DNA from: Ehretia macrophylla
Taxonomy: Eukaryota; Streptophyta; Magnoliopsida; Boraginales; Ehretiaceae
Length of the DNA: 64,000 nucleotides
Assembly (NCBI GenBank): GCA_037974665.1
Contig: CM075775.1
Span: 66,634,311 to 66,698,310, forward strand
Direction of reading: 5' to 3'
A program made the position numbers and the translations under genes. Under the pieces are notes generated by a model. That model did not search any database. It was not told the origin of the DNA and saw nothing but the letters and a program-made list of their open reading frames with translations. Below are positions 1 to 64,000 of the stretch, piece by piece (the first letter of the stretch is position 1; each line of letters starts with the position of its first letter).

Positions 1-45
1 GTACTAAGATGGGTGACCCTTTGAGAAATCCTCGTGTTGCACCTC
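1..45 (+). rRNA. 5S rRNA gene A0, 3' part (cut by window edge)
   Basis: The window opens at about gene position 75, so only the end of the intermediate element, box C and the 3' end are visible. Box C reads AAGATGGGTGACC (G81A), and the stretch after it is altered (CCTTTGAGAAATCC). A T-rich terminator with an interrupting G follows. Confidence 0.9.
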
Positions 46-480
46 CTTTTTTTGTCACGTTTAGCTTAGGCAAGATGCTTTCTCATCACATTTATTTCCT
101 TAAGTCGTACAACACCCTGGGCCGGCCAGCTTCCCTTCCCAGAGGGGCTGGGTCTGTAAACCGAGGGCGTGGGGCTGATTGCCAGGTCCCCGCCGCTCTA
201 ATGCCCATAACTTTTGATCTGTAGGGAGTTATGAGTCACACAGCATATTATTGGAAACCTCTTCGGGAGCTCTACGATAGGGGCAGCAAGCCTACTTGGC
301 AGCGCCTATTTTCACGGCCCAAAATCAAACGTTTTAATCAGTTTCGGGCCACTTTTCTTCCTTTTTCATTTTTTTTCATCCCAGGTTTGACAGCCCAAAA
401 TCAAACGTTTGAATGGGCCATCTCTCTGGGCTGGGATTGTGAACCGTCAACACATAATGGCTTTGCACCCACAACCTAAC

Positions 481-599
481 GGGTGCTATCATACCAGTAC
501 TAATGCACTGGATTCCATCAGAACTGTGAAGTTAAATGTGCTTGGGCGAGAGTAGTACTAGGATAGGTGACCCCCTGGGAAGTCCTCGTGTTGCACCTC
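481..599 (+). rRNA. 5S rRNA gene A1, diverged
   Basis: Full length at 119 bp. Changes include G7T, C18T, C29T, C34T, C46G, C47T and G85A, and box A reads TTAAATGTG (G56A, C57T). Box A and box C are both altered, so activity is doubtful. Its downstream spacer matches the one after copy A10 (GATTATCAAGTCCCCGCCAC). Confidence 0.88.
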
Positions 600-622
600 C
601 TTTTTTGTTTTTTTTTTTGCCA
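600..622 (+). terminator. Pol III T-run terminator (A1, typical of array A)
   Basis: Two T runs split by a G, followed by GCCACG. Array A copies have one or two longer runs here rather than the TTTTCAA-T8 form. Confidence 0.75.
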
Positions 623-1163
623 CGTTTAGCTTTGGTAAGATGCTTTCTCATCACATTTCTTTTCTCGAGTTGTACGACACCCTGGGCCGGCCAGCTTTGC
701 TTCCTGGAGAGGCTGGGCCTGCAAATTAAGGGTATGGGGCTGATTATCAAGTCCCCGCCACTCTGGTGCCCATAACTTTTGATCCGTATGGAGTTATGAG
801 GTGCATAATATATCGTTGGAAAGCTCTCCGGGAGCTATACGACGGGGGCAGCAAACATGCTCAGCTGCACCAATTTTTGGGGCCTAAAATCGTACATTTT
901 TTAATCATTTTTGGGCCACTTTTCTTCCTTTTGCACTATTTTTTCATCTCGGTTCTGTCGCCGTCAGCCGCGAAAAGGATGACAACCTGACTCGTGGGAT
1001 AGTAGACCACCCTATATTGCATCAATATCACGTCTTGCGAGGATGCTGCATTGTTGAAGCCGATGGACTGTCGATAAACCCAATGGGCCGTTTGAATGGG
1101 CCATCTCTCTGGGTTGGGACTGTGAACCGTCAACACATAATGGCTTTGCACCCACAACATGAT

Positions 1164-1240
1164 AGGTGCGATCATACCATCACTAAACCACCGGATCCCA
1201 TCAGAACTCCGAAGTTAAGCGTGCTTGGGCGAGAATAGTA
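1164..1240 (+). pseudogene. Truncated 5S gene A2 (positions 1-77)
   Basis: Box A is intact, but the copy stops in the intermediate element (GAATAGTA) and joins directly to mid-spacer sequence (AGGAGTTATGCGG). Box C, the 3' strand of helix I, the terminator and roughly the first 190 bp of spacer are missing, about 230 bp in all. GTA is shared at the junction, consistent with a microhomology deletion. Copy A11 at 6,994 has the same break. Confidence 0.93.
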
Positions 1241-1578
1241 AGGAGTTATGCGGTACACAGCATATCGTTGGAAAGCTCTCCTGGAGCTCTACGACGGGGG
1301 TAGCAAACATACTCGGCTACGCCTGTTTTTGGGGCCCAAGATGAAACGTTTTAATCAGTTTTGGGCCACTTTTCTTCCTTTTGCATTTTTTTTCTTCATC
1401 CCGTGTCTGTCGTCGTGAGCCGCGAAAAGGGCAACAACCTACCTGGGGGGATAGTAGACCGCCCTACGACTAGCTGATATCACGTCTTGCGACGGTCCTG
1501 CATTGTTGAAGCCGTTGGGCTGTCGATAAGCCCATTGGGCCGTTTGAATGGGTCGTCTCTTTCCACCCACAACATGAT

Positions 1579-1697
1579 GGGTGCGATCATACCAGCACTA
1601 ATGCACCAGATCCAATCAGAACTCCGAAGTTAAGCGTGCTTGGGCGAGAGTAGTACTAAGATGGGTGACCCCTTGGGAAGTCCTCGAGTTGCACCTC
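1579..1697 (+). rRNA. 5S rRNA gene A3, good body but promoter deleted
   Basis: Among the best array A gene bodies: about six changes (G30A, C36A, G81A, C95T, T109A, C118T), with box A intact. Its upstream flank lacks about 37 bp present before copy A12 (7,391-7,427 there), including the TATA-like ACATAATGG. It goes straight from GTCGTCTCTTT to CCACCCACAAC. It is therefore probably not properly initiated. Confidence 0.9.
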
Positions 1698-2241
1698 ATT
1701 TTTTCTATTCTTTTTGGTAAGAAGGTTTCTCAACAGATTTCTTTTTTCGAGTCGTACGATACCCTAGTCCAGCCAACTTCGCTTCCCGTATAGGCTGGTC
1801 CAGCAAACCGAGGGCGTGGGGTCGATTAACAAGTCCCCGCCGCTCTAGTGCCTCTAACTTTTGATCTATAGGGAGTTATGTGGCACACAGCATATCGTTG
1901 GAAATCTCTCAGGGAGCTCTACGATGGGGGCCTCTAGCCTGCTTGGCTGTGCCTATTTTCAGGGCGCAAAATTGAACATTTTAATCAGTTTCGGGTCATT
2001 TTTCTTCCTTTTGTGTTTTTTTTCATCCCGGGTCTGTCGTTGTAAGCCATGAAAAGGACGACAACCTAACCCACGGGATAGTAGACCGCCCTACAACCAA
2101 CCGATATCACATCTTGCGAGGTGCTGCATTCTTGAACCCGATGGGCTATCGATATGCCCATTGGGCCGTTTGAATGGGCCATCTCTCTGGGCTTGGACTG
2201 TGAACCGTAAAGACATAAATGCTTTGCACCCACAACACGAC

Positions 2242-2360
2242 GGGTGCAATCAAACCATCACTAATCCAATGGATCCCATCAGAACTCCGAAGTTAAGCGT
2301 GCTTGGGCGGGAATACTAATAGGATGGGTGACCCCCTGTGAAGTCCTCGTGTTGTACCTC
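2242..2360 (+). rRNA. 5S rRNA gene A4, diverged
   Basis: Full length with many changes: G7A, T12A, G17T, G25C, C28A, C29T and C114T, and a scrambled intermediate element (GGGAATACTAATAGG). Box A core is intact. It shares CACTAATCCAA with A7 and A10, marking the first position of the array A trimer. Confidence 0.88.
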
Positions 2361-2917
2361 CTACTTTTTTTTTTGCCACAATTAGCTTTGGCAAGATGCT
2401 TTCTTATCACATTTCTTTTCTTGAGTCGTACGACACCCTGGGTCGGCCAGCTTCGCTTCCCAGAGGGGCTGGGCTTGCATACCAAGGGTGAGGGGCCAAC
2501 TACTAGGTCCCCGCCGCTCTAGTGCCCATGACTTTTGATCCATAGGGAGTTATGCAGCGCACAACATATCGTTGGAAAGCTCTCTGGGAGCTCTACGACA
2601 GGGGTAGGAAGCCTACTCAATAGTGCCTATTTTCAGGGCCCACAATCAAACGTTTTAATCAGTTTCGATCCACATTTCTTCCTTTTGCATTTTTTTTTTG
2701 TCCCTGGTCAGTCGTCGTGAGCCGCGAAAAGGACGACAACGTAACCCATGGGATAATAGACCGCCCTACAACCAGTCGATATCATATCTTGCGAGGATGC
2801 TGCATTGTTGAAGCTGATGGGCTATTGATAAGCCAATTAGGCCGTTTGAATGGGCCATATCTCTGGGCCGGGACTGTGAACCGTGAAAACATAATGGCTT
2901 TACACCCACAACATGAC

Positions 2918-3036
2918 GGGTGCAATCATACAAGCACTAATGAACCGGATCCCATCAAAACTACAAAGTTAAGCATGCTTGGGCGAGAATAGTACTAGGA
3001 TTGGTGACCCCGTGAGAAGTCCTCGTGTTGTACCTC
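2918..3036 (+). rRNA. 5S rRNA gene A5, diverged
   Basis: Full length. Changes include G7A, C15A, C26A, G41A, C46A, G48A, G58A in box A, G72A, and G85T in box C (GGATTGGTGACC). The box C change and GAGAAGT ending are shared with A8, one trimer (2,036 bp) downstream. Confidence 0.87.
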
Positions 3037-3595
3037 TATTTTTGTTTTTTTTTTGCCACGTTTAGCTTTGGCAAGATGCTTTATTATCACATTTCTTTCC
3101 TCGAGTCGTACGACATCTTGGACTGGCCAGCTTCGCTTCCTAGAGGGGCTGGGACTACAAACCGAGGGCATGGGGCTGATTAACAGGTCGCCGCCGCTCT
3201 AGTGCCCATAACTTTTGATCCGTAAGGAGTTATGCGGTGCACAGCATATCGTTGGAAAGCTCTCCGGAAGCTCTATGACGGGGGCAACAAGCCTGCTCAG
3301 CTGCGCCTATTTTCGAGGCCCAAATCATAAATTTTATCATTTTTTAGCCACATTTCTTCCATTTGCGCTGTTTTTTCATCCCGGGTCTGTCGCCGTCAGT
3401 CGCAAAAAGGACGACAACCTAACTTGCAGGATGGTAGCCCGCCCTACAACATGCCGATATCACGTCTTGCGAGGATGCTGCATTGTTGAAGCCGATAGGC
3501 TGTCGATAAGTCCATTGGGCCGTTTGAATGGGCCATCTCTTTGGGCTGCGACTGTGAACTATCAACACATAACAGCTTTGTATCCACATCATGAT

Positions 3596-3714
3596 CGGTG
3601 CGATCATACCAGTTCTAATGCACCAAATCCCATCAGAACTCCGAAGTTAAGTGTGCTTGGGCGAGAGTAGTACAAGGATGGTTGACGCGCTAGGATGTCC
3701 TGGGGTTGCACCTC
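3596..3714 (+). rRNA. 5S rRNA gene A6, diverged
   Basis: Full length, opening CGGTGCGATC (G1C). Box A has C57T, box C has G87T, and the stretch from position 92 is badly altered (GACGCGCTAGGATGTCC). Upstream sequence GTCAGTCGCAAAAAGG is shared with the flank of A9. Confidence 0.86.
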
Positions 3715-4274
3715 CTTTTTTATTTTATTTTTTCCACGTTTTGCTTTGGCAAGATGCTTTCTCATCACGTTTCTTTCCTCGAGTCGTACGATACCATGGG
3801 CTGGCCAGCTTCACTTCCCGAAGGGGCAGGGCCTACAAACCGAGGGTGTGGGGCCGATTACCAGGTCCCCGCTGCTTTAGTGCCCATACCTTTTGATCCG
3901 TAAGGAGTTATGCGGTGCACAGCATATCGTTGGAAAGCTCACTGGGAGCTCAACGATGGGTGCAACAAATCTGATTTGGTGCTCCTATTTTCGGGGTCCA
4001 AAATCAAACATTTTAATCAGTTTCGAGCCACTTTTCTTCCTTTTGCATTTTTTGTTCATCCTGGGTCTGGCGTCATGAGCAGCGAAAAGTACAACAACCT
4101 AACTCACGGGATAGTAGACCACCCTACAACCAGCCGATATCACGTCTTACGAGGATGTGCATTGTTGAAGCTGATGGGCTGCCGATAAGCCCAATGGTCC
4201 ATTTGAATGGGCCATCTCTCTAGGCTGGGACTGTGAACTGTCAACACATAAAGGCTTTGCACCCACAACACGAC
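3715..4274 (+). repeat. Representative array A spacer (560 bp)
   Basis: T tract; GCCACGTTTAGC-like; AAGATGCTTTCTCATCAC; CCTCGAGTCGTACGA; GGCCAGCTTC; CATACCTTTTGATCCGTA; CATATCGTTGGAAAGCTC; CAAAATCAAACATTTTAATC; GAGCAGCGAAAAG; CAGCCGATATCACGTC; GATAAGCCCAATGG and TTTGAATGGGCC; ACACATAAAGG promoter. It lines up with the array B spacer from CATAAC onward, while the first 150 bp is poorly alike. No gene seen. Confidence 0.85.
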
Positions 4275-4393
4275 GGGTGTGATCATGCAATCACTAATCC
4301 AACGGATCCCATCGAAACTCTGAAGTTAAGCGTGCTGGGGCGAGAATAGTACTAGGCTGGGTGACCCCCTGTGAAGTACTCGTGTTGTACCTC
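4275..4393 (+). rRNA. 5S rRNA gene A7, diverged
   Basis: Full length with about 16 changes, including G17T, G25C, C28A, T63G in box A (GTGCTGGGG), G72A, A83C in box C and G98T. It is the homologue of A4 (2,033 bp upstream) and A10 (2,036 bp downstream). Confidence 0.87.
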
Positions 4394-4953
4394 CAATTTT
4401 TGTTTTTTATTGCCACGTTTAGCTTTGGCAAGGTACTTTCCCATCACATTTCTTTCCTCGAGTCGTATGACACCATGGGCTGGCCTGCTTCACTTCCCAG
4501 AGAGGCTAGGCCCGCAAACCGAGGGCATGGGGCCGATTTCCAGGTCCCCGCTGCTCTAATGCCTATAACTTTTGATCCGTAGGGAGTTATGCGGCGCATA
4601 GCATATCGTTGGAAAGCTCTCCAGGAGCTCTACGACGGGGGTACAAAGCCTTCTCAACAGCGCTTGTTTTTATGGCCCACAATCAAACGTTTTAATTAGT
4701 TTCAGCCTACTTTTCTTTCTTTTGCATTTTTTTTCTTCTCGGGTCTATCGTCGTGAGCCGCGAAAAGGACGACAACCTAACTCACGTGATAGTAGACCGC
4801 CCTACAACTAGTCAATATCACGTCTTGCGAGGATGCTGCATTATTGAAGCCGATAGGCTGTCGATAAGCCCATTGGGCCATTTGAATGGGCCATCTCTAT
4901 GGGCTGGGACTGTGAACCGTGAAAACATAATGGCTTTGTACCCATAACATGAT

Positions 4954-5072
4954 GGGTGCAATCATACCAGCACTAATGTACCACATCCCATCAGAACTCC
5001 AAAGTTAAGCATGCTTGGGTGAGAATAGTGCTAGGATTGGTGACCCCTTGAGAAGTGCTCGTGTTGTACCAC
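4954..5072 (+). rRNA. 5S rRNA gene A8, diverged
   Basis: Full length with about 15 changes: G7A, C26T, G30A, G31C, G48A, G58A, C67T, G72A, A77G, G85T, C95T and others. It is the homologue of A5 and shares the box C change GGATTGGTG. Confidence 0.87.
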
Positions 5073-5632
5073 CATTTTTGTTTTTATTTTTGCCACGTTT
5101 AGCTTTGGCAAGATGCTTTCTCATCACATTTCTTTCCTCGAGTTGTTCGACATCCTGGGCCGGCCAGCTTCGCTTCCCAGAGGGGCTAGGCCCACAAACG
5201 AGGGCGTGGGGCAGATTAACAGGTCACCGTCGCTCTAGTGCCCATAACATTTGATCCGTTGGGAGTTATGCGACGCACAGCATATCATTGGAAAGCTTTC
5301 TAGGAGCTCTATGACGGGGGCAGCAAGCCTGATCGGCTGCGCCTATTTTTGCGGCCCAAAATCGTACATTTTATCATTTTTGGGCCACTTTTCTTCCTTT
5401 TGTGCTGTTTTTTCATCCCGGGACTGTCGCCGTCAGTCGCAAAAAGGACGACAACCTAACTCGCAGGATGGTAGCCTGCCCTACAACACGCCGATATCAT
5501 GTCTTGTGCGGATGCTACATTGTTGAAGCCAATGAGCTGTCGATAAGCCCATTGGGCCATTTGAATGGGCCATCTCTTTGGGCTGGGACTGTGAACTGTC
5601 AACACATAATGGCTTTGTACCCACATCATGAC

Positions 5633-5751
5633 CGGTGTGATCATACCCGTACTAATGCACCGAATCCCATCAAAACTCCAAAGTTAAGAGTGCTTGGGCA
5701 AGAGTAGTACTAGGATGGCTGACCCCCTGGGAAGTCCTCGTGTTGCACCTC
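5633..5751 (+). rRNA. 5S rRNA gene A9, diverged
   Basis: Full length, opening CGGTGTGATC. Changes include A16C, C18T, G31A, G41A, G48A, C57A in box A, G68A and G87C in box C. The 3' third is otherwise clean. It is the homologue of A6 (2,037 bp upstream). Confidence 0.88.
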
Positions 5752-6310
5752 CTTTTTTGTTTTTTTTTGCCACGTTTAGCTTTGGCAAGATACTTTCTTA
5801 TCACATTTCTTTCCTTGAGTCGTACGACACCCTGGGCCGGCCAGCTTCACTTACCAAGGGGCTGCGCCTACAAACCGAGGGCGTGGGACCGAGTACCAAG
5901 TCCCCGCTGCTCTAGTGCCCATAACTGTTGATCCGTAAGGATTTATGCGGTGCACAATGTATCGTTGGAAAGCTCTCTGAGAGCTCTACAACGGGTGCAA
6001 TAAATCTGCTTTGCTGCGCCTATTTTCGGGGCCCAAAATCATACGTTTTAATAAGTTTTGGGCCACTTTTCTTCCTTTTGCATTTTTTGTTCATCCCAAA
6101 TCTGGCGTCATGAGCCGCGAAAAGTACAACAACCTAACTCACAGGATAGTAGACCACCCTACAACCAGACGATATCACGTCTTGCAAGGATGCTGCATTG
6201 TTGAAGCTGTTGGGCTGTCGATAAGCCCATTGGGCTGTTTGAATGGGCCATCTCTCTAGGATGGGACTGTGAACCGTCAACACATAAAGGCTTTGCACCC
6301 ACAACATGAC

Positions 6311-6429
6311 AGGTGCGATCATACCATCACTAATCCAATGGATGCCATCGAAACTCTGAAGTTAACGGTGCTTGGGGAATAATAGTAATAGGATGGCTGA
6401 CCCCCTGTGATGTCCTCGTGTTCCACCGC
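6311..6429 (+). rRNA. 5S rRNA gene A10, strongly diverged
   Basis: The most damaged full-length copy, with about 20 changes. Box A reads TTAACGGTG, the segment after it reads GGGGAATAATAGTAATAGG, and the 3' end is TTCCACCGC, which no longer pairs well with the 5' end. The gene body belongs to the A4/A7 class, but the spacer after it resembles the A5/A8 class, so the unit is a recombinant. Confidence 0.85.
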
Positions 6430-6993
6430 CATTTTTTTTTTTTTTTTTGCCACGTTTAGCTTTGGCAAGATGCTTTCTCATAACATTTATTTCCTCAAGT
6501 CGTACGACACCCTGGGCCGGCCAGCTTCGCTTCCCGGAGGGGCTGAGCCTAAAAATTGAGGGCGCGGGGCCGATTATCAAGTCCCCGCCACTCTAGTGCC
6601 CATAACTTTTGATCCGTAGGGAGTTATGCGGTGCATAATATATTGTTGGAAAGCTCTCTGGGAGCTATACGATGGGGGCAACAAACTTGCTCGGCTGTGC
6701 CAGTTTTTGGGGCCCAAAATCATACATTTTTTTATCATTTTTGGGCCACTTTTCTTCCTTTTGTGCTATTTTTTCATCTCGGGTTTGTCGTCGTCAGCCG
6801 TGAAAAGGATGACAACCTAACTCACGGGATAGTAGACCACCTTATAGTGCATCAATATCACGACTTGCGAGGATGCTGCACAGTTGAAGCCGATGGCCTG
6901 TCGATAAACCCATTGGGCCGTTTGAGTGGGCCATCTCTCTGGGTTGGGACTGTGAACCGTCAACATATAATGGCTTTGCACCCACAACATGAC

Positions 6994-7069
6994 GTTTGCA
7001 ATCTACCAGCACTAATACACCGGATCCCATCATAACTCCGAAGTTAAGCGTGCTTGGGCGATAATAGTA
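6994..7069 (+). pseudogene. Truncated 5S gene A11 (same break as A2)
   Basis: Positions 1-77 with a damaged 5' end (GTTTGCAATC and one base lost before TACCAGC). It ends at ATAATAGTA and joins AGGAGTTATGCGG exactly as A2 does. Box C, 3' end and terminator are absent. It lies 5,830 bp downstream of A2. Confidence 0.92.
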
Positions 7070-7443
7070 AGGAGTTATGCGGCACACAGCATACCATTGG
7101 AAAGCTCTCCTGGAGCTCTACGACGAGGGCTGCAAACATACTCGGCTGCTCCTGTTTTTGTGGCCCAAGATCAAACATTTTAATCAGTTTTGGGTCAGTT
7201 TTCTTCCTTTTGCATTTTTTTCTTCATCCCAGGTTTGTCGTCGTGAGCCGCGAAAAAGACAACAACCTAACTGACGGGATAACAGACCACCCTACGGCCA
7301 GCCGATATCACGTCTTGCAACGATACTGCATTGTTGAAGCCGTTGGGCTATTGATAAGGCAATTAGGTCGTTTGAATGGGCCGTCTCTTTGGGCTGGGAC
7401 TGTGAACCCTCAACACATAATGGCTTTCCACCCACAACATGAC

Positions 7444-7562
7444 GGGTGCGATCATACGAGCACTAATGCACCGGATGCCATCAGAACTCCGAAGTTAAGC
7501 GTGCTTGGGCGAGAGTAGTACTAAGATGGGTGACCCCTTGGGAAGTCCTCGAGTTGCACCTC
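7444..7562 (+). rRNA. 5S rRNA gene A12, last array A copy
   Basis: Full length with about seven changes (C15G, C34G, G81A, C95T, T109A, C118T); box A intact. It shares T109A (CCTCGAGTTG) and the 3' half with A3. Unlike A3 it keeps the upstream ACATAATGG element. The spacer after it is the A/B hybrid. Confidence 0.92.
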
Positions 7563-7850
7563 TTTTTTTGTATTTTTTTGCCACGTTTAGCTTTGGTAAG
7601 AAGCTTTCTCAACACATTTCTTTTTTTGAGACGTACGACACCCTAGGCCAGCAAACTTGAAAGGAAGAAAAACCTGACTCGCGGGACATCAGAGGGCCCT
7701 ACAACGTGTCGATATCACGTCTTGCGAGAATGCTGCGTTGTTGAAGCAGATGGGTTGTCGTTAATCCCATTGGGCCTTTTGAATGGGCCATCTCTCTAGG
7801 CTGGGACTGTGAACCGTTAACACATATAGGAATTGTGCCCTCAACATGAC
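7563..7850 (+). repeat. Hybrid spacer joining array A to array B
   Basis: The first about 95 bp is array A type (T tract, GCCACGTTTAGCTTTGG, TTTCTCAACACATTTC, CCTAGGCCAGC). From about 7,665 it is array B type (AACCTGACTCGCGGGACATC, then CCCTACAACGTGTCG). About 270 bp of normal spacer is missing. The break lies near CAAACTTGAAAGGAAG. The promoter segment before B1 is array B type and intact (ACATATAGGAATTG). Confidence 0.88.
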
Positions 7851-7969
7851 GGGTGCGATCATACCAGCACTAATGCACCGAATCCCATCAGAACTCCGAA
7901 GTTAAGCGTGCTTGGGCGAGAGTAGTACTAGGATGGGTGACCCCTTTGGAAGTCCTCGTGTTGTACGCC
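7851..7969 (+). rRNA. 5S rRNA gene B1
   Basis: The first array B copy. Box A and GGATGGGTGACC are intact. Changes: G31A, C95T, G97T, C114T and C117G at the 3' end, weakening helix I. Confidence 0.93.
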
Positions 7970-8525
7970 CTTTTCAATTTTTTTTGCCCTGCTTAGGGCT
8001 GCCAAGATACTTTATCCACCAAATCTCTATTACTGAATCCCACAGAACATTGGGCAAGACAACTTCGCTTCACGTAGAGACCGAGCCCGCAAACCGAGGG
8101 CGTAGTGTTTGTGACCAGGTCTCCGTCGCTCCGGTGCCCATAATTTTTGATCCGTAAGGAGTTACACGGCGCACAGCACAACGTTGTAAAGCTCTCTGAG
8201 ACATCTACGATGGTGGCAGCCAGCTTGCTCGTTGTGCCCATTTTGGAGCCCAAAATCGAACGTTTTCATAAGTTTCAGGCCACTTTCTTCTTTTGCTCTG
8301 TTTTTCCGTCTCGGATTGTACATTGTGAGCTGTTAAAAGGACGACAACCTGACTCGCGGTACATCAGAGGGCCCTACAACGTGTCGATATCACGTCTTGC
8401 GAGGATGCTGCGTTGTTGAAGTGGATGGGTTGTCGTTAAGCACATAGGGCCTTTTGAATGGGCCATCTCTCTTGGCTGGCACTGTGAACCGTTAACACAT
8501 AAAGGAATTGTGCCCTCAACATAAC

Positions 8526-8644
8526 GGGTGCTATCATACCAGCACTAATGCACCGGATCCCATCAGAACTCCGTTGTTAAGCATGCTTGTGCCAGGGTAG
8601 TACTTGGATGGGTGACCCAGTGGGAAGTCCTCGTGTTGCACCCC
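8526..8644 (+). rRNA. 5S rRNA gene B2, box A altered
   Basis: G7T, A49T, A50T, G58A, G65T, G68C, A71G, A80T, C94A and C95G. Box A and the intermediate element are both hit (GCATGCTTGTGCCAGGG), while the 3' end is clean. Confidence 0.9.
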
Positions 8645-9201
8645 TTTTCAATTTTTTTTGCCCTGGTTAGGGTTGCCAAGATACTTTATCCACCAAATCT
8701 CTATTACCGAATCCCACGGAATATTGGGCAAGAAAACTTCGCTTCACGTAGAGGCCGGGCCCGCAAAACCGAGGGCGAAGGGTTTGTGACTAGGTCTCCG
8801 TCGCTCTGGTGCCATAACTTTTGATCCGTAAGGTGTTACGCGGTGCACAACATACCGTTGCACAACACTCTGAGAGCTCTACGACGCGGGCAGCCAGTTT
8901 GCTCGTTGTACCCATTTTTGGAGCCCAAAATCGAACGTTTTAATCAGTTTCAGGCCACTTTTCTTCTTTTGCCCTGTTTTTCTGTCCCGGATCGTACGTC
9001 GTGAGCTGTTAAAAGGACGACAACCTGACTCTAGGTACATCAGAGGGCCCAACAACGTGTCGATATCACGTCTTGCGAGGATGCTACGTTGTTTAAGCGG
9101 ATGGGTTGTCGTTAAGCCCATTGGGCCTTTTGAATGGGCCATCTCTCTAGGCTAGCACTGTGAACCGTTAACACATATAGGAATTGTGCCCTCAACATGA
9201 C

Positions 9202-9320
9202 GGGTGCGATCATACCAGCACTAATGCACCGGATCCCATCGGAACTCCAAAGTTAAGCGTGCTTGGGCGAGAGTAGTACTAGGATAGGTGATCCCCTAGG
9301 AAGTCCTCGTGTTGCACCCC
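9202..9320 (+). rRNA. 5S rRNA gene B3
   Basis: A40G, G48A, G85A, C91T and G97A. Box A intact; box C reads GGATAGGTGATC. Confidence 0.93.
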
Positions 9321-9877
9321 CTTTTCAATTTTTTTTGCCCTGGATAGGGTTGCCAAGATACTTTATCCACCAAATCTCTATTACCGAATCCCACGGAACA
9401 TTGGGCAAGACAACTTCGCTTCACGTAGAGGCCGGGCCCGCAAACTGAGGGCGTAGGGTTTGTGACCAATTCTCCGTCGCTCCGGTGCCCATAACTTTTG
9501 ATCCGTAAGGAGTTACGCGATGCACAACATACTGTTGCAAAGCTCTCTGAGAGCTCTACGACGGGGGCAGCTAGCTTGCTCGCTGTACCCTTTTTGGAGC
9601 CCAAAATCGAACGTTTTCATCATTTTCAGGCCACTATTATTCTTTTGCCCTGTTTTTCCATCCCGGATCGTACGTCGTGAGCTGTTAAAAGGACGACAAC
9701 CTGACTCTAGGTACATCAGAGGGCCCTACAACGTGTCGATATCACGTCTTGCGAGGATGCTGCGTTGTTGAAGTGGATGGGTTGTCGTTAAGCCCATTGG
9801 GCCTTTTGAATGGGCCATCTCTCTAGGCTGGCACTGTGAACCGTTAACACATATAGGAATTGTGCCCTCAACATGAC

Positions 9878-9996
9878 GGATGCGATCATACCAGCACTAA
9901 TGCACCGAATCCCATCAGAACTCCGAAGTTAAGCGTGCTTGGACGAGAGTAGTACTAGGATGGGTTGCCCCCTGGGAAGTCCTCGTGTTGCACCCC
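9878..9996 (+). rRNA. 5S rRNA gene B4
   Basis: G3A, G31A, G66A, and GGGTTGCCC in place of GGGTGACCC within box C. Confidence 0.93.
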
Positions 9997-10555
9997 CTTT
10001 TCAATTTTTTTTTGCCCTGATTAGGGTTGCCAAGATACTTTATCCACCAAATCTCTATTACCGAATCGTACGAAACATTGGGCAAGACAACTTCGCTTCA
10101 CGTAGAGTTCGGGCCCGCAAACTGAGGGCGTAGGGTTTATGACCAGGTCTCCGTCACTCCGGTGCCCAAAACTTTTGATCCGTAAGGAGATAAGTGGCGC
10201 ACAGCATACCATTGCAAAGCAATTTTAGAGCTCTACGATGGGGGCAGCTAGCTTGCTCGCTGTGCCCATTTTTGGAGCCCAAATCCGAACATTTTCTTCA
10301 GTTTCAGGACACTTTTGTTCTTTTGCTCTATTTTTTCATCCCGGATCGTACGTCGTGAGCTGTTAAAAGGACGACAACCTAACTCGCGGTACATTAGCAG
10401 GCCTTACAACGTGTCGATATCACGTCTTGCGAGGATGTTGCGTTGTTGAAGCGGATGGGTTGTCGTTAAGCCCCTTGGGCCTTTCGAATGGGCCATCTCT
10501 CTACGCTGGCCCTATGAACCGTTAACACATACAGGAATTGTGCCCTCAACATGAC

Positions 10556-10674
10556 GGGTGTGATCATACCAGCACTAATGCACCGAATCCCACCAGAACT
10601 GCGAAGTTAAGCGTGCTTTGGCGAGAGTAGTACTAGGATGGGTGACCCCCTAGGAAGTCCTCGTGTTGCACCCC
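10556..10674 (+). rRNA. 5S rRNA gene B5
   Basis: C6T, G31A, T38C, C46G, G64T in box A and G97A; box C core intact. The upstream element is ACATACAGG instead of ACATATAGG. Confidence 0.93.
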
Positions 10675-11232
10675 TTTTTCAATTTTTTTTGCCCTGGTTA
10701 GGGTTGCCAATATACTTTATCCACCAAATCTCTATTACCGAATCCAACGGAACATTGGGCAAGAAAACTTCGCTTCACGTAGACGCCGGGCCCACAAACC
10801 GAGGGCGTAGGGTTTGTGACCAGGACTCCGTCGCTCTAGTGCCCATAACTTTTGATCCGTAAGGAGTTACGCGGTGCACAGCATACCGTTGCAAAGCTCT
10901 CTGAGAGCTCTACGATGGGGGCAGCCAACTTGCTCGCTCTGCCAATTTTTGGAGCCCAAAATCGAATGTTTGCATCAATTTCAGGACACTTTTCTTCTTT
11001 TGCCCTGTTTTACCAACCCGGATCGTACGTCGTGAGCTGTTAAAAGGGCGACAACCTGACTCGCGATACATCAGAGGGCACTACAACGTGTCGATATCAT
11101 GTCTTGCGAGGATGCTGCGTTGTTGAAGCGGATGGGTTGTCGTTAAGCCCATTGGGCCTTTTGAATGGGCCATCTCTCTAGGCTGGCACTGTGAACCAGT
11201 AACACATATAGGAATTGTGCCCTCAACATGAC

Positions 11233-11351
11233 TGGTGCGATCATACCAGCACTAATGCACCGGATCCCATCAGAACTCCGAAGTTAAGCGTGCTTGGGCG
11301 AGAGTAGTACTAGGATGGGTTACACCCTGGGAAGTCCTCGTGTTGCACCCC
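11233..11351 (+). rRNA. 5S rRNA gene B6, near consensus
   Basis: One of the three copies closest to consensus: only G1T, G89T and C92A. Box A intact; the two box C changes give GGGTTACAC. Confidence 0.95.
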
Positions 11352-11909
11352 CTTTTCAATTTTTTTTTGCCCTGGTTAGGGTTGCCAAGATACTTTATCC
11401 ACCAAATCTCTATTACCGAATCCCACGGAACATTGGGCAAGACAACTTCGCTTCACGTCGAGGCCGGGCCCGCAAACCGAGGGCGTAGGGTTTGTGACCA
11501 GGTCTCCGTCGCTCCGGTGCCCATAACTTTTGATCCGTAAAGAGTTACGTGGCGCACAGCATACCGTTGCAAAGCTCTCTGAGAGCTCTACGGCGGGGGC
11601 AGCCAGCTTGCTCGCTCTGTCCTTTTTTGATCCCAAAATCGGATATTTTCATCAGTTTCAGGCCACTTTTCTTCTTTTGCTCAATATTTTCATCCCGGAT
11701 CGTGTGTCGTGAGCTGTTAAAAGGATGACAACCTGACTTGCAATACATCAGAGGGCACTAAAACGTGTCGATATTACGTCTTGCGAGGATGCTGCGTTGT
11801 TGAAGCGGATGGGGTGTCCTTAGGCCCACTGGGCCTTTTGAACGGGCCAGCTCTCTAGGCTGGCGCTGGGCACCAGTAACACATATAGGAATTGTGCCCT
11901 CAACATGAC

Positions 11910-12028
11910 TGGTGCGAGCATACCATCACTAATGCACCGAATCCTATCAGAACTCCGAAGTTAAGCGTGCTTGGGCGAGACTAGTACTATGATGGGTGAC
12001 ACCTTAGGAAGTCCTCGTGTTGCACCCC
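11910..12028 (+). rRNA. 5S rRNA gene B7
   Basis: G1T, T9G, G17T, G31A, C36T, G72C, G81T, C92A, C95T and G97A. Box A intact. The upstream spacer is also unusually changed (GGCGCTGGGCACCAGTAAC). Confidence 0.92.
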
Positions 12029-12587
12029 CTTTTCAATTTTTTTTTGCCTTGGTTAGGGTTGCCAAGATACTTTATCCACCAAAGCTATATTACTGAATCC
12101 CACGGAACATTGGGCAAGACAACTTCGCTTCACGTCGAGGCCGGGCCCGCAAACCGAGGGCGTAGGGTTTGTGACCAGGTCTCCGTCGCTCCGATGCCCA
12201 TAACTTTTGATCCGTAAGGAGTTACGTGGCACACAGCATACCGTTACAAAGCTCTCTAAGAGCTCTACGACGGGGGCAGCCAGCTTGCTCACTGTGCCCT
12301 TTTTTGGAGCCCAAAATCGGACATTTTCATCAGTTTCAGGTCACTTTTCTTCTTTTGCCCAGTTTTTTCATCCCAAATCGTACGTCGTGAGCTGTTAAAA
12401 GGACGACAACCTGACTCGCGGTACATCAGAGGGCCATACAACGTGTCGATATCACGTCTTGCGAGGATGCTGCGTTGTTGAAGCGGATGGGTTGTCGTAA
12501 AGCCCATTGGGCCTTTTGAATGGGCCATATCTCTACGCTGACACTGTGAACCGTTAACACATATAGGAATAGTGCCCTCAACATGAC

Positions 12588-12707
12588 TGGTGCGATCATA
12601 CCAGCTCTAATGCACCGGATCCCATCAGAACTCCGAAGTTAAGCGTGCTTGGGCAAGAGTAGTACTAGGATGGGTGACCCCCTGGGAAAGTCATCGTGTT
12701 GCACCCC
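12588..12707 (+). rRNA. 5S rRNA gene B8, 120 bp with extra A
   Basis: G1T, A19T and G68A, plus an extra A in GGGAAAGTC and ATCG for CTCG. The left edge of the 4,058-bp block falls within this gene. Confidence 0.92.
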
Positions 12708-13237
12708 CTTTTCAATTTTTTTTGCCCTGGTTAGGGCTGGCAAGATACTTTATCCACCAAATCTCTATTACCGAATCGCACGAAACATTGGGCAAGACAA
12801 CTTCGCTTCACGTGGAGGCCGGGCTTGTAAACTGAGGGCGTAGGGTTTGTGACCAGGTCTCCGTCGCTACGGTGCCCATAACTTTTGATCCGTAAGGAGT
12901 TATGCGGCGCACAGCATAACGTTGCAAAGCTCTCTGAGAGCTCTACGACGGGGGCAGCCAGCTTGTTTGCTGTGCCCCTTTTTGGAGCCCAAAATCGAAC
13001 GTTTTCATCAGTTTCAAGCCACTTTTGTTCTTTTCCTCGATTTTTCAGTCCCGGATCGTACGTCGTGAGCTGTTAAAAGGATGGCAACCTGACTTGTGGG
13101 ACATCAGAGGGCTCTACAACGTGTCGATATCACGTCCTGCGAGGATGTTGCGTTGTTAAAGTGGATGGGTTGTCGTTAAGCCCATTGGGCCTTTTCAATA
13201 GGCCATCTCTCTAGGCTGGGACTGTGAACCTTTAACA

Positions 13238-13265
13238 CATATAGGAATTGTGCCCTCAACATGAC
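13238..13265 (+). promoter_or_regulatory. 5S upstream promoter, common array B form (B9)
   Basis: CATATAGGAATTGTGCCC then CAACATGAC before the gene. This form, a weaker match to TATATA, precedes most array B genes. Array A uses ACATAATGGCTTTGCACCC at the same place. Confidence 0.7.
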
Positions 13266-13384
13266 GGGTGCGATCATACTAGGAATAATGCATCGAATCC
13301 CATCAGAACTCCGAAGTTAAGCATGCTTGGGCGAGAGTAGTACTAGAATGGGTGACCCCCTGGGAAGTCCTCGTGTTGCACCCC
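13266..13384 (+). rRNA. 5S rRNA gene B9 (block position 2)
   Basis: C15T, C18G, C20A, C28T, G31A, G58A in box A and G82A in box C (AGAATGGGTG). The GGAATAATGC class. Confidence 0.93.
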
Positions 13385-13385
13385 C

Positions 13386-13400
13386 TTTTCAATTTTTTTT
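13386..13400 (+). terminator. Pol III T-run terminator (B9, typical of array B)
   Basis: TTTTC, AA, then eight Ts directly after the gene. Four or more Ts on the non-template strand end Pol III transcription. The same TTTT + CAA + T8 pattern follows nearly every array B gene. A second run gives a built-in backup. Confidence 0.8.
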
Positions 13401-13855
13401 GCCCTGGTCAGGGTTGCCAAGATACTTTATCCCCCAAATCTCTATTACCGAATCCCACGGAACATTGGGCAAGACAACTTCGCTTCAGGTAGAGACCGAG
13501 CCCGCAAACCGAGGGCGTAAGGTTTGTCACCAGGTCTCCGTCGCTACGGTGTCCATAACTTTTGATCCGTAAGGAGTTTCACGGTGCACAACATACCGTT
13601 GCAAGGCTCTCTCATAGCTCTACGACGGTGGTAGCCAACTTGCTCGCTTTGCCCATTTTAGAGCCCAAAATCGAACATTTTCATCAATTTCAGGCTACTT
13701 TTATTCTTTTGCCCTGTTTTTTCGTCCCGGATCGTACGTCGTGAGCTGTTAAAAGGACGACAACCTGACTCGCGGTACATCAGAGAGACGTACAACTTGT
13801 CGATATCACGTCTTTCTAGGATGCTGCGTTGTTAAAGCAGATGGGTTGCCGTTAA

Positions 13856-13880
13856 GCCCATTGGGCCTTTTGAATGGGCC
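13856..13880. promoter_or_regulatory. Palindromic GCCCATTGGGC plus second TGGGCC
   Basis: An 11-bp palindrome and another TGGGCC 8 bp later, about 85 bp upstream of each gene in both array families. TGGGCC/GGCCCA is the core of plant site II elements, which bind TCP factors in ribosomal protein promoters. A role at 5S genes is inference. Confidence 0.45.
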
Positions 13881-13941
13881 ATCTCTGTAGGCTGACACTG
13901 TGAACTGTTAACACATATAAGAATTGAGCCCTCAACATAAC

Positions 13942-14060
13942 ATGTGCGATCATTTCAGCACTAACGTACTGGATCCCATAAGAATACCGAAGTTAAGCTT
14001 GCTTGGGCGAGAGTAGTACTAGGATGGGTGACCCCCTGGGAAGTCCTCGTGTTGCACCCC
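13942..14060 (+). rRNA. 5S rRNA gene B10 (block position 3), 5' end altered
   Basis: Opens ATGTGCGATCATTTCAGC (G1A, G2T and the 13-14 region changed), then T24C, C26T, C29T, C39A, C44T, T45A and G58T. The first two base pairs of helix I should be lost. Box C is intact. Confidence 0.9.
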
Positions 14061-14590
14061 CTTTTCAATTTTTTTTGCCCGCGTTAGGGTTGCCAAGATA
14101 CTTTATCCACCAAATCTCTATTATCGAATCCCATGGAACATTGGGCAAGACAACTTCGCTTAACGTAGAGGCCGGGCCCGCAAAACGAGGGCGTAGGGTT
14201 TGTGACCAGGTCTCCGTTGCTCCGATGCCCAAAACTTTTTATCCGTAAGGAGTTACGCGGCACACAGCAGACCGTTGCAAAGCTCTCTGAGAGCTCTACG
14301 ACGGGGGTAGATAGCTTGATTGCTGTGCCCATTTTTGGAGCCCAAAATAGAACGTTTTCATCAGTTTCCGGCCACATATCTTCTTTTGCCCTGTTTTTCC
14401 GTCCCGGATCGTACGTCGTGAGCTGTTAAAAGGATGACAACCTGACTCTCGGTACATCAGAGGGCAATACAACGTGTCGATATCACGTCTTACGAGGATC
14501 CTGAGTTGTTGAAGCGGATGGGTTGTCGTTAAGCCCATTGGGCCTTTTGAATGCGCCATTTCTCTAGGCTGGCACTGTGAACTGTTAACA

Positions 14591-14618
14591 TATATAGGAA
14601 TTGTGCCCTCAACATGAC
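14591..14618 (+). promoter_or_regulatory. 5S upstream promoter, TATATA form (B11)
   Basis: TATATA lies at -28 to -23, GC at -14/-13 and C at -1. In Arabidopsis 5S genes TATATA near -28, GC near -12 and C at -1 support Pol III initiation. The same TATATA precedes the genes at 18,677, 22,735, 26,793, 28,142 and 31,519. Confidence 0.75.
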
Positions 14619-14737
14619 GGGTACAATCATACCAGCACTAATGCACCGGATCCCATCAGAACTCCGAAGTTAAGCGTGCTTGGGGGATAGTAGTACTAGG
14701 ATGGGTGACCCCCTGGGAAGTCCTCGTGTTGCACACC
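14619..14737 (+). rRNA. 5S rRNA gene B11 (block position 4), TATATA promoter
   Basis: G5A, G7A, C67G and G70T; box A and box C intact; 3' end CACACC. Preceded by an exact TATATA at -28 to -23. Confidence 0.93.
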
Positions 14738-15295
14738 CATTTGAATTTTTTTTGCCCGGGTTATGGTTGCCAAGATACTTTATCCACCAAATCTCTATTA
14801 CCGAATCCCACGGAACATTGGGCAAGACAACTTCCCTTCACGTAGAGACCGGGCCGGCAAACCGAGGGCGTAGGGTTTGTGATCAGGTCTCTGTCGCTCC
14901 GGTGCCCATAACTTTTGTTTCGTAAGGAGTTACATTGCGCACAGCATACCATTGCAAAGCTCTCTGAGAGCTCTACGATGGGGGCAGCCAGCTTGCTCGC
15001 TTTGCCCGTTTTTGGAGCCCAAAATCTAACATTTTCATCAGTTTTAGGCCGCTTTTCTTCTTTAGCCCTGTTTTTCCATCCCGGATCGTACGTCGTGAGT
15101 TGTTAAAAGGACGACAACCTGAATCATGGTACATCAGAGGGCCCTACAACGTGTCGATATCACGTCTTGCGAGGATGAGGCGTTGTTAAAGTGGATGGGT
15201 TATCGTTAAGCCCATTGGGCCTTTTGAATGGACCATCTCTCTAGGCTGGCACTATGAACCGTTAACACATATAGGAATTGTGCCCTCAACATGAC

Positions 15296-15410
15296 GGGTG
15301 CGATCATGCCAACATGCACCGGATCCCATCAGAACTCCGAAGTTAAGCGTGCTTGGGCGAGAGTAGTACTAGGATGGGTAACGCCCTAGGAAGTCCTCGT
15401 GTTGCACCCC
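15296..15410 (+). pseudogene. 5S gene B12 with 4-nt deletion (115 bp)
   Basis: Four bases are missing in the stretch CCAGCACTAATGCACC (here CCAACATGCACC), within the helix II/loop B region. Box C also changes to GGGTAACGCC. Likely non-functional, yet repeated in the 4,058-bp block. Confidence 0.85.
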
Positions 15411-15968
15411 CTTTTCAATTTTTTTTGCCCTTGTTAGGGCTGCCAAGATACTTTATCCACCAAATCTCTATTACCGAATCCCACAGAACATTGGGCAAGA
15501 CAACTTCGCTTCACGTAGAGGCCGGGCCCGCAAACCGAGGGCGTAGACTTTGTGACCAGATCTCTGTCGTTCCCGTGCCCATAACTTTTGATCCGTAAGG
15601 AGTTACGCGGCGCACAGCATACCGTTCCAAATCTCTTTGAGAGCTCTACGATGGGGAAAGCTAGCTTGCACACTGTGCCCCTTTTAGGAGCCCAAAATCA
15701 TACGTTTTCATAAGTTTCAGGCCACTTTTCTTCTTTTGCCCTATTTTTCCGTCCCGGATCGTACGTCGTTAGCTGTTAAAAGGACGACAACCTTACTCGG
15801 GATACATCCGAAGGCCCTACAATGTGTCGATATCACGTCTTGCGAGGATGCTGCGTTGTTGAAGCTGATAGGTTGTCGTTAAGCCCATTGGGCCTTTTGA
15901 ATGAGCCATCTCTCTAGGCTGCGACTGTGAACCGTTAACACATATAGGAATTGTGCCCTCAACATGAC

Positions 15969-16087
15969 GGGTGCGATCATACTAACACTAATGCACCGGA
16001 TCCCATCAGAACTCCGAAGTTAAGCGTGCTAGGGTGAGAGTAGTACTAGGATGGGTGACCCCTTGGGAAGTCCTCGTGTTGCACCCC
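15969..16087 (+). rRNA. 5S rRNA gene B13 (block position 6)
   Basis: C15T, G17A, T63A, C67T and C95T (GTGCTAGGGTGAGAG). Box C intact. Confidence 0.93.
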
Positions 16088-16645
16088 ATTTTCAATTTTT
16101 TTTGCCCCGGTTAGGGTTGCCAATATACTTTATCCACCAAATCTCTATTACCGAATCCCACGGAACATTGGACAAAACAATTTCGCTTCACGTAGATAGC
16201 GGGCCCGCAAACCGAGGGCGTAGGGTTTGTGACTAGGTCTCCGTCCCTCTGGTGCCCATAACTTTTGATACGTAAGGAGTTACACGGCGCACAACATACC
16301 GTTGCATAGCACTCTGAGAGCTCTACGACGGGGGCAGGCAGCTTGCTCGCTATGCCCCTTTTTGGAGCCCAAAATCGAACGTTTTCATCATTTTCAGGCC
16401 ACTTTTCTTCTTTTGCCCTGTTTTTCTATCATGGATCGTACGTCGTGAGCTGTTAAAAGGATAACAACCTAACTCACGGGACATCAGAGAGCCCTACAAC
16501 GTGTCGATATCACGTTTTGCGAGGATGCTGCATTGTTGAAGCGGATAGGTTGTCGTTAAGCCCATTGGGCCTTTTGAATGGGCCATCTCTCTAGGCCGGG
16601 ACTGTGAACCGTTAACACATATAGGAATTGTGCCCTCAACATGAC

Positions 16646-16765
16646 GGGTGTGATCATACCTGCACTACTGCACCGGATCCCATCAGAACTCCGAAGTTAA
16701 GCGTGCTTGGGCAATAGTAGTACTAGGATGGGTGACCCCCTGGGAAAGTCATCGTGTTGCACACC
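16646..16765 (+). rRNA. 5S rRNA gene B14, 120 bp with extra A
   Basis: C6T, A16T, A23C, G68A and G70T, and the extra A in GGGAAAGTCATCG; 3' end CACACC. Partner of B8 (3' half), B20 and B26. Confidence 0.92.
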
Positions 16766-17323
16766 CTTTTCAATTTTTTTTGCCCTGGTTAGGGCTGGCA
16801 AGATACTTTATCCACCAAATCTCTATTACCGAATCGCACGAAACATTGAGCAAGACAACTTCACATCACGTGGAGGCCGGGCTTGTAAACCGAGGGCGTA
16901 GGGTTTGTGACCAGGTCTCCGTCGCTCCGGTGCCCATAACTTTTGATCCGTAAGGACTTATGCGGCGCACAGCATAACGTTGCAAAGCTCTCTGTGAGCT
17001 CTACGACGGGGGTAGCCAGCTAGCTTGCTGTGCCCGTTTTTGGAGCTGAAAATCGAACGTTTTCTTCAGTTTCAGGCCACTTTTGTTCTTTTGCTCTATT
17101 TTTCAGTCCCGGATCGTACGTCGTGAGCTGTTAAAAGGATGGCAACCTGACTCGCGGGACATCAGAGGGCTCTACAACGTGTCGATATCACGTCCTGTGA
17201 GGATGCTGCGTAGTTGAAGTGGATGGGTTGTCGTTAAGCCCATTGGGCCTTTTGAATAGGCCATCTCTCTAGGCTGGGACTGTGAACCGTTAACACAAAT
17301 AGGAATTGTGCCCTCAACATGAC

Positions 17324-17442
17324 GGGTTCGATCATACCAGGAATAATGCACCGAATCCCATCAGAACTCCGAAGTTAAGCATGCTTGGGCGAGAGTAGTA
17401 CTAGAATGGGTGACCCCCTGGGAAGTCCTCGTGTTGCACCCC
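17324..17442 (+). rRNA. 5S rRNA gene B15
   Basis: Partner of B9. G5T, C18G, C20A, G31A, G58A and G82A. The -28 element is weakened to ACAAATAGG. Confidence 0.93.
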
Positions 17443-17999
17443 CTTTTCAATTTTTTTTGCCCTGGTCAGGGTTGCCAAGATACTTTATCCCCCAAATATC
17501 TATTACCGAATCCCACGGAACATTGGGCAAGACAACTTCGCTTCAGGTAGAGACCGAGCCCGCAAACCGAGGGCGTAAGGTTTGTCACCAGGTCTCTGTC
17601 GCTACGGTGTCCATAACTTTTGATCCGTAAGGAGTTTCGCGGTGCACAGCATACCGTTGCAAAGCTCTCTCATAGCTCTACGACGGTGGTAGCCAACTTG
17701 CTCGCTTTGCCCATTTTAGAGACCAAAATCGAACATTTTCATCAATTTCAGGCTACTTTTATTCTTTTACCCTGTTTTTCCGTCCCGGATCGTACGTCAT
17801 GAGCTGTTAAAAGGACGACAACCTGACTCGCGGTACATCAGAGAGACGTACAACTTGTCGATATCACGTCTTGCTAGGATGCTGCGTTGTTAAAGCGGAT
17901 GGGTTGCCGTTAAGCCCATTGAGCCTTTTGAATGGGCCATCTCTGTAGGCTGACACTGTGAACTGTTAACACATATAAGAATTGAGCCCTCAACATAAC

Positions 18000-18118
18000 A
18001 TGTGCGATCATTTCAGCACTAACGTACCGGATCCCATAAGAATACCGAAGTTAAGCTTGCTTGGGCGAGAGTAGTACTAGGATGGTTGACCCCCCGGGAA
18101 GTCCTCGTGTTGCACCCT
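18000..18118 (+). rRNA. 5S rRNA gene B16, 5' end altered
   Basis: Partner of B10, with the ATGTG start, plus G87T in box C and T96C. Confidence 0.9.
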
Positions 18119-18676
18119 ACTTTCAATTTTTTTTGCCCGCGTTAGGGTTGCCAAGATACTTTATCCACCAAATCTTTATTACCAAATCCCACGGAACAAT
18201 GGGTAGGACAACTTCGCTTCACGTAGAGGCCGGGCCCGCAAAACGAGGGCGTAGGGTTTGTGACCAGGTCTCCGTTGCTCCGATGCCCAAAACTTTTTAT
18301 CCGTAAGGAGTTACGCGGCACACAGCAGACCGTTGCAAAGCTCTCTGAGAGCTCTACGACGGGGGTAGATAGCTTGATTGCTGTGCCCATTTTTGGAGCC
18401 CAAAATAGAACGTTTTCATCAGTTTCCGGCCACATATCTTCTTTTGCCCTGTTTTTCTGTCCCGGATCGTACGTCGTGAGCTGTTAAAAGGATGACAACC
18501 TGACTCTCGGTACATCAGAGGGCAATACAACGTGTCGATATCACGTCTTACGAGGATCCTGAGTTGTTGAAGCGGATGGGTTGTCGTTAAGCCCATTGGG
18601 CCTTTTGAATGCGCCATTTCTCTAGGCTGGCACTGTGAACTGTTAACATATATAGGAATTGTGCCCTCAACATGAC

Positions 18677-18795
18677 GGGTACAATCATACCAGCACTAAT
18701 GCACCGGATCCCATCAGAACTCCGAAGTTAAGCGTGCTTGGGCGATAGTAGTACTAGGATGGGTGACCCCCTGGGAAGTCCTCGTGTTGCACACC
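18677..18795 (+). rRNA. 5S rRNA gene B17, TATATA promoter
   Basis: Partner of B11. C67 is intact here; G70T (GGGCGATAG) remains. Confidence 0.93.
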
Positions 18796-19353
18796 CATTT
18801 GAATTTTTTTTGCCCGGGTTATGGTTGCCAAGATACTTTATCCACCAAATCTCTATTACCGAATCCCACGGAACATTGGGCAAGACAACTTCCCTTCACG
18901 TAGAGACCGGGCCGGCAAACCGAGGGCGTAGGGTTTGTGATCAGGTCTCTGTCGCTCCGGTGCCCATAACTTTTGTTTCGTAAGGTGTTACGTTGCGCAC
19001 AGCATACCATTGTAAAGCTCTCTGAGAGCTCTACGATGGGGGCAGCCAGCTTGCTCGCTTTGCCCGTTTTTGGAGCCCAAAATCTAACGTTTTCATCAGT
19101 TTTAGGCCGCTTTTCTTCTTTAGCCCTATTTTTCCATCCCGGATCGTACGTCGTGAGCTGTTAAAAGGACGACAACCTGACTCATGGTACATCAGAGGGC
19201 CCTACAACGTGTCGATATCACGTCTTGCGAGGATGAGGCGTTGTTAAAGTGGATGGGTTATCGTTAAGCCCATTGGGCCTTTTGAATGGACCATCTCTCT
19301 AGGCTGGCACTATGAACCGTTAACACATATAGGAATTGTGCCCTCAACATGAC

Positions 19354-19468
19354 GGGTGCGATTATGCCAACATGCACCGGATCCCATCAGAACTCCGAAG
19401 TTAAGCGTGCTTGGGCGAGAGTAGTACTAGGATGGGTAACGCCCTAGGAAGTCCTCGTGTTGCACCCC
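19354..19468 (+). pseudogene. 5S gene B18 with 4-nt deletion
   Basis: Partner of B12 with the same deletion and GGGTAACGCC. Confidence 0.85.
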
Positions 19469-20026
19469 CTTTTCAATTTTTTTTGCCCTTGTTAGGGCTG
19501 CCAAGATACTTTATCCACCAAATCTCTATTACCGAATCCCACAGAACATTGGGCAAGACAACTTCGCTTCACGTAGAGGCCGGGCCCGCAAACCGAGGGC
19601 GTAGACTTTGTGACCAGGTCTCCGTCGCTCCGGTGCCCATAACTTTTGATCCGTAAGGAGTTACGCGGCGTACAGCATACCTTTGCAAAGCTCTCTGAGA
19701 GCTCTACGATGGGGAAAGCTAGCTTGCACACTGTGCCCCTTTTAGGAGCCCAAAATCAAACGTTTTCATAAGTTTCAGGCCACTTTTCTTCTTTTGCCCT
19801 ATTTTTCCGTCCCGGATCGTACGTCGTTAGCTGTTAAAAGGACGACAACCTGACTCGCGATACATCCGAAGGCCCTACAATGTGTCGATATCACGTCTTG
19901 CGAGGATGCTGCGTTGTTGAAGCGGATAGGTTGTCGTTAAGCCCATTGGGCCTTTTGAATGAGCCATCTCTCTAGGCTGCGACTGTGAACCGTTAACACA
20001 TATAGGAATTGTGCCCTCAACATGAC

Positions 20027-20145
20027 GGGTGCGATCATACTAACACTAATGCACCGGATCCCATCAGAACTCCGAAGTTAAGCGTGCTAGGGTGAGAGTA
20101 GTACTAGGATGGGTGACCCCTTGGGAAGTCCTCGTGTTGCACCCC
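20027..20145 (+). rRNA. 5S rRNA gene B19
   Basis: Partner of B13 with the same GTGCTAGGGTGAGAG box A. Confidence 0.93.
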
Positions 20146-20703
20146 ATTTTCAATTTTTTTTGCCCCGATTAGGGTTGCCAATATACTTTATCCACCAAAT
20201 CTCTATTACCGAATCCCACGGAACATTGGACAAAACAATTTCGCTTCACGTAGATAGCGGGCCCGCAAACCGAGGGCGTAGGGTTTGTGACTAGGTCTCC
20301 GTCCCTCTGGTGCCCATAACTTTTGATACGTAAGGAGTTACACGGCGCACAACATACCGTTGCATAGCACTCTGAGAGCTCTACGACGGGGGCAGGCAGC
20401 TTGCTCGCTATGCCCCTTTTTGGAGCCCAAAATCGAACGTTTTCATCATTTTCAGGCCACTTTTCTTCTTTTGCCCTGTTTTTCTATCATGGATCGTACG
20501 TCGTGAGCTGTTAAAAGGACAACAACCTAACTCACGGGACATCAGAGGGCCCTACAACGTGTCGATATCACGTTTTGCGAGGATGCTGCATTGTTGAAGC
20601 GGATAGGTTGTCGTTAAGCCCATTGGGCCTTTTGAATGGGCCATCTCTCTAGGCCGGGACTGTGAACCGTTAACACATATAGGAATTGTGCCCTCAACAT
20701 GAC

Positions 20704-20823
20704 GGGTGTGATCATACCTGCACTACAGCACCGGATCCCATCAGAACTCCGAAGTTAAGCGTGCTTGGGCAATAGTAGTACTAGGATGGGTGACCCCCTG
20801 GGAAAGTCATCGTGTTGCACACC
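20704..20823 (+). rRNA. 5S rRNA gene B20, 120 bp with extra A
   Basis: Partner of B14; it also has CACTACAGC in the early region. Confidence 0.92.
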
Positions 20824-21381
20824 CTTTTCAATTTTTTTTGCCCTGGTTAGGGCTGGCAAGATACTTTATCCACCAAATCTCTATTACCGAATCGCACGAA
20901 ACATTGAGCAAGACAACTTCACATCACGTGGAGGCCGGGCTTGTAAACCGAGGGCGTAGGGTTTGTGACCAGGTCTCCGTCGCTATGGTGCCCACAACTT
21001 TTGATCCGTAAGGAGTTATGTGGCGCACAGCATACCGTTGCAAAGCTCTCCGAGAGCTCTACGACAGGGGCAGCCAGCTTGCTCGCTCTGCCCCTTTTTG
21101 GAGCCCAAAATCGAACGTTTTCATCAGTTTCAAGCCACTTTTGTTCTTTTGCTCGATTTTTCAGTCCCGGATCGTATGTCGTGAGCTGTTAAAAGGATGG
21201 CAACCTGACTCGCGGGACATCAGAGGGCTCTACAACGTGTCGATATCACGTCCTGTGAGGATGCTCCGTAGTTGAAGTGGATGCGTTGTCGTTAAGCACA
21301 TTGGGCCTTTTGAATACGCCATCTCCCTAGGCTGGGACTGTGAACCGTTAACACAAATAGGAATTGTGCCCTCAACATGAC

Positions 21382-21500
21382 GGGTGCGATCATACCAGGA
21401 ATAATGCACCGAATCCCATCAGAACTCCGAAGTTAAGCATGCTTGGGCGAGAGTAGTACTAGAATGGGTGACCCCCTGGGAAGTCCTCGTGTTGCACCCC
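21382..21500 (+). rRNA. 5S rRNA gene B21
   Basis: Partner of B15, but G5 is intact. The ACAAATAGG upstream element is retained. Confidence 0.93.
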
Positions 21501-22057
21501 ATTTTCAATTTTTTTTGCCCTGGTTAGGGTTGCCAAGATACTTTATCCACCAAATCTCTATTACCGAATCCCACGGAACCTTGGGCAAGACAACTTCGCT
21601 TCAGGTAGAGACCGAGCCCGCAAACCGAGGGCGTAAGGTTTGTCACCAGGTCTCTGTCGCTACGGTGTCCATAACTTTTGATCCGTAAGGAGTTTCGCGG
21701 TGCACAGCATACCGTTGCAAAGCTCTCTCATAGCTCTACGACGGTGGTAGCCAACTTGCTCGCTTTGCCCATTTTAGAGCCCAAAATCGAACATTTTCAT
21801 CAATTTCAGGCTACTTTTATTCTTTTACCCTGTTTTTCCGTCCCGGATCGTACGTCATGAGCTGTTAAAAGGACGACAACCTGACTCGCGGTACATCAGA
21901 GAGACGTACAACTTGTCGATATCACGTCTTGCTAGGATGCTGCGTTGTTAAAGCGGATGGGTTGCCGTTAAGCCCATTGAGCCTTTTGAATGGGCCATCT
22001 CTGTAGGCTGACACTGTGAACTGTTAACACATATAAGAATTGAGCCCTCAACATAAC

Positions 22058-22176
22058 ATGTGCGATCATTTCAGCACTAACGTACCGGATCCCATAAGAA
22101 TACCGAAGTTAAGCTTGCTTGGGCGAGAGTAGTACTAGGATGGTTGACCCCCTGGGAAGTCCTCGTGTTGCACCCC
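22058..22176 (+). rRNA. 5S rRNA gene B22, 5' end altered
   Basis: Partner of B16, with the ATGTG start and G87T; T96 is intact. Confidence 0.9.
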
Positions 22177-22734
22177 CTTTTCAATTTTTTTTGCCCGCGT
22201 TAGGGTTGCCAAGATACTTTATCCACCAAATCTCTATTATCGAATCCCATGGAACATTGGGCAAGACAACTTCGCTTAACGTAGAGGCCGGGCCCGCAAA
22301 ACGAGGGCGGAGGGTTTGTGACCAGGTCTCCGTTGCTCCGATGCCCAAAACTTTTTATCCGTAAGGAGTTACGCGGCACACAGCAGACCGTTGCAAAGCT
22401 CTCTGAGAGCTCTACGACGGGGGTAGATAGCTTGATTGCTGTGCCCATTTTTGGAGCCCAAAATAGAACGTTTTCATCAGTTTCCGGCCACATATCTTCT
22501 TTTGCCCTGTTTTTCTGTCCCGGATCGTACGTCGTGAGCTGTTAAAAGGATGACAACCTGACTCTCGGTACATCAGAGGGAAATACAACGTGTCGATATC
22601 ACGTCTTACGAGGATCCTGAGTTGTTGAAGCGGATGGGTTGTCGTTAAGCCCATTGGGCCTTTTGAATGCGCCATTTCTCTAGGCTGGCACTGTGAACTG
22701 TTAACATATATAGGAATTGTGCCCTCAACATGAC

Positions 22735-22853
22735 GGGTACAATCATACCAGCACTAATGCACCGGATCCCATCAGAACTCCGAAGTTAAGCGTGCTTGGG
22801 GGATAGTAGTACTAGGATGGGTGACCCCCTGGGAAGTCCTCGTGTTGCACCCC
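22735..22853 (+). rRNA. 5S rRNA gene B23, TATATA promoter
   Basis: Partner of B11, including C67G (GGGGGATAG). Confidence 0.93.
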
Positions 22854-23411
22854 CATTTCAATTTTTTTTGCCCGGGTTATGGTTGCCAAGATACTTTATC
22901 CACCAAATCTCTATTACCGAATCCCACGGAACATTGGGCAAGACAACTTCCCTTCACGTAGAGACCGGGCCGGCAAACCGAGGGCGTAGGGTTTGTGATC
23001 AGGTCTCTGTTGCTCCGGTGCCCATAACTTTTGTTTCGTAAGGTGTTACGTTGCGCACAGCATACCGTTGCAAAGCTCTCTGAGAGCTCTACGATGGGGG
23101 CAGCCAACTTGCTCGCTCTGCCCGTTTTTGGAGCCCAAAATTGAACGTTTTCATCAGTTTCAGGCCGCTTTTCTTCTTTTGCCCTGTTTTTCCATCCCGT
23201 ATCGTACGTCGTGAGCTGTTAAAAGGACGACAACCTGGCTCATGGTACATCAGAGGGCCCTACAACGTGTCGATATCACGTCTTGCGAGGATGAGGCGTC
23301 GTTGAAGTGGATGGGTTATCGTTAAGCCCATTGGGCCTTGTGAATGGACCATCTCTCTAGGCTGGCACTATGAACCGTTAACACATATAGGAAGTGTGCC
23401 CTCAACATGAC

Positions 23412-23526
23412 GGGTGCGATCATGCCAACATGCACCGGATCCCATCAGAACTCCGAAGTTAAGCGTGCTTGGGCGAGAGTAGTACTAGGATGGGTAACGC
23501 CCTAGGAAGTCCTCGTGTTGCACCCC
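23412..23526 (+). pseudogene. 5S gene B24 with 4-nt deletion
   Basis: Partner of B12 and B18 with the same deletion. Confidence 0.85.
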
Positions 23527-24084
23527 CTTTTCAATTTTTTTTGCCCTTGTTAGGGCTGCCAAGATACTTTATCCACCAAATCTCTATTACCGAATCCCAC
23601 AGAACATTGGGCAAGACAACTTCGCTTCACGTAGAGGCCGGGCCCGCAAACCGAGGGCGTAGACTTTGTGACCAGGTCTCCGTCGCTCCCGTGCCCATAA
23701 CTTTTGATCCGTAAGGAGTTACGCGGCGTACAGCATACCTTTGCAAAGCTCTCTGAGAGCTCTACGATGGGGAAAGCTAGCTTGCACACTGTGCCCCTTT
23801 TAGGAGCCCAAAATCAAACGTTTTCATAAGTTTCAGGCCACTTTTCTTCTTTTGCCCTATTTTTCCGTCCCGGATCGTACGTCGTTAGCTGTTAAAAGGA
23901 CGACAACCTGACTCGCGATACATCCGAAGGCCCTACAATGTGTCGATATCACGTCTTGCGAGGATGCTGCGTTGTTGAAGCGGATAGGTTGTCGTTAAGC
24001 CCATTGGGCCTTTTGAATGAGCCATCTCTCTAGGCTGCGACTGTGAACTGTTAACACATATAGGAATTGTGCCCTCAACATGAC

Positions 24085-24203
24085 GGGTGCGATCATACTA
24101 ACACTAATGCACCGGATCCCATCAGAACTCCGAAGTTAAGCGTGCTTGGGTGAGAGTAGTACTAGGATGGGTGACCCCTTGGGAAGTCCTCGTGTTGCAC
24201 CCC
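24085..24203 (+). rRNA. 5S rRNA gene B25
   Basis: Partner of B13, but T63 is intact (GTGCTTGGGTGAG), giving a better box A. Confidence 0.94.
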
Positions 24204-24761
24204 ATTTTCAATTTTTTTTGCCCCGGTTAGGGTTGCCAATATACTTTATCCACCAAATCTCTATTACCGAATCCCACGGAACATTGGACAAGACAATTTT
24301 GCTTCACGTAGATAGCGGGCCCGCAAACCGAGGGCGTAGGGTTTGTGACTAGGTCTCCGTCCCTCTGGTGCCCATAACTTTTGATACGTAAGGAGTTACA
24401 CGGCACACAGCATACCGTTGCCAAGCACTCTGAGAGCTCTACGACGGGGGCAGCCAGCTTGCTCGTTGTGACCCTTTTTGGAGCCCAAAATCGAACGTTT
24501 TCATCACTTTCAGGCCACTTTTCTTCTTTTGCCCTGTTTTTCCATCCTGGATCGTACGTCGTTGGCTGTTAAAAGGACGACGACCTGACTCGCGGGACAT
24601 CAGAGGGCCCTACAATGTGTCGATATCATGTCTTGCGAGGATGCTGCATTGTTGAAGCGGATGGGTTGTCGTTAAGCCCATTGGGCCTTTTGAATGGGCC
24701 ATCTCTCAAGGCCAGGACTGTGAACCGTTAACACATATAGGAATTGTGCCGTCAACATGAC

Positions 24762-24881
24762 GGGTGCGATCATACCTGCACTACTGCACCGGATCCCATC
24801 AGAACTCCGAAGTTAAGCGTGTTCGGGCGAGAGTAGTACTAGGATGGGTGACCCCCTGGGAAAGTCCTCGTGTTGCACCCC
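24762..24881 (+). rRNA. 5S rRNA gene B26, 120 bp with extra A
   Basis: Partner of B14. A16T and A23C; C61T and T63C in box A (GTGTTCGGG). The extra A is kept, but CTCG is normal. Confidence 0.92.
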
Positions 24882-25439
24882 CTTTTCAATTTTTTTTGCC
24901 CTGGTTAGGGATGGCAAGATACTTTATCCACCAAATCTCTATTACCGAATCGCACGAAACATTGAGCAAGACAACTTCACATCACGTGGAGGCCGGGCTT
25001 GTAAACCGAGGGCGTAGGGTTTGTGACCAGGTCTCCGTCGCTACGGTGCCCATAACTTTTGATTCGTAAGGAGTTACGCAGCGCACAGCATAACGTTGCA
25101 AAGCTCTCTTAGAGCTCTACGACGGGGACAGCCAGCTTGCTTACTGTGCCCCTTTTTGGAGCCTAAAATCGAACGTTTTCATCAGTTTCAAGCCACTTTT
25201 ATTCTTTTGCTCGATTTTTCAGTCCCGGATCGTACGTCGTGAGCTGTTAAAAGGATGGCAACCTGACTCGCGGGACATCAGAGGGCTCTACAACGGGTCG
25301 ATATCACGTCCTGCGAGGATGCTGCGTTGTTGAAGTGGATGGGTGGTCGTTAAGCCCATTGGGCCTTTTGAATAGGCCATCTCTCTAGGCTGGGACTGTG
25401 AACCGTTAACACAAATAGGAATTGTGCCCTCAACATGAC

Positions 25440-25558
25440 GGGTGCGATCATACCAGGAATAATGCACCGAATCCCATCAGAACTCCGAAGTTAAGCATGC
25501 TTGGGCGAGAGTAGTACTAGAATGGGTGACCCCCTGGGAAGTCCTCGTGTTGCACCCC
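25440..25558 (+). rRNA. 5S rRNA gene B27
   Basis: Partner of B21: C18G, C20A, G31A, G58A and G82A, with ACAAATAGG upstream. Confidence 0.93.
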
Positions 25559-26115
25559 CTTTTCAATTTTTTTTGCCCTGGTCAGGGTTGCCAAGATACT
25601 TTATCCCCCAAATCTCTATTACCGAATCCCACGGAACATTGGGCAAGACAACTTCGCTTCAGGTAGAGACCGAGCCCGCAAACCGAGGGCGTAAGGTTTG
25701 TCACCAGGTCTCTGTCGCTACGGTGTCCATAACTTTTGATCCGTAAGGAGTTTCGCGGTGCACAGCATACCGTTGCAAAGCTCTCTCATAGCTCTACGAC
25801 GGTGGTAGCCAACTTGCTCGCTTTGCCCATTTTGGAGCCCAAAATCGAACGTTTTCATCAATTTCAGGCTACTTTTATTCTTTTGCCCTGTTTTTCCGTC
25901 CCGGATCGTACGTCGTGAGCTATTAAAAGGACGACAACCTGACTCACGGTACATCAGAGAGACGTACAACGTGTCGATATCACGTCTTGCTAGGATGCTG
26001 CGTTGTTAAAGCGGATGGGTTGCCGTTAAGCCCATTGGGCCTTTTGAATGGGCCATCTCTGTAGGCTGACACTGTGAACCGTTAACACATATAAGAATTG
26101 AGCCCTCAACATAAC

Positions 26116-26234
26116 ATGTGCGATCATTTCAGCACTAACGCACCGGATCCCATCAGAACACCGAAGTTAAGCGTGCTTGGGCGAGAGTAGTACTAGGATA
26201 GGTGACCCCATGGGAAGTCCTCGTGTTGCACCCC
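26116..26234 (+). rRNA. 5S rRNA gene B28, 5' end altered
   Basis: The ATGTG start class, but box A is restored (AAGCGTGC). G85A and C95A. Confidence 0.91.
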
Positions 26235-26792
26235 CTTTTCAATTTTTTTTGCCCTGGTTAGGGTTGCCAAGATACTTTATCCACCAAATCTCTATTACCG
26301 AATCCCACGGAACATTGGGCAAGACAACTTCGCTTCACGTAGAGGCCGAGCCCGCAAAACGAGGGCGTAGGGTTTGTGACCCGGTCTCCGTTGCTCCGGT
26401 GCCCATAACTTTTGATACGTAAGGAGTTACGCGGCACACAGCAGACCGTTGCAAAGCTCTCTGAGAGCTCTACGACGGGGGTAGATAGCTTGATTGCTGT
26501 ACCCATTTTTGGAGCCCAAAATAGAACGTTTTCATCAGTTTCAGGCCACATTTCTTCTTTTGCCCTGTTTTTCCGTCCCGGATCGTACGTCGTGAGCAGT
26601 TAAAAGGATGACAACCTGACTCTCGGTACATCAGAGGGCCCAACAATGTGTCAATATCACGTCTTACGAGGATCCTGAGTTGTTGAAGCGGATGGGTTGT
26701 CGTTAAGCCCATTGGGCCTTTTGAATGTGCCATTTCTCTAGGCTGGCACTGTGAACTGTTAACATATATAGGAATTGTGCCCTCAACATGAC

Positions 26793-26911
26793 GGGTACAA
26801 TCATACCAGCACTAATGCACCGGATCCCATCAGAACTCCGAAGTTAAGCGTGCTTGGGCGATAGTAGTACTAGGATGGGTGACCCCCTGGGAAGTCCTCG
26901 TGTTGCACCCC
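26793..26911 (+). rRNA. 5S rRNA gene B29, TATATA promoter
   Basis: B11 class. G5A, G7A and G70T; box A and box C intact. Confidence 0.93.
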
Positions 26912-27469
26912 TATTTCAATTTTTTTTGCCCTGGTTATGGTTGCCAAGATACTTTATCCACCAAATCTCTATTACCGAATCCCACGGAACATTGGGCAAG
27001 ACAACTTCCCTTCACGTAGAGACCGGGCCGGCAAACCGAGGGCGTAGGGTTTGTGATCAGGTCTCTATCGCTCCGGTGCCCATAACTTTTGTTTCGTAAG
27101 GAGTTACGCTGCGCACAGCATACCATTGCAAAGCTCTCTGAGAGCTCTACGATGGGGGCAGCCAGCTTGCTCACTTTGCCCATTTTTGGAGCACAAAATC
27201 TAACGTTTTCATCAGTTTTAGGCCGCTTTTCTTCTTTAGCCCTATTTTTCCGTCCCGGATCGTACGTCGTGAGCTGTTAAAAGGACAACAACCTGACTCA
27301 TGGTACATCAAAGGATCCTACAACGTGTCGATATCACGTCTTGCGAAGATGGGGCGTTGTTGAAGTGGATGGGTTATTGTTAAGCCCATTGGGCCTTTTG
27401 AATGGACCATCTCTCTAGGCTGGCACTGTGAACCGTTAACACATATAGGAATTGTGCCCTCAACATGAC

Positions 27470-27584
27470 GGGTGCGATCATGCCAGCATGCACCGGATCC
27501 CATCAGAACTCCGAAGTTAAGCGTGCTTGGACGAGAGTAGTACTAGGATGGGTAACGCCCTAGGAAGTCCTCGTGTTGCACCCC
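27470..27584 (+). pseudogene. 5S gene B30 with 4-nt deletion
   Basis: The last member of the B12 class (GCCAGCATGCACC). The spacer after it switches repeat class. Confidence 0.85.
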
Positions 27585-28141
27585 CTTTTCAATTTTTTTT
27601 GCCCTTGTTAGGGTTGCCAAGATACTTTATCCACCAAATCTCTATTACCGAATCCCACGGAACATTGGGCAAGACAACTTCGCTTCACGTAGAGGCCGGG
27701 CCCGCAAAACGAGGGCGTAGGGTTTGTGACCAGGTCTCCGTTGCTCCGGTGCCCATAACTTTTAATCTGTAAGGAGTTATGCGGCACACAGCAGACCGTT
27801 GCAAAGCTCTCTGAGAGCTCTACGACGGGGGTAGATAGCTTGATTGCTTTGCCCATTTTTGGAGCCTAAAACCGAACGTTTTCATCAGTTTCAGGCCACT
27901 TTTCTTCTTTTGCCCTATTTTTCATCCCGGATCATACGTCGTGAGCTGTTAAAGGGATTACAACCTGACTTGCTGTACATCAGAGGGCCCTACAACGTGT
28001 CGATATCACGTCTTACGAGGATCTTGCGTTGTTGAAGCGGATGGGTTGTCGTTAAGCCCATTGGGCCTTTTGAATGGGCCATCTCTCTAGGCTGGCACTG
28101 TGAACTGTTAACATATATAGGAATTGTGCCCTCAACATGAC

Positions 28142-28260
28142 AGGTGTGATTATACCAGAACTAATGCACTGGATCCCATCAGAACTCCGAAGTTAAGCGT
28201 GCTTGGGCGAGAGTAGTTCTAGGATGGGTGACCCCCTGAGAAGTCCTCGTGTTGCACCCC
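28142..28260 (+). rRNA. 5S rRNA gene B31, TATATA promoter
   Basis: G1A, C6T, C10T, C18A, C29T, A77T and G98A; box A and box C intact. Confidence 0.93.
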
Positions 28261-28818
28261 CTTTTCAATTTTTTTTTCCCTAGTTAGGGTTGCCAAGATA
28301 CTTTATCCACCAAATCTCTATTACCGAATCCCACGAAACATTGGGCAAAACAACTTCGCTTCACGTAGAGGCCGAGCCCGCAAACCGAGGATGTGGGGTT
28401 TGTGACCAGGTCGCCGTCGCTCTGGTGCCCATAACTTTTGATCTGTAAGGAGTTATGCGGCGCACAGCATACCATTGCAAAGCTCTCTAAGAGGTCTACG
28501 ACGGGGGTAGCCAGCTTGCTTGCTGTGCCCCTGTTTGGAGCCCAAAATCGAACGTTTTCATCAGTTTCAGGCCACTTTTGTTCTTTTGCTCTATTTTTCG
28601 GTCCCGGATCGTACGTCGTGAGCTGTTAAAAGGACGACAACCTGACTCGCGGGACATCAGGGGGCCCTACAACGTGTCGATATCACGTCTAGCGAGGATG
28701 CTACGTTGTTGAAGCGGATGGGTTGTCATTAAGCCCATTGGGCCTTTTGAATGGGCCATCTCTCTAGGCTGGGACTATGAACCGTCAACACATATAGGAA
28801 TTGTGCCCTCAACATGAC

Positions 28819-28937
28819 GGGAGCGATCATACAAGCACTAATGCACCGAATCCCATCAGAACTCCGAAGTTAAGCGTGCTTGGGCGAGAGTAGTTCTAGG
28901 ATGGGTGACCCCATGAGAAGTCCTCGTGTTGCACCCG
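28819..28937 (+). rRNA. 5S rRNA gene B32
   Basis: T4A, C15A, G31A, A77T, C95A and G98A; ends CACCCG. Box A and box C intact. T4A breaks a helix I pair. Confidence 0.92.
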
Positions 28938-29494
28938 CTTTTCAATTTTTTTTCCCTAGTTAGGGTTGCCAAGATACTTTATCCACCAAATCTCTATTAT
29001 CGAATCCCACGGAACATTGGCCAAGACAATTTCGCTTCACGTAGATAGCGGGCCCGCAAACCGAGGGCGTAGGGTTTGTGACTAGGTCTCCGTCCCTCCG
29101 GTGCCCATAACTTTTGATACTTAAGGAGTTACACGGCGCACAGCATACCGTTGCAAAGCACTCTGAGAGCTCTACGACGGGGGCAAGAAGCTTGCTCGCT
29201 ATGCCCCTTTTTGGAGCCCAAAATCGAACGTTTTCATCATTTTCAGGCCATTTTTCTTCTTTTGCCCTGTTTTTCCATCCTGGATCGTACGTCGTGAGCT
29301 GTTAAAAGGACAACGACCTGACTCGCGGGACATTAGAGGGCCCTACAACGTGTCGATATCACATTTTGCGAGGTTGCTGCGTTGTTGAAGCGGATAGGTT
29401 ATCGTTAAGCCCATTGGGCCTTTTGAATGGGCCATCTCTCTAGGCCGGGACTGTGAACCATTAACACATATAAGAATTGTGCCCTCAACATGAC

Positions 29495-29613
29495 GGGTGC
29501 GATCATACCTGCACTAATGCACCGAATCCCATCAGAACTCCGAAGTTATGCGTGCTTGGGCGAGAGTAGTACTAGAATGGGTGACCCCCTGGGAAGTCCT
29601 CGTGTTGCACCCC
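29495..29613 (+). rRNA. 5S rRNA gene B33
   Basis: A16T, G31A, A55T in box A (TTATGCG) and G82A in box C. Confidence 0.93.
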
Positions 29614-30167
29614 ATTTTCAATTTTTTTTGCCCTGGTTAGGGTTGCTAAGATACTTTATCCCCCAAATCTCTATTACCGAAACCCACGGAACATTGGGCA
29701 AGACAACTTCGCTTCAGGTAGAGGCCGGGCCCGCAAACCGAGGGCGTAGGGTTTGTGACCAAGTCTCTGTCTCTCCGGTGTCCATAACTTTTGATCCGTA
29801 AGGAGTTACGCGGTGCACAGCATACCGTTGCAAAGCACTCTGAGAGCTCTACGATGAGGGCAGCCAGCTTGCTTGCTGTGCCCCTTTTTGGAGCCCAAAA
29901 TCGAACGTTTTCATCAATTTCAGGCCACTTTTGTTCTTTTGCTCTATTTTTCAATCCCGGATCGTACGTCGTGAGCTGTTAAAAGGACGGCAACCTGACA
30001 CGCGGGACTTCAGAGGGCTCTACATCGTGTCGATATCACGTCTTGCGAGGATGCTGCGTTGTTGAAGCGGATGGGTTGTCGTTAAGCCCATTGGGCTGAA
30101 TAGGCCATCTCTCAAGGCTGGGACTGTGAACCGTTAACACAGATAGGAATTGTGCCCTCAACATGAT

Positions 30168-30286
30168 GGGTGCGATCATACCAGGAATAATGCACCTTAT
30201 CCCATCAGAACTCCGAAGTTATGCGTGCTTGGGCGAGAGTAGTACTAGAATGGGTGACCCCATGGGAAGTCCTCGTGTTGCACCCC
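30168..30286 (+). rRNA. 5S rRNA gene B34
   Basis: C18G, C20A, G30T, G31T, A55T, G82A and C95A. The upstream element is ACAGATAGG. Confidence 0.92.
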
Positions 30287-30842
30287 CTTTTCAATTTTTT
30301 TTGCCCTGGTTAGGGTTCCCAAGATACTTTATCCCCCAAATCTTTATTACCGAATCCCACGGAACATTGGGCAAGACAACTTCGCTTCAGGTAGAGACCT
30401 GGCCCGCAAACCGAGGGCGTAGGGTTTGTGACCAGGTCTCCGTCTCTCCGGTGTCCATAACTTTTGATGCGTAAGGAGTTTCGCGGTGCACAGCATACCG
30501 TTGCAAAGCTCTCTCATAGCTCTACGACGGTGGTAGCCAACTTGCTCGCTGTGCCAATTTTGGAGCCCAAAAATGAACGTTTTCATTAATTTCAGGCCAC
30601 TTTTACTCTTTTGCCCTGTTTTTCCGTCCCGGATCGTACGTCGTTAGTTGTTAAAAGGACGACAACCTGACTCGCGGTACATCAGAGGGACGTACAACGT
30701 GTTGATATCACGTCTTGCGAGGATGCTGCGTTGTTAAAGCGCATGGGTTGCCGTTAACCCATTGGGCCTTTTGAATGGGCCACCTTTGTAGGCTGACACT
30801 GTGAACCGTTAACACATATAAGAATTGAGCCCTCAACATAAC

Positions 30843-30961
30843 ATGTGCGATCATTTCAGCACTAACGCACCGGATCCTATCAGAACTCCGAAGTTAAGCG
30901 TGCTTGGACGAGGGTAGTACTAGGATGGGTGACCCCCTGGGAAGTCTGCGTGTTGCACCCC
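30843..30961 (+). rRNA. 5S rRNA gene B35, 5' end altered
   Basis: ATGTG start class. C36T, G66A and A71G, and AAGTCTGCG in place of AAGTCCTCG. Confidence 0.9.
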
Positions 30962-31518
30962 CTTTTCAATTTTTTTTGCCCTGGTTAGGGTTGCCAAGGT
31001 ACTTTATCCACCAAATCTCTTTACCGAATCCCACGGAAAATTGGGCAAGACGACTTTGCTTCACGTAGAGGCCGGGCCCGTAAACAGAGGGCGTAGGGTT
31101 TGTGACCAGGTCTCCGTCGCTCCGGTGCCAATAACTTTTGATCCGTAAGGAGTTACGCGGCGCACAGCATACCATTGCAAAGCTCTCTGAGAGCTCTACG
31201 ACGGGGGTAGCCAGCTTGATTGCTGTGCCCATTTTTGGAGCCCAAAATAGAATGTTTTCATCTGTTTCAGGCCACATTTCTTCTTTTTCCATGTTTTTTC
31301 GTCCCGGATCGTACGTCGTGAGCTGTTAAAAGGATGACAACCTGACTCTCGGTACATCAGAGGGCCTTACAACGTGTCGATATCACGTCTTACGAGGATC
31401 CTGAGTTGTTGAAGCGGATGGGTTGTCGTTAAGCCCATTGGGCCTTTTGAATGCGCCATTTCTCTAGGCTGGCACTGTGAACTGTTAACATATATAGGAA
31501 TTGTGCCCTCAACATGAC

Positions 31519-31637
31519 GGGTGCGATTATACCAGCACTAATGCACCGGATCCCATCAGAACTCCGAAGTTAAGCGTGCTTGGGCGGGAGTAGTTCTAGG
31601 ATGGGTGACCCCCTGAGAAGTCCTCGTGTTGCACCCC
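31519..31637 (+). rRNA. 5S rRNA gene B36, TATATA promoter
   Basis: C10T, A69G, A77T and G98A; box A and box C intact. Partner of B31. Confidence 0.94.
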
Positions 31638-32194
31638 CTTTTCAATTTTTTTTCCCTAGTTAGGGTTGCCAAGATACTTTATCCACCAAATCTCTATTAC
31701 CGAATTCCACGGAACATTGGGCAAAACAACTTCGCTTCACGTAGAGGCCGAGCCCGCAAACCGAGGAAGTGGGGTTTGTGACCAGGTCTCCGTCGCTCTG
31801 GTGCCCATAACTTTTGATCCGTAAGGAGTTATGCGGCGCACAGCATACCATTGCAAAGCTCTCTAAGAGCTCTACGACGGGGGTAGCGAGCTTGCTCGCT
31901 GTGCCCCTGTTTGGAGCCCAAAATCGAACGTTTTCTTCAGTTTCAGGCCACTTTTGTTCTTTTGCTCTATTTTTCGGTCCCGGATCGTACGCCATCAGCT
32001 ACTAAAAGGACGACAACCTGACTCGCGGGACATCAGAGGGCCCTACAACGTGTCGATCTCACGTCTAGCGAGGATGCTACGTTGTTAAAGCGGATGGGTT
32101 GTCGTTTAGCCCATTGGGCCTTTTCAATGGGCCATCTCTCTAGGCTGGGACTGTGAACCGTTAACACATATAGGAATTGTGCCCTAAACATGAC

Positions 32195-32313
32195 GGGAGC
32201 GATCATACCAGCACTAATGCACCGAATCCCATCAGAACTCCGAAGTTAAGCGTGCTTGGGCGAGAGTAGTACTAGGATGGGTGACCCCATGGGAAGTCCT
32301 CGTGTTGCACCCC
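32195..32313 (+). rRNA. 5S rRNA gene B37, near consensus
   Basis: Only T4A, G31A and C95A; all internal promoter boxes intact and ACATATAGG upstream. One of the best candidates for an active gene here. Confidence 0.95.
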
Positions 32314-32870
32314 CTTTTCAAGTTTTTTGCCCTGGTTAGGGTTGCCAAGATACTTTATCCACCAAATCTCTATTACCGAATCCCACGGAACAATGGGCAA
32401 GACAATTTCGCTTCACGTAGATAGCGGGCCCGCAAACCGAGGGCGTAGGGTTTGTGACTAGGTCTCCGTCCCTCCGGTGCCCATAACTTTTGATACTTAA
32501 GGAGTTACACGGCGCACAGCATACCGTTGCAAAGCTCACTGAGAGCTCTACGACTGGGGTAACCAGCTTGCTCGCTGTGCCCCTTTTTGGAGCCAAAAAT
32601 CGAACGTTTTCATCATTTTCAGGCCACTTTGCTCCTTTTGCCCTGTTTTTCCATCCTGGATCGTACATCGTGAGCTGTTAAAAGGACAACGACCTGACTC
32701 GCGGGACATCAGAGGGCCCTACAACGTGTCGATATCACATTTTGCGAGGTTGCTACGTTGTTGAAGCGGATAGGTTATCGTTAAGCCCATTGGGCCTTTT
32801 GAATGGGCCATCTCTCTAGGCCGGGACTGTGAACCGTTAACACATATAAGAATTGTGCCCTCAACATGAC

Positions 32871-32989
32871 GGGTGCAATCATACCTGCACTAATGCACCG
32901 AATCCCATCAGAACTCCGAAGTTATGCGTGCTTGGGCGAGAGTAGTACTAGAATGGGTGACCCCTTGGGAAGTCCTCGTGTTGCACCCC
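32871..32989 (+). rRNA. 5S rRNA gene B38
   Basis: G7A, A16T, G31A, A55T, G82A and C95T. Partner of B33. Confidence 0.93.
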
Positions 32990-33549
32990 CTTTTCAATTT
33001 TTGTTTGCCCTGGTTAGGGTTGCCAAGATACTTTATCCCCCAAATCTCTATTACCGAATCCCACGGAACATTGGGCAAGACAACTTCGCTTCAGGTAGAG
33101 GCCGGGCCCGCAAACCGAGGGCGTAGGGTTTGTGACAAGGTCTCCGTCGCTCCGGTGCCCATAACTTTTGATCCGTATGGAGTTTCGCAGCGCACAACAT
33201 ACCGTTGCAAAGCTCTTTGATAGCTCTACGACGGTGGCAGCCAACTTGCTCGCTGTGCCCATTTTGAAGCCCAAAATCGAACATTTTCATCAGTTTCAGG
33301 CCACTTTTATTCTTTTGCCATGTTTTTCCGTCTCGGATCGTACGTCGTGAATTGTTAAAAGGTCGACAACCTGACTCACGGTACATCAGAGGGACCTACC
33401 ACGTGTCGATATCACGTCTTGCGAGGATGCTGCGTTGTTGAAGCGGATGGGTTGTCGTTAAGCCCATTGGGCCTTTTGAATGGGCCATCTCTGTAGGCTG
33501 GCACTGTGAACCGTTAACACATATAAGAATTTTGTGCCTTCAACATAAC

Positions 33550-33668
33550 ATGTGCGATCATTCCAGCACTAATGCACCGGATCCCATCAGAACTCCGAAG
33601 TTAAGCGTGCTTGGGCGAGAGTAGTACTAGGAGGGGAGACCCCTTGGGAAGTCCTCGTGTTGCACGCC
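33550..33668 (+). rRNA. 5S rRNA gene B39, box C altered
   Basis: ATGTG start, then near-normal 5' half. Box C reads GGAGGGGAGACC (T84G, T88A). The spacer after it is short. Confidence 0.91.
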
Positions 33669-33996
33669 CATTTCAATTTTTTTTGCCCTAGTTAGGGTTG
33701 CCAAGATACTTTATCCACCAAATCTCTATTACCGAATCCCACAGAACATTGGGCAAGACAACTTCGCTCTATTTTTCCGTCCTGGATCGTACGTCGTGAG
33801 CTGTTAAAAGGACGACAACCTGACTCACGTGATAGCAGAGGGCCCTACAACGTGTCGATATCACGTCTTGCAAGGATGCTGCGTTGTTGAAGCGGATGGG
33901 TTGTTGTTAAGCCCATTGGGCCTTTTGAATGGGCCATCTCTCTAAACTGGGACAGTGAACTGTTAACACATATAGGAATTGTGCCCTCAACATGAC
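33669..33996 (+). repeat. Short spacer with about 229-bp internal deletion
   Basis: Only 328 bp instead of about 557. The sequence goes from GACAACTTCGCT straight to CTATTTTTCCGTCC near 33,768. The normal spacer has GCT at both break points, a microhomology signature. The segment with CATAACTTTTGATCC and the AGCTCTC palindrome is lost, while terminator and promoter ends are kept. Confidence 0.9.
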
Positions 33997-34115
33997 GGGT
34001 GCGATCATACCAGCACTAATGCACCGGATCCCATCAGAACTCCGAAGTTAAGCGTGCTTGGGTGAGAGTAGTACTAGGATGGGGGAACCCCTGGGAAGTC
34101 CTCGTGTTGCACTCG
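33997..34115 (+). rRNA. 5S rRNA gene B40
   Basis: The first 66 bases match consensus. Then C67T, T88G and C91A (GGGGGAACC), and a poor 3' end (CACTCG) followed by a weaker T tract (TTCTTTAATATTTTTTT). Confidence 0.92.
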
Positions 34116-34673
34116 TTCTTTAATATTTTTTTCCCTGGTTACGGTGGGCAAGATACTTTATCCACCAAATCTCAATTACAGAATCCCACGGAACATTGGG
34201 CAAGACAACTTCGCTTCACGTAGGGACCAGGCCCGCAAACCGAGGGCATATGGTATGTGACCAGGTCTCCGTCGCTCCGGTGCCCATAACTTTGGAACCG
34301 TAGGGAGTTACGCGGCGCACAGTATACCGTTGCATAGCTCTCTGAGAGCTCTACGATGGGGGCAGCTAGCTTGTTTGCTATGCACATTTTTGGAGCCCAA
34401 AATCGAACGTTTTCATTAGTTTCAGGCCACTTTTCTTCTTTTGCCCTATTTTTCGGTCCAGGATCATACGTCGTGAGCTGTTAAAAGGATGACAACTTGA
34501 CTCGCGGTACATTAGAGGGCCCTACAATGTGTCGATATCACGTCTTGCGAGGATGCTGCGTTGTTGAAGCAGATGGGTTATCGTTAAGCCCATTGGGCCT
34601 TTTGAATGGGCCATCTCTCTAAACTGGGACAGTGAACCGTAAACACATATAGGAATTGTGCCCTCAACATGAC

Positions 34674-34792
34674 AGGTGCGATCATACCAACACTAATGCA
34701 CCGGATCCCATTAGAACTTTGAAGTTGAGCGTGCTGGGGCGAGAGTAGTACTAGGATGGGTGACCCCCAGGGAAGTCCTCGTGTTGCACCCC
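34674..34792 (+). rRNA. 5S rRNA gene B41
   Basis: G1A, G17A, C39T, C46T, C47T, A54G and T63G in box A, and T96A. Confidence 0.92.
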
Positions 34793-35350
34793 ATTTTCAA
34801 TTTTTTTTGCCCTGGTTAGGGTTGCCAAGATACTTTATCAACCAAATCTCTATTACCGAATCCCACGGAACATTGGGCAATACAACTTCGCTTCACGTAG
34901 AGGCCAGGCCCGCAAACCGAGGGTGTAGGGCTTGTGACCTGGTCTCCGTCTCTCCGGTGCCCATAACTTTTGATCTGTAAGGAGTTACGCGGCGCACAAC
35001 ATACCGTTGAAAAGCTCTCTGAGAGCTCTACGACGGGGGCAGCTAGCTTGCTCGTCGTGCCCATTTTTTGAGGCCAAAATCGAACATTTTCATCAGTTTC
35101 AGGCCACTTTTCTTCTTTTGCTCAATTTTTCGGTCCCGGATCGTGCGTCGTGAGCTGTTAAATGGATGATAACCTGACTCGCGGTGCATCAGAGGGCCCT
35201 ACAACGTGTCGATATCACATCTTGCGAGGATGCTGCGTTGTTGAAGTAGTTGGGTTGTCGTTAAGCCCATTGGGCATTTTGAATAGGCCATCTCTCTAGG
35301 CTGACACTGTGAACCGTTAAATCGTATAGGAATTGTGCCCTCAACATGAC

Positions 35351-35403
35351 GGGTGCGATCATACCAGCACTAATGCACAGGATCCCATCAGAGCTCCGAA
35401 CCC
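35351..35403 (+). pseudogene. 5S gene B42 with internal promoter deleted
   Basis: Positions 1-50 (to GAGCTCCGAA) join directly to the last bases and CTTTTCAATTTT of the terminator. About 67 bp is missing, including box A, intermediate element and box C. A good TATA-like region is not kept either (TTAAATCGTATAGG). Surely inactive. Confidence 0.94.
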
Positions 35404-35959
35404 TTTTCAATTTTTTTTGCCATGGTTAGGGTTGCCAAGATACTTTATCCACCAAATCTCTATTAGCAAATCCCACGAAACATTTGGCAAGACAACTTCG
35501 CTTCACGTAGAAGCCGAGCCCGCAAACCTAGGGCGTAGGGTTTGTGACCAGGTCTCCGTCGCTCCGGTGCCCATAACTTTTGCTCCGTAAGGAGTGACGC
35601 GGCGCGCAGCATACTGTTACAAGGCTCTCTGAGAGCTCTACGACTGGGGCAGCTAGCTTGCTCGCTGTGCTCATTTTGGAGACCAAAATAGAACGTTTTC
35701 ATCAGTTTCTGGCTACTTTTCTTCTTTTGCCCTATTTTTCCATCCCGGATTATAAGTCGTGAGCTATTAAAAGGACGACAACCTGACTCGCGGTACATCA
35801 GAGGGCCCTACAACGTGTCGATAACACGTCTTGCGAGGATGCTGTGATGTTGAAGCGGATGGTTTGTCGGTAAGCCCATTGGGCCTTTTGAACGGGCCAT
35901 CTCTCTAGGCTGGCACTGTGAACCGTTAACACATATAAGAATTGTGCCCTCAACATGAC

Positions 35960-36078
35960 GGGTGCGATCATACCAACACTAATGCACCGGATCCCATCAG
36001 AACTCCGAAGTTAAGCGTGCTTGGGCGAGAGTAGTACTAGGATGGGTGACCTCTTGCGGAGTCCTCGTGTTGCATCTC
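35960..36078 (+). rRNA. 5S rRNA gene B43
   Basis: G17A, and a changed stretch GACCTCTTGCGGAG; 3' end GCATCTC. Box A and box C core intact. Confidence 0.93.
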
Positions 36079-36636
36079 CTTTTCAATTTTTTTTGCCCTG
36101 GTTAGGGTTGCCAAGATACTTTATCCACTAAATCTCTATTACCGACTCACACGGAACATTAGGCAAGACAACTTCGCTTCACGTAGAGGCCGACCCCCCA
36201 AACCGAGGGCGTAGAGTTTGTGACCAGGTCTCCGTCACTCTGGTGCCCATAACTTTTGATCCGTGAGGAGTTACGCGGTGCACAGCATACCATTGCAAAG
36301 CTCTCTAAGAGCTCTACGACGGGGGCAGCCAGTTTGCTCGCTGTGCCCGTTTTTGGAGCACAAAATCGAACGTTTTCATCAGTTTCAGGCAACTTTTCTT
36401 CTTTTGCCCTGTATTTCCGTCTCGGATCGTACGTCGTGAGCTATTAAAAGGACGACAACCTGACTCGCGGTTCATCAGAGGGCCCTACAACGTGTCGATA
36501 TCACGTCTTGCGAGGATGCTGCGTTGTTGAAGCAGATGGGTTGTCGTTAAGCCCATTGGGCCTTTTGAATGGGCCATCTCTCTAGGCTGGCACTATGAAC
36601 CATTAACACATATAGGATTTGTGCCCTCAACATGAC

Positions 36637-36755
36637 GGGTGCGATCATACCAGCACTAATGCACCGGATCCCATATGAACTCCGAAATTAAACGTGCTTG
36701 AGCAAGAGTAGTACTAGGATGGGTGACCCCTTGGGAAGTCTTCGTGTTGCACCCC
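36637..36755 (+). rRNA. 5S rRNA gene B44, box A altered
   Basis: C39A, A40T, G51A, G56A, G65A and G68A (AAATTAAACGTGCTTGAGC). Box C intact. Confidence 0.91.
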
Positions 36756-37302
36756 CTTTTCAATTTTTTTTGCCCTGGTTAGGGTTGCCAAGATACTTTA
36801 TCCACCAAATCTCTATTACCGAATACCACGGAACATTGGGCAAGACAACTTCGCTTCACGTAGAGGTCGGGCCCGTAATCCCAGGGCGTAGGGTTTGTGA
36901 CCAGGTCTCCATTGCTCCGGTGCCCATAACTTTTGATCCGTAAGGAGTTACGTGGCACACAGCATACCGTTTCAAAGCTCTATGATGGAGGCAGCTAGTT
37001 TGCTCGCTGTGCCCATTTTTGGAGACCAAAATCAAACGTTTTAATCAGTTTCAGGACACTTTTCATCTTTTGCTCTATTTTTCCGTCCCAGATCGTACGC
37101 TGTGAGTTGTTAAATGGAAGACAACCTGACTCGCGGGACATTAGAGGGCCCTACAACGTGTCGATATCACGTCTTGCAAGGATGCTGCGTTGTTGAAGCG
37201 GATGGGTTGTCGTTGAGCCCATTGGGCCTTCTGAATGGGCCATCTCTCTAGGCTGGCACTGTGAACCGTTAACACATATAGGAATTGCGCCCTCAACATG
37301 AC

Positions 37303-37421
37303 GGGTGCGATCTTACCAGCACTAATGCACTGGATCCCATCAGAACTCCGAAGTTAAGCGTGCTTGGGCGAGAGTTGTACTAGGATGGGTGACCCCCTGG
37401 GAAGTCCTCGTATTGCACTCC
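37303..37421 (+). rRNA. 5S rRNA gene B45
   Basis: A11T, C29T, A74T and G110A, and CACTCC end. Box A and box C intact. Confidence 0.93.
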
Positions 37422-37965
37422 CTTTTCAATTTTTTTTGCCCTGGTTAGGGTCCCCAATATACTTTATCCACCAAATCTCTATTACCGAATCCCACGGAAC
37501 ATTGGGCCAGACAACTTCGCTTCACGTAGATGCCGAGCCTGCAAACCGAGGGCCTAGGGTTTGTGACCAAGTCTCCGTCGCTTCAGTGCCCATAACTTTT
37601 GATCCGTAAGGAGTTACGCGGCGCATAGCAAACCGTTGCAAAGCACTCAGAGAGCTCTACGATGGGGGCAGCTAGCTTGCTTGCTGTGCCCATTTTTGGA
37701 TCCCAAAATTGAACGTTTTCATCCATTTCAGGCCACTTTTCTTCTTTTGCCCTATTTTTCCGTCCCGGATCGTAAGACGTGAGCTGTTAAAAGGATGACA
37801 ACTTGACTCGTGGTACATCAGAGGGCCTTACAACGTGTCGATATCACGTCTTGCGAGGATGCTGCATTGTTGAAGCGGATGGGTCGTCGTTAAGCCCATT
37901 GGGCCTTCTTAATGGGCTATCTCTCTAAACTGGTGCACATATTGGAATTGTGCCCTCAACATGAC

Positions 37966-38084
37966 GGGTGCGATCATACCAGCACCAATGCACCGGATCC
38001 CATCAGAACTTCGAAGTTAAGCGTGGTTGGGCGAGAGTAGTACTAGGATGGGTGGCCCCCCGGGAAGTCCTCGTGTTGCACCAC
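37966..38084 (+). rRNA. 5S rRNA gene B46
   Basis: T21C, C47T, C61G in box A, A90G and T96C. About 13 bp just upstream of the -28 element is missing (AACTGGTGCACATATTGG). Confidence 0.92.
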
Positions 38085-38641
38085 CTTTTCAATTTTTTTT
38101 GCCCTGGTTAGGGTTGCCAAGATACTTTTTCCACCAAATCTGTATTACCGAATCCCACGGAACATTGGGCAAGACAACTTCGCTTCACGTAGAGGCCGGG
38201 CACGCAAACCGAAGGCGTAGGGTTCGTGACCAGGTCTCCGTCGCTCTGGTGCCTATAACTTTTGATCCGTAAGGAGTTATGCGGCGCACAACATACCGTT
38301 GCAAAGCTCTCTGAGAGCTCTACGACGAGGGCAGCCAGCTTGCCCGCTGTGCCCCATTTTGTAGCCCAAAATCGAACCTTTTCATCAGTTTCAGGCCACT
38401 TTTCTTCTTTTGCCCTGTTTTTTCATCCCGAATCGTACGTCGTGAGTTGTTAAAGGGACGACAACCTGACTCGCGGTACATCAGAGGGACCTACAACGTG
38501 TCGATATCACGTGTTGCGAGGATGCTGCGTTGTTGAAGTGGATGGGTTGTCGTTAAGTCATTGGGCCTTTTAAATGGGCCATCTCTCTAAACTGGGACTG
38601 TGAACCGTTAACACATTCATGAATTGTTCCATCAACATGAC

Positions 38642-38760
38642 GGGTGTGATCACACCATCACTAATGCACCGGATCCCATCAGAACTCCGAAGTTAAGCGT
38701 GCTTGGGCGAGAGTAGTGCTAGGATGGGTGGCCCCCTGGGAAGTCCTCGTGTTGCACACC
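38642..38760 (+). rRNA. 5S rRNA gene B47
   Basis: C6T, T12C, G17T, A77G and A90G. The -28 element is altered to ACATTCATG. Confidence 0.92.
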
Positions 38761-39318
38761 CTTTTCAATTTTTTTTGCCCTGGTTAGGGTTGCCAAGATA
38801 CTTTATCAACCAAATCTCTATTACCGAATCCCACGGAACATTGGGCAAGACGACTTCACTTCACGTAGAGGCCGGGCCCGCAAACCGAGGGCGTAGGGTT
38901 TGTGACCAGGTCTCCGTCGCTCCGGTGTCCATAACTTTCGATCTGTAAGGAGTCGCGCGGCGCACAGCATACCGTTGCAAAGCTCTCTGAGAGCTCTACG
39001 ACGGGGGCAGCCAGCTTGCTCGCTGTGCACATTTTTGTAGCCCAAAATCGAACGTTTTCATCAGTTTCGGACCACTTTTCTTCTTTTGCCCTGTTTTTGG
39101 GTCCCGGATCGTACGTCGTGAGTTGTTAAAAGGACAACAACCTGACTCGCGGTACATCAGAGGGCCCTACAACGTGTCGATATCACGTCTTGCTAGGATG
39201 CTGCGTTGTTGAAGCGGATGGGTTGTCGTTAAGCCCATTGGGCCTTTTGAATTGGCTATCTCTCTAAACTCGGACTGTGAACCGTTAACACATATAGGAA
39301 TTGTGCCCTCAACATGAT

Positions 39319-39437
39319 GGGTGCGATAATACTAGCACTAATGCACCGTATCCCATCAGAACTCTGAAGTTAAGCGTGCTTGGGCAAGAGTAGTACTAGG
39401 ATCGGTGATCCCTAGCGAAGTCCTCGTGTTGCACGTC
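39319..39437 (+). rRNA. 5S rRNA gene B48
   Basis: C10A, C15T, G31T, C47T and G68A, and box C GGATCGGTGATC; 3' end CACGTC. Confidence 0.91.
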
Positions 39438-39995
39438 ATTTTCAATTTTTTTTGCCTTGGTTAGGGTTGCCAATATACTTTATCCACCAAATCTCTATTA
39501 CCGAATCACACGGAACATTGGGCAAGACAACTTCTCTTCACGTAGAGGCCGGCCCCCCAAACCGATGGCGTAGGGTTTGTGACCAGGTCTACGTCGCTCT
39601 GGTGCCCATAACTTTTGATCTGTGAGGAGTTACGCGACGCACAGCATACCGTTGCAAAGCTCTCTAAGAGCTCTACGACGGGGGCAGCCAGCTTGCTCGC
39701 TGTGCCCATTTTTGTAGGCAAAAATCGAACATTTTCATCAATTTCAGGCCACTTTTGTTCTTTTCCCCTATTTTTTCGTCTCGGATCGTACGTCGTGAGC
39801 TGTTAAAATGATGACAGCCTGACTCGTGGGACATCAGACGGCCTTACAGCGTGTCTATATCACATCTTGTGAGGATGCTGGGTTGTTGAAGTGGATGGGT
39901 TGTCGTTAAGCCCATTGGGCCTTCTTAATGGGCTATCTCTCTAAACTGGTACTGTGAACAGTTAACACATATAGGAATTGTACCCTCAACATGAC

Positions 39996-40114
39996 GGGTG
40001 CGATTATACCAGCACTTATGCACCGGATCCCATCAGAACTCCGAAATTAAGCATGCTTGGGCGAAAGTAGTACTAGGATGGGTGACCCCCTTGGAAGTCC
40101 TCGTGTTGCACCCC
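39996..40114 (+). rRNA. 5S rRNA gene B49
   Basis: C10T, A22T, G51A, G58A and G70A (GAAATTAAGCATGC). Box C intact. Confidence 0.92.
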
Positions 40115-40668
40115 TTTTAAATTTTTTTTGCCCTGGTTAGGGTTGCCAAGATACTTTATCAACCAAATCTCTATTACCAAGTCCCATGGAACTTTGGGAA
40201 GACAACTTCGCTTCATGTAGAGGCCGGGCCCGCAAACCAAGGGCGTAGGGTTTGTGACCAGGTCTCCGTTGCTCCGGTGCCCATAACTTTTGATCCATAA
40301 GGAGTTACGCGACGCACAGCATACCGTTGCAAAGCTCTCTGAGAGCTCTACGACGGGGGCAGCCAACTTGCTCACTATGCCCATTTTTGGATCCCAAAAT
40401 CGAACGTTTTCATCAGTTTCAGGCCACTTTTGTTCTTTCGCTCTATTTTTCGTCCCAGATCGTACCTCGTGAGCTGTTAAAAGGACGACAACCTGACTCG
40501 CGGTACATCAGAGGGCCCTACATCGTGTCGATATCACATCTTGCGAGAATGCTGCGTTGTTGGAGCGGATGGGTTGTCGTTAAGCCATTGGGCCCTTTGA
40601 ATGCGCCACCTCTCTAGGCTGGCACTGTGAACCATTAACACATATAGGAATTGTTCCCTCAACATGAC

Positions 40669-40787
40669 TGGTGCAATCATACTAATACTAATGCACCGGA
40701 TTCCATCAGAACTCCGAAGTTAAGTGTGCTTGGGCGAGAATAGTACTAGGATGGGTGACCCCCTAGGAAGTCCTCGTGTTGCACTTC
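40669..40787 (+). rRNA. 5S rRNA gene B50
   Basis: G1T, G7A, C15T, G17A, C18T, C34T, C57T and G72A; 3' end CACTTC. Confidence 0.91.
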
Positions 40788-41346
40788 CTTTTCTTTTTTT
40801 TTTTGCCCTGGTTAGGGTTGCCAAGATACTTTATCCACCAAATCTCTATTACCGAATCCCACGGAACATTGGGCAAGACAACTTCGCTTCACGTAGAGGC
40901 TGGGCCAGCAAACCAAGGGCGTAGGGTTTGTGACCAGGTCTCCGTCGCTCCGGTGCCCATAACTTTTGATCCGTAAGGAGTTACGCGGCGCACAGCATAC
41001 CGTTGCAAAGCTCTCTGAGAGCTCTACGACGGGGGCCGCCAGCTTGCTCGCTTTGCAAATTTTTGGAGTCCAAAATCAAACGTTTTCATCAGTTTCAAGC
41101 CACTTTTCTACTTTTGCCCTGTTTTTCGGTGTCGGATCGTACGTCGTGAGCTGTTAAAAGGACGACAACTGGACTCGCGGTACATCAGAGGGCCCTACAA
41201 CGTGTCGATATCACGTCTTGCGAGGATGCTGCGTTGTTGAAGCGGATGGGTTGTCGTTAAGCCCATTTGGCATTTTGAATGGGCCATCTCTCTTGGCTGG
41301 CACTGTGAACCGTTAACACATATAAGAATTGTGCCCTCAACTTGAT

Positions 41347-41465
41347 GGGTGCGATCATACCAGCACTAATGAACCGGATCCCATCAGAACTCCGAAGTTA
41401 AGCGTGCTTGGGCGAGAGTAGTACTAAGATGGGTGACCCCCTGGGAAGTGCTCGTGTTGCACCCC
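41347..41465 (+). rRNA. 5S rRNA gene B51, near consensus
   Basis: Only C26A, G81A and C104G; box A intact. One of the three closest copies. Confidence 0.95.
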
Positions 41466-42022
41466 CGTTTCAATTTTTTTTGCCCTGGTTAGGGTTGCCA
41501 AGATACTTTATCCACCAAATCTCTATTACCGAATTCCACGGAACATTGGGCAAGACAACTTCGCTTCACGTAGAGGCCGGGCCCACAAACTGAGGGCGTA
41601 AAGTTTATGACCAAGTCTTCGTCGCTCCGGTGCCCATAACTTTTGATCCGTATGGAGTTACGCGGCGCAGAGCATACCGTTGCAAAGCTCTCTGAGAGCT
41701 CTACGACGGGGGCAGCCAGCTTGCTCGCTGTGCCCATTTTGGAGCCCAAAATCGAACGTTTTCATCAGTTTCAGGCCACTTTTCTTCTTTTACCCTATTT
41801 TTTCGTCCCGAATCGTACATCGTGAGCTGTTTAAAGGATGACAACCTGACTCGCTGTACATCAGAGGGCCCTACAACATGTCGATATAACGTCTTCCGAG
41901 GATGCTGCGTTGTTGAAGCGGATGTGTTATCGTTAAGCCCATTGGACCTTTTGAATGGGTCATCTCTCTAAACTGGGACTGTGAACCGTTAACACATATA
42001 TTAATTGTACCCTCGACATGAC
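41466..42022 (+). repeat. Representative array B spacer (557 bp)
   Basis: Order of landmarks: T-run terminator; GCCCTGGTTAGGG; TACTTTATCCACCAAATC; CGGAACATTGGGCAAGAC; CGTAGAGGCCGGGCCC; CATAACTTTTGATCCGTA; AGCTCTCTGAGAGCT palindrome; GGAGCCCAAAATCGAACG; TTCTTTTGCCC-like pyrimidine tract; GTACGTCGTGAGCTGTT-like; CGTGTCGATATCACG; GCCCATTGGGCC with TGGGCC 8 bp on; GTTAACACATATAGG promoter. All other full spacers of array B hold the same series. I see no gene in them. Confidence 0.88.
41686..41700. repeat. Conserved spacer palindrome AGCTCTC-T-GAGAGCT
   Basis: Two perfect 7-bp arms around one T, present in most array B spacers about 230 bp after the gene. Array A has related but less perfect forms (AAGCTCTCCGGGAGCT). 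It could form a hairpin in DNA or RNA. Function unknown. Confidence 0.6.
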
Positions 42023-42141
42023 GGGTGCGATCATACCAGCACTAATGCACCGGATCCCATCAGAACTCCGATGTTAAGCGTGCTTGGGCGAGAGTAGTTC
42101 TAGGATGGGTGAGCCCCTGGGAAGTCCTCGTGTTGCACCCT
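42023..42141 (+). rRNA. 5S rRNA gene B52
   Basis: A50T at the edge of box A, A77T, C91G and C119T. Confidence 0.93.
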
Positions 42142-42708
42142 ATTTTTAAATTTTTTTGCCCTGGTTAGGGTAGCCAAGATACTTTATCCACCAATTCTCT
42201 ATTACGGAACCCCACGGACCATTGGACAAGCAAACTTCGCTTCACGTTCAGCCCGGGCCCGCAAACCTAGGGCGTAGGGTTTGTGACCAGGCCTCCGTCG
42301 CTCCAGTGCCCAAAACTTTTGATCCGTATAGAGTTACGCGGCGCACAGCATACCGTTGCAAGGCTCTCTGAGAGCTCTATGACTGGGGCAGCTAGCTTGC
42401 TCGCTGTGCCCATTTTGGAGACCAAAATAGAACGTTTTCATCAGTTTCAGGCCACTTTTCTTCTTTTGCCCTGTTTTTTCGTCCCGGATCGTACGTCGTG
42501 TGCTATTAAACGGACGACAACCTGACTCGCGGTACATCCAAGGGCCCTACAATGTGTCGATATCACGTCTTGCGAGGATGCTGCATTATTGAAGCGGATG
42601 GGTTGTCGTTAAGCCCATTGGGCCATTTGAATGGGCCATCTCTCTAGGGTGGCACTGTGAACCGTTAACACATATAGGAATTGTGCCCTCAACATGACGG
42701 GTGCGATC

Positions 42709-42827
42709 ATACCAACACTAATGCACCGGATCCCATCAGAACTCCGAAGTTAAGCGTGCTTGGGCAAGAGTAGTACTAGGATGGGTGATCCCTTGCGAAG
42801 TCCTCGTGTTGCACCACATTTTCAATT
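42709..42827 (+). rRNA. 5S rRNA gene B53
   Basis: G17A, G68A, C91T, C95T and G98C (GGTGATCCCTTGCG), 3' end CACCAC. Shares these with B57 and partly with B48. Confidence 0.93.
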
Positions 42828-43374
42828 TTTTTTCCCTGGTTAGGGTTGCCAATATACTTTATCCACCAAATCTCTATTACCGAATCACACGGAACATTGG
42901 GCAAGACAACTTCGCTTCACGTAGAGGCCGGCCCCCCAAACCGAGGGCGTAGGGTTTGTGACCAGGTCTCCGTCGCTCTAGTGCCCATAACTTTTGATCC
43001 GTGAGGAGTTACGCGGTGCACAGCATACCGTTGCAAAGCTCTCTGAGAGCTCTACGACGGGGGCAGCCAGCTTGCTCGCTGTGCCCATTTTTGGAGGCCA
43101 AAATCGAACATTTTCATCAATTTCAGGCCACTTTTGTTCTTTTGCCCTATTTTTTCGTCTCGGATCCTACGTCGTGAGCTGTTAAAATGATGACAACCTG
43201 ACTCGTGGTACATCAGAGGGCCCTACAGCGTGTCGATATCACATCTTGCGAGGACGTTGCGTTGTTGAAGCGGATGGGTTGTCGTTAAGCCCATTGGGCC
43301 TTCTTAATGGGCTATCTCTCTAAACTGGTACTGTGAACCGTTAACACATATAGGAATTGTGCCCTCAACATGAC

Positions 43375-43493
43375 GGGTGCGATCATACCAGCACTTATGC
43401 ACCAGATCCCATCAGAACTCCGAAATTAAGCGTGCTTGGGCGAAAGTAGTACTAGGATGGGTGACCCCCTGAGAAGTCCTCGTGTTGCACCCC
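43375..43493 (+). rRNA. 5S rRNA gene B54
   Basis: A22T, G30A, G51A, G70A and G98A. Partner of B49. Confidence 0.93.
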
Positions 43494-44049
43494 CTTTTAA
43501 ATTTTTTTTGCCCTGGTTAGGGTTGCCAAGATACTTTATCCACCAAATCTCTATTACCGAATCCCACAGAACATTGGGCAAGACAACTTCGCTTTACGTA
43601 GAGGCCGGGCCCGCAAACCGATGGCGTAGGGTTTGTGACCAGGTCTCCGTCGCTTTGGTGCCCATAACTTTTGATCCGTAAGGAGTTACGTGACGCACAG
43701 CATACCGTTGCAAAGCTCTCTGAGATCTCTACGACAGGGGTAGCCAACTTATTCACTGTGCCCATTTTTTGAGCCCAAAATCGAACATTTTTATCTGTTT
43801 CAGGCCACTTTTCTTCTTTCGCTCTATTTTTCGTCCCAGATCGTACCTCGTGAGCTGTTAAAAGGACGACAACCAGACTCGCGGTACATCAGAGGGCCCT
43901 ACATCGTGTCGATATCACGTCTTGCGAGAATACTGCGTTGTTGAAGCGGATGGGTTGTCGTTAAGCCATTGGGCCTTTTGAATGGGCCATCCCTATAGGC
44001 CGGGACTGTGAACCATTAACACAAAAAGGAATTGTGCCCTCAACATGAC

Positions 44050-44168
44050 TGGTCCGATCATACCAGCACTAATGCACCAGATCCCTTCAGAACTCCGAAG
44101 TTAAGTGTGCTTGGGCGAGAGTAGTACTAGGATGGGTGAGCCCCAAGGAAGTCCTCGTGTTGTACCCC
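44050..44168 (+). rRNA. 5S rRNA gene B55
   Basis: G1T, G5C, G30A, A37T, C57T and C91G, and CCCCAAGG after box C. Partner of B50. Confidence 0.91.
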
Positions 44169-44726
44169 CTTTTCATTTCTTTTTGCCCTGGTTAGGGTTG
44201 CCAACATACTTTATCCACCAAATTTCTATTACCGAATCCCACGGAACATTGGGCAAGACAACTTCATTTCACGTAGAGGCTGGGCCAGCAAACCGAGAGC
44301 GTAGGGATTGGGACCTGGTCTCCGTCGCTCTAGTGCCTATAACTTTTGATCCGTAAGGAGTTACGCGGTGCACAGCATACCGTTAGAAAGCTCTCTGAGA
44401 GCTCTACGACGAAGGCTGCCAGCTTGCTCGCTTTACAAATTTTTGGAGTCCAAAATCAAACGTTTTCATCAGTTTCAGGCCACTTTTCTTCTTTCGCCCT
44501 GTTTTTCCATCCTAGATCATACGTCGTGAGCTATTAAAAGGACAACAACCTGACTCGCTGTACATCAGAGGGCCCTACAACGTGTCAAAATCATGTCTTG
44601 TGAGGATGCTACATTGTTGAAGCGGATGGGTTGTCGTTAAGCCCATTGGGCCATTTGAATGGGCCATCTCTATAGGCTGGCACTCTGAACCGTTAACACA
44701 TATAAGAATTGTGCCCTCAACATGAT

Positions 44727-44845
44727 GGGTGCGATCATACCAGCACTAATTTACCGGATCCCATCAAAACTCCGAAGCTAAGTGTGCTTGGGCGAGAGTA
44801 GTACTTGGCTGGGTGACCCCCTGGGAAGTCCTCGTGTTGCACCCC
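44727..44845 (+). rRNA. 5S rRNA gene B56
   Basis: G25T, C26T, G41A, T52C, C57T in box A, A80T and A83C. Confidence 0.92.
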
Positions 44846-45402
44846 CTTTTCAATTTTTTTTGCCCTGGTTAGGGTTGCCAAGATACTTTATCCACCAAAT
44901 CTCTATTACCGAATTCCACGAAACATTGGACAAGACAACTTCGCTTCACGTTGAGGCCGGGCCCGCAAACCTAGGGCGTAGGGTTTGTGACCAGGTCTCC
45001 GTCGCTCCGGTGCCCAAAACTTTTGATCTGTATAGAGTTTCGCGGCGCACAGCATACCGTTGCAAGCCTCTCTGAGAGCTCTACAACTGGGGCAGCTAGC
45101 TTGCTCGCAGTGCCCATTTTGGAGACCAAAATAGAACGTTTTCATTAGTTTCAGGCCACTTTTCTTCTTTTGCCCTGTTTTTCCGTCCCGGATCGTACGT
45201 CGTGTGCTATTAAAAGGACGACAACCTGACTTGCGGTACATCCGAGGGCCCTACAATGTGTCGATATCACGTCCTGCGAGGATGCTGCATTATTGAAGCA
45301 TATGGGTTGTCGTTAAGCCCATTGGGCCATTTGAATGGGCCATCTCTCTAGGCTGGCACTATGAACCGTTAACACATATAGGAATTGTGCCCTCAACATG
45401 AC

Positions 45403-45521
45403 GGGTGCGATCATACCAACACTAATGCACCGGATCCCATCAGAACTCCGAAGTTAAGCGTGCTTGGGCAAGAGTAGTACTAGGATGGGTGATCCCTTGC
45501 GAAGTCCTCGTGTTGCACCTC
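45403..45521 (+). rRNA. 5S rRNA gene B57
   Basis: As B53 (G17A, G68A, C91T, C95T, G98C), 3' end CACCTC. Confidence 0.93.
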
Positions 45522-46078
45522 CTTTTCAATTTTTTTTGCCCTGGTTAGGGTTGCCAATATACTTTATCCACCAAATCTCTATTATCGAATCTCACGGAAC
45601 ATTGGGCAAGACAACTTCGCTTCACGTAGAGGCCGGCCCCCCAAACCGAGGGCGTAGGGTTTATGACCAGGTCTCCATCGCTCTGGTGCCCATAACTTTT
45701 GATCCGTGAGGAGTTACGCGGCGCACAGCATACCGTTGCAAAGCTCTCTGAGAGCGCTACGACGGGGGCAGCCACATTGCCCGTTGTGAACCTTTTTGGA
45801 GGCCAAAATAGACCATTTTCATCATTTTCAGGAAACTTTTCTTCTTTTGCCCTATTTTCCGTCCCGGATCGTACGTCGAGAGCTGTTAAAAGGATGACAA
45901 CCTGACTCGCGGTACATCAGAGGGCCCTACAACGTGTCGATATCACGTCTTGCGAGGATGCTGCGTTGTTGAAGCGGATGGGTTGTCGTTAAGCCCATTG
46001 GGCCTTTTGAGTGGGCCATCTCTCTAGGTCGGCACTCTGAACCGTTAACACATATAGGAATTGTGCCATTAACATGAC

Positions 46079-46197
46079 GGGTGTGATCAAAGCAAAACTA
46101 ATGCATCGAATCCCATCAGAACTCCGAAGTTAAGCGTGCTTGGGCCAGAGTAGTACTACGATGGTTGACCCCCTGGGAAGTCCTCGTGTTGCACCCC
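46079..46197 (+). rRNA. 5S rRNA gene B58, early region altered
   Basis: Positions 12-20 read AAGCAAAAC in place of TACCAGCAC; also C28T, G31A, G68C, G81C and G87T in box C. Confidence 0.89.
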
Positions 46198-46755
46198 ATT
46201 TTCAAATTTTTTTCCCCTGGTTAGGGTTCCCAAGATACTTTATCCACCAAATCTCTATTACCGAATCCCACGGAAAATTGGGCAAGAAAACTTCGCTTCA
46301 CGTAGAGGCCAAGCACGCAAACCGAGGGTGTAGGGTTTGTGACCAGGTCCCCGTCGCTCTAGTGCCCATCACTCTTGATCCGCAAGGAGTTACGCGGCGT
46401 ACACCATACGATTGCAAAGTTCTCTGAGTGCTCTACGACGGGGGCAGCGAGCTTGCTTGGTGTACCCGTTTTTGGAGCCCAAAATCGAAAGTTTTCATCA
46501 GTTTCAGGACACTTTTCTCCTTTTACCCTATTTTTTCATCCCGAATCGTACGTCGTGAGCTGTTAAAAGGACGACAACCTGACTCGCGGTACATCAGAGG
46601 GCCCTACAATGTGTCGATATCACATCTTGCGAGGATGATGCGTTGTTGAAGCAGATGGGTTGTCGTTAAGCCCATTGGGCCTTTTGAATGGGCCATCTCT
46701 CTAGGCTGGCACTGTGAAGCGTTAACACATATAGAAATTGTGCCCTCAACAAGAC

Positions 46756-46874
46756 GAGTGCGATCATACCAGCATTAATGCACCGGATCCCAACAGAACT
46801 CCGAAGTTAAGTGTGCTTGGACGAGAGTAGTACTAGGATGGGTGACCCCCTGGGAAGTCCTCATTTTGCACCCC
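46756..46874 (+). rRNA. 5S rRNA gene B59
   Basis: G2A, C20T, T38A, C57T and G66A, and CCTCATTTTG near the 3' end. Confidence 0.91.
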
Positions 46875-47431
46875 TTTTTCAATTTTTTTTGTCGTGGTTA
46901 GGGTTGCCAAGATACTTTATCCACCAAATCTCTATTACCGAATCCCACGGAACATTGGGCAAGACAACTTAGCTTCACGTAGAGGCCGAGCCCACAAACC
47001 GAGGGTGGAGGGTTTGTCACCAGGTCTCCGTCGCTCCGGTGCCCATAACTTTTGATCCGTAAGGAGTTACGCGGCGCACAACATACCGTTGCAAAGCTCT
47101 TTGAGAGCTCTACGACGGGGGCAGCCAGCTTGCTCGCTGTGCCCTTTTTGGAGCCCAAAATTGAATGTTTTCATTAGTTTCAAGTCACTTTTCTTCTTTT
47201 GCCCTGTTTTTCCGTCCTGGATCGTACGTCATGAGCTGTTAAAAGGACGACAACCTGACTTGCGGTACATCAGACGGCCCTACGATGTGTCGATATCACG
47301 TCTTGCGAGGATGCTGCATTGTTGAAACGGATGGATTGTCGTTAAGCCCATTGGGCCTTTTGAATGGGCCATGTCTCTAGGCTGGCTCTGTGAACCGTTA
47401 ACACATATAGGAATTGTGCCCTCAACATGAC

Positions 47432-47549
47432 GGGTGCAATCATACCAGCACTAATGTACCGGATCCCATCAAAACTCCGAAGTTAAGTGTGCTTGGGCGA
47501 GTGTAGTACTAGGATATGTGACCCCAGGGAAGTCCTCGTGTTATACCCA
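47432..47549 (+). rRNA. 5S rRNA gene B60, 118 bp
   Basis: One base lost after box C (GACCCCAGGG). G7A, C26T, G41A, C57T and box C GGATATGTG. 3' end TTATACCCA. Confidence 0.9.
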
Positions 47550-48107
47550 CTTTTCAATTTTTTTTGCCCTGGTTAGGGTTGCCAAGATACTTTCTCCACC
47601 AAATCTCTATTACCGAATCCCACGGAACATTGGCCAAGACAACTTCGCTTCACGTAGAGGCCGGGCCCGCAAACCGAGGGCGTAGGGTTTGTGACCAAGT
47701 CTACGTCGCTCCGGTGCCTATAATTTTTGATCCGTAAGGAGTTACGAGGCGCACAACATACCATTGCAAAGCTCTCTGAGAGCTCTAAGACGGGGGCAGC
47801 CAGCTTGCTCGCTATGCCCGTTTTTGGAACCCAAAATCGAATGTTTTCATCAGTTTAAGGACACTTTTCTTCTTTTGCCCTATTTTTCTATCGCGGATCG
47901 TACGTCGTGAGCTGTTAAAAGGACGAAAACCTGACTCGCGGTACATCAAAGGGCCCTAGGACGTGTCGATATCACGGATTGGGAGGATACTGCATTATTG
48001 AAGCGGATGGGTTGTCGTTAAGCCCATTGGGCCTTTTGAATGGACCATCTCTCTAGGCTGCCACTATGAACCGTTAACACATATAGGAATTGTGCCCTCA
48101 GCATGAC

Positions 48108-48226
48108 AGGTGCGATCATACTAGCACTAATGTCCCGGATCCCATCAGAACTCCGAAGTTAAGCGTGCTTGGGCGAGAGTGGTACTAGGATGGGTGACCC
48201 CCCGGGAAGTCCTCTTGTTGCACCCC
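48108..48226 (+). rRNA. 5S rRNA gene B61
   Basis: G1A, C15T, changes at 26-27 (GTCCCGG), A74G, T96C and G108T. Box A intact. Confidence 0.92.
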
Positions 48227-48784
48227 CTTTTCAATTTTTTTTGCCTTGGTTAGGGTTGCCAAGATACTTTATCCACCAAATTTCTATTACCGAATCCCAC
48301 AGAACATTGGGCAAGACAACTTCGCTTCACGTAGAAGCCGGGCCCACAAACCGAGGGCGTAGGGTTTGTGACCAGGTCTCCGTTGCTCCAGTGCCCATAA
48401 CTTTTGATCCGTAAGGAGTTACACGGTGCATAGCATACCGTTGCAAATCTCTCTGAGAGCTCTATGATGGGGGCAGCTAGCTTTCTAGCTGTGCCCATTT
48501 TTTGGAGCACAAAATCGAACGTTTTCATCAGTTTCAGGCCACTTTTCTTCTTTTGCCCTGTTTTTCGGTCCGGATCGTACGTCGTGAGCTGTTAAATGGA
48601 AGACAACCTGACTCGTGGTACATCAGAGGGCCCTACAACGTGTCGATATCACGTCTTGCGTGGATGCTGTGTTGTTGAAGCGGATAGGTTGTCATTAAGC
48701 CCATTGGGCCTTTTGAATGGACCATCTCTCTAGGCTGGGACTGTGAACCTTTAACACATATAGGAATTGTGCCCTCAACATGAC

Positions 48785-48903
48785 GGGTGCGATCATACCA
48801 GCACTAACGCACCGGATCCCATCAGAACTCTGAAGTTAAGCATGCTTGGACGAGAGTAGTACTAAGATGGGTGACCCCCTGGGAAGTCCTCGTGTTGCAC
48901 CCC
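48785..48903 (+). rRNA. 5S rRNA gene B62
   Basis: T24C, C47T, G58A, G66A and G81A. Confidence 0.93.
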
Positions 48904-49460
48904 CTTTTCAATTTTTTTGCCCTGGTTAGGGTTGCCAAGATACTTTATCCACCAAATCTCTATTACCGAATCCCACGGAACATTGGGCAAGACAAATTCG
49001 CTTCACGTTGAGGCCGGGCCCACAAACCGAGGGCGTAGGGTTTGTGACCAGGTCTCCATCGCTCCGGTGCCCATAACTTTTAATCCGTAAGGAGTTGCGC
49101 GGCGCACAGCATACCGTTGCAAAGCTCTCTGAGAGCTCTACGACGGGGGTAGCTAGATTCCTCGCTGTACCCTTTTTTGGAGCCCAAAATCGAACGTTTT
49201 CATCAATTTCAGGCCACTTTTCTTCTTTTGCCCTGTTTTTCCATCCCGGATCGTACATTATGAGCTGTTAAAAGGACAACAACCTAACTCGCGGTACATC
49301 AGAGGGCCCTACAACGTGCCGGTATCACGTCTTGCAAGGATGTTGCGTTGTTGAAGCGGATGGGTTGTCGTTAATCCCATTGGGCCTTTTGAATGGGCCA
49401 TCTCTCTAGGCTGGCACTTTTAACCATTAACACATATAGGAATTGTGTCCTCAACATGAC

Positions 49461-49579
49461 GGGTGCGATCATACCAGCACTAATGCACCGGATCCCATCA
49501 GAACTCCGAAGTTAAGCGCGCTTGGGCGAGAGTAGTCCTAGGATGGGTAACCCCCTGGGAAGTCCTCGTGTTGCACCCC
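49461..49579 (+). rRNA. 5S rRNA gene B63
   Basis: T59C in box A (GCGCGCTT), A77C and G89A; first 58 bases match consensus. The next spacer lacks about 7 bp (GGAACAAGACAAC). Confidence 0.94.
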
Positions 49580-50130
49580 CTTTTAAATTTTTTTTTGCCC
49601 TGCTTAGGGTTGCCAAGATACTTTATCCCCCAAATCTCTATTACCGAATCCCACGGAACAAGACAACTTCGCTTCACGTAGAGGCCGGGCCCGCAAACCG
49701 AGGGTGCAGGGTTTGTGACCAGGTCTCCGTCGCTCCGGTGCCTATAACTTTTAATTTGTAAGGAGTTACGCGGCGCACAGCATACCATTGCAAAGCTCTT
49801 TGAGAGCTCTACGACTGGGGTAGCTAGCTTGCTCGCTGTGCCCTTTTTGGAGCCCAAAATTGAACATTTTCATCAGTTTCAGGCCACTTTTCTTCTTTTG
49901 CCTTGTTTTTCAGTCCCGGATCGTATGTCGTGAGCTGTTCAAAGGACAACAACCTGATTCGCAGTACATCAGAGGGCCCTAAAACGTGTCGATATCACGT
50001 CTTGCAAGGATGCTGCGTTGTTGAAGCGGATGGGTTGTCGTTATGCCCATTGGGCCTTTTCAATCGGCCATCTCTCTAGGCTGGGACTGTGAACCGTTAA
50101 CACATATAGGAATTGTGCCCTCAACATGAC

Positions 50131-50249
50131 GAGTGCGATCATACAATCATTAATGCACCGAATCCCATCAGAACTACGAAGTTAAGCATGCTTGGGTGAG
50201 AGCAGTACTAGGATGGGTGACCCCCTGGAAAGTCCTCGTGTTGCACCCC
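50131..50249 (+). rRNA. 5S rRNA gene B64
   Basis: G2A, C15A, G17T, C20T, G31A, C46A, G58A, C67T and T73C, and TGGAAAGTC after box C. Confidence 0.91.
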
Positions 50250-50805
50250 CTTTTCAATTTTTTTGCCCTGGTGAGGGTTGCCAAGATACTTTATCCACCA
50301 AATCTCTATTACTGAATCTCACGAAACATTTGTCAAGACAACTTAGCTTCACGTAGAGGCCGGGCCCACAAACTGAGGGCATAGGGTTTGTGACCATGTC
50401 TCCGTCGCTCCGGTACCCATAACTTTTGATCCGTAAGGAGTTACACGGTGCACAACATACTATTGCAAAGCTCTCTGAGAGCTCTACAACGGGGGCAGCC
50501 AGCTTGCTCGCTGTGCCCATTTTGTAGCCCAAAATTGAATGTTTTCATTAGTTTCAAGACACTTTTCTTCTTTTGCACCATTTTTCCATCTTGTATCGTA
50601 CGTCGTGAGCTGTTAAAAGGACGACAACCTGACTTGCGGTATAGCAGAGGACCCTACAACGTGTTGATATCACGTCTTGCAAGGATGCTGCGTTGTTAAA
50701 GCGGATGGGTTGTCGTTTAGCCCATTGGGCCTTTTGAATGGGCTATCTCTCTAGGCTGGCTTTGTGAACCGTTAACACATATAGGAATTGGGCCCTCAAC
50801 ATGAC

Positions 50806-50924
50806 CGGTGCGATCAGACCAGCACTAAGGTACCGGAGCCCATAAAAACTCCGAAGTTAAGCGTGCTTGGGCGAGAGTAGTACTAGGATTGGTGACCCCC
50901 TGGGAAGTCCTCGTGTTGTACCCC
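50806..50924 (+). rRNA. 5S rRNA gene B65
   Basis: G1C, T12G, T24G, C26T, T33G, C39A, G41A, G85T and C114T. Box A intact. Confidence 0.91.
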
Positions 50925-51480
50925 CTTTTAAATTTTTTTGGCCTGGTTAGGGTTGCCAAGATACTTTATGCACCAAATCTCTATTACCGAATCCCACGGA
51001 ACATTGTGCAAGACAACTTCGTTTCACGTAGAGGCCGGGCCTGCAAACCAAGGGCGTAAGGTTTGTGACTAGGTCTACGTCGCTCCGGTGCCTATAATTT
51101 TTGATCCGTACGGAGGTACGCGGCGCACAACATACCGTTGCAAATCTCTCTGAGAGCTGTACGACGGGGGCAGCCAGCTTGCTCCCTGTGCCCGTTTTTG
51201 GAGCCCAAAATCGAATGTTTAATCAGTTTAAGGACACTTTTCTTCTTTTGCACTGTTTTTCTGTTGCGGATCGTACGTCGTGAGCTGTTAAAAGGACGAC
51301 AACCTGACTCGTGGTACATCAGAGGGCCCTACAACGTGTCGATATCACGCCTTGCGAGGATGCTGCATTGTTGAAGTGGATGGGTTGTCGTTAAGCCCAT
51401 TGGGCCTTTTGAATTGGCCATCTCTCTAGGCTGAGACTGTGAACCGTTAACACATATAGGAATTGTGCCCTCAATATGAC

Positions 51481-51599
51481 GGGTGCGATCATACTAGCAC
51501 TAATGTACCGGATCCCATCAGAACTCCGAAGTAAACCGTGCTTGGGCGAAAGTAGTACTAAAATGGGTGACCCCCTGGGAAGTCCTCGTGTTGTACCCC
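51481..51599 (+). rRNA. 5S rRNA gene B66, box A altered
   Basis: C15T, C26T, T53A and G56C (AAGTAAACCGTGC), G70A, G81A, G82A and C114T. Confidence 0.91.
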
Positions 51600-52157
51600 C
51601 TTTTCAATTTTTTTTTCCCTGGTCAGGGTTGCCAAGATACTTTATACACCAAATATCTATTACCGAATCCGACGGAACATTAGGCAAGACAACTTCGCTT
51701 CACGTAGAGGCCGGGCCTGCAGACCAATGGCGTAGGGTTTGTGACCAGGTCTCCGTCTTTCCGGTGCCCATAACTTTTGATCTGTAAGGAGTTACGCGGT
51801 GCACAGCAAACCGTTGCAAAGGTCTCTGAGAGCTCTATGATGGGGGCAGCTAGCTTTCTTGCTGTACCCGTTTTTGGTGCCCAAAATCAAATGTTTTCAT
51901 CAGTTACAGACCACTTTTCTTCTTTTGCCCTGTTTTTTCATCCCGGATCGTACGTCGTGAGCTGTTAAAAGGATGACAACCTGACTCGCGGTACATCAGA
52001 GGGCCCTACAACGTGTCGATATCACATCTTGCGAGGATGCTGCGTTGTTGAAGCGTATGGGTTGTCGTTAAGCCCATTGGGCCTTTTGAATGGGCCATCT
52101 CTCTAGGCTGGGATTGTGAACCGTTAACACATATAGGAATTGTGCCCCCAATATGAC

Positions 52158-52276
52158 GGGTGCGATCATACCAGCAATAATGCACCAGATCCCATCAGAA
52201 CTCCGAAGTTAAGCGTGCTTAGGCGAGAGTAGTACTAGGATGGGTGACCCTCTGGGAAGTCCTCGTGTTGCACCCC
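52158..52276 (+). rRNA. 5S rRNA gene B67
   Basis: C20A, G30A, G64A in box A and C94T. Confidence 0.93.
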
Positions 52277-52834
52277 ATTTTCAATTTTTTTTGCCCTGGT
52301 TAGGGTTGCCAAGATACTTTATCCACCAAATCCCTATTACTGAATCCTACGAAACATTGGGCAAGACAACTTCGCTTCACGTAGAGGCCAGGCCCACAAA
52401 CAGAGGGCGTAGCGATCGTGACCAGGTCTCCGTCGCTCCGGTGCCCATAACTTTTGATCCGTAAGGAGTTCCGCGGTGCACAGCATACCGTTGCAAACCT
52501 CTCTGAGAGCTCTACGATGGGTGTAGCTAGCTTGCTCGCTATTCCAATTTTTGGATCCCAAAATCAAACGTTTTCATCAATTTCAGGCCACTTTTCTTCT
52601 TTTGCGCTGTTTTTCCGTCCCGAATCGTACGTCGTGAGCTGTTAAAAGGATGATAACCAGGCTCGCGGTACATCAGAGGGCCCTACAACGTGCCGATATC
52701 ACGTCTTGCGAAGATGCTGCGTTGTTGAAGCGGATGGGTTGTCGTTAAGCCCATTGGGCCTTTTGAATGGGCCATCTCTCTAGGCTGGGACTGTGAACCG
52801 TTAACACATATAGGAATTGTGCCCTCAACATGGC

Positions 52835-52953
52835 GGGTGCGATCACACCAGCACTAATGCACCGGATCCCATCAGAACTCCGAAATTAAGCGTGCTTGGG
52901 CAAGAGTAGTACTAGGATGGGTGACCCCTTGGGAAGTCCTCGTGTTGCACCCC
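52835..52953 (+). rRNA. 5S rRNA gene B68
   Basis: T12C, G51A in box A, G68A and C95T. Confidence 0.93.
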
Positions 52954-53512
52954 CTTTTCAATTTTTTTTGCCCTATTTAGGGTTGCCAAGATACTTTATC
53001 CACCAAATCTCTATTACCGAATCCCATGGAACATTGGGAAAGACAACTTCGCTTCACGTAGAGGCCGGGCCCACAAACCGAGGGCGTAGGGTTTGGGACC
53101 AGGTCTTTGTCGCTCCGATGCCTATAACATTTGATCCGTAAGGAGTTACGCGGTGCACAACATACCGTTGCAAAGCTCTCTCAGAGCTCTATGACGGGGG
53201 CAGCCAGCTTGCTCGATGTGCCCGTTTTTGGAAGCCCAAAATCAAACTTTTTCATTAGTTTCAAGACACTTTTGTTCTTTTGCGCTATTTTTTCTTACCA
53301 GATCGTATGTCGTGAGCTGTTAAAACGATGAAAACCTGACTCATGGGACATTAGAGGGCCCTACAACGTGTCGATATCATGTCTTGCGAGGATTCTGCAT
53401 TGTTGAAGCTGATGGGTTGTCGTTAAGCATATTGGGCCTTTTGAATGGGCTATCTCTCTAGGCTGGCACTGTGAACCGTTAACACATATAAGAATTGTGC
53501 CCTCAACATGAT

Positions 53513-53631
53513 GGGTGCGATCAGACCAGCACTAATGCACTGGATCCCATTAGAACTCTGAAGTTAAGCGTGCTTGGGCGAGAGTAGTACTAGGATGGGT
53601 GACCCCCTGGGAAGTCCTCGTGTTGCACCCC
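53513..53631 (+). rRNA. 5S rRNA gene B69, near consensus
   Basis: Only T12G, C29T, C39T and C47T; all of 48-119 matches consensus, so the internal promoter is fully intact. Confidence 0.95.
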
Positions 53632-54189
53632 CTTTTAAATTTTTGTTGCCCTGGTTAGGGTTCCCAAGAAACTTTATCCACCAAATCTCTATTACCGAAT
53701 CCCACGGAACATTGGGCAAGATAACTTCACTTCACGTAGAGGCCGTGCCAGCAAATCGAGGGCGTAGGGTTTGTGACCAGGTCTTCGTCGCTCCGGTACC
53801 CATAACTTTTGGTCCATAAGGAGTTACGCGGCGCACAGCATACCGTTGCAAAGCTCTCTGAGCGCTCTACGACGGGGACAGCCAGCTTGCTCGCTATGCC
53901 CATTTTTGGAGCCTAAAATCGAACGTTTTCATTAGTTTCAGGCCACCTTTCTTCTTTTGCACTATTTTTTCGTCCCGGATCGTACGTCGTGAACTGTTAA
54001 AAGGATGACAACCTGACTCGCGGGACATCAGAGGGTCCTACAACGTGTCGATATCACATCTTACGAGGATTATGTGTTGTTGAAGCAGATGGGTTGTCGT
54101 TAAGCCCATTGGGCCTTTTGAATGGGCCATCTCTCTAGGCTGGCAATGTGAACCGTTAACACATATAGGAATTTTGCCCTCAACATGAC

Positions 54190-54308
54190 GGGCGTGATCA
54201 GACCAGCACTAATCCACTAGATCCAATCAGAACTCCGAAGTTAAGCGTGCTTGGACGAGAGTAGTACTATGATGGGTGACCCCCGGGGAAATCCTCGTGT
54301 TGCACCCT
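54190..54308 (+). rRNA. 5S rRNA gene B70
   Basis: T4C, C6T, T12G, G25C, C29T, G30A, C36A, G66A, G81T, T96G and G102A. Confidence 0.91.
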
Positions 54309-54866
54309 CTTTTCAATTTTTTTTGCCCTGCTTAGGGTTGCCAAGATACTTTATCCACCAAATCTCTATTACCAAATCTCACAGAACATTGGGCAAGACA
54401 ACTTCGCTTCACGTAGAGGCCGTGCCTGCAAACCGAGGGCGTAGGGTTTGTGACCAGGTCTCCGTCGCTCCAGTGCCTATAACTTTATATCCGTAATGCG
54501 TTACTCGGCGCACAGCATACTGTTGCAAAGCTCTCTGAGAGCTATACGACGGGGGCAGCGAGCTTGCTCGCTCTGCCCATTTTTGGAGCCCAAAATCGAA
54601 CGTTTTCATCCGTTTCAGGCCACTTTCGTTCTTTTGCTCTATTTTTCTGTCCCGGATCGTACGTCGTGAGCTGTTAAAAGGACGACAACCTGATTCGCAG
54701 GACATCAGAGGGCCCTACAACGTGTCGATATCACGTCTTGCGAGGATGCTGCGTTGTTGAAGCAGATGGGTTGTCATTAAGCCCATTTGGCCTTTTGAAT
54801 GGGTCATATCTCTAGGCTGGGACTGTGAACCTTTAACACATATAGGAATTGTGCCATCAACATGAC

Positions 54867-54985
54867 GGGTGGGATCATACCAGCACTAATGTATCGGATC
54901 CCATCAAAACTCCGAAGTTAAGCGTGCTTGGGCGAGAGTAGTACTAGGATGGGTGACCCCTTGGGAAGTCCTCGTGTTGCACCCC
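54867..54985 (+). rRNA. 5S rRNA gene B71
   Basis: C6G, C26T, C28T, G41A and C95T; box A, intermediate element and box C all intact. Confidence 0.94.
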
Positions 54986-55543
54986 CTTTTCAATTTTTTT
55001 TGCCTTGGTTAGGGTTGCCAAGATACTTTATCCACCAAATCTCTATTACCGAATGCCACGGAACATTGGCCAAGACAACTTCTTTTCACGTAGAGGCCGA
55101 GCCCGCAGACCGAGGGCGTAGGGTCTGTGACCAGGTCTCCGTCACTCCGGTGCCCATAACTTTTGATCTGTAAGGAGTTACGCGGCGTACAGCATACCGT
55201 TGAAAAGCTCTTTGAGAGCTCTACGATGAGGGTAGCTAGCTTACTCGCTGTACCCATTTTTGGAGACCAAAATCAAGCATTTTCATCAGTTACAGGCCAT
55301 TTTTCTTCTTTTGCCCAATTTTTCCGTCCCGGATCGTACGTCCTGAGCTGTTAAAAGGAAGACAACCTGACTCGCGGTACATCAGAGGGCCCAACCACGT
55401 CTCGATATCACGTCCTACGAGGATGCTGCGTTGTTGAAGCGGATGGGATGTCGTTAAGTCCATTGGGCCTTTTAAATAGGCCATCTCTCTAGGCTGGGAC
55501 TGTGAACCGTTAACAAATATAGGTATTGTGCCCTCAACATGAC

Positions 55544-55662
55544 GGGTGCGATCATACCAGCACTAATGCACTGGATCCCATCAGAACTCCGAAGTTAAGC
55601 ATGCTTGGGCGAGAGTAGTACTAAGATGGGTGACCCCCTGGGAAGTCCTCGTGTCGCACCCC
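55544..55662 (+). rRNA. 5S rRNA gene B72
   Basis: C29T, G58A, G81A and T112C. Upstream element is ACAAATATAGG. Confidence 0.93.
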
Positions 55663-56219
55663 CTTTTCAATTTTTTTTCCCTGGTTAGGGTTGCCAAGAT
55701 ACTTTATCCACCAAATCTCTATTACCGAATCCCACGGAACATTGGGCAAGACAACTTCGCTTCACGTAGAGGCCGGGCCCACAAACCGAGGGCGTAGGGT
55801 TTGTGACCAGGTCTCCGTTGCTCCGGTGCCTATAACTTTTGATCCGTAAGGAGTTACGCGGCGCACAACATACCGTTGCAAAGCTCTCTGAGAGCTCTAC
55901 GATGGGGGCAGCCAACTTGCTCGCTGTGCCCCTTTTTGGAGCCTAAAATTGAATGTTTTCATCAGTTTCAGGACGCTTTTCTTCTTTTGCCCTGTTTTTT
56001 CGTCCCGGATCGTAAGTCATGAGCTGTTAAAAGGACGACAACCTGACTCTCGGTACATCAGAGGGCCCTATAACGTGTTGATATCACGTCTTGCAAGGAT
56101 GCTGCGTTGTTGAAGCGGATGCTTTGTCGTTAAGCCCATTTGGCCTTTTGAATGGGGTATCTCTCCAGGCTGACACTGTGAACCGTTAACACTTATAGGA
56201 ATTGTGCCCTCAACATGAC

Positions 56220-56338
56220 GGGTGCAATCATAACAGCACTAATGTACCGGATCCCATCAGAACTCCGAAGTTAAGCGTGCTTGGGCGAGAGTAGTACTAG
56301 GATGGGTAACCCCCTGGGAAGTCCTCGTGTTGCACCCC
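56220..56338 (+). rRNA. 5S rRNA gene B73, near consensus
   Basis: G7A, C14A, C26T and G89A only. Upstream element is ACTTATAGG. Confidence 0.94.
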
Positions 56339-56895
56339 CTTTTCAATTTTTTTTGCCCTGGTTAGGGTTGCCAAGATACTTTATCCACCAAAACTTTATT
56401 ACCGAATCCCACGGAACATTGGGCAAGACAACTTCGCTTCACGTAGAGACCAAGCCCGCAAACCGAGGGCGTCGGGTTTGTGACCAGGTCTCCGTCGCTC
56501 CGGTGCCCATAACTTTTGTTCTGTAATGCGTTACACGGCACACAGCATACCGTTGTAAAGCTCTCTGAGAGCTATATGATGGGGGCAGGAGCTTGCTTGC
56601 TGTGCTAGTATTTGGAGCCCAAAATTGAACGTTTTCACGCGTTTCAGGCCTCTTTTGTTCTTTTGCTCTATTTTTCTATCCCGGATCGTACGTCGTGAGT
56701 TGTTAAAAGGACGACAACTTGATTCGCGGGATATCAGAGGGCCCTACAACTTGTCGATATCACGTCTTGTGAGAATGCTGCGTTGTTGAAGCGGATGGGT
56801 TGTCGTTAAGCCCATTAGGCCTTTTGAATGGGCCATCTCTCTAGGCTGGGACTGTGAACCGTTAACACATATAGGAATTGTGCCATCAACATGAC

Positions 56896-57014
56896 GGGTG
56901 TGATCTTACCAGCACTAATGCACCGGATCCCATCCGAACTCCGAAGTTAAGCGTGCTTGGGCGAGAGCAGTACTAGGATTAGTGACCCCCTGGGAAGTCC
57001 TCGTGTTGCACCCG
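56896..57014 (+). rRNA. 5S rRNA gene B74
   Basis: C6T, A11T, A40C, T73C, G85T and G86A in box C, and C119G. Box A intact. Confidence 0.92.
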
Positions 57015-57573
57015 TTTTTCAATTTTTTTTGCCCTGGTTAGGGTTGCCAAGATACTTTATCCACCAAATCTCAATTACCGAATCCCACGAAACATTGGGC
57101 AAGGTAACTTCGCTTCACGTAGAGGTCGGGTTCGCAAACCGAGGGCGTAGGGTTTGTGACCAGGTCTCCGTCACTCCGGTGCACATAACTTTTGATTTGT
57201 AAGGAGTTACGCGGCGCACAGCATACCGTTGCAAAGCACTCTGAGAGCTCTAGGACAGGGGCAGCCAGCTTGCTCGCTGTGCCAGTTTTTGGAGCCCAAA
57301 ATCAAACGTTTTCATCAATTTTAGACCACTTTTCTTCTTTTGCCCCATTTTTCCATCCCGTATCGTACGTTAGTGAGCTGTTAAAAGAACGACAACCTGA
57401 CTCGCGGTACATCAAAGGGCCCTACAACGTGTCGATATCACGTCTTGCAAGGATGCTGCGTTGTTAAAGCGGATGGGTTGTCGTTTAGCCCATTGGGCCT
57501 TTTGAATGTGCCAACTCTCTAGGCTGGGACTGTGAACCGTTAACACATATAGGAATTGTGCCCTCAACATGAC

Positions 57574-57692
57574 GGGTGCGATCATACCAGCACTAATGCA
57601 CCGGATCCCATCAGAACTCTGAAGTTAGGCGTGCTTGGGCGAGAGTAGTACAAGGATGGGTGAACCCATGGGAAGTCCTCGTGTTGCACCCC
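57574..57692 (+). rRNA. 5S rRNA gene B75
   Basis: First 46 bases match consensus; C47T, A55G in box A, T79A, C91A and C95A. Confidence 0.93.
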
Positions 57693-58249
57693 CTTTTCAA
57701 TTTTTTTTGCCCTAGTTAGGGTTGCCAAGATACTTTATCCACCAAATCTCTATTACCGAATCCCACGGAACATTGGGCAAGATAACTTCACTTCACATAG
57801 ATGCCGGGACCGCAAACCGAGGGCGTAGGGTTTGTGACCAGGTCTCTATCGCTCCGGTGCCCATAATTTTTAATCCTTAAGGAGTTACGCGGCGCACATC
57901 ACACCGTTGCAAAGCTCTCTGAGAGCTCTACAACGGGGGCAGACACCTTGCTCAATATCCCCATTTTTGTAGCCCAAAATCGAATGTTTTCATTAGTTTC
58001 AGGACACTTTTGTTCTTTTGCTCTATTTTTCCGTCCCCGATCGTACGTCGTGAGCTGTTTAAAGGATGACAACCTGATTCGTGGGACATCAGAGGGCCTA
58101 CAACGTGTCGATATCACGTCTTACGAGAATGCTACGTTGTTCAAGCGGATAGGTTGTTGTTATGCCCATTAGGCCTTTTGAATGGGCCATCCCTCTAGGC
58201 TGGGACTGTGAACCGTTAACACATATAGTAATTGTGCCATCGACATGAC

Positions 58250-58368
58250 GTGTGTGATCATACCAGCACTAATGCACCGGATCCCATCAGAACACCGAAG
58301 TTAAGCGTGCTTGGGCAAGAGTAGTACTAGGATGGGTGACCCGCTGGGCAGTCCTCGTGTTGCACCCC
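58250..58368 (+). rRNA. 5S rRNA gene B76
   Basis: G2T, C6T, T45A, G68A, C94G and A100C; box A and box C core intact. Confidence 0.92.
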
Positions 58369-58926
58369 CTTTTCAATTTTTTTTGCCCTGGTTAGGGTTG
58401 CCAAGATACTTTATCCACCAAATCTCTATTACCAAATCCCACGGAACATTGAGCAAGATAACTTCACTTCATGTAGAGGTCGGGCCCACAAACCGAGGGC
58501 GTAAGGTTTGTGACCAGGTCTCTGTCGCTTCGGTGCCCATAACTTTTAATCCTTAAGGAGTTACGCGGCGCACAGCATACCGTTGCAAAGCTCTCTGAGA
58601 GCTCTACGACGGGGGCAGCCAGCTTGCTAGATATCCCAGTTTTTGGAACCCAAAATCGAATGTTTTCATTAGTTTCAGGATACTTTTGTTCTTTTGCTCT
58701 ATTTTTTCATCCCGGATCGTATGTCGTGAGCTGTTAAAAGGACGACAGCCTGACTCGCGGGACATCAGAGGGCCCTACAACGTGTCGATATCACGGCTTG
58801 TGAGGATGCTACGTTGTTGAAACAGATGGGTTGTCGTTAAGCCCATTGGGCCTTTTGAATGGACCATCTCTCTAGGCTGGCACTGTGAACCGTTAACACA
58901 TATAGGAATTGTGCCCTCAACATGAC

Positions 58927-59046
58927 GGGTGCGATCATACCAGCACTAATGCACCGCATACCACCAGGACTCCAAAATTAAGCGTGCTTGGGCGAGAGTA
59001 GTACTAGGATGGGTGACCCCATTGGGAAGTCCTCGTGTTGCACCCC
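58927..59046 (+). rRNA. 5S rRNA gene B77, 120 bp
   Basis: Positions 30-53 are disturbed (GCATACCACCAGGACTCC, then AAAATTAAG). One extra base after box C (CCCCATTGGG). Confidence 0.9.
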
Positions 59047-59606
59047 ATTTTCAATTTTTTTTTGCCCTGGTTAGGGTTGCCAAGATACTATATCCACCAA
59101 AATCTCTATTACCCAATCCCACGGAACATTGGGCAAGATAACTTTGCTTCACGTAGAGGCCGGGCCCGCAAACCGAGGGCGTAGGGTTTGTGACCAGGTC
59201 TCCGTCGCTCCGGTGCCCATAACATTTGATCCGTAAGGAGTTGCGCGGCGCACAGCATACCGTTGCAAAGCCCTCTGAGAGCTCTACGACGGGGGCAACC
59301 AGCTTGCTCGATGTGCCTATTTTTGGAGCCCAAAATCGAACGTCTTCATTAGTTTCAAGACACTTTTGCACTTTTGCTCAATTTTTCCGTCCCAGATCGT
59401 ACGTCGTGAGCTGTTAAAAGGGCGACAACCTGACTCGCGGGACATCAAAGGGCCCAACAACCTGTCGGTATCACGTCTTGCGAAGATGCTGTGTTGTTGA
59501 AGCGGACGGGGTGTCGTGAAGCGCATTAGGCCTTTTGAATGGGCGATCTCTCTAGGCTGGGACGGTGAACCGTGAACACATGTAGGAATTGTGGCATGAA
59601 CATGAC

Positions 59607-59725
59607 AGCTGTGGGCATACCAGCACTAATGCACCGGATCCTATCTGAACTCCGAAGTTAAGCGTGCTTGGGGGAGAGTAGTCCTAGGATGGGTGACCCC
59701 ATGGGAAATCCTCGTGTTGCACCCC
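59607..59725 (+). rRNA. 5S rRNA gene B78, 5' end scrambled
   Basis: Opens AGCTGTGGGCATACC instead of GGGTGCGATCATACC. Upstream is also altered (ACATGTAGG; GTGGCATG), so start and helix I are both doubtful. Box A and box C intact. Confidence 0.88.
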
Positions 59726-60282
59726 CTTTTCAATTTTTTTTGCCCTGGTTAGGGTTGTCAAGATACTTTATCCACCAAATCTCTATTACTGAATCCCACG
59801 GAACATTGGGCGAGACAACTTTGCTTCACGTAGAGGCTCGGCCTGCAAACAGAGCGCGTAGGGTTTATGACCAGGTCTCCGTCGCTCCGGTGCCCATAAC
59901 TTTTGATCCGTAGGGAGTTACGCGGCCCACAGCATACAGTTGCAAAGCTCTCTGAGAGCAATATGACGGGGGCAGCTAGCTTGCTTGCTGTGCCCGTTTT
60001 TGGAGCCCAAAATCAAACGTTTTCATCAGTTTTAGACCATTTTTCTTCTTTTACCCCATTTTTTCATCCCGTATCGTACGTCGTGAGTAGTTAAAAGGAC
60101 GACAACTTGACTCGCGGTACATCAGAGGGCCCTACAACGTGTCGATATCACGTCTTGCAAGGATGCTGCGTTGTTAAAGCGGATGGGTTGTCGTTTAGCC
60201 CATTGGGCCTTTTGAATGGGCCATCTCTCTAGGCTGGGACTGTGAACCGTTAACACATATATGAATTGTGCCCTCACATGAT

Positions 60283-60401
60283 GGGTGCGATCATACCAGC
60301 ACTAATGCACCGGATCCCATCAGAACTCCGATGTTAAACGTGCTTGGGTGAGAGTAGTACAAGGATGGGTGACCCCATTGGAAGTCCTCGTGTTGCACCC
60401 C
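60283..60401 (+). rRNA. 5S rRNA gene B79
   Basis: A50T, G56A, C67T and T79A, and CCCCATTGG after box C. Shares G56A, C67T and T79A with B82. Confidence 0.93.
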
Positions 60402-60959
60402 ATTTTCAATTTTTTTTGCCCTGGTTAGGGTTGCCAAGATACTTTATCCACCAAATCTCTATTACCGAATCCCACGGAACATTGGGCAAGATAATTTCAC
60501 TTCACGTAGAGGCCGAGCCCGCAAACAGAAGGCGTAGGGTTTGTGACCAGGTCTCTATCGCTCCGGTGCCCATAACTTTTAATACTTAAGGAGTTACGTG
60601 GCGCATAGCATACCGTTGCAAAGCACTCTAAGAGCTCTACGACGGGGGAAGCCAGTTTGCTAGATATCCCCATTTTCAGAGCCCAAAATCGAATGTTTTC
60701 ATTAGTTTTAGGACACTTTTGTTCTTTTGCTCTATTTTTCTGTCCTGGATCGTATGTCGTGAGCTGTTAAAAGGATGAAAGCATGACTCGCGGGACATCA
60801 TAGGGCCCTACAACGTGTCGATATCACGTCTTTCGAGGATGCTGCGTTGTTGAAGCAGATGGGTTGTCATTAAGCCCATTGGGCCTTTTGAATAGGCCAT
60901 CTCTCTAGGCTGGCACTGTGAACCATTAACAGATATAGGAATTGTGCCCTCAACTTGAC

Positions 60960-61115
60960 GGGTGCGATCATACCAGCACTAATGCACCGGATCCCTTCAG
61001 AACTCCGAAGTTAAGCGTGCTTGGGCGAGAGTACTACAAGGAACATTGGGCAAGATCCCAGCACTAATATACCGGATCCCATCAGATCCCCTGGGAAGTC
61101 CTTGTGTTGCACCCC
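60960..61115 (+). pseudogene. Chimeric 5S gene B80 with spacer and 5S insert (156 bp)
   Basis: Positions 1-83 are near normal (G75C, T79A). At GGA the sequence switches to spacer text (ACATTGGGCAAGAT), then back to an early 5S segment (CCAGCACTAATATACCGG to CATCAG), then to the normal tail from CCCCTGGG. Box C is lost. The three pieces come from different parts of the unit, as in template switching. Confidence 0.9.
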
Positions 61116-61673
61116 CTTTTCAATTTTTATTGCCCTGGTTAGGGTTGCCAAGATACTTTATCCACCAAATCACTATTACCGAATCCCACGAAACATTGGG
61201 CAAGACAACTTCGCTTAACGTAGAGGCCGGGCCCGCAAACCGAGGGCGTAGGGTTTGTGACCAGGTCTCCGTCGCTCCGGTGCTCATAACTTTTGATCCG
61301 TAAGGAGTTACGCGGTGCACAGCATACCGTTGCAAAGCTCCCTGAGAGCTCTACGACGAGGGCAGCCAGCTTGCTCGATGTGCCCATTTTTGGAGCCCAA
61401 AATCGAACTTTTTCATTAGTTTCAGGACACTTTTATTCTTTTGCTCTATTTTTCCATCCCAGATCGTACGTCATGAGCTGTTAAAAGGATGACAACTTGA
61501 CTCGCGGGACATCAGAGGGCCCTACAACGTGTCGATATCACGTCTTGCAAGAATGCTGCGTTGTTGAAGCGGATGGGGTGTCGTTAAGCCCATTAGGCCT
61601 TTTGAATGGGCTATCTCTCTAGGCTGGGACTGTGAACCGTTAACACATATAAGAATTGTGCCATCAACATGAC

Positions 61674-61780
61674 GGGTGCGATCATACCAGCGCTAATGCA
61701 CCGGATCCGAAGTTAAGCGTGCTTGGGCGAGAGTAGTACTGGGATGGGTGACCCCATGGGAAGTCCTCGTGTTGCACCCA
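61674..61780 (+). pseudogene. 5S gene B81 with 12-nt deletion (107 bp)
   Basis: Twelve bases after GGATCC are missing (GGATCCGAAGTTAAG). TCC occurs at both break points. Box A is intact but the rRNA fold would lose loop/helix III material. Last base A instead of C. Confidence 0.9.
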
Positions 61781-62338
61781 TTTTTCAATTTTTTTTGCCC
61801 TGATTAGGGTTGTCAAGATACTTTATCCACCAAATCTCTATTACTGAATCCCACGGAACATTGGGCGAGACAACTTCGCTTCACGTAGAGGCCGGGTCCG
61901 CAAACCGAGGGTGTAGGGTTTGTGACCAGGTCTTCGTCGCTCTGGTGCCCATAACTTTTGATCTGTATGGAGTTACGCGGCGCACAGCATACCGTTGCAA
62001 AGCTCTCTGAGAGCTCTATGATGGGGGCAGCAAGCTTGCTCGCTTTGTCCATTTTTGGTGCCCAAAATCAAACGTTTTCATCAGTTTTAGACCACTTTTC
62101 TTCTTTTGCCCCAATTTTCTATCCCGTATCGTACGTCGTGAGTTGTTAAAAGGATGACAACCTGACTCGCGGTACATCAGAGGGCCCTACAACGTGTCGA
62201 TATCACGTCTTGCAATGATGCTATGTTGTTAAAGCGGATGGGTTGTCATTTAGCCCATTGGGCCTTTTGAATGGGCCATCTCTCTAGGCTGTGACTGTGA
62301 ACCGTTAACACATATACGAATTGTGCCCTCAACATGAT

Positions 62339-62457
62339 GGGTGCGATCATACCAGCACTAATACACCGGATCCCATCAGAACTCTGAAGTTAAACGTGCT
62401 TGGGTGAGAGTAGTACAAGGATGGGTGACCCCATTGGAAGTCCTCGTGTTGCACCCC
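62339..62457 (+). rRNA. 5S rRNA gene B82
   Basis: G25A, C47T, G56A, C67T and T79A, and CCCCATTGG. Partner of B79 at 2,056 bp. Confidence 0.93.
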
Positions 62458-63014
62458 CTTTTCAATTTTTTTTGCCCTAGTTAGGGCTGCCAAGATACTT
62501 TATCCACCAAATCTCTATTACCGAATCCCACGAAACATTGGGCAAGATAACTTCACTTCACGTAGAGGCCGAGCCCGTAAACAGAGGGCGTAGGGTTTGT
62601 GACCAGGTCTTTGTCGCTCCGGCGCCCATAACTTTTAATACTTAAGGAGTTACGTGGCGCATAGCATACCGTTGCAAAGCACTCTGAGAGCTCTACAACG
62701 GGGGCAGCCAGCTTGCTCGATGTGCCCTTTTTGGAGTCCAAAATCGAACGTTTTCATTAGTTTCAGGACACTTTTGTACTTTAGCTCTATTTTTCCGTCC
62801 CGAATCGTACGTCGTGAGCTGTTAAAAGGACGACAGCCAGACTCGCGGGACATCAGAGGGCCCTACAACGTGTCGATATCACGTCTTGCGAGGATGCTAC
62901 GTTGTTGAAGCAGATGGGTTGTCGTTAAGCCCATTAGGCCTTTTGAATGGACCATCTCTCTAGGCTGGCACTGTGAACCGTTAACACATATAGGAATTGT
63001 GCCCTCAACATGAC

Positions 63015-63133
63015 GGGTGTGATCAAACTAGCACTAATGCACCGGATCCTATCAAAACTCCAAAGTTAAGCGTGCTTGGGCGAGAGTAGTACTAGGATGG
63101 GTTACCCCCTGGGAAGTCCTCGTGTTGTACCCT
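63015..63133 (+). rRNA. 5S rRNA gene B83
   Basis: C6T, T12A, C15T, C36T, G41A, G48A, G89T and C114T; box A intact. Confidence 0.92.
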
Positions 63134-63691
63134 CTTTTCAATTTTTTTTGCCCTGGTTAGGGTTGCCAAGATACTTTATCCAACAAATCTCTATTACCGA
63201 ATCCCACGGAACATTGGGCAAGACAACTTTACTTCACGTAGAGGCCGGGCAAGCAAACCGAGGGCGTAGGGTTTGTGACCAGGTCTCCGTCGCTCCGGTG
63301 CCCATAACTTTTGATCCGTAAGGATTTACGCGGCGCACAGCATACCATTGCAAAGCTATATGAGAGCTCTACGACGGGGGTAGCCAGCTTGCTCGATGTG
63401 CACATTTTTGGAGCCCAAAATCGAACGTTTTCATTAGTTTCAGGACACTTTTGTTCTTTTGCTCTATTTTTCCGTCCGGGATCGTACGTAGTGAGCTGTT
63501 AAAAGGACGACAACCTGACTCGCGGGACATCAGTAGGCCCTACAACGTGTCAATATCACGTCTTGCGAGGATGCTACGTTGTTGAAGCGGATGGGTTGTC
63601 GTTAAGCCCATTGGGCCTTTTGAACGGGCCATCTCTCTAGGCTGGGACTGTGAACCGTTAACACATATAGGAATTGTGCCATCAACATGAT

Positions 63692-63811
63692 GGGTGTGAT
63701 CATACCAGCACTAATGCACCGGATCCCATCAGAACTCTGAAGTAAAGTGTGTGCTTGGCGAGAGTAGTACTAGGATGGGTGACCCCCTGGGAAGTCCTCG
63801 TATTGTACCCC
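63692..63811 (+). rRNA. 5S rRNA gene B84, box A disrupted (120 bp)
   Basis: Box A reads AAGTAAAGTGTGTGCTTGGCG, with two bases gained and one lost. C6T, C47T, G110A and C114T. The last gene in the window. Confidence 0.9.
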
Positions 63812-64000
63812 ATTTTCAATTTTTTTTTTGCCCTGGTTAGGGTTGCCAAGATACTTTATCCACCAAATCTCAATTACCGAATCCCATGGAACATTGGGCA
63901 AGACAACTTCGCTTGACGTAGAGGCCGGGCCCGCAAACCGAGGGCGTAGGGTTTGTGACAAGGTCTCCATCGCTCCGGTGCCCATAACTTTTGATCCGTA
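63812..64000 (+). repeat. Partial array B spacer at right edge
   Basis: T tract, GCCCTGGTTAGGG, GCGTAGGGTTTGTGAC and CATAACTTTTGATCCGTA are present. The window ends mid-spacer. Confidence 0.93.

What the first reader, a model, noticed from the sequence alone, without database searches (positions are those of the whole stretch)
12650..27640. A 4,058-bp, six-gene higher-order repeat in three full copies plus a partial fourth
Gene starts at 13,266, 17,324, 21,382 and 25,440, and all their neighbours, repeat at exactly 4,058 bp. Private marks (extra A in box C region, ATGTG start, TATATA promoter, 4-nt deletion) recur in the same order. Such strict higher-order structure is well known for centromeric satellites but little described for 5S rDNA. 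It implies recent amplification of a multi-gene block, not single-unit homogenisation.
Basis: seen in the sequence. Interest (0 to 1): 0.75.

Follow-up and report, generated by a model that had tools for sequence, protein, structure and literature searches.

The report
Six-unit repeat block in decayed 5S array
In a plant-like genome that appears to hold over two hundred thousand 5S ribosomal RNA gene units, a six-unit block in a decayed array has been copied in tandem, and its copies still show traces of the recombination that multiplied them.

Summary
The window is a same-strand array with 95 Rfam 5S matches, mostly about 677 bp apart. From about 12,430-12,610 to about 27,710, a six-unit block repeats at 4,058 bp: same-class units average 97.0% identity, different-class units 88.8% (30 and 201 pairs). 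That is about 3.7-3.8 copies.

Related arrays lie on C10 (8.25 Mb, collinear at 98.3% and 97.5%), inverted at C10 15.6 Mb and C8 5.7 Mb, and partly on C6. C12 and C10a have four block copies, C10b and C8 two. Copies 2 and 3 look like hybrids of copies 4 and 1, with the same breakpoint in both arrays, as unequal crossing over (or a circle route) predicts; the left half of this evidence is weaker.

The array decays like a neutral satellite: gene and spacer diverge equally (0.0199, 0.0204; p=0.77). Pattern counts give 228,930 and 250,355 hits genome-wide, control 0, about 10% of the assembly. The block is not young: copies differ by 2.3-3.9%. No raw reads were available; the species is unidentified.

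The parts
12588..16645 (+). Block copy 1 (phase set at the first class-20 gene): 6 units of 678, 676, 677, 677, 673 and 677 bp. The repeat itself begins about 12,428-12,612.
16646..20703 (+). Block copy 2, read as a hybrid: copy-4-like left of about 17,780-17,855, copy-1-like to the right
20704..24761 (+). Block copy 3, read as a hybrid with the same breakpoint (about 21,838-21,913)
24762..27709 (+). Block copy 4, partial (about 4.4 units); homology ends inside the unit that starts at 27,470
28142..33549 (+). Older, more decayed block duplications downstream: unit pairs 43/48 and 44/49 (lag 5), and units 46 and 47 with block units 39 and 40 (lag 7), identity 0.945-0.963
1..64000 (+). Whole window: 5S-like array, 95 Rfam RF00001 matches, all on + strand; collinear with C10:8,250,615-8,314,579
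13605..13797 (+). Interval in copy-1 coordinates that holds the recombination point of copies 2 and 3: 13,722-13,797 with the 48 polarised sites, 13,605-13,660 with all 89 sites

Best explanation
The block is a short higher-order repeat inside a very large, largely dead 5S-derived satellite. Shown: (1) a six-unit block exists as two diverged copies, A and B (B partial), in arrays on C8 and C10; (2) C12 and its near-duplicate on C10 have four copies, of which 2 and 3 match copy 1 (A) on the right and share copy-4 (B) states at the informative sites on the left, with one shared breakpoint; (3) genes and spacers diverge equally, and outside the block neighbours are no more alike than distant units. 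Inferred: a six-unit block was first duplicated by misaligned exchange between in-register units. In the ancestor of the C12 and C10a arrays, A and B then misaligned by one block and crossed over inside the class-21 unit, giving A-H-B; a second misaligned exchange gave A-H-H-B. The array was then copied between chromosomes. Unit-by-unit homogenisation has stopped, so recombination is visible only as block copying and conversion patches.
For: Class identities and shuffle control. Hybrid structure: of 48 polarised sites, 12 at or before the left edge were set aside; the 8 from 13,035 to 13,722 are all copy-4-like in all four hybrids, and of the 28 to the right 26, 26, 28 and 27 are copy-1-like (C12 copy 2, C10a copy 2, C12 copy 3, C10a copy 3). 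A/B columns agree for classes 21, 22 and 23. Two copies on C8 and C10b, four on C12 and C10a. Divergence: A-B 3.7-5.4%; C12-C10b 2.6-3.3%; A-H in the right part 1.5-2.0%; C12-C10a 0.5-2.9%. Array quartet C12+C10a against C10b+C8, from 21 unit sets: 119 supporting sites against 15 and 5. Neutral genes: 221/11,119 against 1,059/51,952, p=0.77. Transitions at CG and CHG 7-10% per site, against 3.3-3.5% at CHH and 0.9-1.4% at A/T. Flat divergence with lag in units 52-95.
Against: The left half of the hybrid reading is weak: over 12,588-13,600 the hybrids of C12 are 3.2-3.9% from copy 4 and 4.0-4.5% from copy 1, while copies 1 and 4 are only 3.7% apart in C12, so H is not clearly a recent piece of B there; it rests on 8 sites and on class trees. 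The single class-20 A/B column is inconsistent. The breakpoint moves to 13,605-13,660 with all 89 sites. C12-C8 divergence (2.9-4.5%) overlaps A-B, and intervals for hybrid formation and the C12-C10b split overlap. Without an outgroup, 2 copies on C8 and C10b could be a later contraction; C6 has one incomplete copy followed by an apparent deletion and does not polarise. Conversion-like patches (500-bp identity 0.91-1.00 between C12 and C10a) blur dates. Copy 2-copy 3 divergence differs between C12 (3.2% left, 2.0% right) and C10a (1.6%, 1.3%). Over the whole window mean identity does fall slightly with lag, 0.883 to 0.864.
Confidence: 0.72

Rival explanations
1. Circle route: recombination between copies A and B released a one-block DNA circle (B-left, A-right), which was copied by rolling circle and re-inserted, giving two H copies at once.
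For: It predicts the same H structure and shared breakpoint; in the right part copies 2 and 3 are about as far from each other (2.0% in C12, 1.3% in C10a) as from copy 1.
Against: Only two H copies; no circle data. The sequence alone cannot separate this from two successive unequal crossovers.
Confidence: 0.15
2. Assembly artefact: the block copies, or the C12 and C10 arrays, are false duplications, for instance two haplotypes placed on different chromosomes.
For: No reads were available; C12 and C10a are 97.5-98.3% identical over 64 kb, which could also be allelic divergence; everything comes from one assembly.
Against: In the four pairs compared, block copies differ at 67-115 of 2,925 sites, so they are not the same sequence laid twice. 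Related arrays with different copy numbers and orientations share old landmarks. Even if C12 and C10a were haplotypes, the block would remain.
Confidence: 0.07
3. Ordinary functional 5S rDNA cluster with some spacer variants under weak concerted evolution.
For: 95 units still score as 5S genes in Rfam and the array consensus is a normal plant-like 5S ('plant-like' is recalled).
Against: Gene and spacer diverge equally; in the first 119 bases 0 of 95 units have fewer than 3 differences from the consensus, and 9 of 95 keep all three promoter boxes (box positions recalled). A better candidate for active genes is the sample at C1 0.94 Mb (gene/spacer ratio 0.61).
Confidence: 0.06

Closest known systems
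Amplified 5S rDNA of pikes (Esox), PMC5437419 (start of abstract, passages, sections 19 and 24 seen)
   Same: Very many 5S copies (over 20,000; over 200,000 by slot blot) at many loci; 'higher-order organisation' examined in long reads; methylated
   Different: There spacers vary about 5-fold more than genes and the authors infer concerted evolution; the four types are tandem, tandem plus unique DNA, inverted, and dispersed, not a fixed n-unit block. Here genes and spacers vary alike and a six-unit block is resolved.
5S rDNA of Prosopanche panguanensis, PMC12222929 (abstract and passages seen)
   Same: 5S rDNA reported as over 15% of a plant genome by read clustering
   Different: The array structure of that species was not resolved in what I read; Hydnoraceae 5S is reported as over 15% divergent from other angiosperms, unlike the normal-looking consensus here.
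Higher-order repeats of centromeric satellites such as primate alpha satellite (recalled)
   Same: Neighbouring units diverged, n-unit blocks alike, explained by unequal exchange
   Different: Only 3.7-3.8 block copies, 2-4% divergent; a 5S-like gene lies in each unit; centromere position not tested.
Assembled plant 5S arrays: maize Mo17 (PMC10335936) and Arabidopsis (PMC9757041) (passages seen)
   Same: Long tandem 5S arrays; in maize variant units, with one end of the array more diverse
   Different: Maize has 1,387 copies (0.44 Mb) and Arabidopsis Col-0 about 3,962 (1.98 Mb) per those passages; no fixed 5S block in the passages seen; here 228,930-250,355 pattern hits.

Membership tests
5S rRNA gene family (Rfam RF00001) | Sequence-structure match above the curated score | tested here: met
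   95 matches above gathering score 38 (42.8-109.1 bits), all + strand
Functional 5S rDNA array | Gene more conserved than spacer | tested here: not met
   C12-C10a 0.0199 gene vs 0.0204 spacer; within the window (82 units from 13 on) ratio 0.92
Functional 5S rDNA array | Transcribed into ribosomal 5S RNA | not testable with these tools
   no expression data
Array under concerted evolution | Units homogenised; neighbours more alike than distant units | tested here: not met
   0.104-0.112 divergence at seven lags from 1 to 40, units 52-95; whole-window identity falls only from 0.883 to 0.864 over lags 1-39
Higher-order repeat | n-unit block in tandem with same-position identity above neighbour identity | tested here: met
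   0.970 vs 0.888, no overlap; 16-unit run vs shuffle maximum 3
Higher-order repeat | Long, near-identical array of many blocks | tested here: not met
   about 3.7-3.8 copies, 96.1-97.7% identical in the four pairs of copies compared
Centromeric satellite | Located at an active centromere | not tested
   no centromere data; the C6, C8 and C10 arrays lie about 5.7-15.7 Mb from a contig end (contig lengths); length of C12 not seen

The most novel reading that the evidence does not exclude
A plant genome in which 5S rDNA has escaped concerted evolution and become a leading satellite (about 240,000 or more units, some 10% of the assembly). It would be ordered at three scales: 5- to 10-unit blocks; arrays of 64 kb or more copied between chromosomes in both orientations; and Mb-scale segments repeated on C5, C8 and C9. 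The recombination history would be readable base by base.
Probability: 0.55. Interest if true: 0.75.

Novelty: new variant of a known kind. Interest (0 to 1): 0.6.

Why it matters
rDNA is the textbook case of concerted evolution, and higher-order repeats are mostly studied in centromeric satellites, where homogenisation erases intermediate steps (both recalled). Here unit-level homogenisation has stopped in the stretch examined, so related arrays at different copy number (2 and 4) can be compared and a candidate breakpoint located. That makes a long-standing model, block growth by unequal exchange, directly testable. The genome-wide amount of 5S-derived DNA, if confirmed by reads, would be far above the assembled plant cases cited here, though a higher share has been reported for one species from short reads.

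Tried and rejected
Single-unit homogenisation: rejected for units 52-95 by the flat lag curve. Chance: rejected by shuffles. Identical-copy assembly duplication of the block: disfavoured by 67-115 differences in 2,925 sites in the four pairs of copies compared.

Led nowhere: Tandem Repeats Finder, limited to periods up to 500 bp, gave one row, a 447-bp period at 33,323-34,215. The 4,351-bp unit interval in C10a (4,349 bp in C10b) gave only open frames of under 100 codons and was not identified. Literature searches did not let me name the species. A possible second six-unit block on C1 (exact spacer matches at 15,405,316 and four more at 4,067-4,068-bp steps) could not be read.

Unit sets: searches use 95 Rfam matches. 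on use 95 nhmmer units, with one more at about 35,351 that Rfam did not report and without the cut-off last one; numbers agree up to unit 53. For one search each unit's first 119 bases were used. The C1 samples were not in the block scan.
Full report
What is there. The window (G000:C12:66,634,311-66,698,310 of a 1.58-Gb, 20-contig assembly) is one array of 5S-like units, 95 Rfam matches on the + strand, mostly 675-679 bp apart. Of 231 pairs among units 20-41, same-class pairs (30) average 0.970 and different-class pairs (201) 0.888 without overlap. A run of 16 units at lag 6 compares with at most 3 in 2,000 shuffles of the units from 13 on. Change-points put the repeat at about 12,430-12,610 to about 27,710, 3.7-3.8 copies. 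An older, weaker layer lies downstream at lags 5 and 7.

Relatives in the same genome. The window is collinear with C10:8,250,615-8,314,579 at 98.3% and 97.5% over two long alignments. Inverted relatives at C10 about 15.6 Mb and C8 about 5.7 Mb share odd spacings: 554/683/415 (C12, C10a; 554/682/415 in C10b), 450-451/406-407, 447-448, 609 and 663-666; the C8 sample starts after the first of these and the C6 sample shows only a 608. By unit matching, C12 and C10a hold four block copies, C10b and C8 two (the second partial), and C6 one incomplete copy followed by an apparent deletion. A search with class-21 letters, up to 2 mismatches, gave 144 hits, only the first places being printed. Of the 13 with 0 or 1 mismatch, 12 lie in these five arrays and one on C9; the second C8 copy is not among them.

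How the block grew. Call A and B the first and last copies. With A and B defined by C8 and C10b, copies 2 and 3 of C12 and C10a are B-type at three of four class-21 columns and A-type at the last; copy 1 is itself B-type at one of these. In class 22 they are A-type at 13 of 15 (C12 copy 2) or 14 of 15 columns (the other three), and in class 23 at 2 of 2. The only class-20 column is inconsistent. Class 24 was not used because copy 4 runs out of homology inside it. A second painting uses sites where copies 1 and 4 differ in both arrays. All 89 sites to the right edge give a change at 13,605-13,660, with 26 copy-4-like and 9 copy-1-like to the left and 5-7 against 47-49 to the right. Dropping changes private to copy 1 or copy 4 leaves 48 sites and a change at 13,722-13,797. 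Twelve of these, 12,422-12,610, lie at or before the left edge and were set aside; 8 of 8 remaining left sites are copy-4-like in all four hybrids; on the right 26, 26, 28 and 27 of 28 are copy-1-like. This A-H-H-B order is what crossing over between A and B, misaligned by one block, yields. A circle released between A and B and re-inserted would look the same.

What speaks against it. By overall distance the left part is not clear: the C12 hybrids are 3.2-3.9% from copy 4 and 4.0-4.5% from copy 1, with copies 1 and 4 at 3.7% in C12. The right part is clear: 1.5-2.0% from copy 1 and 4.4-4.8% from copy 4 in the pairs compared. Divergences suggest the order A/B duplication (3.7-5.4%), split from C10b (2.6-3.3%), hybrid formation (about 2%), C12/C10a split (0.5-2.9%), but C12-C8 is 2.9-4.5%, intervals overlap and conversion-like patches are visible.

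Not an isolated case. The same scan (runs of 3 or more units above 0.93) finds block-like lags in 5 of 6 arrays scanned: lag 6 in C12, C10a, C10b and C8; lag 10 in C10a and C10b; lag 8 in C10a; lag 5 in C10b and C8; lag 7 (3 units) in C4; none in the 14 units of C6 (larger lags of 12, 15 and 18, mostly sums of these, left out). Four of the five are relatives, so they are not independent. The two C1 samples were not scanned.

Status of the genes. C12-C10a pairs (95) differ at 221/11,119 gene and 1,059/51,952 spacer sites (p=0.77). In the first 119 bases no unit of 95 has fewer than 3 differences from the consensus and 9 of 95 keep the three promoter boxes, whose positions I recalled. Transitions are concentrated at CG and CHG sites, as expected of methylated DNA (inference). 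Units 13-95 lie 6.0% from their consensus and 10.8% apart, a ratio of 0.89 to a perfect star; in units 52-95 divergence does not grow with distance, while over the whole window identity falls from 0.883 to 0.864 between lags 1 and 39, probably because the first dozen units are older. The 119-base consensus gene is the same in the C1, C4 and C12 (units from 13 on) samples, which fits amplification from one master followed by decay (inference). A 10-kb sample at C1 0.94 Mb is more uniform (0.947) with a gene/spacer ratio of 0.61 and may be nearer to an active array.

Amount in the genome. A 23-base gene pattern with up to 3 mismatches has 228,930 hits and a 25-base spacer pattern 250,355; reversed controls have 0. 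In my sampled units the patterns recover 463 and 356 of 489, so the gene pattern implies about 240,000 units, or about 164 Mb, 10% of the assembly, if most are full length. The spacer pattern, scaled the same way, would imply about 340,000; the samples are not random, so I use the lower figure. An exact 63-base gene string has 15,007 copies but one in the window. Larger-scale order is hinted at: one rare variant occurs 12 times, seven of them on C9 between 1.1 and 12.5 Mb. For 7 of the 12 a second variant lies 0.7-1.2 Mb away in a consistent orientation; on C3 the orientation does not fit, three have no partner listed, and one lies beyond the printed list.

Compared with print. Pikes are the closest case with a named higher-order organisation; that paper says it had not, to its authors' knowledge, been examined before in any system (passages, sections 19 and 24). 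Prosopanche panguanensis is reported with over 15% 5S rDNA (abstract and passages), so a high share is not unheard of. Searches for 5S with higher-order repeats, derived satellites or unequal crossing over listed no plant 5S six-unit block by title or start of abstract; most listed papers were not read, and the library lacks most subscription journals.

Verdict. The block is real, is a higher-order repeat in kind though short, most likely grew by homologous recombination between block copies, and sits in a huge and here decayed 5S-derived satellite. The main gaps are the absence of raw reads, of an outgroup, and of the species name.

Noticed in passing
whole genome: 228,930 and 250,355 5S-unit pattern hits on both strands, roughly 10% of a 1.58-Gb assembly; 15,007 copies of an exact 63-base 5S string.
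   Followed up: partly
G000:C9 1.1-12.5 Mb, C8 2.7 and 4.5 Mb, C5 74.5 and 76.3 Mb: One rare 5S variant recurs at 1.6-2.4 Mb steps in both orientations, suggesting Mb-scale segmental repeats.
   Followed up: no
G000:C1 15,405,316-15,421,610: Exact spacer matches at 4,067-4,068-bp steps, five in a row: perhaps another six-unit block.
   Followed up: partly
window 481-7,850: The first dozen units are much more diverged (9 full-length ones: gene 0.173, spacer 0.168 apart) and include short units of 407-450 bp: an older stretch of the array.
   Followed up: partly
L009 (C10a) 4,610-8,961, and C10b counterpart: A 4.35-kb unit interval (about 3.7 kb of extra DNA) at like places in two arrays; no open frame of 100 codons (C10a copy looked at).
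   Followed up: partly
L034 (C1:940,000-949,999): More uniform 5S array with 675-689-bp units and a gene/spacer divergence ratio of 0.61; candidate for active genes.
   Followed up: partly
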